From NCBI GenBank assembly GCA_947505105.1, contig CANNKG010000011.1:1-56115 (forward strand): a stretch of 56,115 bases of DNA, written 5' to 3'. A program made the translations under genes and the position numbers. Source of the DNA: Methylococcaceae bacterium. Its GTDB lineage: Bacteria > Pseudomonadota > Gammaproteobacteria > Methylococcales > Methylomonadaceae. Shown in pieces: positions 1 through 56,115 of this stretch; within the stretch, counting starts at the first letter, position 1, and every line of letters starts with the position of its first letter. The notes beneath the pieces were generated by a model. That model made no database searches, had not been told where the DNA came from, and was given only the letters and a program-made list of their open reading frames with translations.

Positions 1-1
1 G

Positions 2-100
2 CAAATAAGGATTCTGGCATTGATAGGATTTTCGGCGGAAACCTACTTGGGACTTACGCCGGAATTAGGAAAACTGAGTGTCAAAATGGGCGAACCATGA
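2..100 (+). CDS. Possible 3' end of a gene cut by the window edge
   Basis: An open frame enters from the left edge and ends at a TGA at 98-100, giving about 32 residues with ordinary-looking composition (it ends LSVKMGEP). No domain can be recognised from so short a piece. It could equally be chance open sequence, so this is only a marker that a gene may continue to the left. Confidence 0.2.
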   Translation, partial: QIRILALIGFSAETYLGLTPELGKLSVKMGEP

Positions 101-223
101 GTTTGGATGCAATTTAAAACAGCAATTCTCAATTTGAAGCCAGACTGTCCAAATTAAGAATAGCTGAATTTAAAATGCGCATTAAATTTTTTGAGTCGAG
201 CTATGTCATAATAGCGACTGATA

Positions 224-328
224 GCGGCAGAGTTTTGCATGTAAACATGCACCTAATCGATGGAAACAGGTCATGAGTTGACCAAGCCACCAGAGTCTGC
301 GGCGTAATGATAGTTGCCGAGATTTTTT
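224..328 (+). ncRNA. Candidate structured RNA or riboswitch-like leader
   Basis: CGGCA (225-229) can pair with TGCCG (315-319), enclosing a nested GCAGA/TCTGC pairing, a TGCATG-TAAA-CATGCA hairpin at about 235-250 and a GGTCA/TGACC hairpin at about 269-283. A run of six T follows at 323-328, as in an intrinsic terminator. A CATAAT -10-like hexamer lies at 207-212, about 12 nt before the structure, without a convincing -35. The lipoprotein gene at 392 follows. The overall look (AAGCC strand, closing stem, short spacing to an envelope gene) faintly recalls GEMM-type c-di-GMP aptamers, but the diagnostic core is not clearly present, so no class is assigned. Confidence 0.3.
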
Positions 329-391
329 CATACTCATTACATCAACATTCGAATCCTAAGCGATACAACCCTTCTTGAGAAAAAAGGTGAT

Positions 392-775
392 ATGCAACAT
401 TGGTTAAGCCACAATCCCCGTACTGACGTTCAATTGTTGATAGTGCTGATCACCTTTATCACCTCCGGTTGCAGTTTTTTAGGCATGAGCAGTCGATTTG
501 ACGAATTTTCAGCACATGCCGAACAAGTCTTCCGCCATCAAAATGTAGTGATTGAAAAAATTATGCAGTTGAATGAGGATTCGACCGGGGTGTCAGATAA
601 GGCAATTTCGCAGGCTGAATTAAACATGTATGATCAGTGCCGCTTGCTCAACGAATATGCCATTCGCGAACGCGACGGTCAGGAGCAGAATTATTTTGAC
701 TCTCAAGAAATTCTCGACAGTATTGATGGATGTGAAACGTCGATTAATGCGGTTGAAAAATTACTAATAAAATAA
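392..775 (+). CDS. Small predicted lipoprotein, unknown function
   Basis: The 127-residue product starts at ATG 392, which has an AAAGGTG ribosome-binding site. An in-frame start at 314 lacks one and would bury the signal sequence. Residues 13-23 are hydrophobic and are followed by a lipobox-like T-S-G-C with the lipidated Cys at 27, so an outer- or inner-membrane lipoprotein is expected. The mature part is short, acidic and mostly helical, with two further cysteines (in YDQC and DGCE). No family was recognised. It may be governed by the possible structured RNA just upstream. Confidence 0.65.
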   Translation: MQHWLSHNPRTDVQLLIVLITFITSGCSFLGMSSRFDEFSAHAEQVFRHQNVVIEKIMQLNEDSTGVSDKAISQAELNMYDQCRLLNEYAIRERDGQEQNYFDSQEILDSIDGCETSINAVEKLLIK

Positions 776-950
776 TCACAACATTTCCAACAACACGCTG
801 TTCTTCGCGGTATATCCTTACCAAAAACCTTTAGCCCAACCGGAATTTATATTTCGGGGCTGGTATTTTATCGGAGCACTCGTTCCCCATTTTTGATGAA
901 TTGCTTTGAATGATAAAATCCACTTTATACTCACAATTTTAGGAGAAAAA

Positions 951-1502
951 ATGGCGCTTCGAACATTCAAACAACATCGCCCCGTACTGGGCGAATCGGT
1001 TTACATCGACCAAAGTGCCCAGGTGATCGGCGATGTCGCTCTAGGGGATCATGTGTCGGTATGGCCAACGACAGTAATTCGTGGTGATGTTGAGAAAATA
1101 CGCATCGGCGAGGGTACCAATGTCCAAGATGGCGCAGTATTGCACGTCTCGCATGCCGGTAAATTTTCGCCGGAAGGGCATCCGTTGACTATTGGACATG
1201 ACGTTACGATCGGGCATCGCGCGGTCGTTCACGCGTGTACGATCGGCAATTACTGTCTAATCGGTGTTGGCGCAATTGTCATGGATGATGCGGTGCTTGA
1301 GGATTATGTAATGCTCGGTGCCGGCGCCCTTGTGCCACCCGGAAAGACACTGCCCGGTGGCTATCTGTACGTCGGCGCCCCGGCCAAACCGGTACGTGAG
1401 TTAAGCATCACCGAAAAAGAATTTTTGGCATATTCGGCGGCGCATTACCGAAGTTTAAAGGATATTTACCTGGAAGCCGAAACGATGTCGGCTTTACCCT
1501 GA
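951..1502 (+). CDS. Gamma-class carbonic anhydrase family protein (left-handed beta-helix)
   Basis: The 183-residue protein consists of hexapeptide repeats that form a left-handed beta-helix trimer, as in YrdA, CaiE and PaaY. Histidines in HVSH, TIGHDVTIGH and VVHAC are in the positions that bind the metal between subunits in gamma-carbonic anhydrases. Members of this family either hydrate CO2 or are catalytically silent, and the sequence cannot decide which. The start at 951 is chosen over an upstream ATG at 911 because AGGAGA lies just before it and the family begins with this segment. It is convergent with the next gene, with a strong hairpin between. A role in carbon metabolism alongside the DAB/beta-CA island is possible but 40 kb away. 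Confidence 0.85.
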   Translation: MALRTFKQHRPVLGESVYIDQSAQVIGDVALGDHVSVWPTTVIRGDVEKIRIGEGTNVQDGAVLHVSHAGKFSPEGHPLTIGHDVTIGHRAVVHACTIGNYCLIGVGAIVMDDAVLEDYVMLGAGALVPPGKTLPGGYLYVGAPAKPVRELSITEKEFLAYSAAHYRSLKDIYLEAETMSALP

Positions 1503-1520
1503 AAAGGTTAATAGACATGT

Positions 1521-1550
1521 TGACTGGACGAGAACTCCTCTCGTCCGTCA
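1521..1550. terminator. Bidirectional hairpin between convergent genes
   Basis: TGAC-T-GGACGAG pairs with CTCGTCC-GTCA across a 7-nt loop, an 11-bp stem with one bulged T. It lies between the stops of the gamma-carbonic anhydrase and the glycosyltransferase. There is no long T tract, so termination strength is uncertain. Confidence 0.55.
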
Positions 1551-1566
1551 CCTTGGCGCTTAATAA

Positions 1567-2607
1567 TCAGATTTTATGGTGGGACACTTTAACTTCATTC
1601 CAGACTGAACTTATGTACTCCTGATCCAGAGTCGGCATCCCCTTAGCTATCCAGGCGACCATAATCTTGGCAACATTCGGATAACTCACTTGAATCAGCT
1701 TTTGATCATCAAGCCAAGCCTCAACGACCGAACGATCTAAATCAAACATGGTTTGTCCATAGCCAAGTTGTTTGAGTGCGAAAGCATTGGAGATTTGTTC
1801 CATTTGGGAATGCAGCGGTTTTACCAGAATTTTCTTACCTGCCAGCAAGGCTTCGCTCGGCAATTCGAAGCCGGCGTTACTGATGATGCCGATACTATCG
1901 GCAAAATCCTGGGCAAAGTCGTGTCTCGACACTGGTGTGCACTGAATATGCGCAAGATCGTGGGTCATTTTTTCGTTGCTATAAACATGAAAATCAAAAT
2001 CAGAAAAAGGTTTTAGAAGTTCAACAATATCGTCCAAGGTTTCGAAAGGTAGATAGACGATTATTTTGTTTTTCTTAAGCGTTTTAGGTAGCGGTGGAAT
2101 TTCGATCATCGGCGGTAATATCGGCTGACCAAAATGATGCCAGTGCAGGCCAATGCCAACATCGACCGGCGCAAAATATTTCAGAATCATTGCGGCAATC
2201 GGATCGACTCCAGCTTTTGGAATCGCATAATTGAACGCATATTGATGTCCGATGCCGATCAATTTTCGACCTTGTTTTTTAGCTGCCCAAGCGGTCACCG
2301 GCTCGAAATCGCTGATAATCAAATCATAGCCGCCCAAATCGAGCGAGCCGATTTCTTTAAAAAATTGTCCATAGCGGGTATTTCGAGCGGTGTTCAGATA
2401 TTGAACTTCACCTTTGTTGAACTGAAAAGTTAAGCCGGAATAGCATAAGTAATCTTTAAACATTGCCATTTCAACATAATCGGCAGCGCTACGCCCTGAA
2501 AACAAATAGGTCACCTCGAATCCTGCGCTCGCCAATTCTTTAGCCATTACGCGCGCTCGCGTAATATGGCCGTTTCCCGTTCCTTGTACGCCATAAAAAA
2601 TTTTCAT
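1567..2607 (-). CDS. MJ1255/VC2487-type glycosyltransferase
   Basis: The 346-residue cytoplasmic GT-B fold protein belongs to the MJ1255/VC2487 family of putative UDP-sugar transferases. It starts with the nucleotide-sugar fold strand MKIFYGVQGTGNGH, where the GNGH turn is the family hallmark. The C-terminal half carries ISNAGFELPSEALLAGKK, equivalent to the donor-binding SNAGxxxxxE motif of MurG-like enzymes. It is the last gene in the leftward lipid/sugar cluster, 170 bp after ugd, so it may be co-transcribed. Substrate is unknown. By context it could elongate a glycolipid, but this is inference. Confidence 0.75.
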   Translation of the reverse strand: MKIFYGVQGTGNGHITRARVMAKELASAGFEVTYLFSGRSAADYVEMAMFKDYLCYSGLTFQFNKGEVQYLNTARNTRYGQFFKEIGSLDLGGYDLIISDFEPVTAWAAKKQGRKLIGIGHQYAFNYAIPKAGVDPIAAMILKYFAPVDVGIGLHWHHFGQPILPPMIEIPPLPKTLKKNKIIVYLPFETLDDIVELLKPFSDFDFHVYSNEKMTHDLAHIQCTPVSRHDFAQDFADSIGIISNAGFELPSEALLAGKKILVKPLHSQMEQISNAFALKQLGYGQTMFDLDRSVVEAWLDDQKLIQVSYPNVAKIMVAWIAKGMPTLDQEYISSVWNEVKVSHHKI

Positions 2608-2777
2608 AATGCAGGTTATCCTGAATGTTAAACTGGTAATAAGCGCATGAATCCCCTAACTGCGGGTCAATGCGCAGTGATGCACAAAAAATGAATTTGG
2701 GTGACGTCGGTCCTAACTAACTAAATAAGCCGTGCGGCCCAGTGAAATTTAGTGGCAAGGTATGACAGAGCCGCACC

Positions 2778-4109
2778 TTATTGATTTCGACCAATTCCGT
2801 AATAGCGCAGGCCCTTAGCTTTGAGAAGCTTGGGATCGTAGAGATTGCGCCCGTCAAAAATGACTCGATCGCTGAGTTTCAGTTTCAAGAGGTCAAAATC
2901 AGGACTCCAGAAATTCTTCCATTCGGTCACCACACAGAGGGCATTTGCGCCCTCCAGGGTTTCTTCCTGGGTGTCGCATAGCACGAGTTGCATGGGTAAG
3001 CTATCGCTATAAACTCGCTGCATTTCTTCGAGCGCTTCCGGGTCAAAAGCTTTGATGATTGCGCCGGCGGAGAGCAGGGCTTCCAGCAATACTCGACTTG
3101 GCGCTTCTCGAATATCATTGGTCTTCGGCTTGAACGCCAATCCCCATAAAGCGAAGGTTTTGCCTGCCAGGGATTCCCCATAATGCCGATTGATTTTGTC
3201 GAATAACACCTGTTTTTGGCTATGGTTAATCGCCTCGACAGCCGTTAATAATGGCGTATCGTAATTATGTTCACTCGCGGTATGAATCAGGGCTTTCAAA
3301 TCTTTAGGGAAACATGAGCCGCCATAACCGCAACCCGGATAAATAAAATGGTAGCCAATGCGGCTATCGGAGCCGATGCCATGCCGGACATTTTCAATAT
3401 CCACCTGTAGATGCTCGGCAAGATTGGCAAGTTCGTTCATGAAACTGATTTTGGTCGCCAGCATCGCATTCGCAGCATATTTGGTGAATTCCGCCGAACG
3501 AATGTCCATCGCTAAAATTCGATCATGATTACGATTAAACGGCGCATACAAGGCTTTCAGCAATTCGGTGGTGCGCGGATTGTCGGTACCGATGATAATT
3601 CGATCTGGTTTCATAAAGTCGGTAATGGCCGCACCTTCTTTTAAGAACTCGGGATTTGAGACCACATCGAATTCGACCAGATTTTGTTGTCGATCAAGAA
3701 TCTTAGTAATACGCGCCTTGACTTTATCAGCAGTTCCGACCGGCACCGTTGATTTGTTGATGATGATGCGGTAATCCTGCAGGTGTTCCGCAATACTTTC
3801 GGCAACCTGCAGCACATAATGTAAATCTGCCGAACCATTTTCATCCGACGGCGTACCGACCGCAATAAACTGAAACAGACCATGTCGAACGGCTTGAGTG
3901 ATATCGGTGGTAAAGTTTAACCGACCGGCGCGTTGGTTTTCTCGGACCAGAAATTCTAAACCGGGTTCGAAAATTGGAATAATACCTTGCTCTAAACGAG
4001 CGATCTTTTCCGCATCGACATCGACGCACAGTACATCATTACCGACTTCTGCTAGGCATGCGCCGGTAACTAATCCGACATAACCGGTACCGAAAATTGT
4101 GACTTTCAT
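2778..4109 (-). CDS. ugd: UDP-glucose 6-dehydrogenase
   Basis: The 443-residue enzyme oxidises UDP-glucose to UDP-glucuronate with two NAD+. The N-terminal Rossmann motif [10 protein letters not shown] binds NAD. The catalytic cysteine is Cys266 in [12 protein letters not shown], and the C-terminal UDP-binding domain contains [16 protein letters not shown]. The start at 4109 has GGGAG eight bases upstream. A longer open frame exists but it runs into the upstream gene. It begins 14 bp after the Agt-like glycosyltransferase, so the two are one operon. This suggests the UDP-glucuronate feeds a glucuronosyl-diacylglycerol made by that partner. Confidence 0.93.
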
Positions 4110-4123
4110 AGTGATGCTCCCGC

Positions 4124-5158
4124 CTAACTCGACAACGGAATTGTTAGCTCTTTGATGGGGACCAGATTGTTCAAAAATTGCTTCGAACAATTTTGCCAGG
4201 AATAATTCAACGCCTGTTCCCGGCAATGGTGACTGTTCAGATTTAACGCATCGTAAAAAGCGACCTCCAAATCTTCGCGCAGGCAACCGGTATGATTGTC
4301 AATCAAGACATCCATTGGCCCCTGAACCGGATAAGCAGCGACGGGCACCCCGCTGGCAAGGGCATCGAGCATCACGATGCCGAAGGTGTCGGTTTTGCTT
4401 GGAAACACGAAGACATCTGCCGCCGCCATGTAATCAGCAAGTTCTTGGCCAATTTTAAAACCGGTAAAAATAACCTCCGGAAATTTGTCGCGTAGTTCTT
4501 TCAATTGCGGCCCATCGCCAACGACGACTTTAGTGCCGGGAATAGTCAGATTCAAAAAAGCCTCGATATTTTTTTCAATCGCCACGCGACCGACATACAT
4601 CGAGATGGGTCGCGGATAATCGAGAAAATGTTTATTACCGGGTTTAAAGCGCTCGATATCCACACCCCGCGACCAGCGCACAAATTTTTCTTGAGTAAAG
4701 CCCCATCCGGCAAGATCTCGTTCCACCTGCGGCGTCGCGACCATAATCTGCTTGGCGGGTTGATGAAACCAGCTTAAGGCTCGATAACCCCAGGAGAGTG
4801 GAATTTTGAAGCGCAAATTGACGTATTCGGCAAATAAGGTGTGAAATGAGGTCGTAAATGCCAATTTGTTTTTGAGGCAATATTTTCGCGCGGCCAGCCC
4901 TAAAGGGCCTTCGGTCGCAATATGAATATGCTGCGGTGCAAATGCCTTCAGTAAACGTTTGACCTTGGGATAACAAAATAACGACAGCTTGATCGAAGGA
5001 TAACTGGGGCATGGAATGGTGTTGAATTGATCGGGCGTGATCAACAAAATTTCGGCCCCCTGCGCTTTGAGGGTATTGCAAGTGTTGTCTATGGTGGTCA
5101 CGACCCCATTAATTTGCGGGTGCCAAGCATCGGTAATAAAAGCGATTTTTACATTCAT
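4124..5158 (-). CDS. Agt-like diacylglycerol glycosyltransferase (GT4)
   Basis: The 344-residue GT4 enzyme opens with [18 protein letters not shown] and contains [23 protein letters not shown] and [10 protein letters not shown]. This series is characteristic of the SQD2/MgdA/Agt branch that moves sugars to diacylglycerol or mannosyl carriers. The C-terminal donor site has [20 protein letters not shown], with the EX7E-like segment partly changed to D. In Agrobacterium, Agt makes glucosyl- and glucuronosyl-diacylglycerol under phosphate limitation. The same role is inferred here from the downstream ugd and from four 11-bp-phased Pho-box-like repeats upstream of its start. Sugar and acceptor specificity are not proven by sequence. 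Confidence 0.75.
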
Positions 5159-5190
5159 ATTTTTTATCCGTCATGTTCACTTAGCCTGAC

Positions 5191-5246
5191 ATGCTAAGGC
5201 TTCAATATGAACAAATGATGACGGTTCGATGACGTTTTGATGAGCC
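5191..5246 (-). promoter_or_regulatory. Pho-box array and -10 for the agt-ugd operon
   Basis: On the minus strand, four 7-mers GGCTCAT, ACGTCAT, CCGTCAT and TGTTCAT are separated by exactly 4 nt each (plus-strand starts 5240, 5229, 5218, 5207). The last is followed by 10 nt and then TAGCAT (5191-5196), a -10-like hexamer. PhoB boxes are CTGTCAT-like direct repeats with 11-bp period that replace the -35. The array sits between the olsF stop and the agt start. Confidence 0.7.
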
Positions 5247-5253
5247 TTTTAGA

Positions 5254-6972
5254 CTAATTGTCTTCGATATTTTCAATATAGCGCTGGCGTTTTTTCGGGG
5301 TAATTTTATCGAGTTCGATCATTACCAAGCTATCGATGCAGTCGTTAAAATCCGGATCGACATTGAAGCCCATGAAATGACAACCTTCTTCAACACAAAG
5401 ATCGACATACTGCTTATAAAGCGTGGGCACTTTGACGCCCAATTTTTGTAGTTCGGTCGTTAACAGTTTAAAGCTCGATTTGTAATCCGAATTAAAGGTC
5501 GTATCAACCATCGTTCGGGTGGCTTCAGACAACTCGAAAGGCTGTTTGGCGTGAACAAACTGCTCGCTGGAGCCGAATTGTTTGGCATAAAAGCCGACAA
5601 TGGTTTCTTTGGCCAATTGAGGATAGGCATTGCTAAGGCTCAACGGCCCAAACAGATATTTGACTTGAGGTTGCAAGCGAATATATGCGCCGATGCCATA
5701 CCAGAGATAATCGAGACTGCGTTGGCCCCAATAGCGGGGTTGCACGAAACTGCGCCCTAATTCGATGCTATTGGGTAATAGAGCTTCAAATGCGGGAGTG
5801 AATTCAAATAGCGATTGACTATAGAAGCCTTGGCTGCCATGACTCGCCATAATTTGATTACCGGCCCCGATTCGATAAGCGCCGACAATTTCCAGATCGT
5901 ACTCGTCCCAGAGAATCAAATGTTCATAATAGACATCATATTTGTCGATGTCCTGAGCCAAGCCGGTGCCTTCTTCGACCGTTCTGAAGGTTAATTCGCG
6001 CAGCCTGCCAATTTCTTGCATCACTGGACAGTCATCCCGATAATGATAGAGAAAGATTTTTTTGCCGTCGCGGGTTTCGCCAAGCACTTGGGATTGATAG
6101 AGCGCTTTCTTGAGCGCCTTGGTGTCGACCGGATGCGCGACAGTGGCATAGGTTTTAAACAGGGATTTTTTATGTTTACCTAAATTGATCACATGCTTGC
6201 GCATGCGTTTAGCGAGCTGCTGTTTGGTTTCGTCGCATTTTTCGAGGGACTGGAAGGCAATCGGCGCACCTACTCTAAATTTGGCCGATTGCTTGTGTTT
6301 GTTGAACATTTCATTGACCAACAGCATGGTTCCCAGCGGTTTATAAAGCATGGATGCCCCATAAAACCACATCGAATTATAGGCTTCAATATGAATCGGC
6401 AGAATCGGGCAGTGGGCTTTTTTGGCTAATTTGATAAAACCGGTTTGCCATTCGCCATCACGCACACCTTTTGGCGAAATGCGCGACACTTCACCTGCCG
6501 GAAAAATGATCACGGCCTCCTCATTTTCAAGAGCCTCAAGCATTGCTTGATACGACTGCTTTTGAGCTTTTTTACCGCTGAGAATATCGACCGGTAAAAA
6601 GATCGATTGCAAAGGCGTCATGTGTTGCAGAACTTGATTGGCGATAATACGGACATCGGGGCGTACTGCTTTGATCAATTTGACCAGTGCGAGTCCGTCG
6701 AGGGTGCCGATCGGATGATTGGCTACAATCAGTAAGCGACCCACTGCAGGAATATTCTGGTAAGAGTCGGAACTGACCTCGTAATCGAATTCAAAATGTT
6801 GCAACAACTTTTCCAGAAACGCAAAACCGCGTAAATGTTGGTGCGTGCTGATGAAATCATTGAAATCCGCTTCATGCAGCAAATTTTTCAACAGTTTGAT
6901 GACAAATTTGCCGGTCTTGGCGGAGGATAATTCCGGATACACTTCCTGCAGTATGGCCTCTGCATTAATCAT
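5254..6972 (-). CDS. olsF: OlsF-type bifunctional ornithine lipid synthase
   Basis: The 572-residue fusion has two acyltransferase halves. Residues 60-280 form a PlsC/OlsA-like domain with the HX4D motif in NHPIGTLD and the substrate motif FPAGEVSR. Residues 290-560 match the OlsB/hemolysin-like GNAT fold (GKKIFLYHYRD, ELGRSFVQPRYWGQRSLDYL) that N-acylates ornithine with a 3-hydroxyacyl group. In Serratia OlsF both steps of ornithine lipid synthesis occur in one chain of this architecture. Ornithine lipids contain no phosphorus and commonly replace phospholipids during phosphate limitation, which fits the Pho-box-like promoter upstream. A generic PlsC-GNAT protein with another amine acceptor is the main alternative. 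Confidence 0.8.
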   Translation of the reverse strand: MINAEAILQEVYPELSSAKTGKFVIKLLKNLLHEADFNDFISTHQHLRGFAFLEKLLQHFEFDYEVSSDSYQNIPAVGRLLIVANHPIGTLDGLALVKLIKAVRPDVRIIANQVLQHMTPLQSIFLPVDILSGKKAQKQSYQAMLEALENEEAVIIFPAGEVSRISPKGVRDGEWQTGFIKLAKKAHCPILPIHIEAYNSMWFYGASMLYKPLGTMLLVNEMFNKHKQSAKFRVGAPIAFQSLEKCDETKQQLAKRMRKHVINLGKHKKSLFKTYATVAHPVDTKALKKALYQSQVLGETRDGKKIFLYHYRDDCPVMQEIGRLRELTFRTVEEGTGLAQDIDKYDVYYEHLILWDEYDLEIVGAYRIGAGNQIMASHGSQGFYSQSLFEFTPAFEALLPNSIELGRSFVQPRYWGQRSLDYLWYGIGAYIRLQPQVKYLFGPLSLSNAYPQLAKETIVGFYAKQFGSSEQFVHAKQPFELSEATRTMVDTTFNSDYKSSFKLLTTELQKLGVKVPTLYKQYVDLCVEEGCHFMGFNVDPDFNDCIDSLVMIELDKITPKKRQRYIENIEDN

Positions 6973-7016
6973 GACAGTCTCCCTTGGTGTTATATTGGCA
7001 CTTGAATAAAGGGTTT

Positions 7017-7050
7017 AGCCTAAGCAAGTTTTATGTCAGGAAGATGACTG
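7017..7050 (-). promoter_or_regulatory. Pho box and -10 for olsF
   Basis: On the minus strand CAGTCAT (7044-7050), 4 nt, then CTGACAT (7033-7039); each matches CTGTCAT at six of seven positions with 11-bp period. Ten nt later is TAGGCT (7017-7022) as -10. The layout is the same as at the agt and pap2-plcP promoters, and the box lies 61-78 bp upstream of the olsF start. Confidence 0.68.
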
Positions 7051-7227
7051 TTTTGAAACGGTTTAGTGAAAAGGGGGTAGTTATTTACTGCTCACTTTTT
7101 CTGGTGGGAAACGACCAATTACAAGATGGCAGGGCATCGATCAGTTTTTGATCAGTCCGAATTGGAAACCGATGCAGGCATGACATCAGGTTTATTAGTG
7201 TGCGTATTATCGTAAATTTAAATTGTC

Positions 7228-8916
7228 TTACGGATGACGAAAACCTGTCTGTTCCATGCCGAAGCTAACTTGACGGTACATCGAACCCTGATACTGGAAA
7301 CCCATCTTTTCGAGACACTGGATAACTGCTTGAGCTTCAATAGGTAAGAAAAAATAGACCGATTGAATTTGTGTGTCGGTAAAAATCTCATGCAGAAGGT
7401 GGGAAATCATGGTTAGACAAAGCTTATCGTTTGCGTAAGCAGAGTGGAAACTGCAATCATGGAGGACAACACTTGCAGGCGGCAAATTGAAATTTTGGTT
7501 CAGTTCGATCACTGGCCATTGAGTTTGATGCCAAGCTGCCCATGCGTAACCAACTATACGATCATCAATCTGCATCGTAAACACCTGTTCGTCACTTTCC
7601 AATCTGATCAAGGCTTTGGACAAAAAATTGTTATTCGTTTGCCAAGTGCTATCGATTGCAATGCTAAGCAAGTGACTAAGAGAATTGCAAGAGATGTGCG
7701 CATGCCGCTGAAAATTCTCGATAGATTGCCGGTCGAATCGATAGACGCGTAATTCTTGTGAGTCATTGACCCAGCGGGAAAAGTGGCGTTTCAAAGCAGT
7801 TGGTTTCATGTGAGAGATTTGCTCTAAATCCTGCGCTTGAATTCCCAAGGGAAGGAGCACTCGCTTCACGGTTTGTTTAAGCATGTGTTTTGCGTCATCT
7901 ACCAAACGTAGCCAGATTGTCCTGTAGATAAAAGCATTCATGACTTCATCATGGGTCGAAGCAAAACGATCCTTCCAGGGGGCGTCACCCGGGGTAATAT
8001 CCAACACCTCTAAGTTTTCATCGATGAGAGACCGACTCAACTGCATGATATGGAGTTTACCCACTGAGTGCTCTGCGAGTAAAGGAGAGTGCATGATCAT
8101 GGAGAGATTAAGCCACGTCCCGCTAACGCTTGCCCACAAGGCGGCAATCGGTTTTTGGTCCAGATAACTGACCGTCAGATGAACTTGGGACGGGACCAAC
8201 GCAAATAATTTGCGATAGAAATTCCGTTTGTGGGGATCTCGTCTAAATGGGATCGAATTATGAACTGCGCCTTGACGAAAATCATAGAAATCAATCAGTT
8301 CATCGAACACCTGTTCCAATTCATCGGGATCGGTGATGCGTCGAAACTCAAGGTTACCTAATTTCTTGAGTCGATTGAACCGACTTTTATTGCTTTTTTT
8401 GGCAAAACTCTGTTGGATGATTTGTTCATCAATTTGTAATAGTGGTCTTTTCCGCCGACGAATAATCGTACGATGGCGGATATTGGGTACTTGTTTGAGT
8501 CGCTCTCCGAGTGCTACTTCGGGAAGATAATTAAAAGTAAGCTTACTAAACACGAAGTTTTGGGTGAGCTCGCTCCAAACTGCGGAAAGAAACCGCTGTT
8601 CTTGGTCTGCCAAGGCAAGCCAAACATGATATTCGGCTTGTCTATCACCCACATGGGTAAGATTTTGATTTTGGGGATTGTAGGCCAGAAAAAACACTCC
8701 ATCGAGTTCCCCTTGGCTATTACGAACATATGCTATTAAGGGTGTCCAGTGTTCGCGATATTCCTCATACCACGACTTTACAAATCCGGGCGTCTGGCAT
8801 GCTGTTGCGTAAGCACATCGTTGAAATAGTATTCGCCATTGTTCGATAAACCATGCCTCTTGGAGGAGTTGATCGGCAGAGTTAGCATAAACAAGCTGGA
8901 CATTAGAAATATTCAT
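7228..8916 (-). CDS. BcsL/CelD-like acetyltransferase with a second GNAT domain
   Basis: The 562-residue protein appears to contain two GNAT-type folds. Residues about 40-340 match the Acetyltransf_6 (BcsL/CelD) pattern: an aromatic N-terminal strand (TPLIAYVRN), a basic central segment (RFNRLKKLG) and LDITPGDAPWKDRF near the end. These proteins are often found with exopolysaccharide or peptidoglycan-modification genes. Residues about 395-550 (MQIDDRIVGYAWAAW, LHDCSFHSAY, LEKMGFQYQGSMYR) look like a separate acetyltransferase whose acetyl-CoA loop is weak. Substrate is unknown. It lies 255 bp upstream of olsF on the same strand, but the Pho box lies between them, so it is probably not in the same regulon. 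Confidence 0.6.
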   Translation of the reverse strand: MNISNVQLVYANSADQLLQEAWFIEQWRILFQRCAYATACQTPGFVKSWYEEYREHWTPLIAYVRNSQGELDGVFFLAYNPQNQNLTHVGDRQAEYHVWLALADQEQRFLSAVWSELTQNFVFSKLTFNYLPEVALGERLKQVPNIRHRTIIRRRKRPLLQIDEQIIQQSFAKKSNKSRFNRLKKLGNLEFRRITDPDELEQVFDELIDFYDFRQGAVHNSIPFRRDPHKRNFYRKLFALVPSQVHLTVSYLDQKPIAALWASVSGTWLNLSMIMHSPLLAEHSVGKLHIMQLSRSLIDENLEVLDITPGDAPWKDRFASTHDEVMNAFIYRTIWLRLVDDAKHMLKQTVKRVLLPLGIQAQDLEQISHMKPTALKRHFSRWVNDSQELRVYRFDRQSIENFQRHAHISCNSLSHLLSIAIDSTWQTNNNFLSKALIRLESDEQVFTMQIDDRIVGYAWAAWHQTQWPVIELNQNFNLPPASVVLHDCSFHSAYANDKLCLTMISHLLHEIFTDTQIQSVYFFLPIEAQAVIQCLEKMGFQYQGSMYRQVSFGMEQTGFRHP

Positions 8917-9130
8917 GGCGACGCAGAGCAGGCTTTGGAGGAATGTAGATTTATCAAGGATGAATGATTTGGCGCTATCTTTTTCATCGTAGCGATAGTT
9001 AGTTCATTGAATTATATCATAATAGCCTAAAGATTTTGGTAAATATCCAAAGTTTTCTACTCGATAAACAATCAGTGTCAAACTTGGGTCTGCATCCGCA
9101 CTGAGTGATAAAGCAGATTGTATTGGTTAA

Positions 9131-9889
9131 TCAAATCGAGCTAAGCCAATCTTTGATAGTGGCGGCCAACCATTCCGGCGCATCTAAAGGTAGATCGTGA
9201 CCTGCGCTTGGATGTTCGGCAAAAGCGCAATGCCAGGCCTGCTGAATCTTCACGCTGCAGCTTGGATCGACCATTCGGTCGGCTTTAGCGCTGACAATCA
9301 ATAGCGGTTGAACCGGTTTTTGGCTCATGGTGAATCTCGCCGAAGCGATAATTTGATTGAGGGCGTTATGAGGCGCAACTGGAGTTTCTTGTTGCCAAGC
9401 CTGCCATTGGGCCAGTAATGCGGCGTTGTCTCTCTGATGGTTTGAGATAAAACCGAGAATTGTTAGTTCCCGTTGAGCTGGATTTTGGCGGAATAATCGA
9501 AAAAATTCGCCATAGCATTGCCAGCGCAGGCGTCGGTAAAACGGCGAAAAATTACTGAGACTGGTATTGACAACGACTCCTGCCGTAATTTCATGCGGAT
9601 AACGCTGCATCCAATCTAAGGCAATCATGCCACCCATCGATAAGGCAAGCGGAATAAATGGGCCACGAAGCCCTTGCGCGTCGATTTGTTGCCGTAATGA
9701 CTCGGTCATTCCGGCAATCGTGCGCGGGCTTTCGCTTTGATACCATTGACCATTGCCGGGGATATCGAGCATCAGTTGCTTATATTCTGGGCATTGTTCG
9801 ATCAATAGTTCGGGAAATGTGCCCCAGTGGCGCTGTTCGCGCACCAGTCCACGCAACAGTAAAAATGTGGGTTGGGTGTTAGTTGGCAT
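9131..9889 (-). CDS. Alpha/beta hydrolase
   Basis: The 252-residue cytoplasmic alpha/beta hydrolase has the nucleophile elbow LALSMGGMIALDW, an acid in SAKADRMVDP and the catalytic His in AGHDLPLDAP, in the expected order. The cap region lies at about residues 120-180. Start ATG 9889 is preferred over a TTG at 9916: it has AAAGAG in front and overlaps the M14 peptidase gene by 11 bp, so the two are translationally coupled. The substrate cannot be read from sequence. Esterase, lactonase and peptidase activities are all possible. Its tight link to a carboxypeptidase gene suggests peptide or amide turnover. Confidence 0.75.
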   Translation of the reverse strand: MPTNTQPTFLLLRGLVREQRHWGTFPELLIEQCPEYKQLMLDIPGNGQWYQSESPRTIAGMTESLRQQIDAQGLRGPFIPLALSMGGMIALDWMQRYPHEITAGVVVNTSLSNFSPFYRRLRWQCYGEFFRLFRQNPAQRELTILGFISNHQRDNAALLAQWQAWQQETPVAPHNALNQIIASARFTMSQKPVQPLLIVSAKADRMVDPSCSVKIQQAWHCAFAEHPSAGHDLPLDAPEWLAATIKDWLSSI

Positions 9890-10910
9890 ACCATAGCTCT
9901 TTAGCTTCTTGGGCAAGTGCGGGGTTCATGGCTGATTGAGCCCAGTGCGGATAAGATAAGGTCGCACGTAACAGAAATTCCATCAAAATCAGATGACCTC
10001 TGAGAACTCGATTAATGCGATGTTGTTTGATCGGATGAAACATGCCGAGTAAATTGAACAATTGTAACGGGTTTTTGCGAATCCAACGCCAGGAGCCCAT
10101 TTCGAGGGTCAGCGGCAAGAACAGGGTATCGAGCTGCAACGACTCCAGATACAAATGATCCCACAGATCGCCATGCGTCAAATAATGCACCGATTGCGGT
10201 TCGAAATGATAATTTTGATACGGGTAAGTCTGAAAAAACAGTTTACGAAGATGAAATACCTCGCCCAAATGCTTGATCGGCTCCCGGCGGCTTCTGGCAT
10301 ACGGAAACCAGATACGATCCTGTACCCCAAAGCCCGAATGACAATCCAGCACCAGAGAAAACGGCTGGGTGAATAACTTCTCGCGGATAAATTGGCAAAG
10401 TATCTGCGCCTCTTGCTGCATTGGTTCGCCCAAAGCGCCGCGATACCACGGTAAACGTGCTGAAATGCGATGGCCACCTGCCAGCCAAAGTGTCTCCTCA
10501 TCGCTATCGATTGGCGCATTGCGCATCAAGTCGACCCCTTGATGATTCGCGCGCGTGGCTTTCACCATGCCAATTGGATTTATGACCGGCAGAAATACGA
10601 TGCGGAGCTGCTCCAATAGTGCGGCCAGCGTTTGGTCCCAGTGTAACCGTTCGAGCAAGGTTTCAAGGAAGGCTAGAACGACTTGGGTGCCGATGCGCTC
10701 AAGGCCGTGAATGCCGCCGATAAAGGCCACGGTTGGGACAGGCTTAGACGTCCCGAGACTGAGCGCGTATATCGGCACTTGCTGATCGGCGAAATCGAGG
10801 TGGCATAACACCTCGTGCTGCAAAATGTGCCGGTTTTTCTGAATTAATGCTTCTATTTGGACAAGCTCGGGGAGGCGCTGGTTATTTTTTGACAAGCTGG
10901 CGGGCCTCAT
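9879..10910 (-). CDS. M14-family zinc carboxypeptidase-like protein
   Basis: The 343-residue protein shows the M14 zinc ligands: HGLE (HxxE) in GGIHGLERIG and the third His in LDCHSGFG. The substrate-carboxylate-binding region NPIGMVKATRANHQGVDLMRN corresponds to the family NPDG...R.N segment. The catalytic Glu is probably in TLEMGSW, where family members have an E five to ten residues from the end of the domain. It has no signal peptide, so it probably acts in the cytoplasm, for example on murein peptides or deacylating amino acids. Start ATG 10910 overlaps the 3' end of the CorA-like gene by 29 bp. A TTG at 10937 is the alternative. Confidence 0.75.
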   Translation of the reverse strand: MRPASLSKNNQRLPELVQIEALIQKNRHILQHEVLCHLDFADQQVPIYALSLGTSKPVPTVAFIGGIHGLERIGTQVVLAFLETLLERLHWDQTLAALLEQLRIVFLPVINPIGMVKATRANHQGVDLMRNAPIDSDEETLWLAGGHRISARLPWYRGALGEPMQQEAQILCQFIREKLFTQPFSLVLDCHSGFGVQDRIWFPYARSRREPIKHLGEVFHLRKLFFQTYPYQNYHFEPQSVHYLTHGDLWDHLYLESLQLDTLFLPLTLEMGSWRWIRKNPLQLFNLLGMFHPIKQHRINRVLRGHLILMEFLLRATLSYPHWAQSAMNPALAQEAKELWYAN

Positions 10911-12213
10911 GGTTTTCGAGAAATTGGATAATGACAAATGTCAGCCAGCCGATAATGGCCAAACCCAGCGTAAATAAGCTATAAGAAACGATCCAAGGCA
11001 CCCCTTCAGTCATCATTGAAAACTCCGACATCCCGCCGATGCCTGCCAAGACGTTTAACGGCAGAAATACCACGCTGATTCGGGTTAAGCGTTTTACGAC
11101 TTTGTTTTGGTTAATGTTGATAAAACCGACCGTGGCGTCCATCAAAAAATTAATCTTTTCAAATAGAAACGCGGTATGTCCGTCGATGGACTCGATATCT
11201 CTGAGAATTTGTTGGGCGTCTTCATATTGCAGCTTATTAAGTAATTTACCGCGCATTAGAAAGGAAATCGCCCGGCGGGTATCCAGTACATTGCGGCGGA
11301 TTTTACCGTTCAAATCTTCTTCATAAGCAATATCGGCGAGAATTTCAGCCGCTTCTTCATCACTGACCTGCTTGCGTAATACCGAATTGCCCGAAATCTC
11401 CAGGCGTCGATAGACATCTTCCAAGGCATCAGCTGAGTATTCAATTGCAGCCGCATATAGATCGAGCAACATGTCCTTGGCATCAAACACATAATTGGCT
11501 TCACTTAAGGCGCGTAAACGCTGCAGGCGAAAAATCGGCAACTCGACTTTGCGAATCGAAAATAAAATCTGTTGATACAAGATAAACGCGACCGGCACGT
11601 TATTTGAGACATCTTCCTTGTCTAATAAAAAGTCCGAATGTAGATGAATCTCGCCGTTTTCTTCAAGATAAAATTTGGCGCTGGCTTCTAAATCATTCAA
11701 CTTGTCGGGATCGGGTAGTTCGATGCCGTAAATATCACTGACCCAAAGCCGGTCTTCAAACGACGGGGCAACCATATCGATCCAGATCGGTTTAATCTCG
11801 GTGAGTTCTTGCCTGGAATTGATGGTAATTTCGCGCAAGCGCCCTTCAATAAGATGAAAAGCCTTGACGTGATATTTTTCAAGCTTATGTTCAGCTTTAT
11901 CCAGTAACTCCAGCACCGGCAGAGGTGCTTCGAGTAACACCGCTTCCTTTACATCGTTTTTGAGATGTTTCCAAATAAATATTTGATCTTCTGGGGTGAG
12001 CATTTCGAGAATGGTAATAATTTCCGAAATTTGGGTTTGATTCAGTAATTGTTCCAGACGCACCAAATTTTCTTTATGCACCAATAATTCGATCAAATCC
12101 TGTCGCGGGGTGTTCTGTTTATGGACCAGATCCGACACCAGTTTTTGCTTTTCCATCAGTTCTAAAATCGTGTTCCGGCGATCATTCGCAGTGGAATAGG
12201 TGTTTGTTGGCAT
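10882..12213 (-). CDS. CorA-family transporter with MgtE-N-like regulatory domain
   Basis: The 443-residue protein ends in two membrane helices (residues about 370-395 and 405-430), as in CorA/ZntB divalent cation channels. The pore motif before the loop reads GGMSE instead of the canonical GMN. Residues about 40-115 (LEQLLNQTQISEII, MLTPEDQIFIWKHL, LLEAPLPVLELLD) resemble the superhelical MgtE N domain that senses Mg2+, followed by a CorA-like alpha/beta region and long stalk helix. The cation is therefore uncertain: Mg2+, Zn2+ or Ni2+ are possible. It is first in a leftward operon with the M14 peptidase and the hydrolase. Confidence 0.7.
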   Translation of the reverse strand: MPTNTYSTANDRRNTILELMEKQKLVSDLVHKQNTPRQDLIELLVHKENLVRLEQLLNQTQISEIITILEMLTPEDQIFIWKHLKNDVKEAVLLEAPLPVLELLDKAEHKLEKYHVKAFHLIEGRLREITINSRQELTEIKPIWIDMVAPSFEDRLWVSDIYGIELPDPDKLNDLEASAKFYLEENGEIHLHSDFLLDKEDVSNNVPVAFILYQQILFSIRKVELPIFRLQRLRALSEANYVFDAKDMLLDLYAAAIEYSADALEDVYRRLEISGNSVLRKQVSDEEAAEILADIAYEEDLNGKIRRNVLDTRRAISFLMRGKLLNKLQYEDAQQILRDIESIDGHTAFLFEKINFLMDATVGFININQNKVVKRLTRISVVFLPLNVLAGIGGMSEFSMMTEGVPWIVSYSLFTLGLAIIGWLTFVIIQFLENHEARQLVKK

Positions 12214-12320
12214 ACTGGGTCGCTTAGGTATCGATTGAAAGTGGGAAATATTTAATACAGAGACACTTCAATCATAGCCCACCTAGCGTAAACAAGACAA
12301 TATTCGATCCACCAGTTTGC

Positions 12321-13547
12321 TCAATTTTCTATCCTATCCTGATCATGCCCGTGAAGGTGATTCAGCACGCCCATACTAATAAAAATAAAGCCACCGAATA
12401 CGATCACAATGGTATTGATAGGCCAGACGGCATCGACCATGCGCGCATAAGCGCCGAGCATCAACAAAATCGCGATATTTTCATTAAAGTTTTGTACCGC
12501 AATCGAGTGGCCTGAGCCCATCAGTTGATGACCGCGATATTGCAGCAAGGCATTCATTGGAATCACAAAGCCACCGGCAACCGCGCCGATAATGATCAGC
12601 ATCAGAATCGCGATGCGCCAATCGGTCACCCACACCATCGCTATTATCAAAGCGCCCATCAGCATGCCCATCGGCAACACCTTGACTGCATGTTCGAGTT
12701 TAACGGTTTTGGCAGTAATAATTGAACCCAGCGCAATACCAACCGCAACAACCGCAGTCAGTTGCGTGGCTTGACCTAGGTTAAGATTAAGCGCAACGGC
12801 GGCCCAGCTCAAAATAATAAAGCGTAATGTGGTACCCGCGCCCCAAAACAATGAAGTAACGGCCAGCGAAACCTGTCCAAGTGGATCTTTCCATAAAGCT
12901 AAAAATGACTGCCAAAAATCCATGAACAAGAAACCGATACTTGATCGGGTCAGACGATGTTCAATCGGCAAGTTCGGGATATACAAATTAAAAACCGCTG
13001 CGACCGCATAGACCAGAAATACCAAAGCAATCGTTAATTCCGGTACGCTCGCAATTCCAACACTATGCAAATGTTCGACCAACCACGGGCCCATGCTATG
13101 GCTAATCAGCGTTCCGCCGAGTATTGCGCCAAGGATAATTGCCGCTACCGTTAAACCTTCCATCCAGCCATTAGCGATAACCAATTGGTGGCTCGGCAGA
13201 TATTCAGCAAGAATGCCGTATTTTGCCGGTGAATACATTGCCGCGCCAACGCCGACCAGACCATAGGCGAGTAAGGGATGCACACCCAGTAACATGCCAA
13301 GGCAACCGATCACCTTGACGCTATTGCTGATAAATAAAACTCGGCCTTTGGGTAATGCATCGGAAAACGGGCCAACTAAGGGCGCCAATACAATAAACGC
13401 GAATACAAAAAATTGTTGCAGAACTGGCGTTTGCCACGCCGGTGCCTGAATGGCTTTAAGCAGGGCAATGGCGGCAAATAGCAGGATGTTATCGCCCAGC
13501 GCGGAAAAAAACTGGGCGGCGAGAATGATGTAGAAACCGCGATTCAT
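12321..13547 (-). CDS. lplT: LplT-type lysophospholipid transporter
   Basis: The 408-residue MFS protein with about 12 membrane helices starts MNRGFYIILAAQFFSALGDN and carries PAKYGILAEYLP between helices 4 and 5, both signatures of LplT. LplT flips 2-acyl-lysophospholipids across the inner membrane for reacylation by Aas. No aas gene or fused acyltransferase is seen here. Its ATG overlaps the stop codon of the PlcP-like gene (TAATG), so translation is coupled. That pairing suggests import or recycling of lysolipids generated during lipid remodelling. Confidence 0.85.
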   Translation of the reverse strand: MNRGFYIILAAQFFSALGDNILLFAAIALLKAIQAPAWQTPVLQQFFVFAFIVLAPLVGPFSDALPKGRVLFISNSVKVIGCLGMLLGVHPLLAYGLVGVGAAMYSPAKYGILAEYLPSHQLVIANGWMEGLTVAAIILGAILGGTLISHSMGPWLVEHLHSVGIASVPELTIALVFLVYAVAAVFNLYIPNLPIEHRLTRSSIGFLFMDFWQSFLALWKDPLGQVSLAVTSLFWGAGTTLRFIILSWAAVALNLNLGQATQLTAVVAVGIALGSIITAKTVKLEHAVKVLPMGMLMGALIIAMVWVTDWRIAILMLIIIGAVAGGFVIPMNALLQYRGHQLMGSGHSIAVQNFNENIAILLMLGAYARMVDAVWPINTIVIVFGGFIFISMGVLNHLHGHDQDRIEN

Positions 13548-14311
13548 TAAGATTCAACCGTAATTAGTGGATCAATGCTCCATTTAATGAGTTCGAGTGC
13601 GCCATCAAGATGTTCAATAATCGCCGTGCAGCTTTCCACAAAATCACCGGTATTGACATACAAAAAATCATCAATGGTTTTGATTTCGGCATGATGGATA
13701 TGACCGCAAATCACCCCGTCGAGATTTTCATCCTTTAAAGTCTGCACGATACTGTTTTCGTAATCTGAAATGAATTGCACGGCATTTTTGACTTTGTATT
13801 TTACAAAGGCCGATAAAGAAAAATGCGACTGAATGCCGAACAGGCGTCTGAAAATACGCAACCATCGGTTCACTTGAATTAAAAAATCATAGCCCGCGCT
13901 GCCAAGTTGGGCAATCCAGCGATGATATTTGGCAATGGTATCGAAAGTATCGCCGTGGATGACCAAAAAACGCTTGCCGCCAAGTGTTGTGTGGACATCC
14001 GACACTTTGACCACAATATCGCCAAAGATGTAATTATCGTAATCACGCACATTTTCATCATGATTGCCGGGAATATAAATGACTTGGGTACCATTGCGCG
14101 CCTTACGCAGGATTTTCTGAATGATGGTGTTGTGTTCGCGAGGCCAATACATTTTTTTGGAAAGCGACCAAAAATCAATAATGTCACCGACTAAATAGAG
14201 TTTTTCGCTTTCGTTATGCTTCAAAAAATCCAGTAAGACGTCTGCTTGGCATTGGGTTGAGCCCAAGTGAATGTCGGAAATCCAAATAGTTCTATAAGTC
14301 GCTTGAATCAT
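13547..14311 (-). CDS. plcP: PlcP-like phospholipase C (LpxH-related metallophosphoesterase)
   Basis: The 254-residue calcineurin-like phosphoesterase has metal-binding blocks SDIHLG, GDIIDFW, GNHDE, HGDTFD and GHIHHAE, the COG2908 arrangement. It is often annotated as UDP-2,3-diacylglucosamine diphosphatase, but TQCQADVLLDFLKH, YWPREHNTIIQKILRKAR and VIYIPGNHDE are typical of PlcP, which in Sinorhizobium hydrolyses phosphatidylcholine or -ethanolamine to diacylglycerol during phosphate starvation. The neighbours (PAP2, LplT, Agt, OlsF) and the Pho-box promoter support PlcP over LpxH. ATG 14311 is chosen over a TTG at 14317. There is no signal peptide, so it acts on the cytoplasmic face. Confidence 0.75.
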   Translation of the reverse strand: MIQATYRTIWISDIHLGSTQCQADVLLDFLKHNESEKLYLVGDIIDFWSLSKKMYWPREHNTIIQKILRKARNGTQVIYIPGNHDENVRDYDNYIFGDIVVKVSDVHTTLGGKRFLVIHGDTFDTIAKYHRWIAQLGSAGYDFLIQVNRWLRIFRRLFGIQSHFSLSAFVKYKVKNAVQFISDYENSIVQTLKDENLDGVICGHIHHAEIKTIDDFLYVNTGDFVESCTAIIEHLDGALELIKWSIDPLITVES

Positions 14312-14339
14312 GCGCAATTAATTGTTAGAGGTAGGTGGC

Positions 14340-14858
14340 TTAAAGCAGTGACAGGCTTAACTCGGCGGCAGAAATGCCTAAACAGGCGCCAGCGAGTATG
14401 TCGGTCGGGAAATGGACGCCGAGCATGACTCGGGATATGCCAACGCCAGTTGCCCAGAGATATAAGAGCATATCCAGCGCGGGCCAAAACGAGCTGAGCA
14501 ATACGGCCATTAAAAACGCCGCCGAGGTATGCCCCGAAGGAAAACTGAATTTGTCATGCGGAACGATAAAGCTTTGAAAATTATTTAAAGCATCCTGGGG
14601 ACGATGACGCTGTAAGCTGTTTTTAAGTATGAAATAGCAGGGACGTTCTATAAAAAACGCCAATACGGCGAGTGGTATCAATGCATGATCGAAGCCTAAC
14701 TGAGCGCCGATGGCTAGTATGACTATCAAATATAAGGGGCCGTTACCGGTCTTGGAAAGTGCCGACCAAAAATAGCTTATTGAAACATGGCGTTGACGAT
14801 TAATCAGCCGTAAAAATACCAAGGTGTCATAGTGATGAATCGTATGCAAATATTTCAT
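14340..14858 (-). CDS. PAP2-family membrane phosphatase
   Basis: The 172-residue integral membrane protein has the three-part PAP2 signature: KNSLQRHRP, PSGHTSA and SRVMLGVHFPTD. About five hydrophobic helices place the active site at the membrane surface. Such enzymes dephosphorylate phosphatidate, phosphatidylglycerol phosphate or undecaprenyl diphosphate. As first gene of the leftward pap2-plcP-lplT operon and behind a Pho-box array, a phosphatidate phosphatase role that yields diacylglycerol for glycolipid synthesis is a reasonable inference. It ends 28 bp before plcP. Confidence 0.85.
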   Translation of the reverse strand: MKYLHTIHHYDTLVFLRLINRQRHVSISYFWSALSKTGNGPLYLIVILAIGAQLGFDHALIPLAVLAFFIERPCYFILKNSLQRHRPQDALNNFQSFIVPHDKFSFPSGHTSAAFLMAVLLSSFWPALDMLLYLWATGVGISRVMLGVHFPTDILAGACLGISAAELSLSLL

Positions 14859-14897
14859 AATGAGCCCCGCCTGAATTCGATTTTGTTATATCGACCA

Positions 14898-14953
14898 AGA
14901 TTACTGCGGGACTATGACAGTCATATGAAGATTTGTTTAAGCTTGTATGACAA
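14898..14953 (-). promoter_or_regulatory. Pho-box array and -10 for the pap2-plcP-lplT operon
   Basis: On the minus strand, TTGTCAT (14947-14953), GCTTAAA, TCTTCAT (14925-14931) and CTGTCAT (14914-14920) are spaced at exactly 11 bp. The last is a perfect Pho half-box, and after 10 nt TAATCT (14898-14903) serves as -10. It starts 40 bp upstream of the PAP2 ATG, within a 479-bp intergenic region whose remaining sequence shows no other clear element. Confidence 0.75.
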
Positions 14954-15337
14954 GTTCCGCTTCGATCTTAATAAACTATTGTGCCGATCAAAACGGCTAT
15001 GACTTGATGACTTACCAGCAAGATGCTTAAGAGGTGTTTTCTACAGGTGCCAAAGTCATGATTCAAATTTGCGAAAAAAACAACATGCTATTTGATGAAA
15101 AAATTGCATTATAAGTACATTAATTTTCAATCAAAAGGAGTAAAGTAATCTTGTGATGTTTCATTTATAGAACGCACAAAAGTTACCGATTGAATGTTGG
15201 TGTCGCTGGTCATGGATAAGGGTATTAACGTGATTGCTGATTTGTGAATCGGCATAATTTAAAGGAAACTTTATAGCGATTGCGTCCCCATCATTAATTA
15301 ATTACCAATAAAGCAATTTTAGTATCGGGGTATTTCA

Positions 15338-16165
15338 ATGAAAAGTTTTAATCTATTAATTGCTACAGGCCTTGTTTGCTTAACTCCCCTAGTCGCTTTG
15401 GCTACGGAGACAGGCGAAGCAAGTAGTGCATTATCGAGTGTGATGCAGCTTAGCAATGATCAGCAGGACGAAATCATTGCCAAAGTGATCGATAGTCGTA
15501 AAAGTCATATTCCTATCCCTCGGAGCGGGGCTAGACTCTCTCGAATGCCAACTGCTGTTGGCTCACCGAGTTATGCAGGATTATTTAAACGCTCTACCTC
15601 GGCGACGCTGACCTTTTGGCGAGAAAATGTCGATGGTAAAGCGCGTTTATTTGTTCAAGTTCAACCGATGACCGCTGCCTCGTTTTTCTTTTGTTCGTCC
15701 TCAAGTTACGCGGTCTTTCAAAATACCGTTGATTTCGGTCAGGCGTTTCGAGTCACGCGCGGGGATGATCAGTCTTTTTGCGATAATGTAAAAACGACCG
15801 AAATATTTTTAGTCGACCAATGGGATAGTTACGATAATTTTAATGAGCAAGGCGCATTTACCTTTACCGCAAGTGATCGCGCAGGAACTATTGAAGTTGG
15901 CGCGGCCAGCGGTAATAGCTCCACCACGCCTGTGGTGACGCCCCCGTCAACGAGCAGTTGCTCAAATACGGCGCTTACCAGCGATGATTTGCCCATCATT
16001 TATTCTAATTTAGATATCGATATTCCCCTTGGGATTTATATACAAAATAGCGGTGGTTTCCCGCCAAAGACAACTCAGCTTCCCGTTTGGGCGAGTTTAA
16101 AGTATGTAAGTCAAAATGGAAATTCATACTGGATACTAGACGATGCTGGTGTACACCCTGAATAA
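15338..16165 (+). CDS. Exported protein of unknown function
   Basis: The 275-residue product has a classical signal peptide (KS near the start, hydrophobic core at about residues 5-18, ALA cleavage site near 22). The mature part is rich in Ser and Thr, with a Thr/Pro-rich linker near residues 195-210 (TTPVVTPPSTSS) separating a beta-rich N-terminal region from a short C-terminal region. Cysteines occur in FFFCSSSS, FCDN and SCSN. No domain was recognised. It stands alone with an upstream region of about 380 bp after the Pho-box promoter and a hairpin downstream. Confidence 0.7.
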   Translation: MKSFNLLIATGLVCLTPLVALATETGEASSALSSVMQLSNDQQDEIIAKVIDSRKSHIPIPRSGARLSRMPTAVGSPSYAGLFKRSTSATLTFWRENVDGKARLFVQVQPMTAASFFFCSSSSYAVFQNTVDFGQAFRVTRGDDQSFCDNVKTTEIFLVDQWDSYDNFNEQGAFTFTASDRAGTIEVGAASGNSSTTPVVTPPSTSSCSNTALTSDDLPIIYSNLDIDIPLGIYIQNSGGFPPKTTQLPVWASLKYVSQNGNSYWILDDAGVHPE

Positions 16166-16225
16166 ATCCCTATCGATAAACCGTTTGATGGTTTACAAAC
16201 AATTTATGCTTGCACATTAAGGTTA

Positions 16226-16249
16226 CGGACGGGATTAAAGTTCCGTCCG
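16226..16249 (+). terminator. Hairpin after the exported protein gene
   Basis: CGGACGG pairs with CCGTCCG around a 10-nt loop, 60 bp after the stop. There is no T tract, so it may be a Rho-dependent or processing structure. The following sequence to 16855, about 600 bp, shows no gene. Only the AGGAGA site at 16841-16846 for the next gene stands out. Confidence 0.4.
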
Positions 16250-16855
16250 GTTAACGTTCCTATTAAATGACTTGTAAAAATCACTCGCTGTCGGCGAGGT
16301 TCAGGGCTAACAAAGTTGAGGCGTCCCCGTCGTTACGAGAATATTTGAGTTACGTTCTCGTAGACTGCAAAATTTGTATGATTGTGCGCGGGTTTACCTG
16401 TGCAATTTTTGTCGGAAGCTATTGATGATCTTCTTTTCGTAGCAGTTTTTAGCTTTCAGTCATATCTCCATTTAAACGCTGCTCGGAGTAAATTTGGGGA
16501 TAATTTAATATCAACACATTAATTCTGTTAGATAAATTCGCTAACGTTGTGAATATCTAGTTGCTAGGTTTAGGTCACAAATCGGCATTTAAATATCAAT
16601 GGCATAAACCATGCTTCTGTCAATCGATCATGTTGTGGTGGTGTCGCTATTCTGTAGAGTTAAGCTATTGGCTGGATTGATTTTAAATTTAAAGCGTGTT
16701 TTCGCACGTCTTAAGAAAAGCACTAACGGTTTTTCAGGCCTGCGTTGATTGCTTAAGGCCAGTTATCTCTGATTTTTACGCGACCTAGTTCGTATTCTGG
16801 TCGAGCCATTCACGATTGAAATGACCAGCACTAAGTTCCACAGGAGAATATTAAG

Positions 16856-19621
16856 ATGCCAACCAAGCCTTTTGAACCAAGTACCAGTCTTAATTTAAAA
16901 AGTACAAGCGATACCGCCCCCTTGCCGGTGCCGATTGCAGTCACCCCGGCGCAGAACGCAAAGCAGGTGCCAATCAACAACGCTATTCAGGTTAGGTTCG
17001 ATCAACCGATTAAGCAAGGCCAAGGCAACTTCATTATCAGCAACGACCAAGGTGATAGCCAGATAATTTCGGTTAATGATCTTAACTATGTCAGCATTGA
17101 TGATAAGACGCTAACGCTTACTCCTCTGAATGATTTTAAGTTTAATAGCGATTATTCGGTCAAGATGGAAGCCGGTACCTTAACTGATTTGCATGGACGA
17201 CCTTTGGCCGAGATAATGGACAGTAGCGCCTATACGTTCACTACCCAAGACTCTTTGGCACTGACCTCTTATGATTGGAGCTATTACGGGGAAAGTAATG
17301 TTAACAGTGTGTTGTGGGTCGGCTTTGATAAACTGATCCGACGGGGGAGCGGTAAGATTACGCTCAGCAATGACCAGGGAGATACCCAGGTGATTGATGT
17401 CTCCGATCACAATCAGATTATGATCGATAGGTCTGGTCTGAGACTCGATCCGCTAAGAAGTTTGCGCGCAGATAGTCGTTATCATGTCCTGGCCGATGCG
17501 GGTGTCATTACCGATCTGGACGGCAATGCCTCGCCTAAATTGACCGACCCCAATTTCTTAGTTATTCAGACCCTGGGCGATCATAAGCCACCGCAATTCG
17601 ATGTAAGCCGTATATCTGCCAATACAAGTGGCTTTTACTTGCCTTTTAGTGAAACGATTAAACTCGGATCCGGTTCGCTTAAGCTGATCGATAGCCAGGG
17701 TCGGCAAACCATTATTGATGTGCGCGATAGCCAACAGGTTAAACTTGGCGATTCTTTCCTGACCGTGCAACCAAGCGGTGGCTTATTGCCAAACACTCAG
17801 TACCAACTCCAATTAGATGGAGGGCTTGTGGAGGACTTGGTCGGCAATCCATTGCAAGCGCCGAGTGAGCCGATATCTTTTGATGTGCCAAATATTATCC
17901 CGCCCAATGATACGACTGTCCCTCAAATCATTACCACCAGTCCGACGGACGAACAGAACCAAGTTGCGCTGGATAGCGACATTCTCCTGATTTTCAACGA
18001 GGCGGTAAGTTTGACGGGCAGCGGTCATTTTATCCTCAGTAACGGCCTGGGCGATACGCGTGTCATTGCTGCAAGTGACAGTAGCCAAGTACGCTATGTA
18101 AAACACGATTATGGAAATAGTAAAATTTTCGTTGATAACACTCAATTGATTATCGATCCTGCTCAGAACTTAGTCGCTAACAGTCGCTATGTGGTTCAGA
18201 TGGAGGCTGATACAGTCCGGGACCTTGCGGGTAACCCGGTTGCGGCGATCATGGACAATCAGGCCTTCAATTTTTCGACCGTGGCGGATGCAAACGCACC
18301 GATGATCCTGTCCGTTACGCCAGTCGATAATAGCTTAAACGTACCGGTCGATGCTAATATCATTGCGGTGTTCAATGAGCCGATCCGTGCAGGTCGCGGT
18401 AATATCACGCTGACCAATGAGCTGGGTGATCAGTTCGTGATTGCGGTGGACGATCAAAGCCAAGTAAATTTTAACGGCACGCAACTTATGATCAATCCGA
18501 CTCAAGATTTACTCCACGGCGCGGCCTATTTGGTGCAAATCGACGCCGAGGCGATTCTCGATTTGGCTGGAAACCCCTTTGGAGCGGTTACGGGTCCTAA
18601 TGCGTATAATTTTACGACCGCCCCGGAAAATGATGCGCCAACTTATTTATATCATCAAGAATCTTTAACGTGGCCGCAGACCATTCAGTTGTCTTTTAAT
18701 GAAGCGATAAAACTTGGCACCGGCAATCTAATCCTAAGTAATGGCCAAGGCGATGACCGCACGATTGCGGTGAGCGATAGTCGTCAAGTCAAGATTCTCC
18801 AGGACGATTACTACTACCGATATGGACATAAGATCGTCGAGATTTCGCCGACATTCGCTTTACTGCCCGACAGCAGTTATACGCTCAAAATCGATCCCGG
18901 TGCATTCACCGACATTTCCGGTAATGCCTTTGCCGGTATTCAGGATACGACCAGGATCCGCATTAGCACACCAGCGCCTGACTTAGTAGCTCCTGTCCTT
19001 GAAGGCTTTAACCAGTATTCGGGGGTCCCGTTGAGTTTTAGATTTAGCGAATTTATTAAAGTAGGAAACGGATTTATTACGCTAAACAATGATGCACATG
19101 ATACGCGACTGATCGATATCCATGACTCGACGCAAGCACGAATTAATGGGGCAGAACTCTACATCGATCCTAAAACCGACCTCACCGGCGGCGCGATCTA
19201 TACCGCACAATTAGATAACGGACTTGTGACCGATAACAGCGGCAATAGCTATCAGGGGGGCGGGATCATTACCTTCGAAGCGCTGTTCAAACCCGCTGCG
19301 AACCAACCGGTCCAGGAAATTAATCACGGCGGCACATCCGGCGTCTACGACAATCAGGATGTGTTGAAATTCAATTTTAACGGACCGGTGCATTGGCAAG
19401 GCATGTTGTATCATCATCAATTTACGTCGGACAACTCCGAACTTTCGCATATTAATGATCAACGTCTTGATGGCGAATACCCCCTGCAATTCAGTCAAGA
19501 TGGCTTGTCGGCATCGATTACCTTGACCGAAACCAGTCAGTTCGCCCATGGCGATACGGTTACCTTTACCGGCATCAGTGGCGATGCGGGGACGTTGCAT
19601 AATGTGGTGTTTACCTTGTGA
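16856..19621 (+). CDS. Large repeat protein with seven Big_5-like Ig domains (copy A)
   Basis: The 921-residue protein has about seven repeats of 100-120 residues, each with the series (F)xEAIKxGxGxxxLSNxQGD, then I.V.D..QV, then a L.I.P segment and a D.AGN turn. These resemble Big_5/SbsA Ig-like domains found in surface and secreted proteins. A distinct C-terminal segment (about 820-921, EINHGG...GVYD...FTGISG) ends in hydrophobic FTL. There is no N-terminal signal peptide. A C-terminal type I secretion signal is possible, but no exporter gene lies nearby. It starts at ATG 16856 behind AGGAG. It is a close paralogue of the gene at 20445. Confidence 0.75.
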   Translation: MPTKPFEPSTSLNLKSTSDTAPLPVPIAVTPAQNAKQVPINNAIQVRFDQPIKQGQGNFIISNDQGDSQIISVNDLNYVSIDDKTLTLTPLNDFKFNSDYSVKMEAGTLTDLHGRPLAEIMDSSAYTFTTQDSLALTSYDWSYYGESNVNSVLWVGFDKLIRRGSGKITLSNDQGDTQVIDVSDHNQIMIDRSGLRLDPLRSLRADSRYHVLADAGVITDLDGNASPKLTDPNFLVIQTLGDHKPPQFDVSRISANTSGFYLPFSETIKLGSGSLKLIDSQGRQTIIDVRDSQQVKLGDSFLTVQPSGGLLPNTQYQLQLDGGLVEDLVGNPLQAPSEPISFDVPNIIPPNDTTVPQIITTSPTDEQNQVALDSDILLIFNEAVSLTGSGHFILSNGLGDTRVIAASDSSQVRYVKHDYGNSKIFVDNTQLIIDPAQNLVANSRYVVQMEADTVRDLAGNPVAAIMDNQAFNFSTVADANAPMILSVTPVDNSLNVPVDANIIAVFNEPIRAGRGNITLTNELGDQFVIAVDDQSQVNFNGTQLMINPTQDLLHGAAYLVQIDAEAILDLAGNPFGAVTGPNAYNFTTAPENDAPTYLYHQESLTWPQTIQLSFNEAIKLGTGNLILSNGQGDDRTIAVSDSRQVKILQDDYYYRYGHKIVEISPTFALLPDSSYTLKIDPGAFTDISGNAFAGIQDTTRIRISTPAPDLVAPVLEGFNQYSGVPLSFRFSEFIKVGNGFITLNNDAHDTRLIDIHDSTQARINGAELYIDPKTDLTGGAIYTAQLDNGLVTDNSGNSYQGGGIITFEALFKPAANQPVQEINHGGTSGVYDNQDVLKFNFNGPVHWQGMLYHHQFTSDNSELSHINDQRLDGEYPLQFSQDGLSASITLTETSQFAHGDTVTFTGISGDAGTLHNVVFTL

Positions 19622-19762
19622 TCATCTGGTCGGTTGGCTTGGCACACGGCGTCTAACCTGGCATCGCACAATGCGCCGGAGAACGTCGATAATTAAGCGA
19701 TATCATCACCTTATGATTTGGGCTTTTTTTCTGTGTATTCCCAAACTAATGGAAGAGGATTT

Positions 19763-20270
19763 ATGACAGTACTCAGCAGTTTTTTTAAGCAAATCAAACT
19801 ACTTAACTCCAAAAAAGCGCCAGTTTTGGCAGAGTCCGCTTAGTTTCGTTTATCACTACGAAACTTTTTTGAATATTGATGATTCGTTTCAGGGGGCTAA
19901 CACAATTAATTTGATTTTCAATGAAGCGGTTAAAGTAGGCTCAGGTAATTTTGTGCTGAGTAACGACCAAGGCGATATGCGTAAAATCGCGGTGATCGAT
20001 GGCAGTCAAGTCTCTATTGTGGCTGATGAACCGACGCATCTTATTATTGCTCCGAGCAAGCCCCTCGTCGATGGCAGCCAATATACGTTGCAAATCGAAA
20101 GCGGCGCAGTTACTGACAGGGTTGGCAATGCCTTTAACGGAATTCAGCATGCAAGCTCAATTAGCTTTCCCACACCACCTATTGACAGCTCGCCACCAGT
20201 TCTCGACATCAATGATGCTTCTCAGGTCAGTATCAATGGTAAAACCTTGGTTATCAACCTAGGCGAGGAT
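19763..20270 (+). pseudogene. Decayed third Big_5-like repeat gene
   Basis: A start with a GGAAGAGGA ribosome-binding site (ATG 19763) runs only 26 codons (MTVLSSFF...) before a stop. From 19869 another frame continues without a proper ATG and encodes a complete Big_5-like repeat (INLIFNEAVKVGSGNF...RVGNAF), then jumps from SSPPVLD straight to INDASQVSINGKTL, missing the middle of the following repeat. It is closest in order to repeats 6 and 7 of copies A and B. It reads as a paralogue broken by frameshift and deletion. Its open frame runs on into copy B, so a single 1120-codon call would be wrong. Confidence 0.65.
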
Positions 20271-20273
20271 TTG

Positions 20274-20389
20274 CCTCGTTCCCTCGGTCTCCGTGTGGAT
20301 ACAGTACTGGACGCTCCCGCGTCCTGGTGCTTAGCGAACCGCTGGAGCGATTACCCAAGCCATTCCGACGCCAGCGCATGGGGACGATG
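20274..20389. repeat. Dispersed hairpin-type repeat inside the decayed gene
   Basis: From CCTCGTTCCCTCGG to GGGGACGATG this looks like a degenerate copy of the 'cctcgttcccacgct...gcgtgggaacgatg' class of repeats that is common in several gammaproteobacteria. It contains GGACGCTCCCGCGTCC, a self-complementary centre. It sits just before the copy B leader and is read through by the pseudogene frame. Confidence 0.5.
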
Positions 20390-20444
20390 TAAAATTGAAA
20401 TAATAAACCTTGAAAAGTCAGTTAGGCTTCAGGAGATCATAACC

Positions 20445-23231
20445 ATGCCAACCAATCCATTTATACCAAACACAACTTTTTATCCAAAAAACGCAAACGA
20501 CACGGTCCCCTTGCCGGTGCCGATTGACGTCTATCCGGCCCACAATGCAACACAGGTGCCTATTGGCTATGGTCTCCAGGTCGCTTTCGATCAGCCCATT
20601 GTGCAAGGCCGGGGTAATTTTATTATCAGCAATGGCCAAGGCGATACCCAAATAATTTCGGTCAATGACGGCAACCATGTCTTCATTTATGATAGGTCGC
20701 TTTCGATTCTTCCCCTGAAAGATTTGACGCCTGATAGCCATTATTCGGTCCAGATGGAAGCGGGTGCCTTGACCGATGTGCAAGGCCGCCCCTTGGCTGC
20801 TGTCATGGACAGTACGGCTTATAATTTCACTACCGCTGCGCCGCTTGAGATTCCAATCGATCAGGCCTCACCTGCCGTGACCTCTGTTAATTTTGGTCAG
20901 AGCAAAAATAACGACAGTAACGGTAACACCAACAATAACCTGTGGATTACCTTTGATGAGGCCATCAAGCGGGGTAGCGGGAAGATTACGCTCAGCAATG
21001 ACCAGGGGGATACTCGGGTGATTGATATGTCCGATATCAATCAGATTAATGTTAATGGAGCTAGTCTGAGCATCAATCCTGCCAAGCCGCTACTGGCAGA
21101 TAGTAGTTATCACCTCCTGGCCGACGCGGGCGTCATTACCGATCTATTTGGCAATGCCACTGCCAAGCTGACCGACCCCAATGCTTTCGTTTTTGGCGTC
21201 TATGGCGATCATCAGCCGCCGCTACTGGATGCAAGCGGTCTCTATGTCAATAATTCCGGCGTGGCGGTGACGTTTAACGAAGCAATCAAGTTCGGTTCCA
21301 GTATGCTTACGTTGATCAACAGCCAGGGTAGGCAAACCATTGATGTGCGGGATAGCCGACAGGTTCAATTCGGCGATGCTGCGCTGTTTGTAACGCCAAA
21401 CATCGGCTTGTTAGCCGGCGATCAGTATCAATTGCTATTGGAAAGCGGCATCGTCAAGGACTGGGCCGGCAATGCCTTTCAAGCGCCTGGCGGGCCCTTG
21501 ACGTTTACGGTACCGGCTCTGATACCACCCGATACCAGCGCACCTTTGGTTATCAGCACCCGTCCGACAGACGAACAAGGCCAAGTCGCGCTCGATAGCG
21601 ACATTCACTTGACTTTTGACGAGGCGGTAAATTTGACCGGCGCCGGCCATTTCATCATCAGTAACGGCCAGGACGATACGCGTAGCATTGCCGCGAATGA
21701 TAAAGCTCAGGTTCGTTATGGAACCCGCGATTATGGCGGAGGAAAAATCTTTGAAGATCGGAGTCAAGTGATCATCAATCCCGCGCAGAACCTTGTCGCC
21801 AATAGCCGCTATGTGGTTCGGATGGAGTCCGATACGGTCAAAGATATGGCGGGCAATCCGGTTGCGGCAGTCATGGATAGTCAGGCGCTGAATTTTTCGA
21901 CCCCAACGGATGCAAGCGCGCCGATTGCCTTATCCACGACACCTGCCGACAACAGTCTAAACGTGGCGGTTGATAGCGATATTACGGTAGTGTTTAACGA
22001 AGCGATTCGGGCAGGCCTCGGCAACATCACACTGTTCAATGGACAAGGCGATACCCGCGTAATTGCCTCAAACGATTCATATCAGGTAAAGTTTGACGGA
22101 ACGCAACTGACGATCAATCCGTCTGAAGACTTACTCGCTGGCGTTTCTTATTCGGTGCAGGCCGATGCCGGGGCAATAGTCGATTTAGCGGGCAATCCAT
22201 TTGGCGCGGTGACCGATCCGGGCGCTTTCAATTTCACTACCGCTCCGGATACTCGCGTGCCGAATTTCTTATTTTATGGAGAATACTTTTCTGAGTCGCT
22301 CGGCACGCAGGTGATTCAGCTCAATTTTAATGAAGGGCTGAAACTCGGTACAGGTAATCTTATCCTAAGTAACGATCAAGGCGATGTCCGGACGATTGCG
22401 GTGACTGACGACCGTCAGGTCAACATTTTGGGATCAAGCTATCAAAGCAAGGTCGTGGAGATTACGCCGATACCGGCGTTGCTGCCTGAGAGTCGCTATA
22501 GCCTGAAAATCGAACCGGGTGCATTCAGCGACAATTCTGGCAATGCATTTGCAGGTATTCAGGATTCGACAACGATCGGCTTTACTCCGTCATTGCCACC
22601 TTCATCAACGCCTGATCTGACGGCGCCTGTCCTCGAAAGTTCTTATCTGGATAGTGCTGGCGTTTTGAGATTATATTTTAGCGAAACGATAAAAACCGGT
22701 AGCGGACACCTTAACTTGACCAATGATGCGAACGATAGCCGGGTGATCGACATCCATGACTCAAGCCAAGTAGTGATTGATGGACTAATCATCACTATTA
22801 ATCCAAACCCAGGCCTCACCGGAGGAAAAGTTTATACCGCCCAATTGGACAGCGGACTGGTGACCGATGGTAGCGGTAATGCCTATCAGGGGGAAGGAAT
22901 CGTTACCTTCGAAGCATCGTTCAAACCCGCCGCGAATCAAGCGGTCCAGGAAATTAATCACGGCGGTACGCAAGGTGTCTACGATAACGGGGATGTGGTG
23001 ATGTTTAATTTTAACGGGCCAGCGCATTGGCAAGGGGCTTTATGGCAACAGCATCAAGCAGGCGATAGCCTGCGCCTTGATGGTGATTACCCCGTGCAAT
23101 TCAGCCAGGATAGCCTGTCGGCATCGATTACCTTGACCGAAACCAGTCAGTTCGCCCACGGCGATATCATCAGGTTTACCGGCATCAGTGGCGAAGCGGG
23201 GGATTTTCATGAGGTAGCGTTTACGTTGTGA
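20445..23231 (+). CDS. Large repeat protein with seven Big_5-like Ig domains (copy B)
   Basis: The 928-residue paralogue of copy A matches it from MPTNPF/MPTKPF through the same C-terminal segment (EINHGGTQGVYD ... FTGISGEAGDFHEVAFTL). The seven repeats are in the same order. The start is ATG 20445 with AGGAG nine bases upstream; the open frame further upstream belongs to the pseudogene. Sequence after the stop also resembles that after copy A (CATCGC.CAA.GCGCC), so the duplication extended beyond the gene. The likely role is surface or secreted adhesion or matrix. This is inference from Ig-like repeats alone. Confidence 0.78.
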   Translation: MPTNPFIPNTTFYPKNANDTVPLPVPIDVYPAHNATQVPIGYGLQVAFDQPIVQGRGNFIISNGQGDTQIISVNDGNHVFIYDRSLSILPLKDLTPDSHYSVQMEAGALTDVQGRPLAAVMDSTAYNFTTAAPLEIPIDQASPAVTSVNFGQSKNNDSNGNTNNNLWITFDEAIKRGSGKITLSNDQGDTRVIDMSDINQINVNGASLSINPAKPLLADSSYHLLADAGVITDLFGNATAKLTDPNAFVFGVYGDHQPPLLDASGLYVNNSGVAVTFNEAIKFGSSMLTLINSQGRQTIDVRDSRQVQFGDAALFVTPNIGLLAGDQYQLLLESGIVKDWAGNAFQAPGGPLTFTVPALIPPDTSAPLVISTRPTDEQGQVALDSDIHLTFDEAVNLTGAGHFIISNGQDDTRSIAANDKAQVRYGTRDYGGGKIFEDRSQVIINPAQNLVANSRYVVRMESDTVKDMAGNPVAAVMDSQALNFSTPTDASAPIALSTTPADNSLNVAVDSDITVVFNEAIRAGLGNITLFNGQGDTRVIASNDSYQVKFDGTQLTINPSEDLLAGVSYSVQADAGAIVDLAGNPFGAVTDPGAFNFTTAPDTRVPNFLFYGEYFSESLGTQVIQLNFNEGLKLGTGNLILSNDQGDVRTIAVTDDRQVNILGSSYQSKVVEITPIPALLPESRYSLKIEPGAFSDNSGNAFAGIQDSTTIGFTPSLPPSSTPDLTAPVLESSYLDSAGVLRLYFSETIKTGSGHLNLTNDANDSRVIDIHDSSQVVIDGLIITINPNPGLTGGKVYTAQLDSGLVTDGSGNAYQGEGIVTFEASFKPAANQAVQEINHGGTQGVYDNGDVVMFNFNGPAHWQGALWQQHQAGDSLRLDGDYPVQFSQDSLSASITLTETSQFAHGDIIRFTGISGEAGDFHEVAFTL

Positions 23232-23321
23232 TGGACTTATCGGTGGGGGTAGCGGACGGTGCGCAATCCGACATCGCGCAAAGCGCCTTATTTCAACATT
23301 GATAACCCGGAAGTGAATGCC

Positions 23322-24512
23322 ATGAGCACAACCCCCAGCTCTTCAGTTACCGAGCAGTTGCAGCAAGCCTTCCGCTATTTGCAAGAGGGACAGTTGGCGC
23401 AGGCCGAACAACTGTGCCGACAGTTGTGCGTCATCGAGTCTGCGCCGGTCGATGCCTTGCAACTGCTGGCGGTCATTTATGCTCAAACTCAGCGGAGCGC
23501 GCTAGCGGATCAGTATTTTCTGCGCGCCTTGGCTTTGGCGCCGGAACGCGCCGACATTCTGGGCAATTACGCCAATCTGCTCTGGGAAACGGGCCGGATC
23601 GAGGCGACGATTGAGTATTGCCAGCGCGCGATTACGCTGAAAAGCCAACGCCCCGAGGTGTTCAACACTTTGGGCAATGCTTGGTTTCGCTTAGGTCGCT
23701 TTAAGGATGCCGAAGCCAGTTATCGCCAAGCCTTACATTTTCAGGCCGATTATTCGGAAGCGCATAATAATCTCGGCCAGACGCTAGCGTCGCTGCATGA
23801 TTATCGGGCCGCTGAACAGTGCTTTCGGAACGCCTTAGCCATCCAACCCGATTTCATCCTAGCCGCCGAAAATCTCAAACTCTATGCGACGCACTGGCTT
23901 GAGCCCTTGGTTGGCAGACATCTGTTGTTACGCCGCTATGGCGTCGAGGATGCGGCCTATATCAAAGCCTGTTATCAAAATCAGGCCTTTATGCAGCAAT
24001 ATAACCGCTTTCTCGCGCGCACCATTTCGGAGGAGGCTTTGAGTGAGAAACTCGCCGAAGACCAAGTCTTGCATCCGAGTCAACTTAAGGCGGTCAACTG
24101 GACTATTCGATCTGGCGATTCCGAGCAAGCGATCGGAATCGCTGGATTGGTCGATATTCAATGGCTGCATCGCCGCGCTGAATTCGTCATCGGTATTCCT
24201 GATAGCGCCGACCGCCGCGCAGGCAGCGGTCTTGAAGCGACTTTGCTGATTATGGATTTTGCGTTTAACCGGCTCCGGCTCAATAAACTGATGACCATTG
24301 TTTACGCTGATAATGATGCTTCGCTGAACAATAATCACGCGTTGGGTTTCAGGCAGGAGAGCCTGCTCAAACAACATCTACGTGATCCTGATACCAAAGG
24401 TTATATCGATCTGGTCGGCAACGCGCTGACCGAAGCCGAATTTCGCCAAAAGGCCCGTTTGGCTAAATTGTCTCGACGTTTGTTGGGTCGGGATGTGACT
24501 CAGTTGGCGTAA
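23322..24512 (+). CDS. TPR-GNAT fusion protein
   Basis: The 396-residue protein joins TPR-like repeats (residues about 10-190: QAFRYLQEGQLAQAEQL, YFLRALALAPERADILGNYANL, ASYRQALHFQADYSEAHNNLG) to a RimJ/RimL-like acetyltransferase domain (about 205-390) with GIAGLVDIQW, RAGSGLEATLLIMDFAF and the typical ending NHALGFRQE. The TPR part would dock a protein partner or glycosylated substrate, the GNAT part N-acetylates it. ATG 23322 has GGAAG in front. It lies 90 bp after copy B and may be co-transcribed, which suggests it acts on the repeat proteins or their assembly. Substrate unknown. Confidence 0.78.
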   Translation: MSTTPSSSVTEQLQQAFRYLQEGQLAQAEQLCRQLCVIESAPVDALQLLAVIYAQTQRSALADQYFLRALALAPERADILGNYANLLWETGRIEATIEYCQRAITLKSQRPEVFNTLGNAWFRLGRFKDAEASYRQALHFQADYSEAHNNLGQTLASLHDYRAAEQCFRNALAIQPDFILAAENLKLYATHWLEPLVGRHLLLRRYGVEDAAYIKACYQNQAFMQQYNRFLARTISEEALSEKLAEDQVLHPSQLKAVNWTIRSGDSEQAIGIAGLVDIQWLHRRAEFVIGIPDSADRRAGSGLEATLLIMDFAFNRLRLNKLMTIVYADNDASLNNNHALGFRQESLLKQHLRDPDTKGYIDLVGNALTEAEFRQKARLAKLSRRLLGRDVTQLA

Positions 24513-24570
24513 GATTACCCAGGCATAGGCTTCGATTTAAACCACTCAAATCATACTAAGAGGTGCAACC

Positions 24571-26337
24571 ATGATTTCCTCCAATCACGTAATTCTCTGT
24601 GGATTATTGATTTATCTACCCGCTGCTCAAGCGGATTCTATAAAAATTTCCAATAGTGGAGATGCTCTCCCTCTCTCAGCCGCGATCGGTGCCAGTGCCG
24701 ATGATTGGGCGTGTACTTATGATGATAAGACCCATTTACTCTGGGAGCTTAAACCTACTGACGGCGGTTTACGTGATCGGAATTGGACTTATAGCTGGTT
24801 CTCGAGCGATCCGCTTAAGAATGGCGGTGTGGCAGGTCTGGCTAATGGCGGCAAGTGCTGGGATTTAAAAAATTGCGATACCGAAAAATTTATTAAGCAA
24901 GTCAAGGCCCAGGGATTATGCGGCGTTAACGACTGGCGTTTGCCGGAAATTGCCGAGCTTGAAACTTATTACCCGCTTTTAAATGATTTTGTTGATATTG
25001 ATAATGAAAACGGTTTCAGATCGTACACGTGGTCAGCGACGACCAGTTCTGAGGATAAAGGCAAAGCATTTGCTTCTTACTCGTGGTCGGCATTTGATAA
25101 AAGTGAACCCCATGCCCTTCGCTTGGTAAGCCCGCTTGGGAGCATAACGCCGATTGATTTTAAAGAATCCTCTTGGCAGCCGGCGGAGTCCTGGTCGATA
25201 GAGGCGCCCCAAAGCATGGCCTTAGCCAAAGATGGTTCGCTATTCGTTGCCGATGTTAAGGAGCGCACTATTGTCAATTATCGGGCCGATGGGATGGTGC
25301 TCAAGACCATCAAAATTAAGGCCGGTTCAAGCGAGCAAAGCTTTGATTTCAAAAGGCCGGTTTTGATTGCAGTGGCGCCCGATCAAACCTTGTATTTGGT
25401 CGATCAAAGCCTGCAGCGCATCATACAAATCGACACCGACGGTAAATTTTTGTCGGCTTTTGGCCAGAAGGGTTTCGTCGATGGACAATTCGACGAGATT
25501 AGCGGCATCGCGTTTGCACCGGATGGTCGTTTGTATGTGGTCGATAAGCTCAGCAATCCGCCCAAAACGGAACAGCCTAGTGATGGGGCGTGGGGCAGTA
25601 TCGCCCGCGTTCAGCATTTTTCAGCGACGGGTACATTTTTGAGCGCCTTTACTTTCGGCAGCTATATGATCGGTCCCTATGGCAGTCAAGTGACGCCGGG
25701 TAAACTCACCGTCGCGACCGATGGTTCGTTATTACTCTATACCCACGTTATGAATATTGGGACCATGACCACGACCTCTCATGAGGTTAAACATTTTAGC
25801 CCCAATGGTACGCAGTTTTCAGGCCTTTCGGTAGGTCCGATCGGTTTTTGGCAGAATGGTGCAGTTGCGTTGGCGCCCGATGGTTCACTGTTTGTGACAA
25901 GCGATACCACGGTTCAACATCTTGGGACGAATGGTCGGGTTCTCGATGCTTTACCCGCTCAATTCAAGCAAGCGGACGACCTGCTGCTCAGCGCAGATGG
26001 CAATTTGTGGGTCGCCGATACTGGCAATAACCGCATCCAGCATTGGCGCTTTAATGCGCCTGTGAATCGTTATGACTCAAGCACGGGCGAAGCCTTGTTC
26101 GAAAATGTCACGGTCGGCAATGAGCATTACTGGGTCACGCTAAAGCACCAAGGCAATTTCAAGTTTACAGTCGTCAAAGCGATAAATATCAAACCAGTGA
26201 TCGAAAATCGCTCGACGTTGTTTGATCTCAGGACCGGTCTCGTCACCTTACCTAAGGTAGCGGTTGATGGACAGAATTACGATGTTGTGCTGCAACGGAT
26301 GGGCAACGGCTTATTTGTCTTGAAATCAGCAAAATAG
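24571..26337 (+). CDS. Exported DUF1566 plus NHL-repeat protein
   Basis: The 588-residue protein has a signal peptide (hydrophobic residues 8-18, cleavage near AQA-D). Residues about 40-190 are a DUF1566 (Lcl/FGS) domain with WRLPEIAELETYYPLL and YTWSATTS. Residues about 200-480 are repeats of the NHL beta-propeller type (MALAKDGSLFVAD, IAVAPDQTLYLVD, IAFAPDGRLYVVDK, LLLSADGNLWVADTGNNRIQ). The rest is a short C-terminal beta domain. Such proteins are found on surfaces or in the periplasm. It starts 58 bp after the TPR-GNAT gene on the same strand. Cellular role is unknown. Confidence 0.75.
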   Translation: MISSNHVILCGLLIYLPAAQADSIKISNSGDALPLSAAIGASADDWACTYDDKTHLLWELKPTDGGLRDRNWTYSWFSSDPLKNGGVAGLANGGKCWDLKNCDTEKFIKQVKAQGLCGVNDWRLPEIAELETYYPLLNDFVDIDNENGFRSYTWSATTSSEDKGKAFASYSWSAFDKSEPHALRLVSPLGSITPIDFKESSWQPAESWSIEAPQSMALAKDGSLFVADVKERTIVNYRADGMVLKTIKIKAGSSEQSFDFKRPVLIAVAPDQTLYLVDQSLQRIIQIDTDGKFLSAFGQKGFVDGQFDEISGIAFAPDGRLYVVDKLSNPPKTEQPSDGAWGSIARVQHFSATGTFLSAFTFGSYMIGPYGSQVTPGKLTVATDGSLLLYTHVMNIGTMTTTSHEVKHFSPNGTQFSGLSVGPIGFWQNGAVALAPDGSLFVTSDTTVQHLGTNGRVLDALPAQFKQADDLLLSADGNLWVADTGNNRIQHWRFNAPVNRYDSSTGEALFENVTVGNEHYWVTLKHQGNFKFTVVKAINIKPVIENRSTLFDLRTGLVTLPKVAVDGQNYDVVLQRMGNGLFVLKSAK

Positions 26338-26464
26338 TGCTGTCATCTGGAGGGCCAAAAGCACCTGTAGCTGCACTGGCTTAAGATTTGAAGGTCGAGA
26401 TATAAAATCATTATGGGGGGTCCATCCTTGGATAATCATAAAAGACTGATGACTGCTGAAGATT

Positions 26465-26914
26465 TTAGTGTTTGCCAAATAATTGAGGTGGCTTTGGTTG
26501 TGTCGAACTTTCCTGTAAGCAATGATAAGCAGCATTATCATAACGAATGAGTAATGACTGAGTATTTCGGTGTTCAGTTAAAAATAACTCGGCTTCTTTG
26601 GTGGTCAGATTTTTCATTAAATATTGCGCAATACATAAACAAGGTTTCTCAAAACGCGCTTTATCGTTGTCAGGGTTAACGGAGTTGTGAAGTTCCCTGG
26701 AAACGCATTCATCCGCAAATTGATGTTCAAATTTATGTTTGACCATATCGGTAACGGTTTCGTCATGGGTATGATCGAAAGGATTATGCACGGCTTTAGC
26801 GGTGCTAGTCTTGGATGAGTCATCATTCGATGAACAGCTCACCAATGCAGCGGTAATGACTGCGCTCAGCATTAATATTGAAAGAGTCTGGTTAATATAG
26901 TTATTTATTTTCAT
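26465..26914 (-). CDS. Predicted lipoprotein with conserved-looking cysteines
   Basis: The 149-residue protein has a signal segment with lipobox LVSC (residues 24-27). The mature part is hydrophilic and has Cys in DECVS, KPCLC and YHCLQ, four in all, which could form two disulfides in the periplasm. His/Asp-rich DHTHDET near residue 48 might bind metal, though nothing more supports this. No family recognised. It is convergent with the NHL gene and separated from the next gene by a 483-bp intergenic region. Confidence 0.6.
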   Translation of the reverse strand: MKINNYINQTLSILMLSAVITAALVSCSSNDDSSKTSTAKAVHNPFDHTHDETVTDMVKHKFEHQFADECVSRELHNSVNPDNDKARFEKPCLCIAQYLMKNLTTKEAELFLTEHRNTQSLLIRYDNAAYHCLQESSTQPKPPQLFGKH

Positions 26915-27070
26915 AAGATTAAATTATAGAAATGAATGATTAAGTTCAAAAATCAGTCGTGAACTTTATCATTTTTGAAGAATAACATAAAGCCATACTG
27001 GTGCCGGTTTGGTGCTTACAAATCAATTATATTCAATAATCAATTGCTTGAAATAATAAGTCAGGTTGTT

Positions 27071-27178
27071 CGGCAATTCTCAATTTGGAAAGTCGGGCGT
27101 CGGGAAGGTTAATCGAAGAACGCTTTGCTTAACCCTTCCCGACACCATTATTTGGCTCCAATATGAGAATTGTTGCCG
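27071..27178. repeat. Short element with terminal inverted repeats and central hairpin
   Basis: CGGCAATTCTCAATTTGGA (27071-27089) is an imperfect inverse of the sequence ending TGTTGCCG at 27178. Between them GTCGGGAAGGTTAA and TTAACCCTTCCCGAC pair as a long stem. It looks like a MITE-type or REP-type insertion. It sits in the 483-bp gap between the lipoprotein and sdhE, which holds no gene that I can see. Confidence 0.5.
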
Positions 27179-27296
27179 GTTGCGAATATAGGGGCGTAAG
27201 GTGATAAAGCTGCATTATTCCGGCTACCCACTTATGGCGGGACAACAAGCAAGGCTTAACCTGATTTTGTTCCTCTTTAAATTGGTAGCCATTATT

Positions 27297-27333
27297 CCCC
27301 CTCACCCCAGCCCTCTCCCTCAGGGAGAGGGAG
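27297..27333. repeat. GC-rich palindromic repeat
   Basis: CCCTCTCCCTCAGGGAGAGGG at 27311-27331 is a near-perfect palindrome preceded by CCCCTCACCCCAG. This is a recurrent intergenic repeat type in proteobacteria. It has the same C/G-run character as the ~160-bp element seen at 38002 and 50711 but lacks that element's termini. Confidence 0.5.
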
Positions 27334-27397
27334 AAAAATGTCGCTTATATTACTGTTTAGAAAAATGTTGTTTTTGCAAATGATGCACAGGGAGCGT

Positions 27398-27631
27398 TTA
27401 GCATCCTTGAATTTTGAGGATTAGCGTTTTTAAAGGCAGGGTCGGCGCACTCACATTTTCAAGTAAATAGGCAATCAGCAGATTGTCTTCAATGGTTAGC
27501 AATTCTTCAAACAGCTTTTGTTCTTCAGGGGCGGCAACACAATAGGCGCGGTCGAGGTAGCCTTGGAGCAGTAAATCGAGCTCCCGAGTGCCGCGACGAC
27601 AGCGCCAGCGTAATTTTGCCGGAGCCTCCAC
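27398..27631 (-). CDS. sdhE: FAD assembly factor SdhE
   Basis: The 77-residue protein carries RGTRELDLLL, the RGxxE motif needed for flavin attachment to SdhA, and has the expected small all-helical size. The start is taken as GTG 27631, whose first base overlaps the sdhB TAG (TAGTG), giving tight translational coupling. Longer in-frame starts lie inside sdhB. It promotes covalent FAD attachment to the succinate dehydrogenase flavoprotein. Confidence 0.82.
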   Translation of the reverse strand: MEAPAKLRWRCRRGTRELDLLLQGYLDRAYCVAAPEEQKLFEELLTIEDNLLIAYLLENVSAPTLPLKTLILKIQGC

Positions 27632-28416
27632 TAGGCTTGTTGGCGTTGAACCAACAACTTTTTGATTTCGGCGATGGCTTTGGCCGGATTGAGTCCTTTT
27701 GGACAAGTATCGGTGCAGTTCATAATGGTGTGGCAGCGATACAGTTTGAACGGGTCTTCGAGTTCATCGAGGCGTTCGCCGGTGTTTTCGTCACGGCTGT
27801 CGATGATCCAGCGATAGGCTTGCAATAATACCGCAGGGCCAAGGTAACGTTCGCTATTCCACCAATAACTGGGGCAACTGGTCGAGCAGCAGGCGCACAG
27901 TACGCATTCATACAGGCCGTTCAACTGAGTGCGGTCGCTTTTGCTTTGGAGGCGTTCGGAATCCGCTGGCGCGGGGGTTTGAGTGTCTATCCAGGGTTTG
28001 ATCGAAGCATATTGCGCATAAAAATGGCTCATGTCCGCGACTAAATCCTTAATGACGTCCATGTGCGGTAATGGATAAATTTTGACCGTGCCTTTTGATT
28101 CTTCAATCGGTTTGGTACAGGCCAGCGTGTTTTTGCCGTTGATATTCATCGCGCACGAGCCGCACACGCCTTCGCGGCAGGAACGGCGCAAGGTTAAGCT
28201 GCTGTCGAGTTCGTTTTTGATTTTCAGTAAGGCGTCAAGCACCATGGGGCCGCATTTGTCCATGTCGATCTCGTAGGTATCGATGCGCGGATTTTCGCCC
28301 GAGTCCGGGTCCCAGCGGTAGACTTCGAAGACCCGGATATTTTTGGTATTTTCGGCGGCTTTGTAGGTGTTACCTTTCTGGACCACGGAATTTTTGGGGA
28401 GTGTGAATTCTGCCAT
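27631..28416 (-). CDS. sdhB: Succinate dehydrogenase iron-sulfur subunit
   Basis: The 261-residue subunit carries electrons from FAD to quinone. The 2Fe-2S site is [21 protein letters not shown], and the 4Fe-4S and 3Fe-4S sites are [12 protein letters not shown] and [14 protein letters not shown]. Its ATG shares one base with the sdhA stop (TAATG). It is slightly longer than E. coli SdhB (238) because of an N-terminal extension of about 20 residues. It belongs to the leftward sdhCDAB-sdhE operon. Confidence 0.96.
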
Positions 28417-30200
28417 TAGTAAACCCTCTTTTTGGGTGGAATAACTTCAACTTCATCGGTGAGCGTGAATAGATGCACCGGACGGTAATCAATGGTCGCC
28501 TGTCCTTGTTTGTACCAGACTAAGCTGTGTTTAAGCCAGTTTTCGTCATCGCGCTCGGGAAAATCTTCCCTCGCGTGGCCACCGCGGCTTTCGGTGCGGT
28601 TATTCGCCGAATGCAGGGTGACGGTGGCTTGGGCAAGCAGATTGTCCAACTCCAGGGTTTCAACCAGATCGGTATTCCAGATCAATGAACGATCCTTGAC
28701 GCCGACATCGGCAAACGAGGCATTAATCGCATGCATTTCTTCGAGGCCTTTTTCAAGCGTTGCCGCGGTTCTGAAAACAGCAGCTTTGGTTTGCATGGTT
28801 TTTTGCATCGATAAACGAATTTCAGCGGTGCTGTATTGACCTTTGGCGTGACGAATTTTGTCGAACCGACCGACCGCTTCGGCACAGGCGTTTGCAGCTA
28901 ATGGCTTGTGCGCGGTGCCGGGTTTGATCAGTTCGTGGCAGCGAATTGCCGCCGAGCGACCAAAGACGATCAAATCGAGTAAGGAATTGGAGCCGAGTCG
29001 ATTTGCGCCATGCACTGATACGCAGGCGGCTTCGCCGATCGCCATCAGTCCCGGCACCACATGGTCGGGATTGCCGTTTTTAAGGGTGACGACTTCGGCC
29101 TTATAGTTGGTCGGAATGCCGCCCATGTTGTAATGTACGGTCGGCAAAATTGGAATCGGTTCTTTGGTGACATCGACCCCGGCAAAAATTTTCGAAGTTT
29201 CGGCGATCCCCGGTAGGCGTTCATGAATAATGGCCGGATCGAGATGTTCGATGTGCAGGTAGGCGTGGTCTTTCAAGGGGCCGACGCCTCGGCCTTCGTT
29301 AATTTCGACGGTAATTGCACGGCTGACCACATCGCGCGAAGCCAGATCTTTGGCACTTGGCGCGTAGCGTTCCATAAAACGTTCGCCTTTGGAATTGGTC
29401 AGATAGCCGCCTTCACCGCGAACCCCCTCGGTAATCAGGCAGCCAGCGCCATAAATACCGGTCGGATGGAATTGGACGAATTCCATATCCTGTAAGGGAA
29501 GACCTGCGCGGAGCGCCATGGCATTACCGTCGCCGGTCACCGTATGCGCTGAGGTACAGGAGAAATAGCTACGTCCGTAACCACCGGTCGCCAGCACAGT
29601 CATGTGAGCTTTGAATAAATGCAGGGAACCGTCTTCCAGGCACCAAGCGAGTACGCCGCGACATTCGTCATTTTCCATGATTAAATCAAGGGCGATGTAT
29701 TCGACAAAGAATTCGGCGTTGAATTTGAGTGATTGTTGGTACAGGGTATGCAAAATCGCATGCCCGGTCAGATCGGCAGCCGCGCAAGTTCGTTGCGCTT
29801 GGCCTTTTCCGAAATGAGTGGTCATACCGCCGAAGGCGCGTTGATAAATTTTGCCGTTTTCGGTGCGCGAGAACGGTACGCCGTAGTGTTCTAGCTCAAT
29901 AACCGCCGGAATGGCTTCGCGGCACATGTATTCGATGGCATCCTGGTCGCCGAGCCAGTCGGAACCTTTGACAGTATCGTACATGTGGAAGCTCCAGTGG
30001 TCTTCTCCCATATTGCCGAGTGCGGCGCTAATGCCGCCTTGTGCTGCAACGGTGTGGCTGCGGGTTGGGAAAACCTTGGAGATACAGGCGGTTTTGAGGC
30101 CTTTTTCGACCATGCCGAAGGTGGCTCTGAGTCCTGCGCCGCCGGCACCGACGACAACCGTATCGTAGTGGTGTTCAATAATCTTGTAGTGTTCAGTCAT
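28416..30200 (-). CDS. sdhA: Succinate dehydrogenase flavoprotein subunit
   Basis: The 594-residue subunit oxidises succinate to fumarate. It has the FAD-binding start [12 protein letters not shown], the flavinylation histidine in SHTVAAQGG, and the catalytic region HPTGIYGAG with REDFPERDD near the C terminus. The size matches E. coli SdhA (588). The cytosolic subunit is held to the membrane by SdhCD. The small neighbour SdhE would flavinylate it. Confidence 0.97.
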
Positions 30201-30204
30201 AAAG

Positions 30205-30585
30205 TTAACCTGTTAAAGTAATTCGAAACACCGCTAATAATGCAAACAGCACTAAAAACATGAACAATAATTTGATGCTCCAAATCACCACAATTTTTTG
30301 ACCTTCTGAGTGCAAGTAGTCTTCGGCAACCACTTGCAAGCCGAGTGCTGCATGATAGAAGGCCGCGATAATCCAAGCGATCAGCGCAGCCGAATTGAGC
30401 GGCGCTTTCAGCCAGATTATGGTGTCTTGAAACGGGGCATACAGACTTAATTCAAGAAAGATGATGAACCAGTAGCTAAGTGGGATGAGAGCTACGGCTG
30501 AAATGCGCTGCGACCACCAGTGTAGCGTTCCCGATTTCGCTGGCCCCAGGCCATGAACTTTGGAAAGAGAAGATCTAAGATGCAT
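30205..30585 (-). CDS. sdhD: Succinate dehydrogenase membrane anchor subunit
   Basis: The 126-residue protein has three membrane helices and [16 protein letters not shown] plus [17 protein letters not shown]. The last contains the heme-b-ligand His region (H..LG...V.EDY) typical of SdhD. It overlaps sdhC by 11 bp and ends 5 bp before sdhA, as in a tight operon. Confidence 0.9.
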
Positions 30586-30976
30586 GATGGATTACCACTC
30601 GGGTTAGGACAAAAATGCCGCTCAGTAATAATAGTGAACAGGCTATTTCAATACCTGCGAATAAGTTCATGTCTTTCTTGTCGAAGCTTTTGCCGCTATC
30701 CCAGATTAGATGGCGGATGCCATGACATAAATGAAAGCATAAGGTGAATAAAAAGCCCCAATAGACAACTTTGACTGGCCACTGTGCAAATAACGCTTGC
30801 ATGGCGGCATATGCTTGTTGACCATTCGCGGTAGCATGCAGAATATAAACCACGCCCAAAAGTCCGGCAGATATAAACACGCCGGTCATGCGATGGGTGA
30901 TTGAAATTAATCCGGTCAGTGGCAGTCTGTATACTTGCAGGTGAGGAGAGGTGGGTCGATTAGCTTTATGGGTCAT
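30575..30976 (-). CDS. sdhC: Succinate dehydrogenase cytochrome b556 subunit
   Basis: The 133-residue integral membrane protein has RPTSPHLQVYRLPLTGLISITHRMTG, the SdhC quinone-site signature, here broken across two segments (RPTSPHLQVY and SITHRMTGV), and the second heme ligand in HLCHGIRHLIWD. Start ATG 30976 has CAGGT at -9. A TTG further up would add 13 residues without SdhC character. It is the first gene of the operon. Confidence 0.93.
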   Translation of the reverse strand: MTHKANRPTSPHLQVYRLPLTGLISITHRMTGVFISAGLLGVVYILHATANGQQAYAAMQALFAQWPVKVVYWGFLFTLCFHLCHGIRHLIWDSGKSFDKKDMNLFAGIEIACSLLLLSGIFVLTRVVIHHAS

Positions 30977-31179
30977 AGTGCTACCTGTTTGTAACGGAAT
31001 AATGTGAGAGGGCAATTAAAGGGTTCAAGAATTTCTTCGAGGAAAGTTTCGATTATTTGCCGGAGGTTTCTCCAAAGTTAGCGATAGAGAGCCCGATTGA
31101 TGGTTGCATGAATGATGAATCATTGCTTGATTGGTCAAGAACGACCTGGATTTGACATGGAGCTTTCGACTGTCCATGG

Positions 31180-31584
31180 TTATAGCGAGCTGAGTACTTG
31201 CGCACCAGCGGCGGCAATCTGTCCATCTTGAGCGGAGGTAACGCCGCTGACACCAATCGCACCTAAACAGGTGCCTTCGATGATCAGTGGAAGTCCACCT
31301 TCAATCGGTAACATACCGGGCATGACCAGATAACCTGGTTTGCCTTGTTCCACGAGGTCTTCCCAGAATTTAGTGGGGCGCTTAAAGAGTGCTGAGGCTT
31401 TGGCTTTTTGAATAGCAACCTCAATGCTGCCAATTTGAGCCTGATCACGCTGTAAATAGAGTAAATGTCCGGCATCATCGACAACGGCGATCACTACCTG
31501 CCAGGCATTTCGATCCGCTTCCGCCTGCGCTGCAAGTGCAATGCGTTTGGCATCGTCCAAAGTTAGAGTGTGTTTTGTTCTCAT
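31180..31584 (-). CDS. GlcG/HbpS-like heme- or cofactor-binding protein
   Basis: The 134-residue protein matches the GlcG/HbpS (DUF336) fold, with VVIAVVDDAGHLL near the N terminus and GLPLIIEGTCLGAIGVSG near the C terminus. Family members bind heme or associate with glycolate oxidase and redox enzymes. No glycolate genes are adjacent. The neighbours are sdhC and a secreted protein. It ends 203 bp before sdhC on the same strand, so co-transcription is possible but not obvious. Confidence 0.75.
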   Translation of the reverse strand: MRTKHTLTLDDAKRIALAAQAEADRNAWQVVIAVVDDAGHLLYLQRDQAQIGSIEVAIQKAKASALFKRPTKFWEDLVEQGKPGYLVMPGMLPIEGGLPLIIEGTCLGAIGVSGVTSAQDGQIAAAGAQVLSSL

Positions 31585-31876
31585 TAAGTTAACTGGCGTT
31601 GTTCAGTATATGCGTTGATTATAATCGCTTACGCCGACTAAATGCGAGTAATTGTCGCGATTTTTACAGATACAAGGCCGCTATTCATGCTAGAACGTTG
31701 AACAAACTCGTTTTAAAAGTTAAACAAATTGAATGAATTGACAGTTTAGTTTTAAGGGAATTTTGGCAATTGAGGTCGGGAGATAATTTATCTAAAAGGG
31801 TGAGGTAGGCTATGAATTGAGCAGCAATTGGCGATAAGGTTTAAGTTATAGCGCATTTACCGGGTTTTCAAGGTTT

Positions 31877-31950
31877 GCTGTTGGGTAATTCAACCAACAG
31901 CCTATTTTGGGCGGGCTGGATTCAGTATCCTCCCGCAAGAGGATACTGAA
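31877..31950. terminator. Two consecutive strong hairpins
   Basis: GCTGTTGG/CCAACAGC (31877-31901) and TTCAGTATCCTC/GAGGATACTGAA (31921-31950, perfect 12-bp stem, 6-nt loop) lie just downstream of the leftward gene that stops at 32007. They probably terminate it or stabilise its mRNA. The rest of the 422-bp gap shows no gene. Confidence 0.6.
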
Positions 31951-32006
31951 AAGCAACGGTGACAGATTATGGATAAACTATTAACGTTTAACTGAATTTT
32001 AGATCT

Positions 32007-32939
32007 TTATTTCCAGTAACTTACACCGGACTGGTTTTCTTCCGACCAGATTGGCAATTCTTTATTGATTTGTTCCGCTGATGGATAAATGTACACATCA
32101 TCACCCTTGCCAGCGTTGCCAGTGCAATTTTTTGGTAGAGGATTATTGACGGTATCCCGTTTGATGGTCAAGGTGGCCGGAGAGCCCCAGCCGTCGCCAG
32201 CGATAGTATGAGCCGCGTCGGCATAGCCGTCATAGTTTGAAAAACTTGGGCCGGCAGAAATTTTGCGCGCGGTGTCGGCAGTTTTGACGCCGAACGGTTG
32301 ACCCGGTACACCGCTGAAATTTGGAATCGGTGACCAGAACAGTACTTCTTCATCCTTTACAGTAGTGCCTGGAACATTAATTGAGCAAAAATCCGCAACC
32401 GCCAGTTCAAAGACCACGGTACGGGCGCAGGATTCAGGAGCGATAGTAATGGTATTGGTATAAAATTCTACATTAATTGGCGCTGATACTTTTTGGCGAT
32501 ACGCTTTTCCTCCCGCCCAAAAACCATCTATATTGCCTAAAGGATCGGTTTTGATGCCGCTATATTCCCACACGCCGGTTCTGATCATGGTGCCGATCCC
32601 CGCTAAAGGTGAATAATAACTACTTGCCGGTTGGCTTGAAAAAACTTTACCAGAACCCGAATCTACGCCGATAATCGGGGTATAGCTGATCGCATTTGGA
32701 AACACCACGCTGGTCGCCATGGTAGGGTTTCTGTTGGCGGCGGGTGGACAGCCGTGACCGATCGTTAAATAATTGTGAACTTTGTTGCTTTGGGCGTGGG
32801 TGGCAGGATTTGAGGTGCCTTCCATGACGGATGGGATTTCCAGACGGGTATGTGCGAAAGCATTGCTTGCCAAAGTGGCGATGGATAGGCTAGCGAGTGA
32901 ATAGAACGTAAATTTCTTTACGGAAATTAATGTTGACAT
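32007..32939 (-). CDS. Exported protein with predicted N-terminal histidine (YcnI-like?)
   Basis: The 310-residue protein has a signal peptide (hydrophobic residues 10-25) ending NAFA, which places His30 (HTRLEI) as the first mature residue. Proteins such as YcnI, CopC and LPMOs use that residue to bind copper. The following segment YLTIGHGCPP...PTMATSVVFPNA resembles the GC...P.T.V...P region of YcnI (DUF1775). The C-terminal half is unlike small YcnI and contains several Cys (ESCART, ADFCS, KNCTG), possible disulfides. Copper-binding is inference from position. An unrelated secreted beta protein is the alternative. Confidence 0.5.
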   Translation of the reverse strand: MSTLISVKKFTFYSLASLSIATLASNAFAHTRLEIPSVMEGTSNPATHAQSNKVHNYLTIGHGCPPAANRNPTMATSVVFPNAISYTPIIGVDSGSGKVFSSQPASSYYSPLAGIGTMIRTGVWEYSGIKTDPLGNIDGFWAGGKAYRQKVSAPINVEFYTNTITIAPESCARTVVFELAVADFCSINVPGTTVKDEEVLFWSPIPNFSGVPGQPFGVKTADTARKISAGPSFSNYDGYADAAHTIAGDGWGSPATLTIKRDTVNNPLPKNCTGNAGKGDDVYIYPSAEQINKELPIWSEENQSGVSYWK

Positions 32940-33166
32940 GTATTCTCCAAATTAACAGTTTATATGTAAGCTCGTGGGTTGTTGGGTATTGTTGATAACG
33001 AGCTGAGTACCTTAAAGCAATCTATGTGCCAACTTTTGGAGCCCTTGTGAGATATGGGATACAGTCTATGAGAGGTTAGAAGTTTAAAAATAAATGCGTG
33101 ATATGCCGCATTGCCACAGGTTAAATCACGCAGAATAACGTTGCGTCATAAACGCAAGGGGGGCTT

Positions 33167-33547
33167 ATGAATATATTAGGGTTATTGAGTTTGATGATGT
33201 GTGTCGGCTTGGTGTCGGCTCAAGACGAATTGGATATTTTGGCGCCGGTATCGTCCTCAAAAACCGAAGCAGAGCTTTCTTCACGCCAATTGGATTTGGA
33301 GGTTCGGCAAATTATGATGGATAAGAAACTTAAGGAATTGGACGAGCGTTTAAAGCAGGTTGAGGGCAGGGCAAAAAGTGATCAAGACGCAGCCAATCGG
33401 ATGACGCCGAGGCATGTTGAAGTGTTAAAGAAAGATCGTCCGCCGACTATGGACTCAAAATCGTCGATTCCTTATCCGATTTATCCGGTGATTCCTTTGC
33501 AAAATACCGATCCAAACTTTGGACAAACAATGCTGCCGCGTCAGTAA
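33167..33547 (+). CDS. Small exported coiled-coil protein
   Basis: The 126-residue protein has a short signal peptide (LLSLMMCVGLVSA, cleavage before QDE), a charged helical stretch at residues 40-75 (LEVRQIMMDKKLKELDERLKQVEGR) suited to a coiled coil, and a Pro-rich tail. AAGGGGGG precedes the start. No family was recognised. A periplasmic or envelope role is likely. It is divergent from the secreted protein at 32939. Confidence 0.6.
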   Translation: MNILGLLSLMMCVGLVSAQDELDILAPVSSSKTEAELSSRQLDLEVRQIMMDKKLKELDERLKQVEGRAKSDQDAANRMTPRHVEVLKKDRPPTMDSKSSIPYPIYPVIPLQNTDPNFGQTMLPRQ

Positions 33548-33710
33548 TAGGTTACTTTGATCGTATCTACTAAAATTAGGGTTTAGGTAATTGATTTAAA
33601 AGGACGCGTGAATTCATCCCTGTAGCTCTCTGCAACATCCATGCTGCAGAAGCCTTTTCAATCAATTACCTACACCCATAAAAATCTGAGGGGCGAGTAT
33701 TTGCCTTTGA

Positions 33711-34292
33711 TCAAGGTTTCCCGCCGGGGAGGCCAGGTAGTGGTTGAAAATGTGGGTGTGGGGATGGTTGTTGAGGTGAGGGTTTTCTGGATGGACGGTG
33801 GGGGTGATATGGCGACAGGTAACGCCATTGCCTTTGTTGTTGGGTCATTTGTTCTTCAAGTTCACGTTGTCGTTGGGCTTGTTGTTCGACAATTTGCTGT
33901 TGGCGCTCCAGCATCTGCCGTTGAAGTTGCAATTGCTGTTGTGCCTGAAGCTGTTGCATGGCTTGCCTTTCCCGTTGCAACCTGTCTTCTTCGAGCTTTT
34001 CGTCGAGCAGGCGCTCGGCTGGTGTCATTTGTGCGCGACGAAGTTTATTATATTCGGCAGGATCAGCCTTTTGCAGGTAGTCCATGCGTTGTTGATCAAG
34101 CCGGTCAAGGGTATCCGGGTCGGATTTGAACGGCTGAATCGGGATCTTTCTAACTTCGGTTTGTTCCGGACACGGCGTGTTTTGATAGCTTGGATGCTCG
34201 CCGGTATTGCACTGATAAACAGTGTCCGCCGCGCCGAGGTTGTTTAGTAACAGGAGCAGGCCGACCTTGATTACCAGCACGGGGTGTTTCAT
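33711..34292 (-). CDS. DUF4124-like exported protein with glutamine-rich coiled coil
   Basis: The 193-residue protein has a signal peptide (VLVIKVGLLLLLNNLGAADT) and a DUF4124-like start TVYQCNTGEHPSYQNTPCP, with two Cys likely bonded. It is followed by a Gln/Arg-rich coiled coil (residues about 90-160, QLQAQQQLQLQ type) and a Pro/His/Ser-rich tail. Start ATG 34292 has AAGGAGG eleven bases upstream; an earlier in-frame start at 34364 would overlap lipA. The role in the periplasm is unknown. Confidence 0.7.
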   Translation of the reverse strand: MKHPVLVIKVGLLLLLNNLGAADTVYQCNTGEHPSYQNTPCPEQTEVRKIPIQPFKSDPDTLDRLDQQRMDYLQKADPAEYNKLRRAQMTPAERLLDEKLEEDRLQRERQAMQQLQAQQQLQLQRQMLERQQQIVEQQAQRQRELEEQMTQQQRQWRYLSPYHPHRPSRKPSPQQPSPHPHFQPLPGLPGGKP

Positions 34293-34326
34293 TGCAGCAG
34301 TCCTCCTTAGTTCATGTCTGTTTCGC

Positions 34327-35289
34327 TCAAGACTGAAGCAGCGCTTTGGCTTGTAAATCGGCATGATAAGAGGAGCGGACTAGTGGCGCGCTGGCAACGT
34401 GTTCAAACCCTAAGGCGGTCGCAAGGCGGCCATAGTCGTCAAACTGTTGCGGCGTAATATATTCCTTGACGGCGAGATGCGACTTGCTTGGCTGGAGATA
34501 TTGGCCCACGGTGAGCATGGTACAGCCGTGCGCGCGTAAATCGCGCATCACTTGTTCGACTTCATCCGGTGTCTCACCAACGCCGAGCATCAGGCCCGAT
34601 TTGGTAGGCGTTGCTGGATAAGCCGCTTTGTAACGTTGCAGCAGTTGCAGCGATTCAAGGTAATCTGCGCCGGGACGGACTTCTTTGTAAAGGCGTGGCA
34701 CGGTTTCGAGGTTATGATTGAACACATCACAGGGTTCGCTGATCAGAATCTTAATCGCCGTTTCTACGCGACCACGAAAGTCCGGCACCAGAATTTCGAT
34801 GCGGGTTTCGGGTGTTTGTTGCCGAATTGCTGAAATACAGGCCGCAAAATGTCCGGCCCCGCCATCGCGGAGATCGTCGCGATTGACCGAGGTAATCACC
34901 ACATACTTAAGTTTCATTAAAGCGACACTTTTGGCTAGATGTTCCGGTTCTTCAGTATCGAGCGGCTGCGGCTTTCCGTGAGCAACATCGCAGAACGGGC
35001 AGCGCCGTGTGCAGAGGTCGCCCATAATCATGAAGGTGGCGGTGCCGTGGCTGAAGCATTCGCCGAGATTGGGGCAGGCCGCTTCTTCGCAGACCGTATG
35101 TAAATTATGTTCGCGCAAAGTTTTCTTGATGCGCGTCAACTCATCGTTGGCGGTCACCTTGATTCTGATCCATTCCGGTTTGCGCAGGGCCTCGGTCGTA
35201 GGCTCTACTTTAATGGGAATGCGCGCAAGTTTTTCGGCATTGCGTTGATGGGTGTCAGGCGTCAGCCTGGATGGCGCTTTTAAGGTCAT
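34327..35289 (-). CDS. lipA: Lipoyl synthase
   Basis: The 320-residue radical-SAM enzyme inserts two sulfurs into protein-bound octanoate. Its SAM cluster cysteines are in CTRRCPFC, and the auxiliary cluster lies in [12 protein letters not shown]. The conserved [11 protein letters not shown] segment and the C-terminal RSSYHA motif (its Ser coordinates the auxiliary cluster) are present. It overlaps lipB by 4 bp. Lipoate is needed for the 2-oxo acid dehydrogenases and glycine cleavage. Confidence 0.97.
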
Positions 35290-35903
35290 ACAAGAGCCTC
35301 TTTGATGGCGTAAATAATGGGAAGCGCTAATTCGTGGGTATGGATATTAACCCCTAAATCAGCGAGTTGCGTCACGGCTAAATTCGAAAAACCGCAGGTA
35401 TTAATGCCGTCGAATGGCCTAAGATCCATGGCATTATTCAGGCTGAGGCCGTGATAGCAGCAGCCGCGTTTAACGCGCAAACCTACTGAGCCGATTTTTT
35501 TCTCGTTAACGTATACGCCGGGCGCCTCGGCGCGAGCATAAGCACGAATGCCGTATTGAGCGAGGGTGTTGATCATTGCCTGTTCTAGCAGGCTAACCAG
35601 TTGACGGACATTTAGTTGATGACGCTGCAGTTCCAGAAGCGTATAGACAACCAATTGTCCAGGGCCGTGATAGGTGACTTGCCCGCCGCGATCGGTCTGC
35701 ACGACCGGAATTGAGCCGGTATTTAACAAATGTTCGGCTTTGCCGTTTAAGCCTAAGGTGTAGACCGCAGGATGTTCGACAATCCAGATTTGATCAGGAT
35801 TTGCGTCGCTACGTACCTGAGTGAAATCCTGCATAGCTTGCCAAGTGGTCAGGTAGTCCTGTTGACCGAGGTCACGGATAATCAGCGCCGAGGGCTTAAT
35901 CAT
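35286..35903 (-). CDS. lipB: Lipoyl(octanoyl) transferase
   Basis: The 205-residue transferase moves octanoate from acyl carrier protein to apo-proteins through a cysteine thioester. The catalytic pair is Cys170 (in NTCGFSN) and Lys136 (in [11 protein letters not shown]), with [13 protein letters not shown] forming the acyl-binding loop. It is translationally coupled with lipA downstream and overlaps the small helical gene upstream by 8 bp. Confidence 0.96.
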
Positions 35904-36315
35904 CGATTGGAATCAGCGAGTTAAAGGCATGTCCTGCTGAGAGTAGTTGATGGTATTTCAGCTCGATTTTTTCGATCATTTGATTAATAAATTCGGCGAT
36001 TTCAGGGTTGGCCTGTTGACCCGCGGCATCAAGGAGGATGCTTTCCAATTCGCTGACCCAGTCGGTATCTTGAAGCCCTTCGAGTAAATCGAATAATTCA
36101 GAATCTTTTACGAGGGGGATAATTTCCGAAGCCTTTGAACTGGCAATATCTTCGAGTAAGGCTTCTATCGCCTGGGCGAGTTCCAGCGCCATATTATTGA
36201 TGGGATCGAATAAGCTTAAGTTTTCGGTTAAGACGTATAATTCGCCGAGGGCGCTACTTAAAGCTTGAATGGTGTTTTCAAAACGCTTTTTCAGAGAGGG
36301 AGTTCGCATTGCCAT
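35896..36315 (-). CDS. Helical protein of unknown function between recD and lipB
   Basis: The 139-residue acidic protein (start ATG 36315) is almost entirely helical, with Leu-rich heptad stretches and no membrane segment or cysteine. A TTG at 36327 that overlaps the recD stop and an ATG at 36309 are alternative starts. The first would give 143 residues. It overlaps lipB by 8 bp. No domain was recognised. Its place in a recD-lipBA string shows co-transcription but not function. Confidence 0.55.
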
Positions 36316-36323
36316 AGACTCGA

Positions 36324-38000
36324 TCAATCTTGTTTTAATTTATTAACTAATCCAGTGACACGCTGGATCTTTTGTAGCGTGGTAGCTTTAAATATCGGCT
36401 CTTCGGCGACCACCTTGAGAGATTTTTTGGCTCGGGTAAGCGCAGTATACAACAACTCCTTGGTCAATACCGGATTCATCAGTTCTGGCAAAACCACCAG
36501 CACCTCATCAAATTCCGAGCCCTGACTTTTATGGATCGTCATCGCAAAGACCGTTTCACAGTGGGTAATGCGCGCCGGTAAATATTTTTTGACCATACCG
36601 TCGGCCTGCTGAAAAAATACCCGTAATTTATTGGCATTATCGGTATCGGGTAAGCAAATGCCGATATCGCCGTTGTATAGATGCAGCGTCGGATTGTTTT
36701 GGGTAATCATCACCGGACGACCGGCATACCATAACCCGCTCAGCGTGATTAAATTTTCTCTGGCGAGTTGTTGTTCGACGCGGTAATTAAGATCGGTAAC
36801 GCTATTGGTACCTTGGCGGGTCGCGCAGAGAACCTGGAAACCGTTAAAACTCCGATAGATTTCCTGAAACGAAGCGCCCTGTTTGATCAATCGAAGATAA
36901 GCATGCTGTTGTTCGGCAACATAGTGAATTGGATCGCCGTTAAGTATGCCGACCGTGTTATTTTGCTGTTGAAGTAACTGCCAGGCCTGTTCGGCGCGTT
37001 GGCTGTTAATCGCTTCGGCTAAGGCTTTGATGTCGTGATCAAAGCGATGTGAAACTTTTAATTCCAGCGTTTGCGCGGGTAGCGCTTCGGTGAGGTCAGC
37101 CAGCACAGACCCCGATTCCACCGAAGCCAATTGATCCTTGTCACCGAGTAAAATCAGCCGCCCACTGGCCTTCAATGCGTCAACCAGTTTGCTCATTAAC
37201 GCCAGATCCACCATCGACGCCTCGTCAATAACGATCAGATCATAAACCAGCGGATGCGTCGTGTCATGACGAAAATAGGGAGAATTCGCCCGCGCGCCCA
37301 GCAGACGGTGCAGTGTAGTGACCTTATCTGGAATGCTTTGTTTTATGGCTTGAGTACAAGGCAGGCGGTTGATACTTTGCCCGATCGATTCTTGCAGGCG
37401 CATTGCCGCTTTGCCGGTGGGTGCGGCTAAGGCGATGTGTAAAGGTGTTTCTGTTAATTCCTGCATCAAGGCCAAAATTTTTACCACGGTGGTGGTTTTG
37501 CCGGTGCCGGGTCCCCCGGTGATAATGCTGAAGACTTGCTGTAACGCCATTTTAGCCGCGGCGCGTTGCCAATCGGTTTCGTTGTTAGGCAGGGGAGGGA
37601 AATATCGATCCAGCGCGCTATCAATATCAGTGAACGCGTGCCTCAATTTAATTTTATTGACGAGTTGCCAAGCCAGACGCGCCTCGTAAGCCCAATAGCG
37701 CTGCAGGTAAAGACGATGCTGTTCCAGAACCAGTGGACGGATTGCTGGTAACAATGCTGAAAGTGGCACGTTCGATAGTTCGGTGACCAGATTGGATTGC
37801 GCGATCAAGTCTCGTTCTGCTTCGCTCAGTAACAAGCAATTGTGTCCTTGTGCTTGCTGGTTCGATAGTCTTGCCAGCAAGACTTTAAGCAGACTTCGCT
37901 GTTCGCCGACGAGTGGGCTCCGAGTCGTTAGAAAATCAGCAATCGCCATATCCAGACGACTGAAGCTATTTTCTGTTGAGCTTAGGGATATCGAAGACAT
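36324..38000 (-). CDS. recD: Exonuclease V subunit RecD
   Basis: The 558-residue SF1B helicase unwinds DNA 5'-3' within RecBCD. Walker A is GGPGTGKTTT with Lys168, Walker B is LIVIDEASMVD, and later motifs include TIHKSQGSEFDEV and ALTRAKK. The N-terminal segment AIADFLTTRSPLVGEQ is typical of the RecB-contacting region. The start is ATG 38000; a TTG in the leader repeat is rejected. No recB or recC lies upstream as is usual. Instead the ~160-bp repeat abuts its start codon. Confidence 0.92.
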   Translation of the reverse strand: MSSISLSSTENSFSRLDMAIADFLTTRSPLVGEQRSLLKVLLARLSNQQAQGHNCLLLSEAERDLIAQSNLVTELSNVPLSALLPAIRPLVLEQHRLYLQRYWAYEARLAWQLVNKIKLRHAFTDIDSALDRYFPPLPNNETDWQRAAAKMALQQVFSIITGGPGTGKTTTVVKILALMQELTETPLHIALAAPTGKAAMRLQESIGQSINRLPCTQAIKQSIPDKVTTLHRLLGARANSPYFRHDTTHPLVYDLIVIDEASMVDLALMSKLVDALKASGRLILLGDKDQLASVESGSVLADLTEALPAQTLELKVSHRFDHDIKALAEAINSQRAEQAWQLLQQQNNTVGILNGDPIHYVAEQQHAYLRLIKQGASFQEIYRSFNGFQVLCATRQGTNSVTDLNYRVEQQLARENLITLSGLWYAGRPVMITQNNPTLHLYNGDIGICLPDTDNANKLRVFFQQADGMVKKYLPARITHCETVFAMTIHKSQGSEFDEVLVVLPELMNPVLTKELLYTALTRAKKSLKVVAEEPIFKATTLQKIQRVTGLVNKLKQD

Positions 38001-38001
38001 T

Positions 38002-38163
38002 AAAATACCATCGTACAAAATTGCAATATTTACCCCCTACCAAGCTTCTCCCTTGGCAGGGGGAGGAAATTATTCTCGGCTCCCTCCCGAGATAAGGGGA
38101 GGTTTGGGGTGGGGTTATACTGCGTAAGATAATCAAATGTATAACTGCAAAAATGGTATTTTG
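38002..38163. repeat. MITE-like 160-bp repeat, copy 1
   Basis: The termini AAAATACCAT (38002-38011) and ATGGTATTTT (38153-38162) are perfect 10-bp inverse repeats. The inside has two hairpins of C/G runs (TCTCCCTTGGCAGGGGGAGG and CCCTCCCGAGATAAGGGGAGG) and is homologous in inverse orientation to 50711-50870, sharing TTCAAAATACCATTTTTG, CCCCTTATC, CTCCCCCTGCCAAGGG and TTGCAAT in order. Its left end lies one base from the recD ATG. Confidence 0.72.
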
Positions 38164-38417
38164 AAAAATACATCATCCCTTACGGCAATCATTGCGCTTC
38201 CAAATAAAAAAAATTTAGTTTTGAAAACACATCATACTGCAAAAAAAAACCACGCTTACCATATTTAAGTCGCCATTTCGAAAAAAATAGGCTATTTCAC
38301 TTATGCAGTGCGTTATTTCACTGATTTTTTTTGTGGATAATGTCTAAAAAGTTAATAAATTCAAACTATTTATTGGGCAAAACTAATAAGTAGTACAAAC
38401 AGTATGCCAATAATTGC

Positions 38418-38443
38418 GACACTTTGTCACGCGACAAAATGTC
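38418..38443. promoter_or_regulatory. Palindromic operator-like site upstream of M41-like gene
   Basis: GACACTTTGTC-ACGC-GACAAAATGTC has 11-bp arms with one mismatch. It lies in an AT-rich region, 126 bp before the M41-like ATG. It could bind a dimeric regulator or form an RNA hairpin. The remainder of the 568-bp gap outside the repeat is AT-rich and shows no gene. Confidence 0.4.
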
Positions 38444-38568
38444 ACATTTTCGGCGTATAAGGTGGCGAATAGACTTGAATTTTGAACCGCTATGTTTTTT
38501 TAAAAAATTTACTATAGTTAAATGGTTCAGTATTGATTAATCGTCTTTTTTTAGATTCGGAGGCCGTC

Positions 38569-39267
38569 ATGCAACGCAATCAAACCCATGCTCACTTGAA
38601 TCCAAGCAGCCCTATAGAACTCATAAAACAAACGGCCTATCATGAAGCGGGTCATGCGGTGGCGATTTATCTCCGCAATAAGCAGCAACAATTGCCACCG
38701 GTATTTTTTGAAATTAAATTTCTGATTCATGGACCGATAGGGGCTAACCACAATTATTTGGCTAATGTTGAAGGTGGCAGGCTGATAGAACATTTGCCGA
38801 GCTCTTTGGCCTATCTGACTAAATTTGAGCAACATGCCTATCATTCCGCCTGTGAAGCCGATATTATTAATCTGTTGATAGGGCCTTTGACTGAAGCGAA
38901 ATATGTTAGTTTGCGTGATGACGAAGTTTTTAATCAGCATTTGTTGAATGTGCAGCGACTTGGCGCCTATGGCGGAACGTCAGATTTGAACATTATTGAC
39001 ACTTATCTCGAATGGTTGGCGGAAAATCCTCAACAACGTATTGAAAAAATTGAGCAGCTATTTACGAAGGCTTTTCAATTCATTGATAATCGCCATCACT
39101 GGAAAATCATCAAAGCGGTGGCAAATTACCTTATCCACAACACCCATTCGACTATTCCGTGTGAAGATATTATTGAAGTCATTGAATCAGCGTCAAATTC
39201 GGAAGCGAGTGCTTATTTGGCGCGCTCAAGACGGATTCTCTTAGCCGAAGGTCTTCGTAATCTCTAA
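38569..39267 (+). CDS. Stand-alone FtsH/M41-like peptidase domain protein
   Basis: The 232-residue protein carries the zinc motif HEAGH (His25, Glu26, His29) of the M41 family. Later AYGGTSDLNIID has Asp139 in the position of the third ligand in FtsH (GASNDLERAT). The central helix-rich part CEADIINLLIGPLTEAKY matches FtsH's GGRAAEE...G region only loosely. There is no AAA+ domain and no membrane helix. GGAGG precedes the ATG. It may process a partner delivered by another ATPase, or be a phage-like hydrolase. Function is inferred from residues only. Confidence 0.6.
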   Translation: MQRNQTHAHLNPSSPIELIKQTAYHEAGHAVAIYLRNKQQQLPPVFFEIKFLIHGPIGANHNYLANVEGGRLIEHLPSSLAYLTKFEQHAYHSACEADIINLLIGPLTEAKYVSLRDDEVFNQHLLNVQRLGAYGGTSDLNIIDTYLEWLAENPQQRIEKIEQLFTKAFQFIDNRHHWKIIKAVANYLIHNTHSTIPCEDIIEVIESASNSEASAYLARSRRILLAEGLRNL

Positions 39268-39352
39268 CGGAGCATTATCGGGTTATAAAGCTCATCAGAG
39301 ATCGCTTTTTTGATACAATGCGGAACTTTTCAGCAGTCATCGGAAAATAGTC

Positions 39353-39607
39353 ATGTCCAAGCACAATAAACAACTTATCCAGGAAAATGCCAGCGAGTTG
39401 ATTAAATTCAGTATTGTCTCGACCGGAACTTATCTGAGTACCCAATTATTTTTGCGCTTGGTTAAAAACCCCCTCATTCTGTTTGGCACCGGCTTGATGG
39501 CTGGCATGTATATTCACAAAAATCGTGAACAAATTCTCGAAACCCTTGTTGAAGCAAAACGTCAGAGTACGCAATTATTAAGCAAGACTGAAACTGATAG
39601 CCTATAA
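39353..39607 (+). CDS. Small membrane protein, unknown function
   Basis: The 84-residue protein has hydrophobic segments at residues about 17-30 and 38-52 (ILFGTGLMAGMYIH) and a charged C-terminal helix. It looks like an inner-membrane anchor protein. No family was recognised. It is followed after 26 bp by another membrane protein gene on the same strand, so they probably form an operon. Ribosome-binding site: GGAAAA, weak. Confidence 0.55.
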   Translation: MSKHNKQLIQENASELIKFSIVSTGTYLSTQLFLRLVKNPLILFGTGLMAGMYIHKNREQILETLVEAKRQSTQLLSKTETDSL

Positions 39608-39633
39608 GTCTGCTCCCATGGTTATTCCTGATC

Positions 39634-41085
39634 GTGGCTCCATTTGCAAAAGTCGAAGATATTTTGAAACCATCTGACAATATCGATACGGAAGTTGAGA
39701 TCGAGGCGGCCACTCAGGAAACTTCCGAATTACCATATCCCGCGTTGGCATTCCTGCAAAAATCCTTTTGGCGTGAGCTATGGTGGGAGTTTTCGCTTGA
39801 TGAACTTGGTGCAGGGTTGTTGGTGCTGATCACATACCTGCTCATCTTTGTGCCGGTTTTTCACATCTACCTGTTCATTTGCGACATGCAACTCTATCTT
39901 GATTTGCAATCGCCCTATTCAGGATCCTTGTATACGATTTTCATGCTGGCGGTTTTTCTAAGCGTGAGTGCGTTCGCTGTTAAGGGAGGAATCGATCTGT
40001 TGCGCAAGCGCGAATGGGCGGTTATTCAGCAGGCAGCTCGTGTGTTATGGTTGGCCGGGCCGTTGGCGATTTTGGCGCTCCAGTGGTTCATTCCCTCGCT
40101 GGTATTTGGTCATTTGACCGAAGTGCTCAAGACCGCAAGCGGGGGCGGCTACTTTTTGGCAGCGTTGGTCGCGGCGATTGCCTGGACGTTTTATCTGCTT
40201 AAATCGGAGCGAATTCGGGAAGTATATGATGCTCCGTTCGATGATGTTTTGCCAGCGCCGGTCATTAAAACCTCGCTTCAATTGCTGGCTGCTGAAGCCG
40301 AAGCGATTATCGGAAGCAAGGGCGCCTTTTTTGTGGTGCTCGTTTTTGTGACCTTGATCCTCTTCATCCTCGAAAACCCATCGCAAGCGCCGACTCGGCC
40401 ATCAGTTAAGGTGTCGCCACAGCCTAGAGCCGTCGCCCAGGGCATTAAGCCCAAGCAAATAGATCAACCCCAGAGAAGCCAGGCTGCCGAAGCAATTGTT
40501 GTTTTACCTGAGTTACGTATCGGCGATACGTTTATTCTCGAATCTATTGACAAGGAGCATCCGGAGAACAGTCATAAAACTCGGCGTACGGTAGTTTCAG
40601 TTGCCGCCAATAGTTTTGATCTAGCGGTGGTCAAGCTAAACAGTAAAACTGGTAAAACGCGGTTATTGACCTTTGATAACGCCTGGAATTTGGTTGCCGC
40701 GCGTAATCCGGATCATAGTGGTTATGTGTATACACCGCCTTTGCAATATTTTGAATTTCCGTTGATTCCCGGCAAAACTTGGCAACGATTTTCCACCGAA
40801 ACCGATATTAGAACTGGAACCAGACGTGAGCACAAATTGATAGGCAAGGTGGGCGATTGGGAGGAAATTACCGTGCCGGCCGGGACCTTTCGTGCGCTAA
40901 AAGTCAGTTTGGAGACTGTCTTATATAACCCAATCACTCGGCAGAAAACTTTCGGAACCGATGTCTCCTGGTACTGTCCAGAAGTCAGACGCAGTGTGAA
41001 ATCAGAAACTTCATTAACAAATGTTGAAGGAAAGGTCGAATATTCAGGGTTACAGTTGCTTGACTATACGCTGAGCAAGCGTTGA
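39634..41085 (+). CDS. Multi-pass membrane protein with soluble C-terminal domain
   Basis: The 483-residue protein starts with GTG 39634; no ATG is nearby and the ribosome-binding site is poor. It has about five membrane helices (residues 55-80, 95-115, 135-155, 165-190, 230-245). A Pro/Gln-rich linker is followed by a beta-rich domain (about 290-480) with FEFPLIPGKTWQ and GDWEEITVPAGTFRALKV. That pattern is found in DUF3108-like or TapB-like periplasmic domains. It ends 6 bp before the convergent stop of the dab operon. No function assigned. Confidence 0.6.
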   Translation: MAPFAKVEDILKPSDNIDTEVEIEAATQETSELPYPALAFLQKSFWRELWWEFSLDELGAGLLVLITYLLIFVPVFHIYLFICDMQLYLDLQSPYSGSLYTIFMLAVFLSVSAFAVKGGIDLLRKREWAVIQQAARVLWLAGPLAILALQWFIPSLVFGHLTEVLKTASGGGYFLAALVAAIAWTFYLLKSERIREVYDAPFDDVLPAPVIKTSLQLLAAEAEAIIGSKGAFFVVLVFVTLILFILENPSQAPTRPSVKVSPQPRAVAQGIKPKQIDQPQRSQAAEAIVVLPELRIGDTFILESIDKEHPENSHKTRRTVVSVAANSFDLAVVKLNSKTGKTRLLTFDNAWNLVAARNPDHSGYVYTPPLQYFEFPLIPGKTWQRFSTETDIRTGTRREHKLIGKVGDWEEITVPAGTFRALKVSLETVLYNPITRQKTFGTDVSWYCPEVRRSVKSETSLTNVEGKVEYSGLQLLDYTLSKR

Positions 41086-41091
41086 TTAACG

Positions 41092-42624
41092 TCATTCACC
41101 GAGGGACGACTTAATAGCATTGGTATGGGGATTGATATGCCGCAACCAAGCTTCAGCGGCATGTTGTGTAGTATCTAAAATAAGCCTTGGGCACAAGCCG
41201 ACGGCAATGACCAATAGTGTGGGTAATGCGAGAACCGCAAGTTCCCGAGGCAATAAGTCCTGGGTTTTGGCGACCGGTGCATGCACGACCGGACCCAAAA
41301 AAGCGCGGCGCGTAAACGACAACATATAAGCAGCGTTTAAAATTGCGCCAATTAACGCGATAATCCCCAAGGCAGGATTGTTAAACAAGGTGCCTAGAAT
41401 CAGTAATAACTCGGCTGGAAAACCGCTGGTACCCGGCATGCCGATACTCGCGAGCATCAACACAAAATAAACACTGGTCAGGCGCGGCATGACTTTGGCT
41501 AAGCCCCCCAAATGGATTGCCTCGGTGGTTCCTAAGCGTTGTTGAATAAAGCCTGAAATCAGCATCAAGGCACTTGCAATACACGTAAAATTAAATAATT
41601 GCAGTAATGCGCCCTGTATTCCCTGAAGGTTGCCTGAAGCAAGCCCCATCATGACTAAACCGACATGACTTATGCTGGCGAATGCTAATAAACGGCGGAA
41701 ATTGGTCTGATGCAGCGCAATTAGCGCGGCATATAGCAAGGTGATCGCGCCTAGTATACTCAGGAGTTCCAAATATTGAGTAGCCGCGGTTGGCGCGAAG
41801 GGCACCGCAAAACGAATAATGCCGTACAGGCCAAGTTTTAAGCCGGTCAACAGGGCGGTTATTTGAGCAGGGCCTTCGAGAGCTACGGTCGGTAACCAAG
41901 TATGTAAAGGCACAATGGGCGCTTTGATCGCAAAACCAAGCAACAGTAAGCCAAATACCCACGGCTGCCAAGGCGCGGGTAATTCGGTGTTCAATAAAAC
42001 CGGAAAATCGAAGAGCATCGTCTGAGCAGTATCGTTACCAGTAACCGGGCCATGTTTCAGTGCCAAAATCAGAATCGCAAATAATAGCGGTACTCCGCCT
42101 GCCAGCATCGATAGCGTATATTTCATCGCTGCGCTGCGTCGCTGAGCGCCGATGCCCCACAAACTGATCAAGAAGAACAGCGGCGGCAGGGTCAGTTCCC
42201 AAAATAAGAAGAACAGCATCATATCGAGCGCCGAAAATATGCCGAGCGTGGCGCTCTCCAAAGCCAGCAATAGCGCAAAATAAAGGCGTGGCAGGGTCTT
42301 GATCGAATTCCAGCTGGCGATGATCGACAGTAAGGTCAGTAGCGCCGTCATCGGAAGAAACAGTACCGAGATGCCGTCGATGCCCACTAAAAACTCAATG
42401 TGCATGCCAGGAATCCAAGCATAACGCTCAACGAATTGAAACTCTGCGCCTTGCAGTCCATCAAAATCTATAAAAATACCCAAGGTAATTAAACACTCCA
42501 AACCGGCGAAGATGACCGCTAAAATTCTGGCACGCCGGTCATTGTTGCTTAGGCCAACGATAAAGGCGCCGAGTAACGGTAGCCAGAGCATCATGCTCAA
42601 TAACGGAAACTGCGCGTTAATCAT
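41092..42624 (-). CDS. NuoM-like proton-translocating subunit (third)
   Basis: The 510-residue antiporter-like membrane protein has about 14 helices. Conserved charged residues are present: the TM5 Glu in FWELTLPP, the TM7 Lys in AIKAPIVPLHTWLP, the TM8 Lys in LLTGLKLGLYG and the TM12 Glu in GMPGTSGFPAE. So it can still form a proton channel. ATG 42624 is one base after the previous stop; a longer start at 42717 would overlap the upstream gene. It is the last gene of the leftward nuoM-dabA-dabB-nuoM-nuoM operon and probably supplies a proton path for carbon uptake. Confidence 0.85.
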   Translation of the reverse strand: MINAQFPLLSMMLWLPLLGAFIVGLSNNDRRARILAVIFAGLECLITLGIFIDFDGLQGAEFQFVERYAWIPGMHIEFLVGIDGISVLFLPMTALLTLLSIIASWNSIKTLPRLYFALLLALESATLGIFSALDMMLFFLFWELTLPPLFFLISLWGIGAQRRSAAMKYTLSMLAGGVPLLFAILILALKHGPVTGNDTAQTMLFDFPVLLNTELPAPWQPWVFGLLLLGFAIKAPIVPLHTWLPTVALEGPAQITALLTGLKLGLYGIIRFAVPFAPTAATQYLELLSILGAITLLYAALIALHQTNFRRLLAFASISHVGLVMMGLASGNLQGIQGALLQLFNFTCIASALMLISGFIQQRLGTTEAIHLGGLAKVMPRLTSVYFVLMLASIGMPGTSGFPAELLLILGTLFNNPALGIIALIGAILNAAYMLSFTRRAFLGPVVHAPVAKTQDLLPRELAVLALPTLLVIAVGLCPRLILDTTQHAAEAWLRHINPHTNAIKSSLGE

Positions 42625-42625
42625 G

Positions 42626-44191
42626 TTATTCAACCTGTTGATGGGACTCTGAACTGGGGTGATCCGGGAGTGGTTGCGGTCCGAGAATCGGATAATGTTT
42701 GCCGATCGTGGCGGCATCCTGGTCGATAATATTTAACCAAGGCGTTGTATAAAAGCCGATCCCGATCAGTAGGCCGCAGATCACTAACGTAATCATGCGT
42801 TCCGTGACCACCGGGTGATAGAGGCTATTAATCGGTTGTAGGGCGCGATGTCTCGCTGTGATAAATAATTGTTGAAAAGCGCGTAATAAAAATGCCGCTG
42901 CTAAGACGTTGCCGACTAAAATCGCAATCGCAATCCACCAGCCATCGCGTTCGATAATGCCTTCCAGCAGCAAGTGAGCCGCATCGAAGCCGGGTGTGCC
43001 GGGCATGACCATGGTGCTGAGCGCCGAAATCAAAAATAACAAGGCGATGGTCGAATTACTGTCGAATAAGCCGCCCAGTCTTGGAATATAGGCGGTACGG
43101 GTGCGCTCATAAATCAGGCCGACACTGAACAACATCCCCGCTGTCGCCAGACCATAGGCGATGCACAGCAGCAAGCCGCCCTCAAGGCCAAAATCGTTAA
43201 AACAAAACATGCCGATGACCAGCATGCCGGTATGGCTGAGGACAGCGAAGGCGAGCAGGCGGCGAATATTAATTTGCAACAAGGCAAGCAGGGCGCCGTA
43301 AAAAATACTCAGAATACCCAGAATGGCGACGAATCCGGCCCAGGCTTCAGCGACCTCCGGGACTAAGGGTAAAATAAACCGAATCACCCCATAAATGCTC
43401 AGTTTTAAACCCACCAGAAAAATCGCGGCGCTGGCGACGGTGCCATGTTCCATCAGCAAAGGCAGCCAGCCATGGAACGGAAATAGCGGCATACGGATTG
43501 CCAGACCCAAAAACAGCAATAAGAAAATTAGCGTTTCATGCGGCAAGTGGGCATTGTGTTGTTTGAGGGTCAGCCAGTCGAAGCTAAAGGTTTGATTTAC
43601 TTCGGATAAACCGAGAGCTAGCAGTACGAAACCCGCTAAAAGCATTACCAAGCTACTCAGCCAATATTGCATGACTTTGGCGAGAATCCAGCGTCGATTT
43701 TGACCGGTCCCTGCATAAAGCGTCAATAAAATCATCGGGACACATTCAAGTAGCGACCAGAGCCAAAATTGCAACAGGTTCAACGCGACAAACGCGCCGA
43801 TTAGAATACCTTCATAGGCCATCAGACAGGCAATAAAGATTCGGTCAGTCACATGGCGCGTGATCAGGGTGTAAATCAAGGCGAGCAAGGTCAAGGTAGC
43901 CAGCAGTGGCACAAACAAGATATTTGCGCCATCGACCCCGACGCTGTAACTGAGACCTGCAAAATGCAATTGTTCGACCAAATGTAAACCGGGCATGCCG
44001 GCATTAAAGACACTCAATAGATAGATGCTCAACAGCAAGGTCAAAATTGCCCCGCCAAAAGCCAAGCGTAAGGCGTTGAGGGCCGAGCGGGTCAATAAAA
44101 TCGCACCCATAGTGACTAGCGGCACCAAGGTTAGCGTCGTGAGCAAGGGAAATGAAGTCGATTCGGACCAGTGACTGATCAAGGTAGTCAT
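42626..44191 (-). CDS. Divergent NuoM-like subunit (second)
   Basis: The 521-residue membrane protein of the NuoM/NuoN/MrpD fold keeps the TM5 Glu (LLECVPM) and the TM8 Lys (VGLKLSIYG). But the TM7 Lys is Arg233 in AIRMPLFPFHGWLP, the (D/A)H.EAP loop reads LMEHGTVAS, and the TM12 Glu position is Ala405 in GTPGFDAAH. So its proton channel may be disabled or modified, or it may be structural. It begins 7 bp after the dabB-like stop and is contiguous with the third NuoM. Confidence 0.82.
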   Translation of the reverse strand: MTTLISHWSESTSFPLLTTLTLVPLVTMGAILLTRSALNALRLAFGGAILTLLLSIYLLSVFNAGMPGLHLVEQLHFAGLSYSVGVDGANILFVPLLATLTLLALIYTLITRHVTDRIFIACLMAYEGILIGAFVALNLLQFWLWSLLECVPMILLTLYAGTGQNRRWILAKVMQYWLSSLVMLLAGFVLLALGLSEVNQTFSFDWLTLKQHNAHLPHETLIFLLLFLGLAIRMPLFPFHGWLPLLMEHGTVASAAIFLVGLKLSIYGVIRFILPLVPEVAEAWAGFVAILGILSIFYGALLALLQINIRRLLAFAVLSHTGMLVIGMFCFNDFGLEGGLLLCIAYGLATAGMLFSVGLIYERTRTAYIPRLGGLFDSNSTIALLFLISALSTMVMPGTPGFDAAHLLLEGIIERDGWWIAIAILVGNVLAAAFLLRAFQQLFITARHRALQPINSLYHPVVTERMITLVICGLLIGIGFYTTPWLNIIDQDAATIGKHYPILGPQPLPDHPSSESHQQVE

Positions 44192-44198
44192 GAAAACC

Positions 44199-45761
44199 TC
44201 AAAAGGAACTCAGCAGCAAGATAAACACAAATAACACTAGATTGCGGGGTCTTAAGATTAGTCGTTCGAATTTATGCGCAGTATGGCCGAGTTGACGGCC
44301 AATCGTGATCGGACTCTTGCGATGATTGCGCAATACAAAACGAGCTTCGAACCATTGGAACAGGGTCGCGCACCATTGGGTGAGTTTACCCGCCAGACCG
44401 CTACCTTGGGCAAATTCATCGGCATCATTGTCAAGACGCGCACCGAGTTTTTGCTCTCTGAATTGGGCGAGTGATGAGATTCGACGTATGGCGGGTAATG
44501 GCGCGCCAATCAGTCGATCCAGAATGTGTTCGTCAAAATTGTTCAGATCGTGCGCCAATCCGCGTACCGGTTTGATGATCGCCCAATCGATCAAAGCCTC
44601 CAGCCAGCCACGTTGCAACGAAGCGACATAAGCCCATTGCAGTTGTGCCAGTTTGGGTGAGACCGGTTTGATCGGGCTTCCATGCACCTTATGCATCAAT
44701 GAAGGTGCGGTCAATAGCAGATAACTACGCACCACTGCGTGCGCGGCGAGGTGCCAGAGCGCCAGTTGCCAAAAGCCTAAGCCGCATTCGAGAAACATCA
44801 AGCCGACTTGGGCAGAGGTGGCGTATACCAACGAACTTTTGATGTCGGTTTGGGTTAAGCCTACCAAGAAACTATAAACGGCAGTGATCAAGCCGATCGC
44901 AGCGATAATCAACATCATCAGCGGGGCTTGCTCGAACAGTGGTTGCAATAACCAGAGCAGATAAACGCCTGCATGCACCATAATTCCACCATAGAAGATT
45001 GAACTGGATGGCGTCGGTCCTTCCATCGCGCGTGCCAACCAATGCGTAAACGGCCACTGTGCGGATTTCGCACAGGCGGCGATAGTGAAGCTGAACGCCA
45101 GGGCGTTACGTTGAGCGCTGGTTAAATGACCGATGTTTTCTTGAAGGATTTGCCACTCAAGACTCCCTAACCAGCTATAACTCAAGCCAAGGCCGAAAAT
45201 AAAGCCGGCATCGCCGATGCGGTTGGTGAGGAACACGCGAGTTGCGTTAGTGACGGCCATCGGGCGTTGCTGAAAATAGCCAATGAGCAGGTAGGAACTT
45301 AAACCGGCCAATTCCCAGCCGATAAAAGTGCCGACCATATTGCTCGACAGCACTAATAACAACATCGCTGCGGCAAACAGGTTCAAAATGGCAAAGAAAC
45401 GATGAAAGCCGGGTTCTCGGTGCATGTAGTTAATCGAAAACTGCATCACTATGAATAGCAACAGTGCAAACAGACACGTAAGCGCGCTAGGCAAGGGTGA
45501 ATTGAACAATTGCAGCGAAATTTTAAAATCCGGCAGTTCGAGCCAGTGCCATACCGGCGGAGTGTCGAGTGAATGATTGTGCAGGGCGTTGAGGAGCGTT
45601 GCGAGTGCGAGCAAACAAACCAGACCGATACTGCTCATGGTCAGTTTGACGCTAAAGCGCTCAGTTTCGACGCCGGTCAGCCAGCCTGAAAAATTGCCAA
45701 AGGCGATCAGCACAGCGGCAGTCAGCGGCAATAGAGGAATGAAGGCGATGACTCCATTCAT
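44199..45761 (-). CDS. dabB: DabB-like NuoL-family subunit
   Basis: The 520-residue membrane protein of the NuoL branch has GWELAGLSSYLLIGYF, CAKSAQWPFTHWLARAMEGPTPSSS and MVHAGVYL. It is shorter than NuoL (about 613) because the long lateral helix and last membrane helix are missing, which is typical of DabB. DabB pairs with DabA to take up CO2 and retain it as bicarbonate using a cation gradient. The C-terminal tail is basic and polar. It follows dabA after 43 bp. The assignment to DabB instead of a Mrp-type subunit depends on the DabA neighbour. Confidence 0.85.
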   Translation of the reverse strand: MNGVIAFIPLLPLTAAVLIAFGNFSGWLTGVETERFSVKLTMSSIGLVCLLALATLLNALHNHSLDTPPVWHWLELPDFKISLQLFNSPLPSALTCLFALLLFIVMQFSINYMHREPGFHRFFAILNLFAAAMLLLVLSSNMVGTFIGWELAGLSSYLLIGYFQQRPMAVTNATRVFLTNRIGDAGFIFGLGLSYSWLGSLEWQILQENIGHLTSAQRNALAFSFTIAACAKSAQWPFTHWLARAMEGPTPSSSIFYGGIMVHAGVYLLWLLQPLFEQAPLMMLIIAAIGLITAVYSFLVGLTQTDIKSSLVYATSAQVGLMFLECGLGFWQLALWHLAAHAVVRSYLLLTAPSLMHKVHGSPIKPVSPKLAQLQWAYVASLQRGWLEALIDWAIIKPVRGLAHDLNNFDEHILDRLIGAPLPAIRRISSLAQFREQKLGARLDNDADEFAQGSGLAGKLTQWCATLFQWFEARFVLRNHRKSPITIGRQLGHTAHKFERLILRPRNLVLFVFILLLSSF

Positions 45762-45804
45762 AGCTTAAGACCCTCTTCAAAAGTGGTATTGAATTGCCCA
45801 GCCA

Positions 45805-48800
45805 TCAGCCTAGTTCCGGTTGTTCGATCAGCGCCGGTGATAGCGGGACGCTCTGGCCGCGGTAACATTCGATGGAATTGGCGTAGGTCAAGATGGATGT
45901 CAGCTCCGCCTGCCATAATACGAAGCCTTGGCCGCGCTCAAACACATAGAGCTCGCCACTTTCGGGATCTTTGGCGGCTAATTGAACCCAGCCGCCGCCA
46001 ACTAATTCCCGAATTCCTGGTTGATCGGCATAAATACGTTCAAGGACTCGGGGCTTAGCTTCGACCAACATTAATAGGCGCATTGGCTCATGGATTTCGA
46101 CCATTTGGAGGGGCAGTCCGGTACGCAGATCACTGCCGGTTCCTTCCATAACGCCAAACAGACCGGTGATGTTGTGCGGAATTTTGGTACTGCAGCCAAA
46201 ACGCTCGTTATCAATGGTTGAGAAATAATATTCCAGATTAATACCGGCTCCGACGGGACCTACAGTCAGCAAGATATTTTCGAGTAGCTGACCTTCGGGG
46301 TCTTGGGTTGGATCATAGGAAATCAGAAATGCGCGCCGATCCAGAAACGCGCCTTGGGTGACTGAGCGCCGACCGACCACTGCAGAGGCATTGGTTGCAT
46401 GACCATATTCGGGTCTAACTTGGCTCAAGTCCTGGGCACGATCTATCACATGCTGCATCGCCGCAGGCGGCGAATCAGGATGGCGGGCTGAATAAAATCT
46501 ACGACAGCGTTCGTGGGCAGAAGCCTCGGTCGCTTTAACGAGAGTATGTTTGAGGGTTTTTAATGCCTCTTGCATATTCAACGGCACTTGATCTTCATCG
46601 AACCAGACAATCGCGTCGCTGCTGGTATCGTGTTCGGCGCCGATAAACCAGCAATCATTGGGAACGACAATAGCGCGTTCGCTCAGCAAAATTCTGATCT
46701 CGGGACGATTGACGATTGCGGCAAACAGCCGCGCATTGGCGCCGCCGCGTCTGCCACTACACGCTCCGCAATCGTGTGCGGCTTCGTGGGGGTTGTTTTG
46801 GCTGGTCGAGCCGTGCGCCATAAAGCAGACGATGGGTGCAAAACCGCTGGTCAGGCCGATATTTCGCAAGAATCCAGCAACGCGGTTGACTTGTTCCTCA
46901 TCGCTGAAATTAGGATGTATCAATGTTTCGGAACGACGCTGGCTCTCTTTGAAGCGCAATTCCGTCGGCACTTGAACGACAATGCGCTGCTTGAGCGTTT
47001 TACTGAAGCGATTGACCAAGCTCGGAAAAAAGCTTTTGGCCAATTGTCCAGCCAATAGCCAAGGGGCGAGTAACAGGGTATTAATCAGAGAGCGCCATAA
47101 TTCACGGCGCAGACTTTGGTTGATTAAGTAGGCCACGTTTAAATAAAGTTTTCGGCCTTTCTGGTGTGCGGCTAAAATAGCTTCTATTCCGGAGTGCGGA
47201 ATTTCGTCGATTTCATGGCTTGGCGCGACGCCGGCAGGGCACAAGCCTACCCGATGATCGTCATCAAGGCCCTGATAATGGATGGGTAGACCAAAAAAAC
47301 CGGCCGCGCCAAAAGTTTCAAATATGGGATTCAATTCTTCAAGATGGCGGCGAATGCTCTCTTCTCGTTCATCAATACAGAAGATGATCTGAGCTTCCGG
47401 ACGAGTGTCTCGTTTTGCCCAGCGTCCACGTAGATGGTTTGCCCGAATAATTTGCAAAAATTCTTCGCGGTAGTGCCGCTCATAAGCTTCAAGCCATACT
47501 TGCGCACGGATAGTTGGCCCAAACTCATCAAGCAACGTCAACATTCCAAGCAAATCCCGCTGTGATAACTTATCGATCTGGGCTGCGCCTATACCTAAAT
47601 GCTGCGCTAACAGCAACAAACGCCAACCCGCGTTGTAAACTGTTAAAGTCTCGTGCTGATAACCGATGGGGCTGGCTTCCCAGGTGTGAATTAGCTCGGC
47701 CAAAGTTTGCCAGTTCGGTTGGTTGTGCCATTCGGACCTAGCTTGATTGATTAATTGTTCGGCCTTTTGAGTGAGATATTCGGGTAATCGAGTACGATAA
47801 AGACCGCGGCGGACCTTAAATTCAGCCGGATGTTTGGTGAAGTAGTGTTGCAGACTGGTAAATTTAGCGTCGATTTTCCAGATATCATGGCTAACTTGAT
47901 GCAGCCAGAGCCTATCTAGCGTTATACGAATAGCTAAATAATCGATCAGCAGTTGCGGTGGCGGCTGAGCTGTTTTGGCGGAGCCTGTGTCAGGCTCGCT
48001 ATGTGTATGACGTTCATTTGCTGGCGTATAATGTGGATGATGTTGTCGCCAGTTTAATAGGCCTGACCAACCCGGTAATTCAAGCGCTAGGCGTTGCAGA
48101 TAACCAGGCCAGCGTATTTCGGGCAGTTCAAAATATTGCAGTTGTTGAATGATGGTATCGAGCGGGTCTTCCGGAAGCGATTCCAGGACTTGTTGCCAGT
48201 CGGTCAGTTCATGCAAAAATAAACTGGCGTCGAAGCGCGAACTGAGCCGCCAAACGCGATAAAGGCCAAGTGTCTGGCGTTCCGGCATAACCCAGGGAGC
48301 AACGCCTTCATCGAGCGCTGAAGCGCAAAATTTTATCAGATGCGAGCGAACTTGTTCCATGATGTCAATGCCGCTGAGTGCCATCACAAGGCCACGCAAA
48401 CTCAGCTGGTTGCCGACTTCATCGAATAACTCTGCGACTGTTCGCGCTGCACTTTGATTGAGTTCCGAGAGGGGGATGGAGCTATCCGCATCTTGTTGCT
48501 CAAGCCAATCTTGGGCTTGTTCATGCGATAAATCGAGCATGTTTTCAGGATGAAGAGCTGGCTGAGCCAAGCCCAATTTACTTAGTAGACTATGCCATAA
48601 TTGTTGGACGACTTCGGTTTCGCTGCCTAATGTCAATAGTTGTTGCTTTTGAGCTTCGAGCACGTTAGCTTGCAATGATTCCAGGGCTTTCAATTCATTG
48701 ACCTGCCAGTGCCATTGGTTAGGCGTTAGGCTCGATAAATCATATAAGAGGGCGATGCGGTAAAGCTCGCGACGAGTAAGGCTTGAGTCTAGATCATGAG

Positions 48801-49092
48801 CAATTGGTTGATTGGGCTTTAGGGCTTCACATTTATCTAGCGCGCTGTCTAGATCTTCATCATTGATGCGGCCCTGCCAATAGAATTGCCGATTTTTGAG
48901 CTCCGGAAGATAGCCGCAAATGCCGGTCAATAATTCAAATTCAGCAAGCGCCTTTTCAAACGGTAAATGTTGAAAACCATGCAGGGTATTATGATGCACG
49001 AAATCCTGAATCGGGGCTTGTCCGGGCAGAACATGATTCAAATGTTCCAAGGCAGCCAAGACCTGCTCGCGTAATTGATTTGAAATTTGCAT
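45805..49092 (-). CDS. dabA: DabA (UPF0753/DUF2309) inorganic-carbon uptake protein
   Basis: The 1095-residue DUF2309 protein has the beta-carbonic-anhydrase-like zinc site of DabA: Cys572 and Asp574 in FCIDERE, His760 in AHGSTSQNN and Cys775 in DCGACSG. His and Cys are 15 residues apart, as in Halothiobacillus DabA. The N-terminal half (residues 20-400) is helical and starts VQDFVHHNTLHGFQ-like (IQDFVHHNTLHGFQHLPF). DabA with DabB converts CO2 to trapped bicarbonate in the cytosol. The operon contains three more antiporter-like subunits, which is richer than the minimal dabAB pair. Confidence 0.92.
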   Translation of the reverse strand: MQISNQLREQVLAALEHLNHVLPGQAPIQDFVHHNTLHGFQHLPFEKALAEFELLTGICGYLPELKNRQFYWQGRINDEDLDSALDKCEALKPNQPIAHDLDSSLTRRELYRIALLYDLSSLTPNQWHWQVNELKALESLQANVLEAQKQQLLTLGSETEVVQQLWHSLLSKLGLAQPALHPENMLDLSHEQAQDWLEQQDADSSIPLSELNQSAARTVAELFDEVGNQLSLRGLVMALSGIDIMEQVRSHLIKFCASALDEGVAPWVMPERQTLGLYRVWRLSSRFDASLFLHELTDWQQVLESLPEDPLDTIIQQLQYFELPEIRWPGYLQRLALELPGWSGLLNWRQHHPHYTPANERHTHSEPDTGSAKTAQPPPQLLIDYLAIRITLDRLWLHQVSHDIWKIDAKFTSLQHYFTKHPAEFKVRRGLYRTRLPEYLTQKAEQLINQARSEWHNQPNWQTLAELIHTWEASPIGYQHETLTVYNAGWRLLLLAQHLGIGAAQIDKLSQRDLLGMLTLLDEFGPTIRAQVWLEAYERHYREEFLQIIRANHLRGRWAKRDTRPEAQIIFCIDEREESIRRHLEELNPIFETFGAAGFFGLPIHYQGLDDDHRVGLCPAGVAPSHEIDEIPHSGIEAILAAHQKGRKLYLNVAYLINQSLRRELWRSLINTLLLAPWLLAGQLAKSFFPSLVNRFSKTLKQRIVVQVPTELRFKESQRRSETLIHPNFSDEEQVNRVAGFLRNIGLTSGFAPIVCFMAHGSTSQNNPHEAAHDCGACSGRRGGANARLFAAIVNRPEIRILLSERAIVVPNDCWFIGAEHDTSSDAIVWFDEDQVPLNMQEALKTLKHTLVKATEASAHERCRRFYSARHPDSPPAAMQHVIDRAQDLSQVRPEYGHATNASAVVGRRSVTQGAFLDRRAFLISYDPTQDPEGQLLENILLTVGPVGAGINLEYYFSTIDNERFGCSTKIPHNITGLFGVMEGTGSDLRTGLPLQMVEIHEPMRLLMLVEAKPRVLERIYADQPGIRELVGGGWVQLAAKDPESGELYVFERGQGFVLWQAELTSILTYANSIECYRGQSVPLSPALIEQPELG

Positions 49093-49105
49093 TGCTTAAA
49101 CTCTG

Positions 49106-50575
49106 CTACATGCGTTTTTGAATCACGTCGTTCAATTGCGTGATACTGGTGGCGGATAAGTCGATTAAGGGAGCAGGTATTAAACCAAAACCAACGATGG
49201 CAACTACCAGGATGGCGGCGGCGATCAATTCGAAATTATTTAAGTCGGCGATTTGCTGCATCTGCGGTTTGACAGGGCCGGTGAATAGTAAGCCCATGGT
49301 GCGCAGCGCATACGAGGCACATATCAGTATGCTGAGACTGAAAAATACCATCAAGCCCCCCCATTGCTGAAAGCCACCGCTCAGCGTATGTAATTCGGCG
49401 ACAAAACCGATTGATCCGGGTAAGCCCATTGCTGCCAGTAGGGTTAAGGTCATAAATACTGCAAAACGCGGCATGACCTGAACCAGCGAGCTATAATCCT
49501 GAATATTGCGGGTATGGGTGCGTTCGTATAGCAGGCCGACCAAGAGAAATAACGCGCCTGCGATTAAGCCGTGGGCAGTCATTTGCAAGACCGCGCCGGT
49601 TATGCCCATTTCATTCAGACTGGCAATGCCCAGTAAGACAATGCCCATGTGACTGACCGACGAGTAGGCGATCATCGCTTTCAAATCGCTTTGCCGCCAC
49701 GCGAGCAGACCGCCATAGAGCATGCCGAATAAAGCTAGAAAAGTCAGCATCGGTTGCAGCAGCAGAGTGGCTTCAGGCAACATCACCACCGCGCGCAGCA
49801 AGCCATAAGCGCCCATTTTGAGCAAGATACCGGAGAGTAGAATGCTGATCGGGCTTGGGGCTTCGACGTGGGCAAGCGGCAGCCAGCCATGCAAGGGGAA
49901 GATCGGCATCTTGACCCCAAAACCAATAATGAAACCCAGCAGCACTAAAACCTGTTCCATGCGAGGCATGCCCTGTGCGGCTTGATGCATCGAGGTCATT
50001 AGCGAACCGCTTTGTTGTAAATCGTATTGACTGATTGCAAGCAAGCTGAGCAGCATAAAGATCGAACCACCCATTGTATAGAGCACGAAATTCAAACTCG
50101 CCGCATGGCGTCTGGCACCGCCCCAGCGATCAATCAAGAAAAACAGCGGGATCAGGGTGACTTCCCAGAAAATGTAAAACAACGCCCAGTCCTGAGCCAA
50201 AAACACGCCGAGCATGCCAAATTCCAACAGGAGCAGGCAGATGTGATAACCCTTGATGCTGCTATTAATCGAAAAGGAAGCGAGTACCGCAATTGAGCTG
50301 AGCAAGGTGGCCAGCACCAATAGCGGTAAGGAAAGGCCGTCGACCCCAAGCGCATAAGCACTGCCGAGTACCGGATTCAAGGGATAATATTCGGTAAACT
50401 GTAAATTCGCGTCATGCTGGTTATAGTGAGCAACAATCACGCAACTTAATACGAAGGTATAGCCGGTCAGGATTTGCGAAATCCAGCGGATTAACACGGT
50501 ATGTTGATTGGATAAAAATACCAGCACCAAGACACCTACTGCCGGGGTCCACAACAGTAAACTGAGAATACCCAT
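49106..50575 (-). CDS. NuoM-like proton-translocating subunit (first)
   Basis: The 489-residue protein is the most canonical NuoM of the three. The TM5 Glu is in FWEVTLIPLFFLIDRWGG, the TM7 Lys in FGVKMPIFPLHGWLPLAHVEAPSP, the TM8 Lys in SGILLKMGAYGLLRA and the TM12 Glu in LPGSIGFVAELH. It is the first gene in the leftward cluster, 13 bp before dabA. A terminator behind the beta-carbonic anhydrase separates it from that gene. It is not part of a nuoA-N cluster, since no other complex I genes are present. Confidence 0.88.
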   Translation of the reverse strand: MGILSLLLWTPAVGVLVLVFLSNQHTVLIRWISQILTGYTFVLSCVIVAHYNQHDANLQFTEYYPLNPVLGSAYALGVDGLSLPLLVLATLLSSIAVLASFSINSSIKGYHICLLLLEFGMLGVFLAQDWALFYIFWEVTLIPLFFLIDRWGGARRHAASLNFVLYTMGGSIFMLLSLLAISQYDLQQSGSLMTSMHQAAQGMPRMEQVLVLLGFIIGFGVKMPIFPLHGWLPLAHVEAPSPISILLSGILLKMGAYGLLRAVVMLPEATLLLQPMLTFLALFGMLYGGLLAWRQSDLKAMIAYSSVSHMGIVLLGIASLNEMGITGAVLQMTAHGLIAGALFLLVGLLYERTHTRNIQDYSSLVQVMPRFAVFMTLTLLAAMGLPGSIGFVAELHTLSGGFQQWGGLMVFFSLSILICASYALRTMGLLFTGPVKPQMQQIADLNNFELIAAAILVVAIVGFGLIPAPLIDLSATSITQLNDVIQKRM

Positions 50576-50641
50576 CGCTTAGTGTTCCGTATGATGGTTA
50601 AGAAGGCGCTGCAATAAGATCAAATTCGGCAATCCAGGAGT

Positions 50642-50680
50642 TAATAAAAAACAAATGTGGGCAACGCAGTTCCGCCCACC
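50642..50680 (-). terminator. Intrinsic terminator after beta-carbonic anhydrase gene
   Basis: Read on the minus strand, GTGGGC-GGAACTGCGTT-GCCCAC is followed by ATTTGTTTTTTATT. A 6-bp stem with a T-rich tail lies between the carbonic anhydrase and the nuoM-dab operon, so the two are probably separate transcription units. Confidence 0.65.
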
Positions 50681-50710
50681 ATTATGTACAATAAGGGATG
50701 CAGAGTTATT

Positions 50711-50870
50711 CAAAATACCATTTTTGTAACTATTCATCTGCTACTCTCGCACATTGCAACCCCAACCTTCCCCTTATCAGGGGAGGGAGTTAAAGAATGA
50801 TCTCCTCCCCCTGCCAAGGGGGAGGCTGGGAGGGGGGTGAGTGTTGCAATCTTTATGCTTGCGGTATTCC
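50711..50870. repeat. MITE-like 160-bp repeat, copy 2
   Basis: This is homologous in inverse orientation to 38002-38163, with identical TTCAAAATACCATTTTTG at the left end (50709-50726). The hairpins CCCCTTATCAGGGGAGGG and CTCCCCCTGCCAAGGGGGAG are better paired than in copy 1. The right end GCGGTATTCC is the diverged terminus and overlaps the last codons and stop of the carbonic anhydrase gene. Confidence 0.7.
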
Positions 50871-51506
50871 TAAGTTTAGCGGAATTTCATAAAAATCGAC
50901 ACGCCCGGTTTCGACTTCATACATGCCGCCGATAATTGCGATTTCATCATTCTTGAGCATGTCAATCACCACTAAACTGCGTTCAGTAATTTGTTGCATG
51001 GCTAATTCTACGTTCAGTTTGGCGACTTTTTCGACGAATTCAGCGTTTTTGGAGTTGCGTTCGTTGGTAGTGGTGGTTTCAGCATCCACGGCCATTTCAA
51101 TTTTATTAAGTAGTCCTGTTAAATTTCCTAGACGCACATGATCGCATGCTCCTCTGACTGCGCCACAACGAGTATGACCAAGCACAACTACGATTTTAGC
51201 ACCGGCAATTTTGCAGGCAAACTCCATGCTGCCGAGAATATCGTCATTAATGATGTTGCCTGCAACTCTACAACTAAAAATATCGCCCAGACCTTGGTCG
51301 AAAATCAGTTCTGCCGAGGTTCTGGAGTCGATACAACTCAGAATGAATGCAAACGGATGTTGGCTTTCGGAAGTTTGGTTGACTTGTTCGAGCAAGTTTC
51401 TATTGGCTTTAAGGTTGTTGATAAAGCGATCATTGCCTTTCTTCAAGATATCAAGCGCAGTTGACGGCGTAATCGCCTCTTGCATTTCTTTGGTAAGTGT
51501 CTTCAT
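50853..51506 (-). CDS. Beta-class carbonic anhydrase
   Basis: The 217-residue enzyme interconverts CO2 and bicarbonate. Zinc ligands are Cys58, His111 and Cys114 (in SCIDSR and GHTRCGAV), and the Asp60-Arg62 dyad is intact. It has no signal peptide, so it is cytoplasmic. It follows the SulP gene by 39 bp in a presumed operon, an arrangement that suggests coupled bicarbonate transport. Its C terminus (GIPQA, stop) is formed by the end of the mobile-looking repeat, so it may differ slightly from relatives there. Confidence 0.94.
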   Translation of the reverse strand: MKTLTKEMQEAITPSTALDILKKGNDRFINNLKANRNLLEQVNQTSESQHPFAFILSCIDSRTSAELIFDQGLGDIFSCRVAGNIINDDILGSMEFACKIAGAKIVVVLGHTRCGAVRGACDHVRLGNLTGLLNKIEMAVDAETTTTNERNSKNAEFVEKVAKLNVELAMQQITERSLVVIDMLKNDEIAIIGGMYEVETGRVDFYEIPLNLGIPQA

Positions 51507-51545
51507 GATAAATAATGTTGATGTTTAAATTTAAAATCGACTGCA

Positions 51546-53135
51546 TTACTTAGAGGCTTCATTAATGATAATGAGTGATTCATGTTTAGGGATCACCTCC
51601 TTGCCGTAGACATCAATCAGTTCAATGATGATATTGTCATCAGCGGCTGAGGCCTTAAAATCCTCAATCAATTCGAAAATATCATGATCGATAAATCGGG
51701 TCTTGCTGGCATCAATAATGACGCGGCTGTTGGTTTGAATTAGTAAAATAAATTTGCGCAGTAATGCTTTATTCAAAAACGATACGTCCTTATTAAGAAC
51801 GATGGTGTATTTGTTGCCATCCTGAATCATCGTAATCGCAGCATCATAGTTGGTTTTTATGACAAAAAATAGACCGATAACAACCCCGACGACCATGCCT
51901 TTTAGTAAGTCGGTCGAAATGATCGCAATCACGGTAATGACGAACGGATAAAACTGGCTTTTACCTTTTTTGTAATATTCGATAAACAACGCAGGTTTTG
52001 CCAACTTATAACCGGTTTGCAATAAAATTGCCGCCAAACAAGCCAATGGAATCGTATTGAGGTAATCTGGCAGATACATAACACTTAACAACAAACAGAG
52101 TCCGTGGATAAAACAGGACATTTTGGTTTGGCCGCCATAGTTAATATTGGCTGCACTTCGGACAATCACCGCAGTAATCGGGATGCCCCCCAACATGCCG
52201 GAGATAATATTTCCTGCGCCTTGGGCTTTGAGTTCTCTATTGGTGGGTGCAACCCGTTTTAAAGGATCAAGTTTGTCGACCGCTTCAAGGCTTAGCAAAG
52301 TTTCAAGACTGGCGATGATCGCAATCGTAAAGGCAATACTATAAATGCTTGGATTACTCAGATAATTAAAATCAGGTAGCATGAAACTGTTGAAAAAATC
52401 GGACGCTTGGGCAAAGATGGGTAAGTTAACCATGTGTTCAGTGCTTATTGACCATGCTGGTGCATGCGTTGATGCCCATAGTTGAAAACCGATACCCCAC
52501 ATGACAACGACCAAAGGACCTGGAATTAACTTAGCCAACTTGAGTTTTTTAAACCAGGAAAGCTCCCATACGATTAGAATCAGTAAAGATACGATGCTGA
52601 TCACGATTGAACCATGAGAAACACCTTGAAGTGCATCGAATAACTCACCAAAACTTGAGCTTGCGGTTTCTTTCATATAGCTTTCGTCCCCTTCGTAACT
52701 TCCATGGAAGCCGATGGCGTGCGGAATTTGTTTAATGATCAGAATCAAGCCGATCGCTGCCAACATGCCTTTAATGACCGCTGCGGGAAAAAATGCCCCA
52801 ATAATACCGGCGCGTAAATAGCCAAGTATCAGTTGTATGACGCCGGCAAGCACGCAGGCGACCAGAAAACCTTGGTAATTGCCGATTTTTTCTATCGCAT
52901 TAAAGACGATAACGGTTAAGCCGGCAGCGGGACCAGATACACTTAATTGAGAACCACTTAACCAGGAGACGATGATGCCGCCGACTAAGCCTGCGATTAA
53001 TCCTGAAAATAACGGCGCGCCTGACGCCATAGCGATGCCTAAGCAAAGCGGTAAAGCCACTAAAAAAACGACAATCCCGGCAGGTAAATCATCTTTTAAA
53101 TGATGTAGATAAAATTGTACATGTTTATGAATCAT
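51546..53135 (-). CDS. SulP-family anion transporter, bicarbonate candidate
   Basis: The 529-residue SLC26/SulP protein has about 12-14 membrane helices starting ALPLCLGIAMASGAPLF and a C-terminal STAS domain (about 435-525, RVIIDASKTRFIDHD). Members carry sulfate, bicarbonate or dicarboxylates. Placement directly before a beta-carbonic anhydrase points to bicarbonate (BicA-like), but sequence alone does not separate this from sulfate. There are no sulfate-assimilation genes nearby. It is transcribed leftwards, divergent from the two-component pair. Confidence 0.85.
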   Translation of the reverse strand: MIHKHVQFYLHHLKDDLPAGIVVFLVALPLCLGIAMASGAPLFSGLIAGLVGGIIVSWLSGSQLSVSGPAAGLTVIVFNAIEKIGNYQGFLVACVLAGVIQLILGYLRAGIIGAFFPAAVIKGMLAAIGLILIIKQIPHAIGFHGSYEGDESYMKETASSSFGELFDALQGVSHGSIVISIVSLLILIVWELSWFKKLKLAKLIPGPLVVVMWGIGFQLWASTHAPAWSISTEHMVNLPIFAQASDFFNSFMLPDFNYLSNPSIYSIAFTIAIIASLETLLSLEAVDKLDPLKRVAPTNRELKAQGAGNIISGMLGGIPITAVIVRSAANINYGGQTKMSCFIHGLCLLLSVMYLPDYLNTIPLACLAAILLQTGYKLAKPALFIEYYKKGKSQFYPFVITVIAIISTDLLKGMVVGVVIGLFFVIKTNYDAAITMIQDGNKYTIVLNKDVSFLNKALLRKFILLIQTNSRVIIDASKTRFIDHDIFELIEDFKASAADDNIIIELIDVYGKEVIPKHESLIIINEASK

Positions 53136-53208
53136 GGCCTGATGCTCTCATTTATAAAGTTTGTATGGTTGTCATTCCGAGAAGTTCCTTTAAGATAAGT
53201 CGAGTGTC

Positions 53209-53235
53209 TTGTTAAAGTATGGGCTATCCTATAAT
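53209..53235 (+). promoter_or_regulatory. Promoter for the two-component operon
   Basis: TATAAT at 53230-53235 is a perfect -10, with TTGTTA at 53209-53214 as -35 (15-bp spacing, short of the optimal 17). It lies 56 bp upstream of the response regulator ATG in the divergent intergenic region. Confidence 0.5.
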
Positions 53236-53290
53236 TTAAAGTCTACACCTGGAAACTTTCAGGAACCTTGCATAATAGCGAATCGAAACT

Positions 53291-53965
53291 ATGAATATTT
53301 TATTGATTGAGGATGATGCAATATTGGGCGATGGTTTGAGTTATACCTTGCGCAATAACGGCTATTATATCAGTGTAGCGACGACTGGAAATTACGCTGA
53401 GCGACTGTTGATGGCACAAGATTTTGATTTGATCGTTCTGGATCTTGGATTGCCTGATATCGATGGTTTGGAATTATTGCGCCGAATTCGGCGGCGCAAG
53501 GTGCCGATTCCGATTTTGATTTTAACCGCGCGTGACGGTGTTAATGATCGAGTCGATGGTATCGAGCAGGGGGCTGATGATTATATGTCCAAGCCTTTCG
53601 AGCTGAGAGAGTTGGAAGCAAGAATTAATGCATTGATTCGACGCTGCTATGGCGGGTTTGATAATAAAATCCAGTTGGGTCGATTGGTTCTGGATACTCA
53701 TAGTCATCAAGTGTTAGTTGATGATCAGCCGCAACAGCTTTCGGCACGCGAATATGCCCTGCTCGAAATCCTGATGCTACAAAACGGGAAAGTGGTGACC
53801 AAAGATCGTATCGCTCAGCGACTTGCCCAAGAAAATGAGGCGCTCACCGATAATGCGGTCGAAATTTATATTCATCGATTGCGTAAACGTATTGAGCCTT
53901 ATGCTATTCAGATTCGAACCATCCGAGGTCTTGGTTATTTGATTGAGTGTATCAATGAGACTTAA
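53291..53965 (+). CDS. OmpR-family response regulator
   Basis: The 224-residue regulator has the phospho-acceptor Asp51 in LIVLDLGLPDIDG, the acidic pair EDD at 7-9, the conserved Lys101 in MSKPFE, and a winged-helix DNA-binding domain ending RTIRGLGYLIE. It belongs to the QseB/PmrA/TctD group. It overlaps the kinase gene by 11 bp. Target genes are unknown; the divergent SulP-carbonic anhydrase operon is the nearest candidate, by position only. Confidence 0.92.
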   Translation: MNILLIEDDAILGDGLSYTLRNNGYYISVATTGNYAERLLMAQDFDLIVLDLGLPDIDGLELLRRIRRRKVPIPILILTARDGVNDRVDGIEQGADDYMSKPFELRELEARINALIRRCYGGFDNKIQLGRLVLDTHSHQVLVDDQPQQLSAREYALLEILMLQNGKVVTKDRIAQRLAQENEALTDNAVEIYIHRLRKRIEPYAIQIRTIRGLGYLIECINET

Positions 53966-55325
53966 GATCCCCAGTCTTAAAGCAAAATTACTGTTGCAAT
54001 TGGCGATTCCATTGCTTTTATTTATGACGATCGAAAGTGTCTTGTCGTATTTTGTGACGCTGCATTATGTCAATGGCGCGTATGATCGATGGTTGCTTGA
54101 TTCGGCTCGATCACTCGCGCAGGAAATTAAAGTCAGGAATGGTTCGGTAGCGGTCGAGTTACCCACCGCAGCATTGGAAATCTTCAAATGGGATGATCAG
54201 GATAAAACCTATTTCAAAATCGTATCGGTTCAACATGGGCTCATCGCGGGCGATAAGGGGGTGCCGGATATTTCGAATCCCGACATCGATTGGAGTCAGC
54301 CGGTTTTCTTCAATAACGAAATGTATGGCGAATCAGTCAGAGTGGTCGCAATGTCGCTCACGCGTGAAACTACTCCGGAGAAATTTTATGTGTCGGTGGC
54401 CGAAACCTTAAATAAACGTCGGAGCATGATGCATGATATTTTATTTGCCGATTTGTTTCCTCAAAGCTTTTTGCTGTTAGGTATCGGTCTTTATTTGCTG
54501 ACCGGCATTCAACGAGGACTCAAGCCTTTACATAATTTAGCCGATGAAATTGCTAAACGGTCTTCAAGAGATTTGCGTCCTATTCCCAATACCCATGTCG
54601 TGCTTGAAGTGCAATCCTTGATTCATACGATTAACGATTTATTTGGTCGATTGAATCTCGCCATCGGGACGCAAGAGCGCTTTATTTCGAATGCGGCCCA
54701 TCAGCTACGTACACCGCTGGCCGGACTCAAGCTGCAAGCCGAGCGGGCTATGCGTGAACAGGATATCGAGGCGATGTTGCCTGCTTTGTTAAATATTCAA
54801 AATAGCGCTGATCGACTCTCTCATTTGACGTCACAGCTATTGGTCTTAGCAAGGTCCGAGTCTAATCAACATAGCTATGAGTTACTACCCCTCGATCTCG
54901 GTAAGCTTACGCGCGATATCTGCATCGAATGGGTGCCGAAAGCACTTGAGCGCAAGATAGAGTTAACTTTTGAGAGTTCGGATTACCCGATTATGATTCT
55001 GGCAGATCAAGTGTTATTCAGCGAATTGATTGCCAATCTATTGAATAATGCGGTGACTTATGGCTTTGAACATGGCAATATTTGGATTGAGGTGCGGAGC
55101 TGGCCGCATATTCAACTGATAGTTGCGGACGATGGCCCTGGGATTCCTGAACACGAAATAGACAAAATCTTGGAGCGCTTTTATCGCCTTCCTGGGACTG
55201 CCGGTATTGGCTGTGGTTTAGGTTTGGCGATTGTCAAAGAAATCGCTGATTTGCATCATGCACAATTAACTTTGGAACGGAGCTCTCATGAAGGCGGACT
55301 TCGAATTACCTTAACTTTTCATTAA
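53955..55325 (+). CDS. Sensor histidine kinase (TctE/QseC-like)
   Basis: The 456-residue kinase (start ATG 53955, overlapping the regulator stop) has two membrane helices (residues about 12-35 and 155-180). They flank a periplasmic domain of about 120 residues that fits the 2CSK_N-like domain of TctE. HAMP-like residues follow, then His249 in NAAHQLRTPLAGLK. The ATPase has NLLNNAVTYG, VADDGPGIPEHE and GCGLGLAIVKEI. The ligand is unknown: the 2CSK_N family includes carboxylate sensors, so a carboxylate or bicarbonate-type cue is conceivable but unproven. Confidence 0.9.
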   Translation: MRLKIPSLKAKLLLQLAIPLLLFMTIESVLSYFVTLHYVNGAYDRWLLDSARSLAQEIKVRNGSVAVELPTAALEIFKWDDQDKTYFKIVSVQHGLIAGDKGVPDISNPDIDWSQPVFFNNEMYGESVRVVAMSLTRETTPEKFYVSVAETLNKRRSMMHDILFADLFPQSFLLLGIGLYLLTGIQRGLKPLHNLADEIAKRSSRDLRPIPNTHVVLEVQSLIHTINDLFGRLNLAIGTQERFISNAAHQLRTPLAGLKLQAERAMREQDIEAMLPALLNIQNSADRLSHLTSQLLVLARSESNQHSYELLPLDLGKLTRDICIEWVPKALERKIELTFESSDYPIMILADQVLFSELIANLLNNAVTYGFEHGNIWIEVRSWPHIQLIVADDGPGIPEHEIDKILERFYRLPGTAGIGCGLGLAIVKEIADLHHAQLTLERSSHEGGLRITLTFH

Positions 55326-55352
55326 TGGAGCGGATGTCTGTATTTCTTGCTT

Positions 55353-55461
55353 TCTCACTCCCAAGCTCTAGCTTGGCAGTGTATAGCATTAAGCTCTGCT
55401 TATTGTTTCAGCAAGCGGAGCTTGCCGGTAGGCATTCCCAAGCATGAGCTTGGGAATGAGA
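55353..55461. repeat. Cluster of nested inverted repeats (REP-like)
   Basis: TCTCACTCCCAAGCTC (55353-55368) pairs with GAGCTTGGGAATGAGA (55446-55461). Inside, AAGCTCTGCTT and AAGCGGAGCTT pair (55391-55423), and TTCCCAAGC/GCTTGGGAA (55435-55456) is another hairpin. It is a recurrent multi-hairpin intergenic repeat. The 389-bp gap after the kinase is otherwise without a clear gene. Confidence 0.6.
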
Positions 55462-55714
55462 AACATACGTGATTACGTTATTTATTTTCGAGTGCTGGAA
55501 ACAGTATCCTTCGGGTGGTTAATCATCAACGTAGACATCCTGATGATGACTTAGGCAGAAAATAAAAATTTGTAGGGCATCGGTGTTACGAAAACCCCGA
55601 TTTCGCAAGCGCCATTTAGGCAAGTTGCTATATTGCAAGACCTGACCCAGAATTGCTGTGCGAATTGCTGCAAATTGACCCCGAATTTGCGAATTTTCTA
55701 AGGAGAAAAACCTC

Positions 55715-55972
55715 ATGCATTTACACAAAATACTGCTTATTGGGCTGATATTATTCACCCCTTTCCTGCAGGCTGAATACCGCTGGAAACCGATAGAGTC
55801 CTTTGAGCTTCCATACTCTGCCATGCTTACAGCGCAAGTAGATAATAGTGTATGGATCAGCGGTCGGACTGCGTCGTTTTGGCATGTTGCCGATAACGGC
55901 AAACTGCTGCCTTCATTCAATCCTGGCGACAAATGGCCCATTTTCACTGAGCGATCGTTACTATTCACATGA
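55715..55972 (+). CDS. Small exported protein, possibly truncated
   Basis: The 85-residue product has a signal peptide (residues 5-18, cleavage near LQA-E) and a strong AAGGAGA ribosome-binding site. The mature part (YRWKPIESFELPYSAM, VWISGRTASFWHVADNGKL) resembles the start of a beta-propeller or WG-type repeat protein. It stops early at 55970-55972, so the gene may be broken or simply small. Not recognised as a named family. Confidence 0.45.
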   Translation: MHLHKILLIGLILFTPFLQAEYRWKPIESFELPYSAMLTAQVDNSVWISGRTASFWHVADNGKLLPSFNPGDKWPIFTERSLLFT

Positions 55973-56115
55973 GTGTTTCCCTTAAAACCAAGGATAACAA
56001 GTAAATGCTCAGACAAATAGCTCTCTAAAGAGCGCAGTGAAATGTTTCTTTGTATTTTACAAAATAGGGTGACAGCTACAATAAGGAAGGGTTTATAAGA
56101 TAAATAAAAAAAGAC

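Follow-up and report, generated by a model that had tools for sequence, protein, structure and literature searches.

A conserved five-gene operon for a long DabA, a NuoL-like DabB and three NuoM-like proteins: a candidate enlarged inorganic carbon accumulator

Among the closest described systems is DAB2 of Halothiobacillus neapolitanus, a DabA2-DabB2 pair (PDB 9rd0) in which a glutamate of the DabA2 finger, Glu444, is essential (PMC13144422, in excerpt). Loci in which ybcC (dabA) lies upstream of nuoL, often together with NuoM and SulP genes, were reported in 2017 in the COGNAT study as the COG3002-COG1009-COG1008 "clade C", and it was suggested there that several membrane subunits transport several ions (PMC5700660, in excerpt). 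The excerpted account of clade C does not give a fixed five-gene set, subunit classes, a residue pattern or a carbon function.

The window, that is the whole 56,115-nucleotide stretch of contig CANNKG010000011.1 from a Methylococcaceae bacterium, carries five genes transcribed from the minus strand (50575-41092) in the order NuoM1-DabA-DabB-NuoM2-NuoM3 (Table 1). The original prediction of an order nuoM-dabA-nuoL(dabB)-nuoM-nuoM with gaps of 1-43 bp was borne out by Pfam and NCBIfam matches and by the ORF coordinates, which place the gaps at 13, 43, 7 and 1 bp in the direction of transcription. For NuoM3 the ATG at 42624 was preferred, as the longer ORF from 42717 runs into NuoM2. PF00361 was found in DabB and all three NuoM-like proteins (E 8e-42 to 1e-68); the latter all exceed the TIGR01972 (NuoM) cut-off, while the top NCBIfam matches of DabB are NuoL models, every one under its cut-off.

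Table 1. Genes of the operon and its upstream neighbours in the window
Feature	Coordinates	Strand	Product and profile matches
NuoM1	49106..50575	-	489 aa, 14 TM-like segments; TIGR01972 484.7 bits (cut-off 263.8)
DabA, long type	45805..49092	-	1095 aa, two beta-CA-like domains; PF10070 E 1e-237
DabB	44199..45761	-	520 aa, 11 TM-like segments; PF00361 + PF00662
NuoM2	42626..44191	-	521 aa, 14 TM-like segments; TIGR01972 274.1 bits (cut-off 263.8)
NuoM3	41092..42624	-	510 aa, 14 TM-like segments; TIGR01972 451.3 bits on ORF from 42717
Beta-carbonic anhydrase, upstream neighbour, non-core	50853..51506	-	PF00484; NF011765 above cut-off
SulP-family transporter (bicarbonate or sulfate), upstream, optional partner	51546..53135	-	PF00916

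The operon is flanked by a DUF2569-type ORF on the opposite strand and, on the other side, by the carbonic anhydrase gene, whose product has no signal peptide evident by eye. A cytosolic carbonic anhydrase at this position would dissipate a bicarbonate pool, which counts against an accumulator; same-strand homologues of it occur in 3/105 quartet loci. No NuoH-like or redox subunits were found among the five genes, and no complex I was identified in the host genome. Of its six PF00361 proteins, four belong to this operon and the remaining pair to a hydrogenase-4 type cluster, and its sole PF00146 protein is encoded on another contig, adjoining hydrogenase-4 genes.

The five-gene set is the mark of one clade of long DabA (approximately 1000-1150 aa) and no local oddity. 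A survey of genomes for the same gene order, as had been proposed, found all five genes in this order at 58 of 80 named loci, so that the arrangement is not due to chance. The quartet of antiporter-like genes (DabB and the three NuoM) is wholly adjacent to dabA in 94 of the 100 long-DabA loci with sufficient flank (27 long and 9 short loci had too little, and some of those 9 are cut pieces of long DabA), and in five of the remaining six it is present at other sites of the genome. NuoM was absent at 39/40 short-DabA loci. Two duplicate DabA were removed from this count, L041 was assigned to the long type by hand, and six ambiguous loci were excluded: L156, L159, L166, L167, L169 (over-extended ORF, by hand) and the truncated L139. 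Across the phylum, a long-clade DabA is encoded in 36 of 398 genomes and NuoM2 in the very same 36, while the other 362 have neither; the 36 are kin (17 of one family, 7 of another) and do not represent 36 independent events. A Fisher value for this co-occurrence takes no account of kinship and is given no weight. L215 (DabA of 995 aa) was left out of the 36 because of its position outside the long clade. Co-occurrence and operon structure fall short of proof of a single complex, which counts against the proposal made below.

Candidate long DabA without a quartet (L052, L114, L143, L147, L174 and the contig-cut L190) carry the genes on other contigs. In genome G441 (L128), DabB-NuoM2-NuoM3 lie at another site and NuoM1 was not found; the DabA gene there starts at base 19 of its contig, and a cut of the missing part is likely. 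In G201, NuoM1 is a fragment of 262 aa next to the end of a contig. A true exception of a different kind is L046, with a NuoL-like and two NuoM proteins and a DabA outside the long clade. A plasmid search with DabA returned 123 records, none reaching 80% query coverage. In quick tree searches with SH-aLRT support only, long DabA forms a single clade (99), each antiporter-like subunit forms one clade (99-100), and the DabB clade of this class groups with short DabB (94 and 99). The quartet of G197, on a separate contig, has tree neighbours matching those of G197 DabA. Many nitrifiers and other proteobacteria share the set with this methanotroph.

DabA of the window matches PDB 9rd0_A by sequence (E 3.9e-77) and has a zinc site formed by C572, D574, R576, H760 and C775, which are kept in 118, 120, 120, 119 and 118, respectively, of 120 long DabA. 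(Proteins were grouped for residue counts by best BLAST match, and ORFs cut by contig ends or out of length range were dropped.) The top structural matches of its AlphaFold model (pLDDT 79.3) are beta-carbonic anhydrases (Z 8.1-8.8). Segments additional to DabA2 lie at about 96-226, 417-457 and 483-520. His898 occupies the position of DabA2 Leu658, with His in 118/120 long DabA and Leu in 29/29 DAB2-type proteins. The helical finger was located at approximately 637-688, and its alignment is uncertain; as aligned, Leu673 stands at the site of Glu444, where an acid is present in 42% of the 120 long DabA vs Glu in 29/29 DAB2-type proteins. No column from 638 to 704 of the 120 sequences has more than 42% acid. 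A two-gene dabA-dabB clade from the same order of methanotrophs, with a short DabA (about 860 aa) and a DabB of about 625 aa, also lacks E444 (Gln in 14/14; His at 658 in 14/14), and thus loss of E444 by itself does not require NuoM partners.

The N-terminal two thirds of DabB are NuoL-like, and its predicted model matches NuoL chains (top Z 45.1), the final third being weakly modelled (pLDDT 31-68). The TM12 region, with NuoL K399/D400, is missing, most of NuoL 376-417 having no counterpart in the alignment, and DabB of this class has 11 TM-like segments vs 14 in DAB2-type DabB. Neither DabA2 nor DabB2 structures were among the structural matches listed (entries to April 2026), and both were therefore compared by sequence. 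The DabB glutamate that corresponds to E144 in the ion pair of NuoL was considered as a sign of docking to a NuoM and rejected, since it occurs in 13/13 DabB of the two-gene clade, including that of the NuoM-free host G014, which has no further PF00361 protein.

The three NuoM proteins are non-equivalent, judged by residues whose roles were taken from the excerpted PMC9271201. NuoM1, the nearest of the four antiporter-like subunits to complex I NuoM, keeps E144, K234, H322 and E407 in 117/117 family members and K265 in 116/117, and NuoM3 keeps all proton-path residues (99/99 at five positions). In NuoM2 both acids, that of the ion pair and the distal one, are lost in 105/105 members: the TM5 Glu and the distal Glu are gone, the TM7 Lys is replaced by Arg and the TM8 Lys is retained, with an invariant Arg/Lys/His set. 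The original prediction of a larger, complex-I-like module is thereby altered in one respect, in that the three NuoM-like subunits are not alike. The module itself is well supported by comparative genomics because the set is invariant, DabA and NuoM2 are exactly reciprocal, the set is kept when unlinked, and the host has no complex I.

One unlikely alternative is that the NuoM trio is a separate cation/proton antiporter sharing the operon, its Na+ extrusion serving SulP while DabA-DabB works alone. MrpD is homologous to NuoM-like proteins, a SulP gene lies upstream in the window and on the same strand in 33/105 quartet loci, and for Ca. Nitrospira alkalitolerans a Na+/bicarbonate partnership has been suggested on the basis of a BicA-type SulP gene situated close to Mrp and NuoM/NuoL-like genes (PMC7784846, in excerpt). 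However, the DabB gene stands between those of NuoM1 and NuoM2, the residues are NuoM-type with a distal Glu, and DabA and NuoM2 co-occur exactly, yet SulP is missing from 72/105 retrieved stretches. None of the small Mrp subunits (MrpB, C, E, F, G) is encoded in the operon, whose gaps are too small to hold them; these gaps and the non-Mrp flanking genes rule out membership of the Mrp-type antiporters.

It is likewise improbable that DabA-DabB is an ordinary two-subunit pump with the NuoM proteins as optional assembly or regulatory factors, although heterodimeric DAB2 functions (PMC13144422, in excerpt) and the sister clade pairs a short DabA with one DabB and has no NuoM. Against this, no long-DabA genome without the quartet was found among those adequately assembled, DabB of this class has fewer membrane segments than DAB2-type DabB, and the catalytic residues of NuoM1 and NuoM3 are near-invariant, which is unexpected for dispensable factors. 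DabA-DabB alone is probably insufficient in this class, because NuoM1 and NuoM3 are intact, NuoM2 is altered, DabB lacks TM12 and the finger lacks Glu444; full activity of the pair alone is judged unlikely.

We consider it rather probable that the five genes specify one membrane complex, an enlarged proton-coupled DabAB-type dissolved-inorganic-carbon accumulator or vectorial carbonic anhydrase. The gene set, its conservation, the co-occurrence and the residues are observed, and from here on we infer a physical complex, its direction, its stoichiometry and the roles of its subunits. By analogy with DAB2 and complex I, proton flow may power CO2 trapping. Long DabA would be a cytoplasmic, zinc-containing beta-CA-like subunit hydrating CO2 in one direction, anchored at the membrane by a shortened DabB without the NuoL TM12 half-channel. 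Unlike in DAB2, the finger would provide no conserved acid in place of this half-channel, and for these two reasons the complete proton channels are provisionally assigned to NuoM1 and NuoM3, NuoM2 possibly being a spacer, a gate or a gas/anion path instead of a pump. Inflow of H+, driven by the protonmotive force through at least two antiporter-like subunits, would power the conversion of CO2 into bicarbonate at an H+/CO2 ratio above that of a two-subunit pump, and in methanotrophs the bicarbonate might supply carboxylations. A more specific version, which we put forward tentatively and hold to be doubtful, is a CO2 pump of a separate class, with a redox-free arm like that of complex I: NuoM1 and NuoM3 would each pass one H+ per CO2, and NuoM2, having lost its pump residues, would serve as a CO2/bicarbonate conduit or as a gate opening one way, a convergence with NdhF3 of NDH-1MS; a ratio of at least 2 could then permit methanotrophs and nitrifiers to trap CO2 when the protonmotive force is low or the pH high.

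The reverse arrangement, an outward pump in which a favourable DabA reaction drives H+ export via several subunits, is very improbable. Methanotrophs produce CO2 intracellularly, a point in its favour. Exergonic chemistry with several ions per several membrane subunits was also put forward in 2017, at a time when no function had been established (PMC5700660, in excerpt). Nevertheless, CO2 hydration yields little energy near neutral pH, and the DAB2 data favour a protonmotive force being used, not made (PMC13144422, in excerpt). That these are displaced or spare complex I subunits, as their strong similarity to NuoM and NuoL might suggest, is scarcely credible: it is contradicted by the absence of complex I from the host, in the tree their clades stand apart from NuoL/M/N of complex I in the genomes tested, and G197 carries a complete NuoL-M-N set in addition to the quartet.

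The locus had been called possibly under-described, which is only partly so: NuoM beside DabA has been known since 2017 (PMC5700660, in excerpt), while no description of the fixed gene set or of its residue code turned up in the open-licence PMC papers searched. If the preferred reading of one enlarged complex is true, the two-subunit model of DAB2 is just one of several architectures, and a widespread clade of methanotrophs, ammonia and nitrite oxidisers and other proteobacteria uses a multi-channel version. It would also offer a simple system for a question of complex I research, namely how a single chemical event is linked to several antiporter-like subunits; here no redox chemistry would intervene, and one of the subunits is bare of pump residues by nature. 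Engineered CO2 uptake could draw on it as a candidate part.

With a zinc-site DabA and an adjacent NuoL-like DabB both present, the system is a putative DabAB-type DIC accumulation complex (DAC), broadly defined. It resembles DAB2 in its zinc ligands, Asp-Arg dyad, NuoL-like DabB and PF10070 plus PF00361 domains, but does not belong to that two-subunit type: DabA is long with extra segments and has neither an E444 equivalent nor Leu658, DabB is without TM12, and three NuoM subunits are added to what in DAB2 is a single antiporter-like subunit. The two-gene clade is sister to it in the DabA tree and shares dabA upstream of dabB and E144 with R342 in DabB (13/13), but differs in having 16 TM-like segments in its DabB and in the lack of NuoM partners. 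DAB1 of H. neapolitanus (DabA1, a small TM protein, DabB1), compared by description only, is similar in its longer DabA1 of 1046 aa (PMC4633670, in excerpt) and its additional membrane protein, and differs in its single NuoL-like subunit, no NuoM being reported in the excerpted account (PMC13144422). Homologous NuoL/NuoM-type subunits are found in the complex I membrane arm and Mrp antiporters, but the operon has no NuoH/J/K, redox subunits or small Mrp subunits, and the absence of NuoH-like and redox subunits also sets it apart from hydrogenase-4. Clade C of COGNAT shares the placement of dabA upstream of nuoL and, often, the NuoM and SulP neighbours. In cyanobacterial NDH-1MS (CupA with NdhF3, NdhD3 and NdhB), a CO2-hydrating subunit is likewise placed on an antiporter-like chain, and NdhF3 has lost charged channel residues as NuoM2 has; NDH-1MS differs in being redox-driven, in its unrelated CupA fold and in having NdhA/C/E/G and a peripheral arm (PMC6981117, in excerpt). 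The CO2 subunit here is a PF10070 protein of beta-CA-like structure and not CupA/CupS, so the operon is no member of NDH-1MS; by analogy, the best reading is that it may be a redox-free analogue of it.

Based on ORF coordinates and on matches to Pfam and TIGR01972, the five genes follow one another as nuoM-dabA-nuoL(dabB)-nuoM-nuoM, in agreement with the original prediction, which had also put the gaps at 1-43 bp; along NuoM1-DabA-DabB-NuoM2-NuoM3 they are 13, 43, 7 and 1 bp. Genes for a beta-carbonic anhydrase (CA) and a SulP transporter lie upstream on the same strand. The G/C-rich stretch between CA gene and NuoM1 may separate two transcripts. The regulator pair beside the SulP-CA genes is a possible CO2 or pH regulator, and some Methylobacter loci, L045, L077 and L100 among them, have a comparable pair close to the cluster.

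Features of the window
Feature	Coordinates	Strand	Remarks
NuoM1	50575-49106	minus	PF00361 and TIGR01972 (NuoM) above cut-off
DabA	49092-45805	minus	PF10070
DabB	45761-44199	minus	PF00361; top-scoring models are for NuoL and fall below cut-off
NuoM2	44191-42626	minus	PF00361 and TIGR01972 (NuoM) above cut-off
NuoM3	42624-41092	minus	PF00361 and TIGR01972 (NuoM) above cut-off
CA-NuoM1 gap	50576-50852		277 bp; G/C-rich, inverted-repeat-like by eye
SulP gene	51546-53135	minus	
Regulator pair	53291-55325		PmrA/QseB-like response regulator and histidine kinase, divergent from SulP-CA genes
Two large proteins	16856-23231		921 and 1120 aa, composed respectively of six and eight matches to the Big_5 bacterial Ig-like domain

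Named genomes were scanned with the long DabA (clade of about 1000-1150 aa), and the best 80 of 576 confirmed relatives were taken, which include Methylobacter, Methylomonas, Nitrosomonas, Nitrosospira, Nitrosovibrio, Ca. Nitrotoga and others. The survey for the same gene order proposed with the prediction found all five genes in identical order in 58 of these 80 loci, most others ending at contig edges. PF10070 was present in 69 of 398 sampled genomes of the phylum; these and the named relatives above have two kinds of neighbourhood, a short DabA with one DabB, and a long DabA in the five-gene set. All four antiporter genes are adjacent in 94/100 long-DabA loci (only loci with enough flank were counted), and NuoM is absent from 39/40 short-DabA loci, the remaining one (L130) adjoining a five-gene cluster. 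A NuoM2 profile search of the 398 genomes found 36 at 399-732 bits (next match, 333 bits), exactly the 36 with long-clade DabA. Twelve families are represented, one giving 17 genomes and another 7, so the independent events number fewer than 36. The anatomy, conservation and co-occurrence of the set are direct observations.

Five of the six exceptions to adjacency are split loci. In genome G024, NuoM1-DabA and DabB-NuoM2-NuoM3 lie on two different contigs. G438, G439 and G440 each contain all five genes; G440, a single MAG, carries two complete sets (L147 and L120), of which one is intact and the other divided between contigs. DabA of G197 stands alone, its four antiporter-like genes lying elsewhere as NuoM1-NuoM3-DabB-NuoM2 in addition to a complex I NuoL-NuoM-NuoN set. 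The unlinked DabA of G197 and G201 groups with loci L177 and L186 (support 87), as do the antiporter-like genes of G197 (84 to 97). The sixth exception, L046 (8802-17278), is apparently an independent system: its 1108-aa DabA falls outside the long clade and is accompanied by a NuoL-like DabB of 683 aa and by a pair of NuoM-like proteins that are near to complex I NuoM and keep all four key residues. At L215 (110-5719) a 995-aa DabA, also outside the long clade, precedes a DabB of 440 aa and an antiporter-like protein of 433 aa on a very long branch. In two congeneric genomes (L056:2438-5584 and L057:5128-8157) the long DabA lacks zinc ligands, Cys351 (now Ser) and Cys539 in both and His524 in one; NuoM2 of L057 is broken into two ORFs, and an intact short DabA-DabB pair lies beside the five-gene set, which seems to be decaying.

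The window is an entire contig of a 5.1-Mb genome that has a single gene for subunit A of methane/ammonia monooxygenase (PF02461, 435 bits), and the host is very likely a gammaproteobacterial methanotroph. Six PF00361 proteins occur in the genome, four in the set and two on contig C58 together with the sole NuoH-type protein; two neighbours there score above the NCBIfam thresholds for subunits B and F of hydrogenase-4. Searches for PF00361 and NuoH-type proteins thus revealed no complex I, and the reading of the NuoM proteins as its spare parts was rejected. This hydrogenase-4 type cluster (L008:5797-14867) directly follows a further SulP homologue, 559 aa long and 35% identical to that of the window. 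The single RuBisCO-family match in the genome (C146:144-848, L038) scores 71 bits and has two stop codons; with no good RuBisCO found, the DIC pump may supply carboxylations of other kinds.

Single clades were formed by NuoM1, NuoM2, NuoM3 and DabB (SH-aLRT 100, 100, 99 and 100). NuoM1 is near complex I NuoM (91), NuoM2 and NuoM3 are sister clades (96), and DabB joins short DabB. The long DabA sequences form one clade (99), whose sister is a clade of short DabA in which dabA lies upstream of dabB.

The reference residues were those of E. coli NuoM: E144 and K234 (ion pair), K265 (central), H322 (bridging) and E407 (distal), as described in the part of PMC9271201 consulted. All five are kept in NuoM3 (each 99/99) and in NuoM1 (117/117, except K265, 116/117). 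NuoM2 lacks the acids at 144 and 407 and has Arg for K234 (each 105/105); it keeps Lys265 (105/105) and, in 80/105, H322, and His406 in TM12 is invariant. DabB keeps E144 and R175 (each 110/112), D178 and K229 (each 111/112), has Tyr for H254 (110/112) and Arg for K342 (112/112), and is empty at K399/D400 in 112/112. More than 80% of DabB sequences lack NuoL 376-402 and 405-417, and TM-like segments number 11, versus 14 in DAB2-type and 16 in two-gene-clade DabB. The DabB model has a pLDDT of 71, is weak from around residue 340 onward, and matches NuoL chains (best Z 45); that of DabA (pLDDT 79) best matches carboxysomal and other beta-carbonic anhydrases (Z 8.1 to 8.8).

DabA zinc ligands are kept in all relatives except two. 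Among 120 aligned long DabA, no conserved acid was found as counterpart of E444 of DabA2, and the Leu658 position is His in 118. The two-gene clade likewise has Gln at E444 and His at Leu658 (each 14/14), and DabB E144, kept in 13/13 of its members, was rejected as a mark of the five-gene set alone. Shared in this way, the three features are marks of the wider clade.

A 2017 paper noted, in the part consulted, that where ybcC lies upstream of nuoL, genes for SulP and NuoM are often present as well; its guess was that the number of ions moved rises with the number of membrane subunits (PMC5700660). No later account of the fixed five-gene set turned up in the literature searched; the set is apparently new and was partly foreseen.

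The proposal for DAB2, the DabA2-DabB2 pump of Halothiobacillus neapolitanus, is that protons flowing via DabB2 and the finger of DabA2, where Glu444 is essential, open up a latent zinc site (PMC13144422, seen in part). The five-gene class, in contrast, has neither the finger acid nor the DabB TM12 region; with the channels of NuoM1 and NuoM3 intact, these two would supply the proton path and NuoM2 would be non-pumping. We infer that the five products form a complex, and likewise its direction and stoichiometry. The closest functional parallel is the cyanobacterial CO2-uptake complex NDH-1MS, for which the part of PMC6981117 consulted describes an NdhF3 with charged residues lost and a proposed CO2 channel role, and a presumed movement of three or more protons for each CO2.
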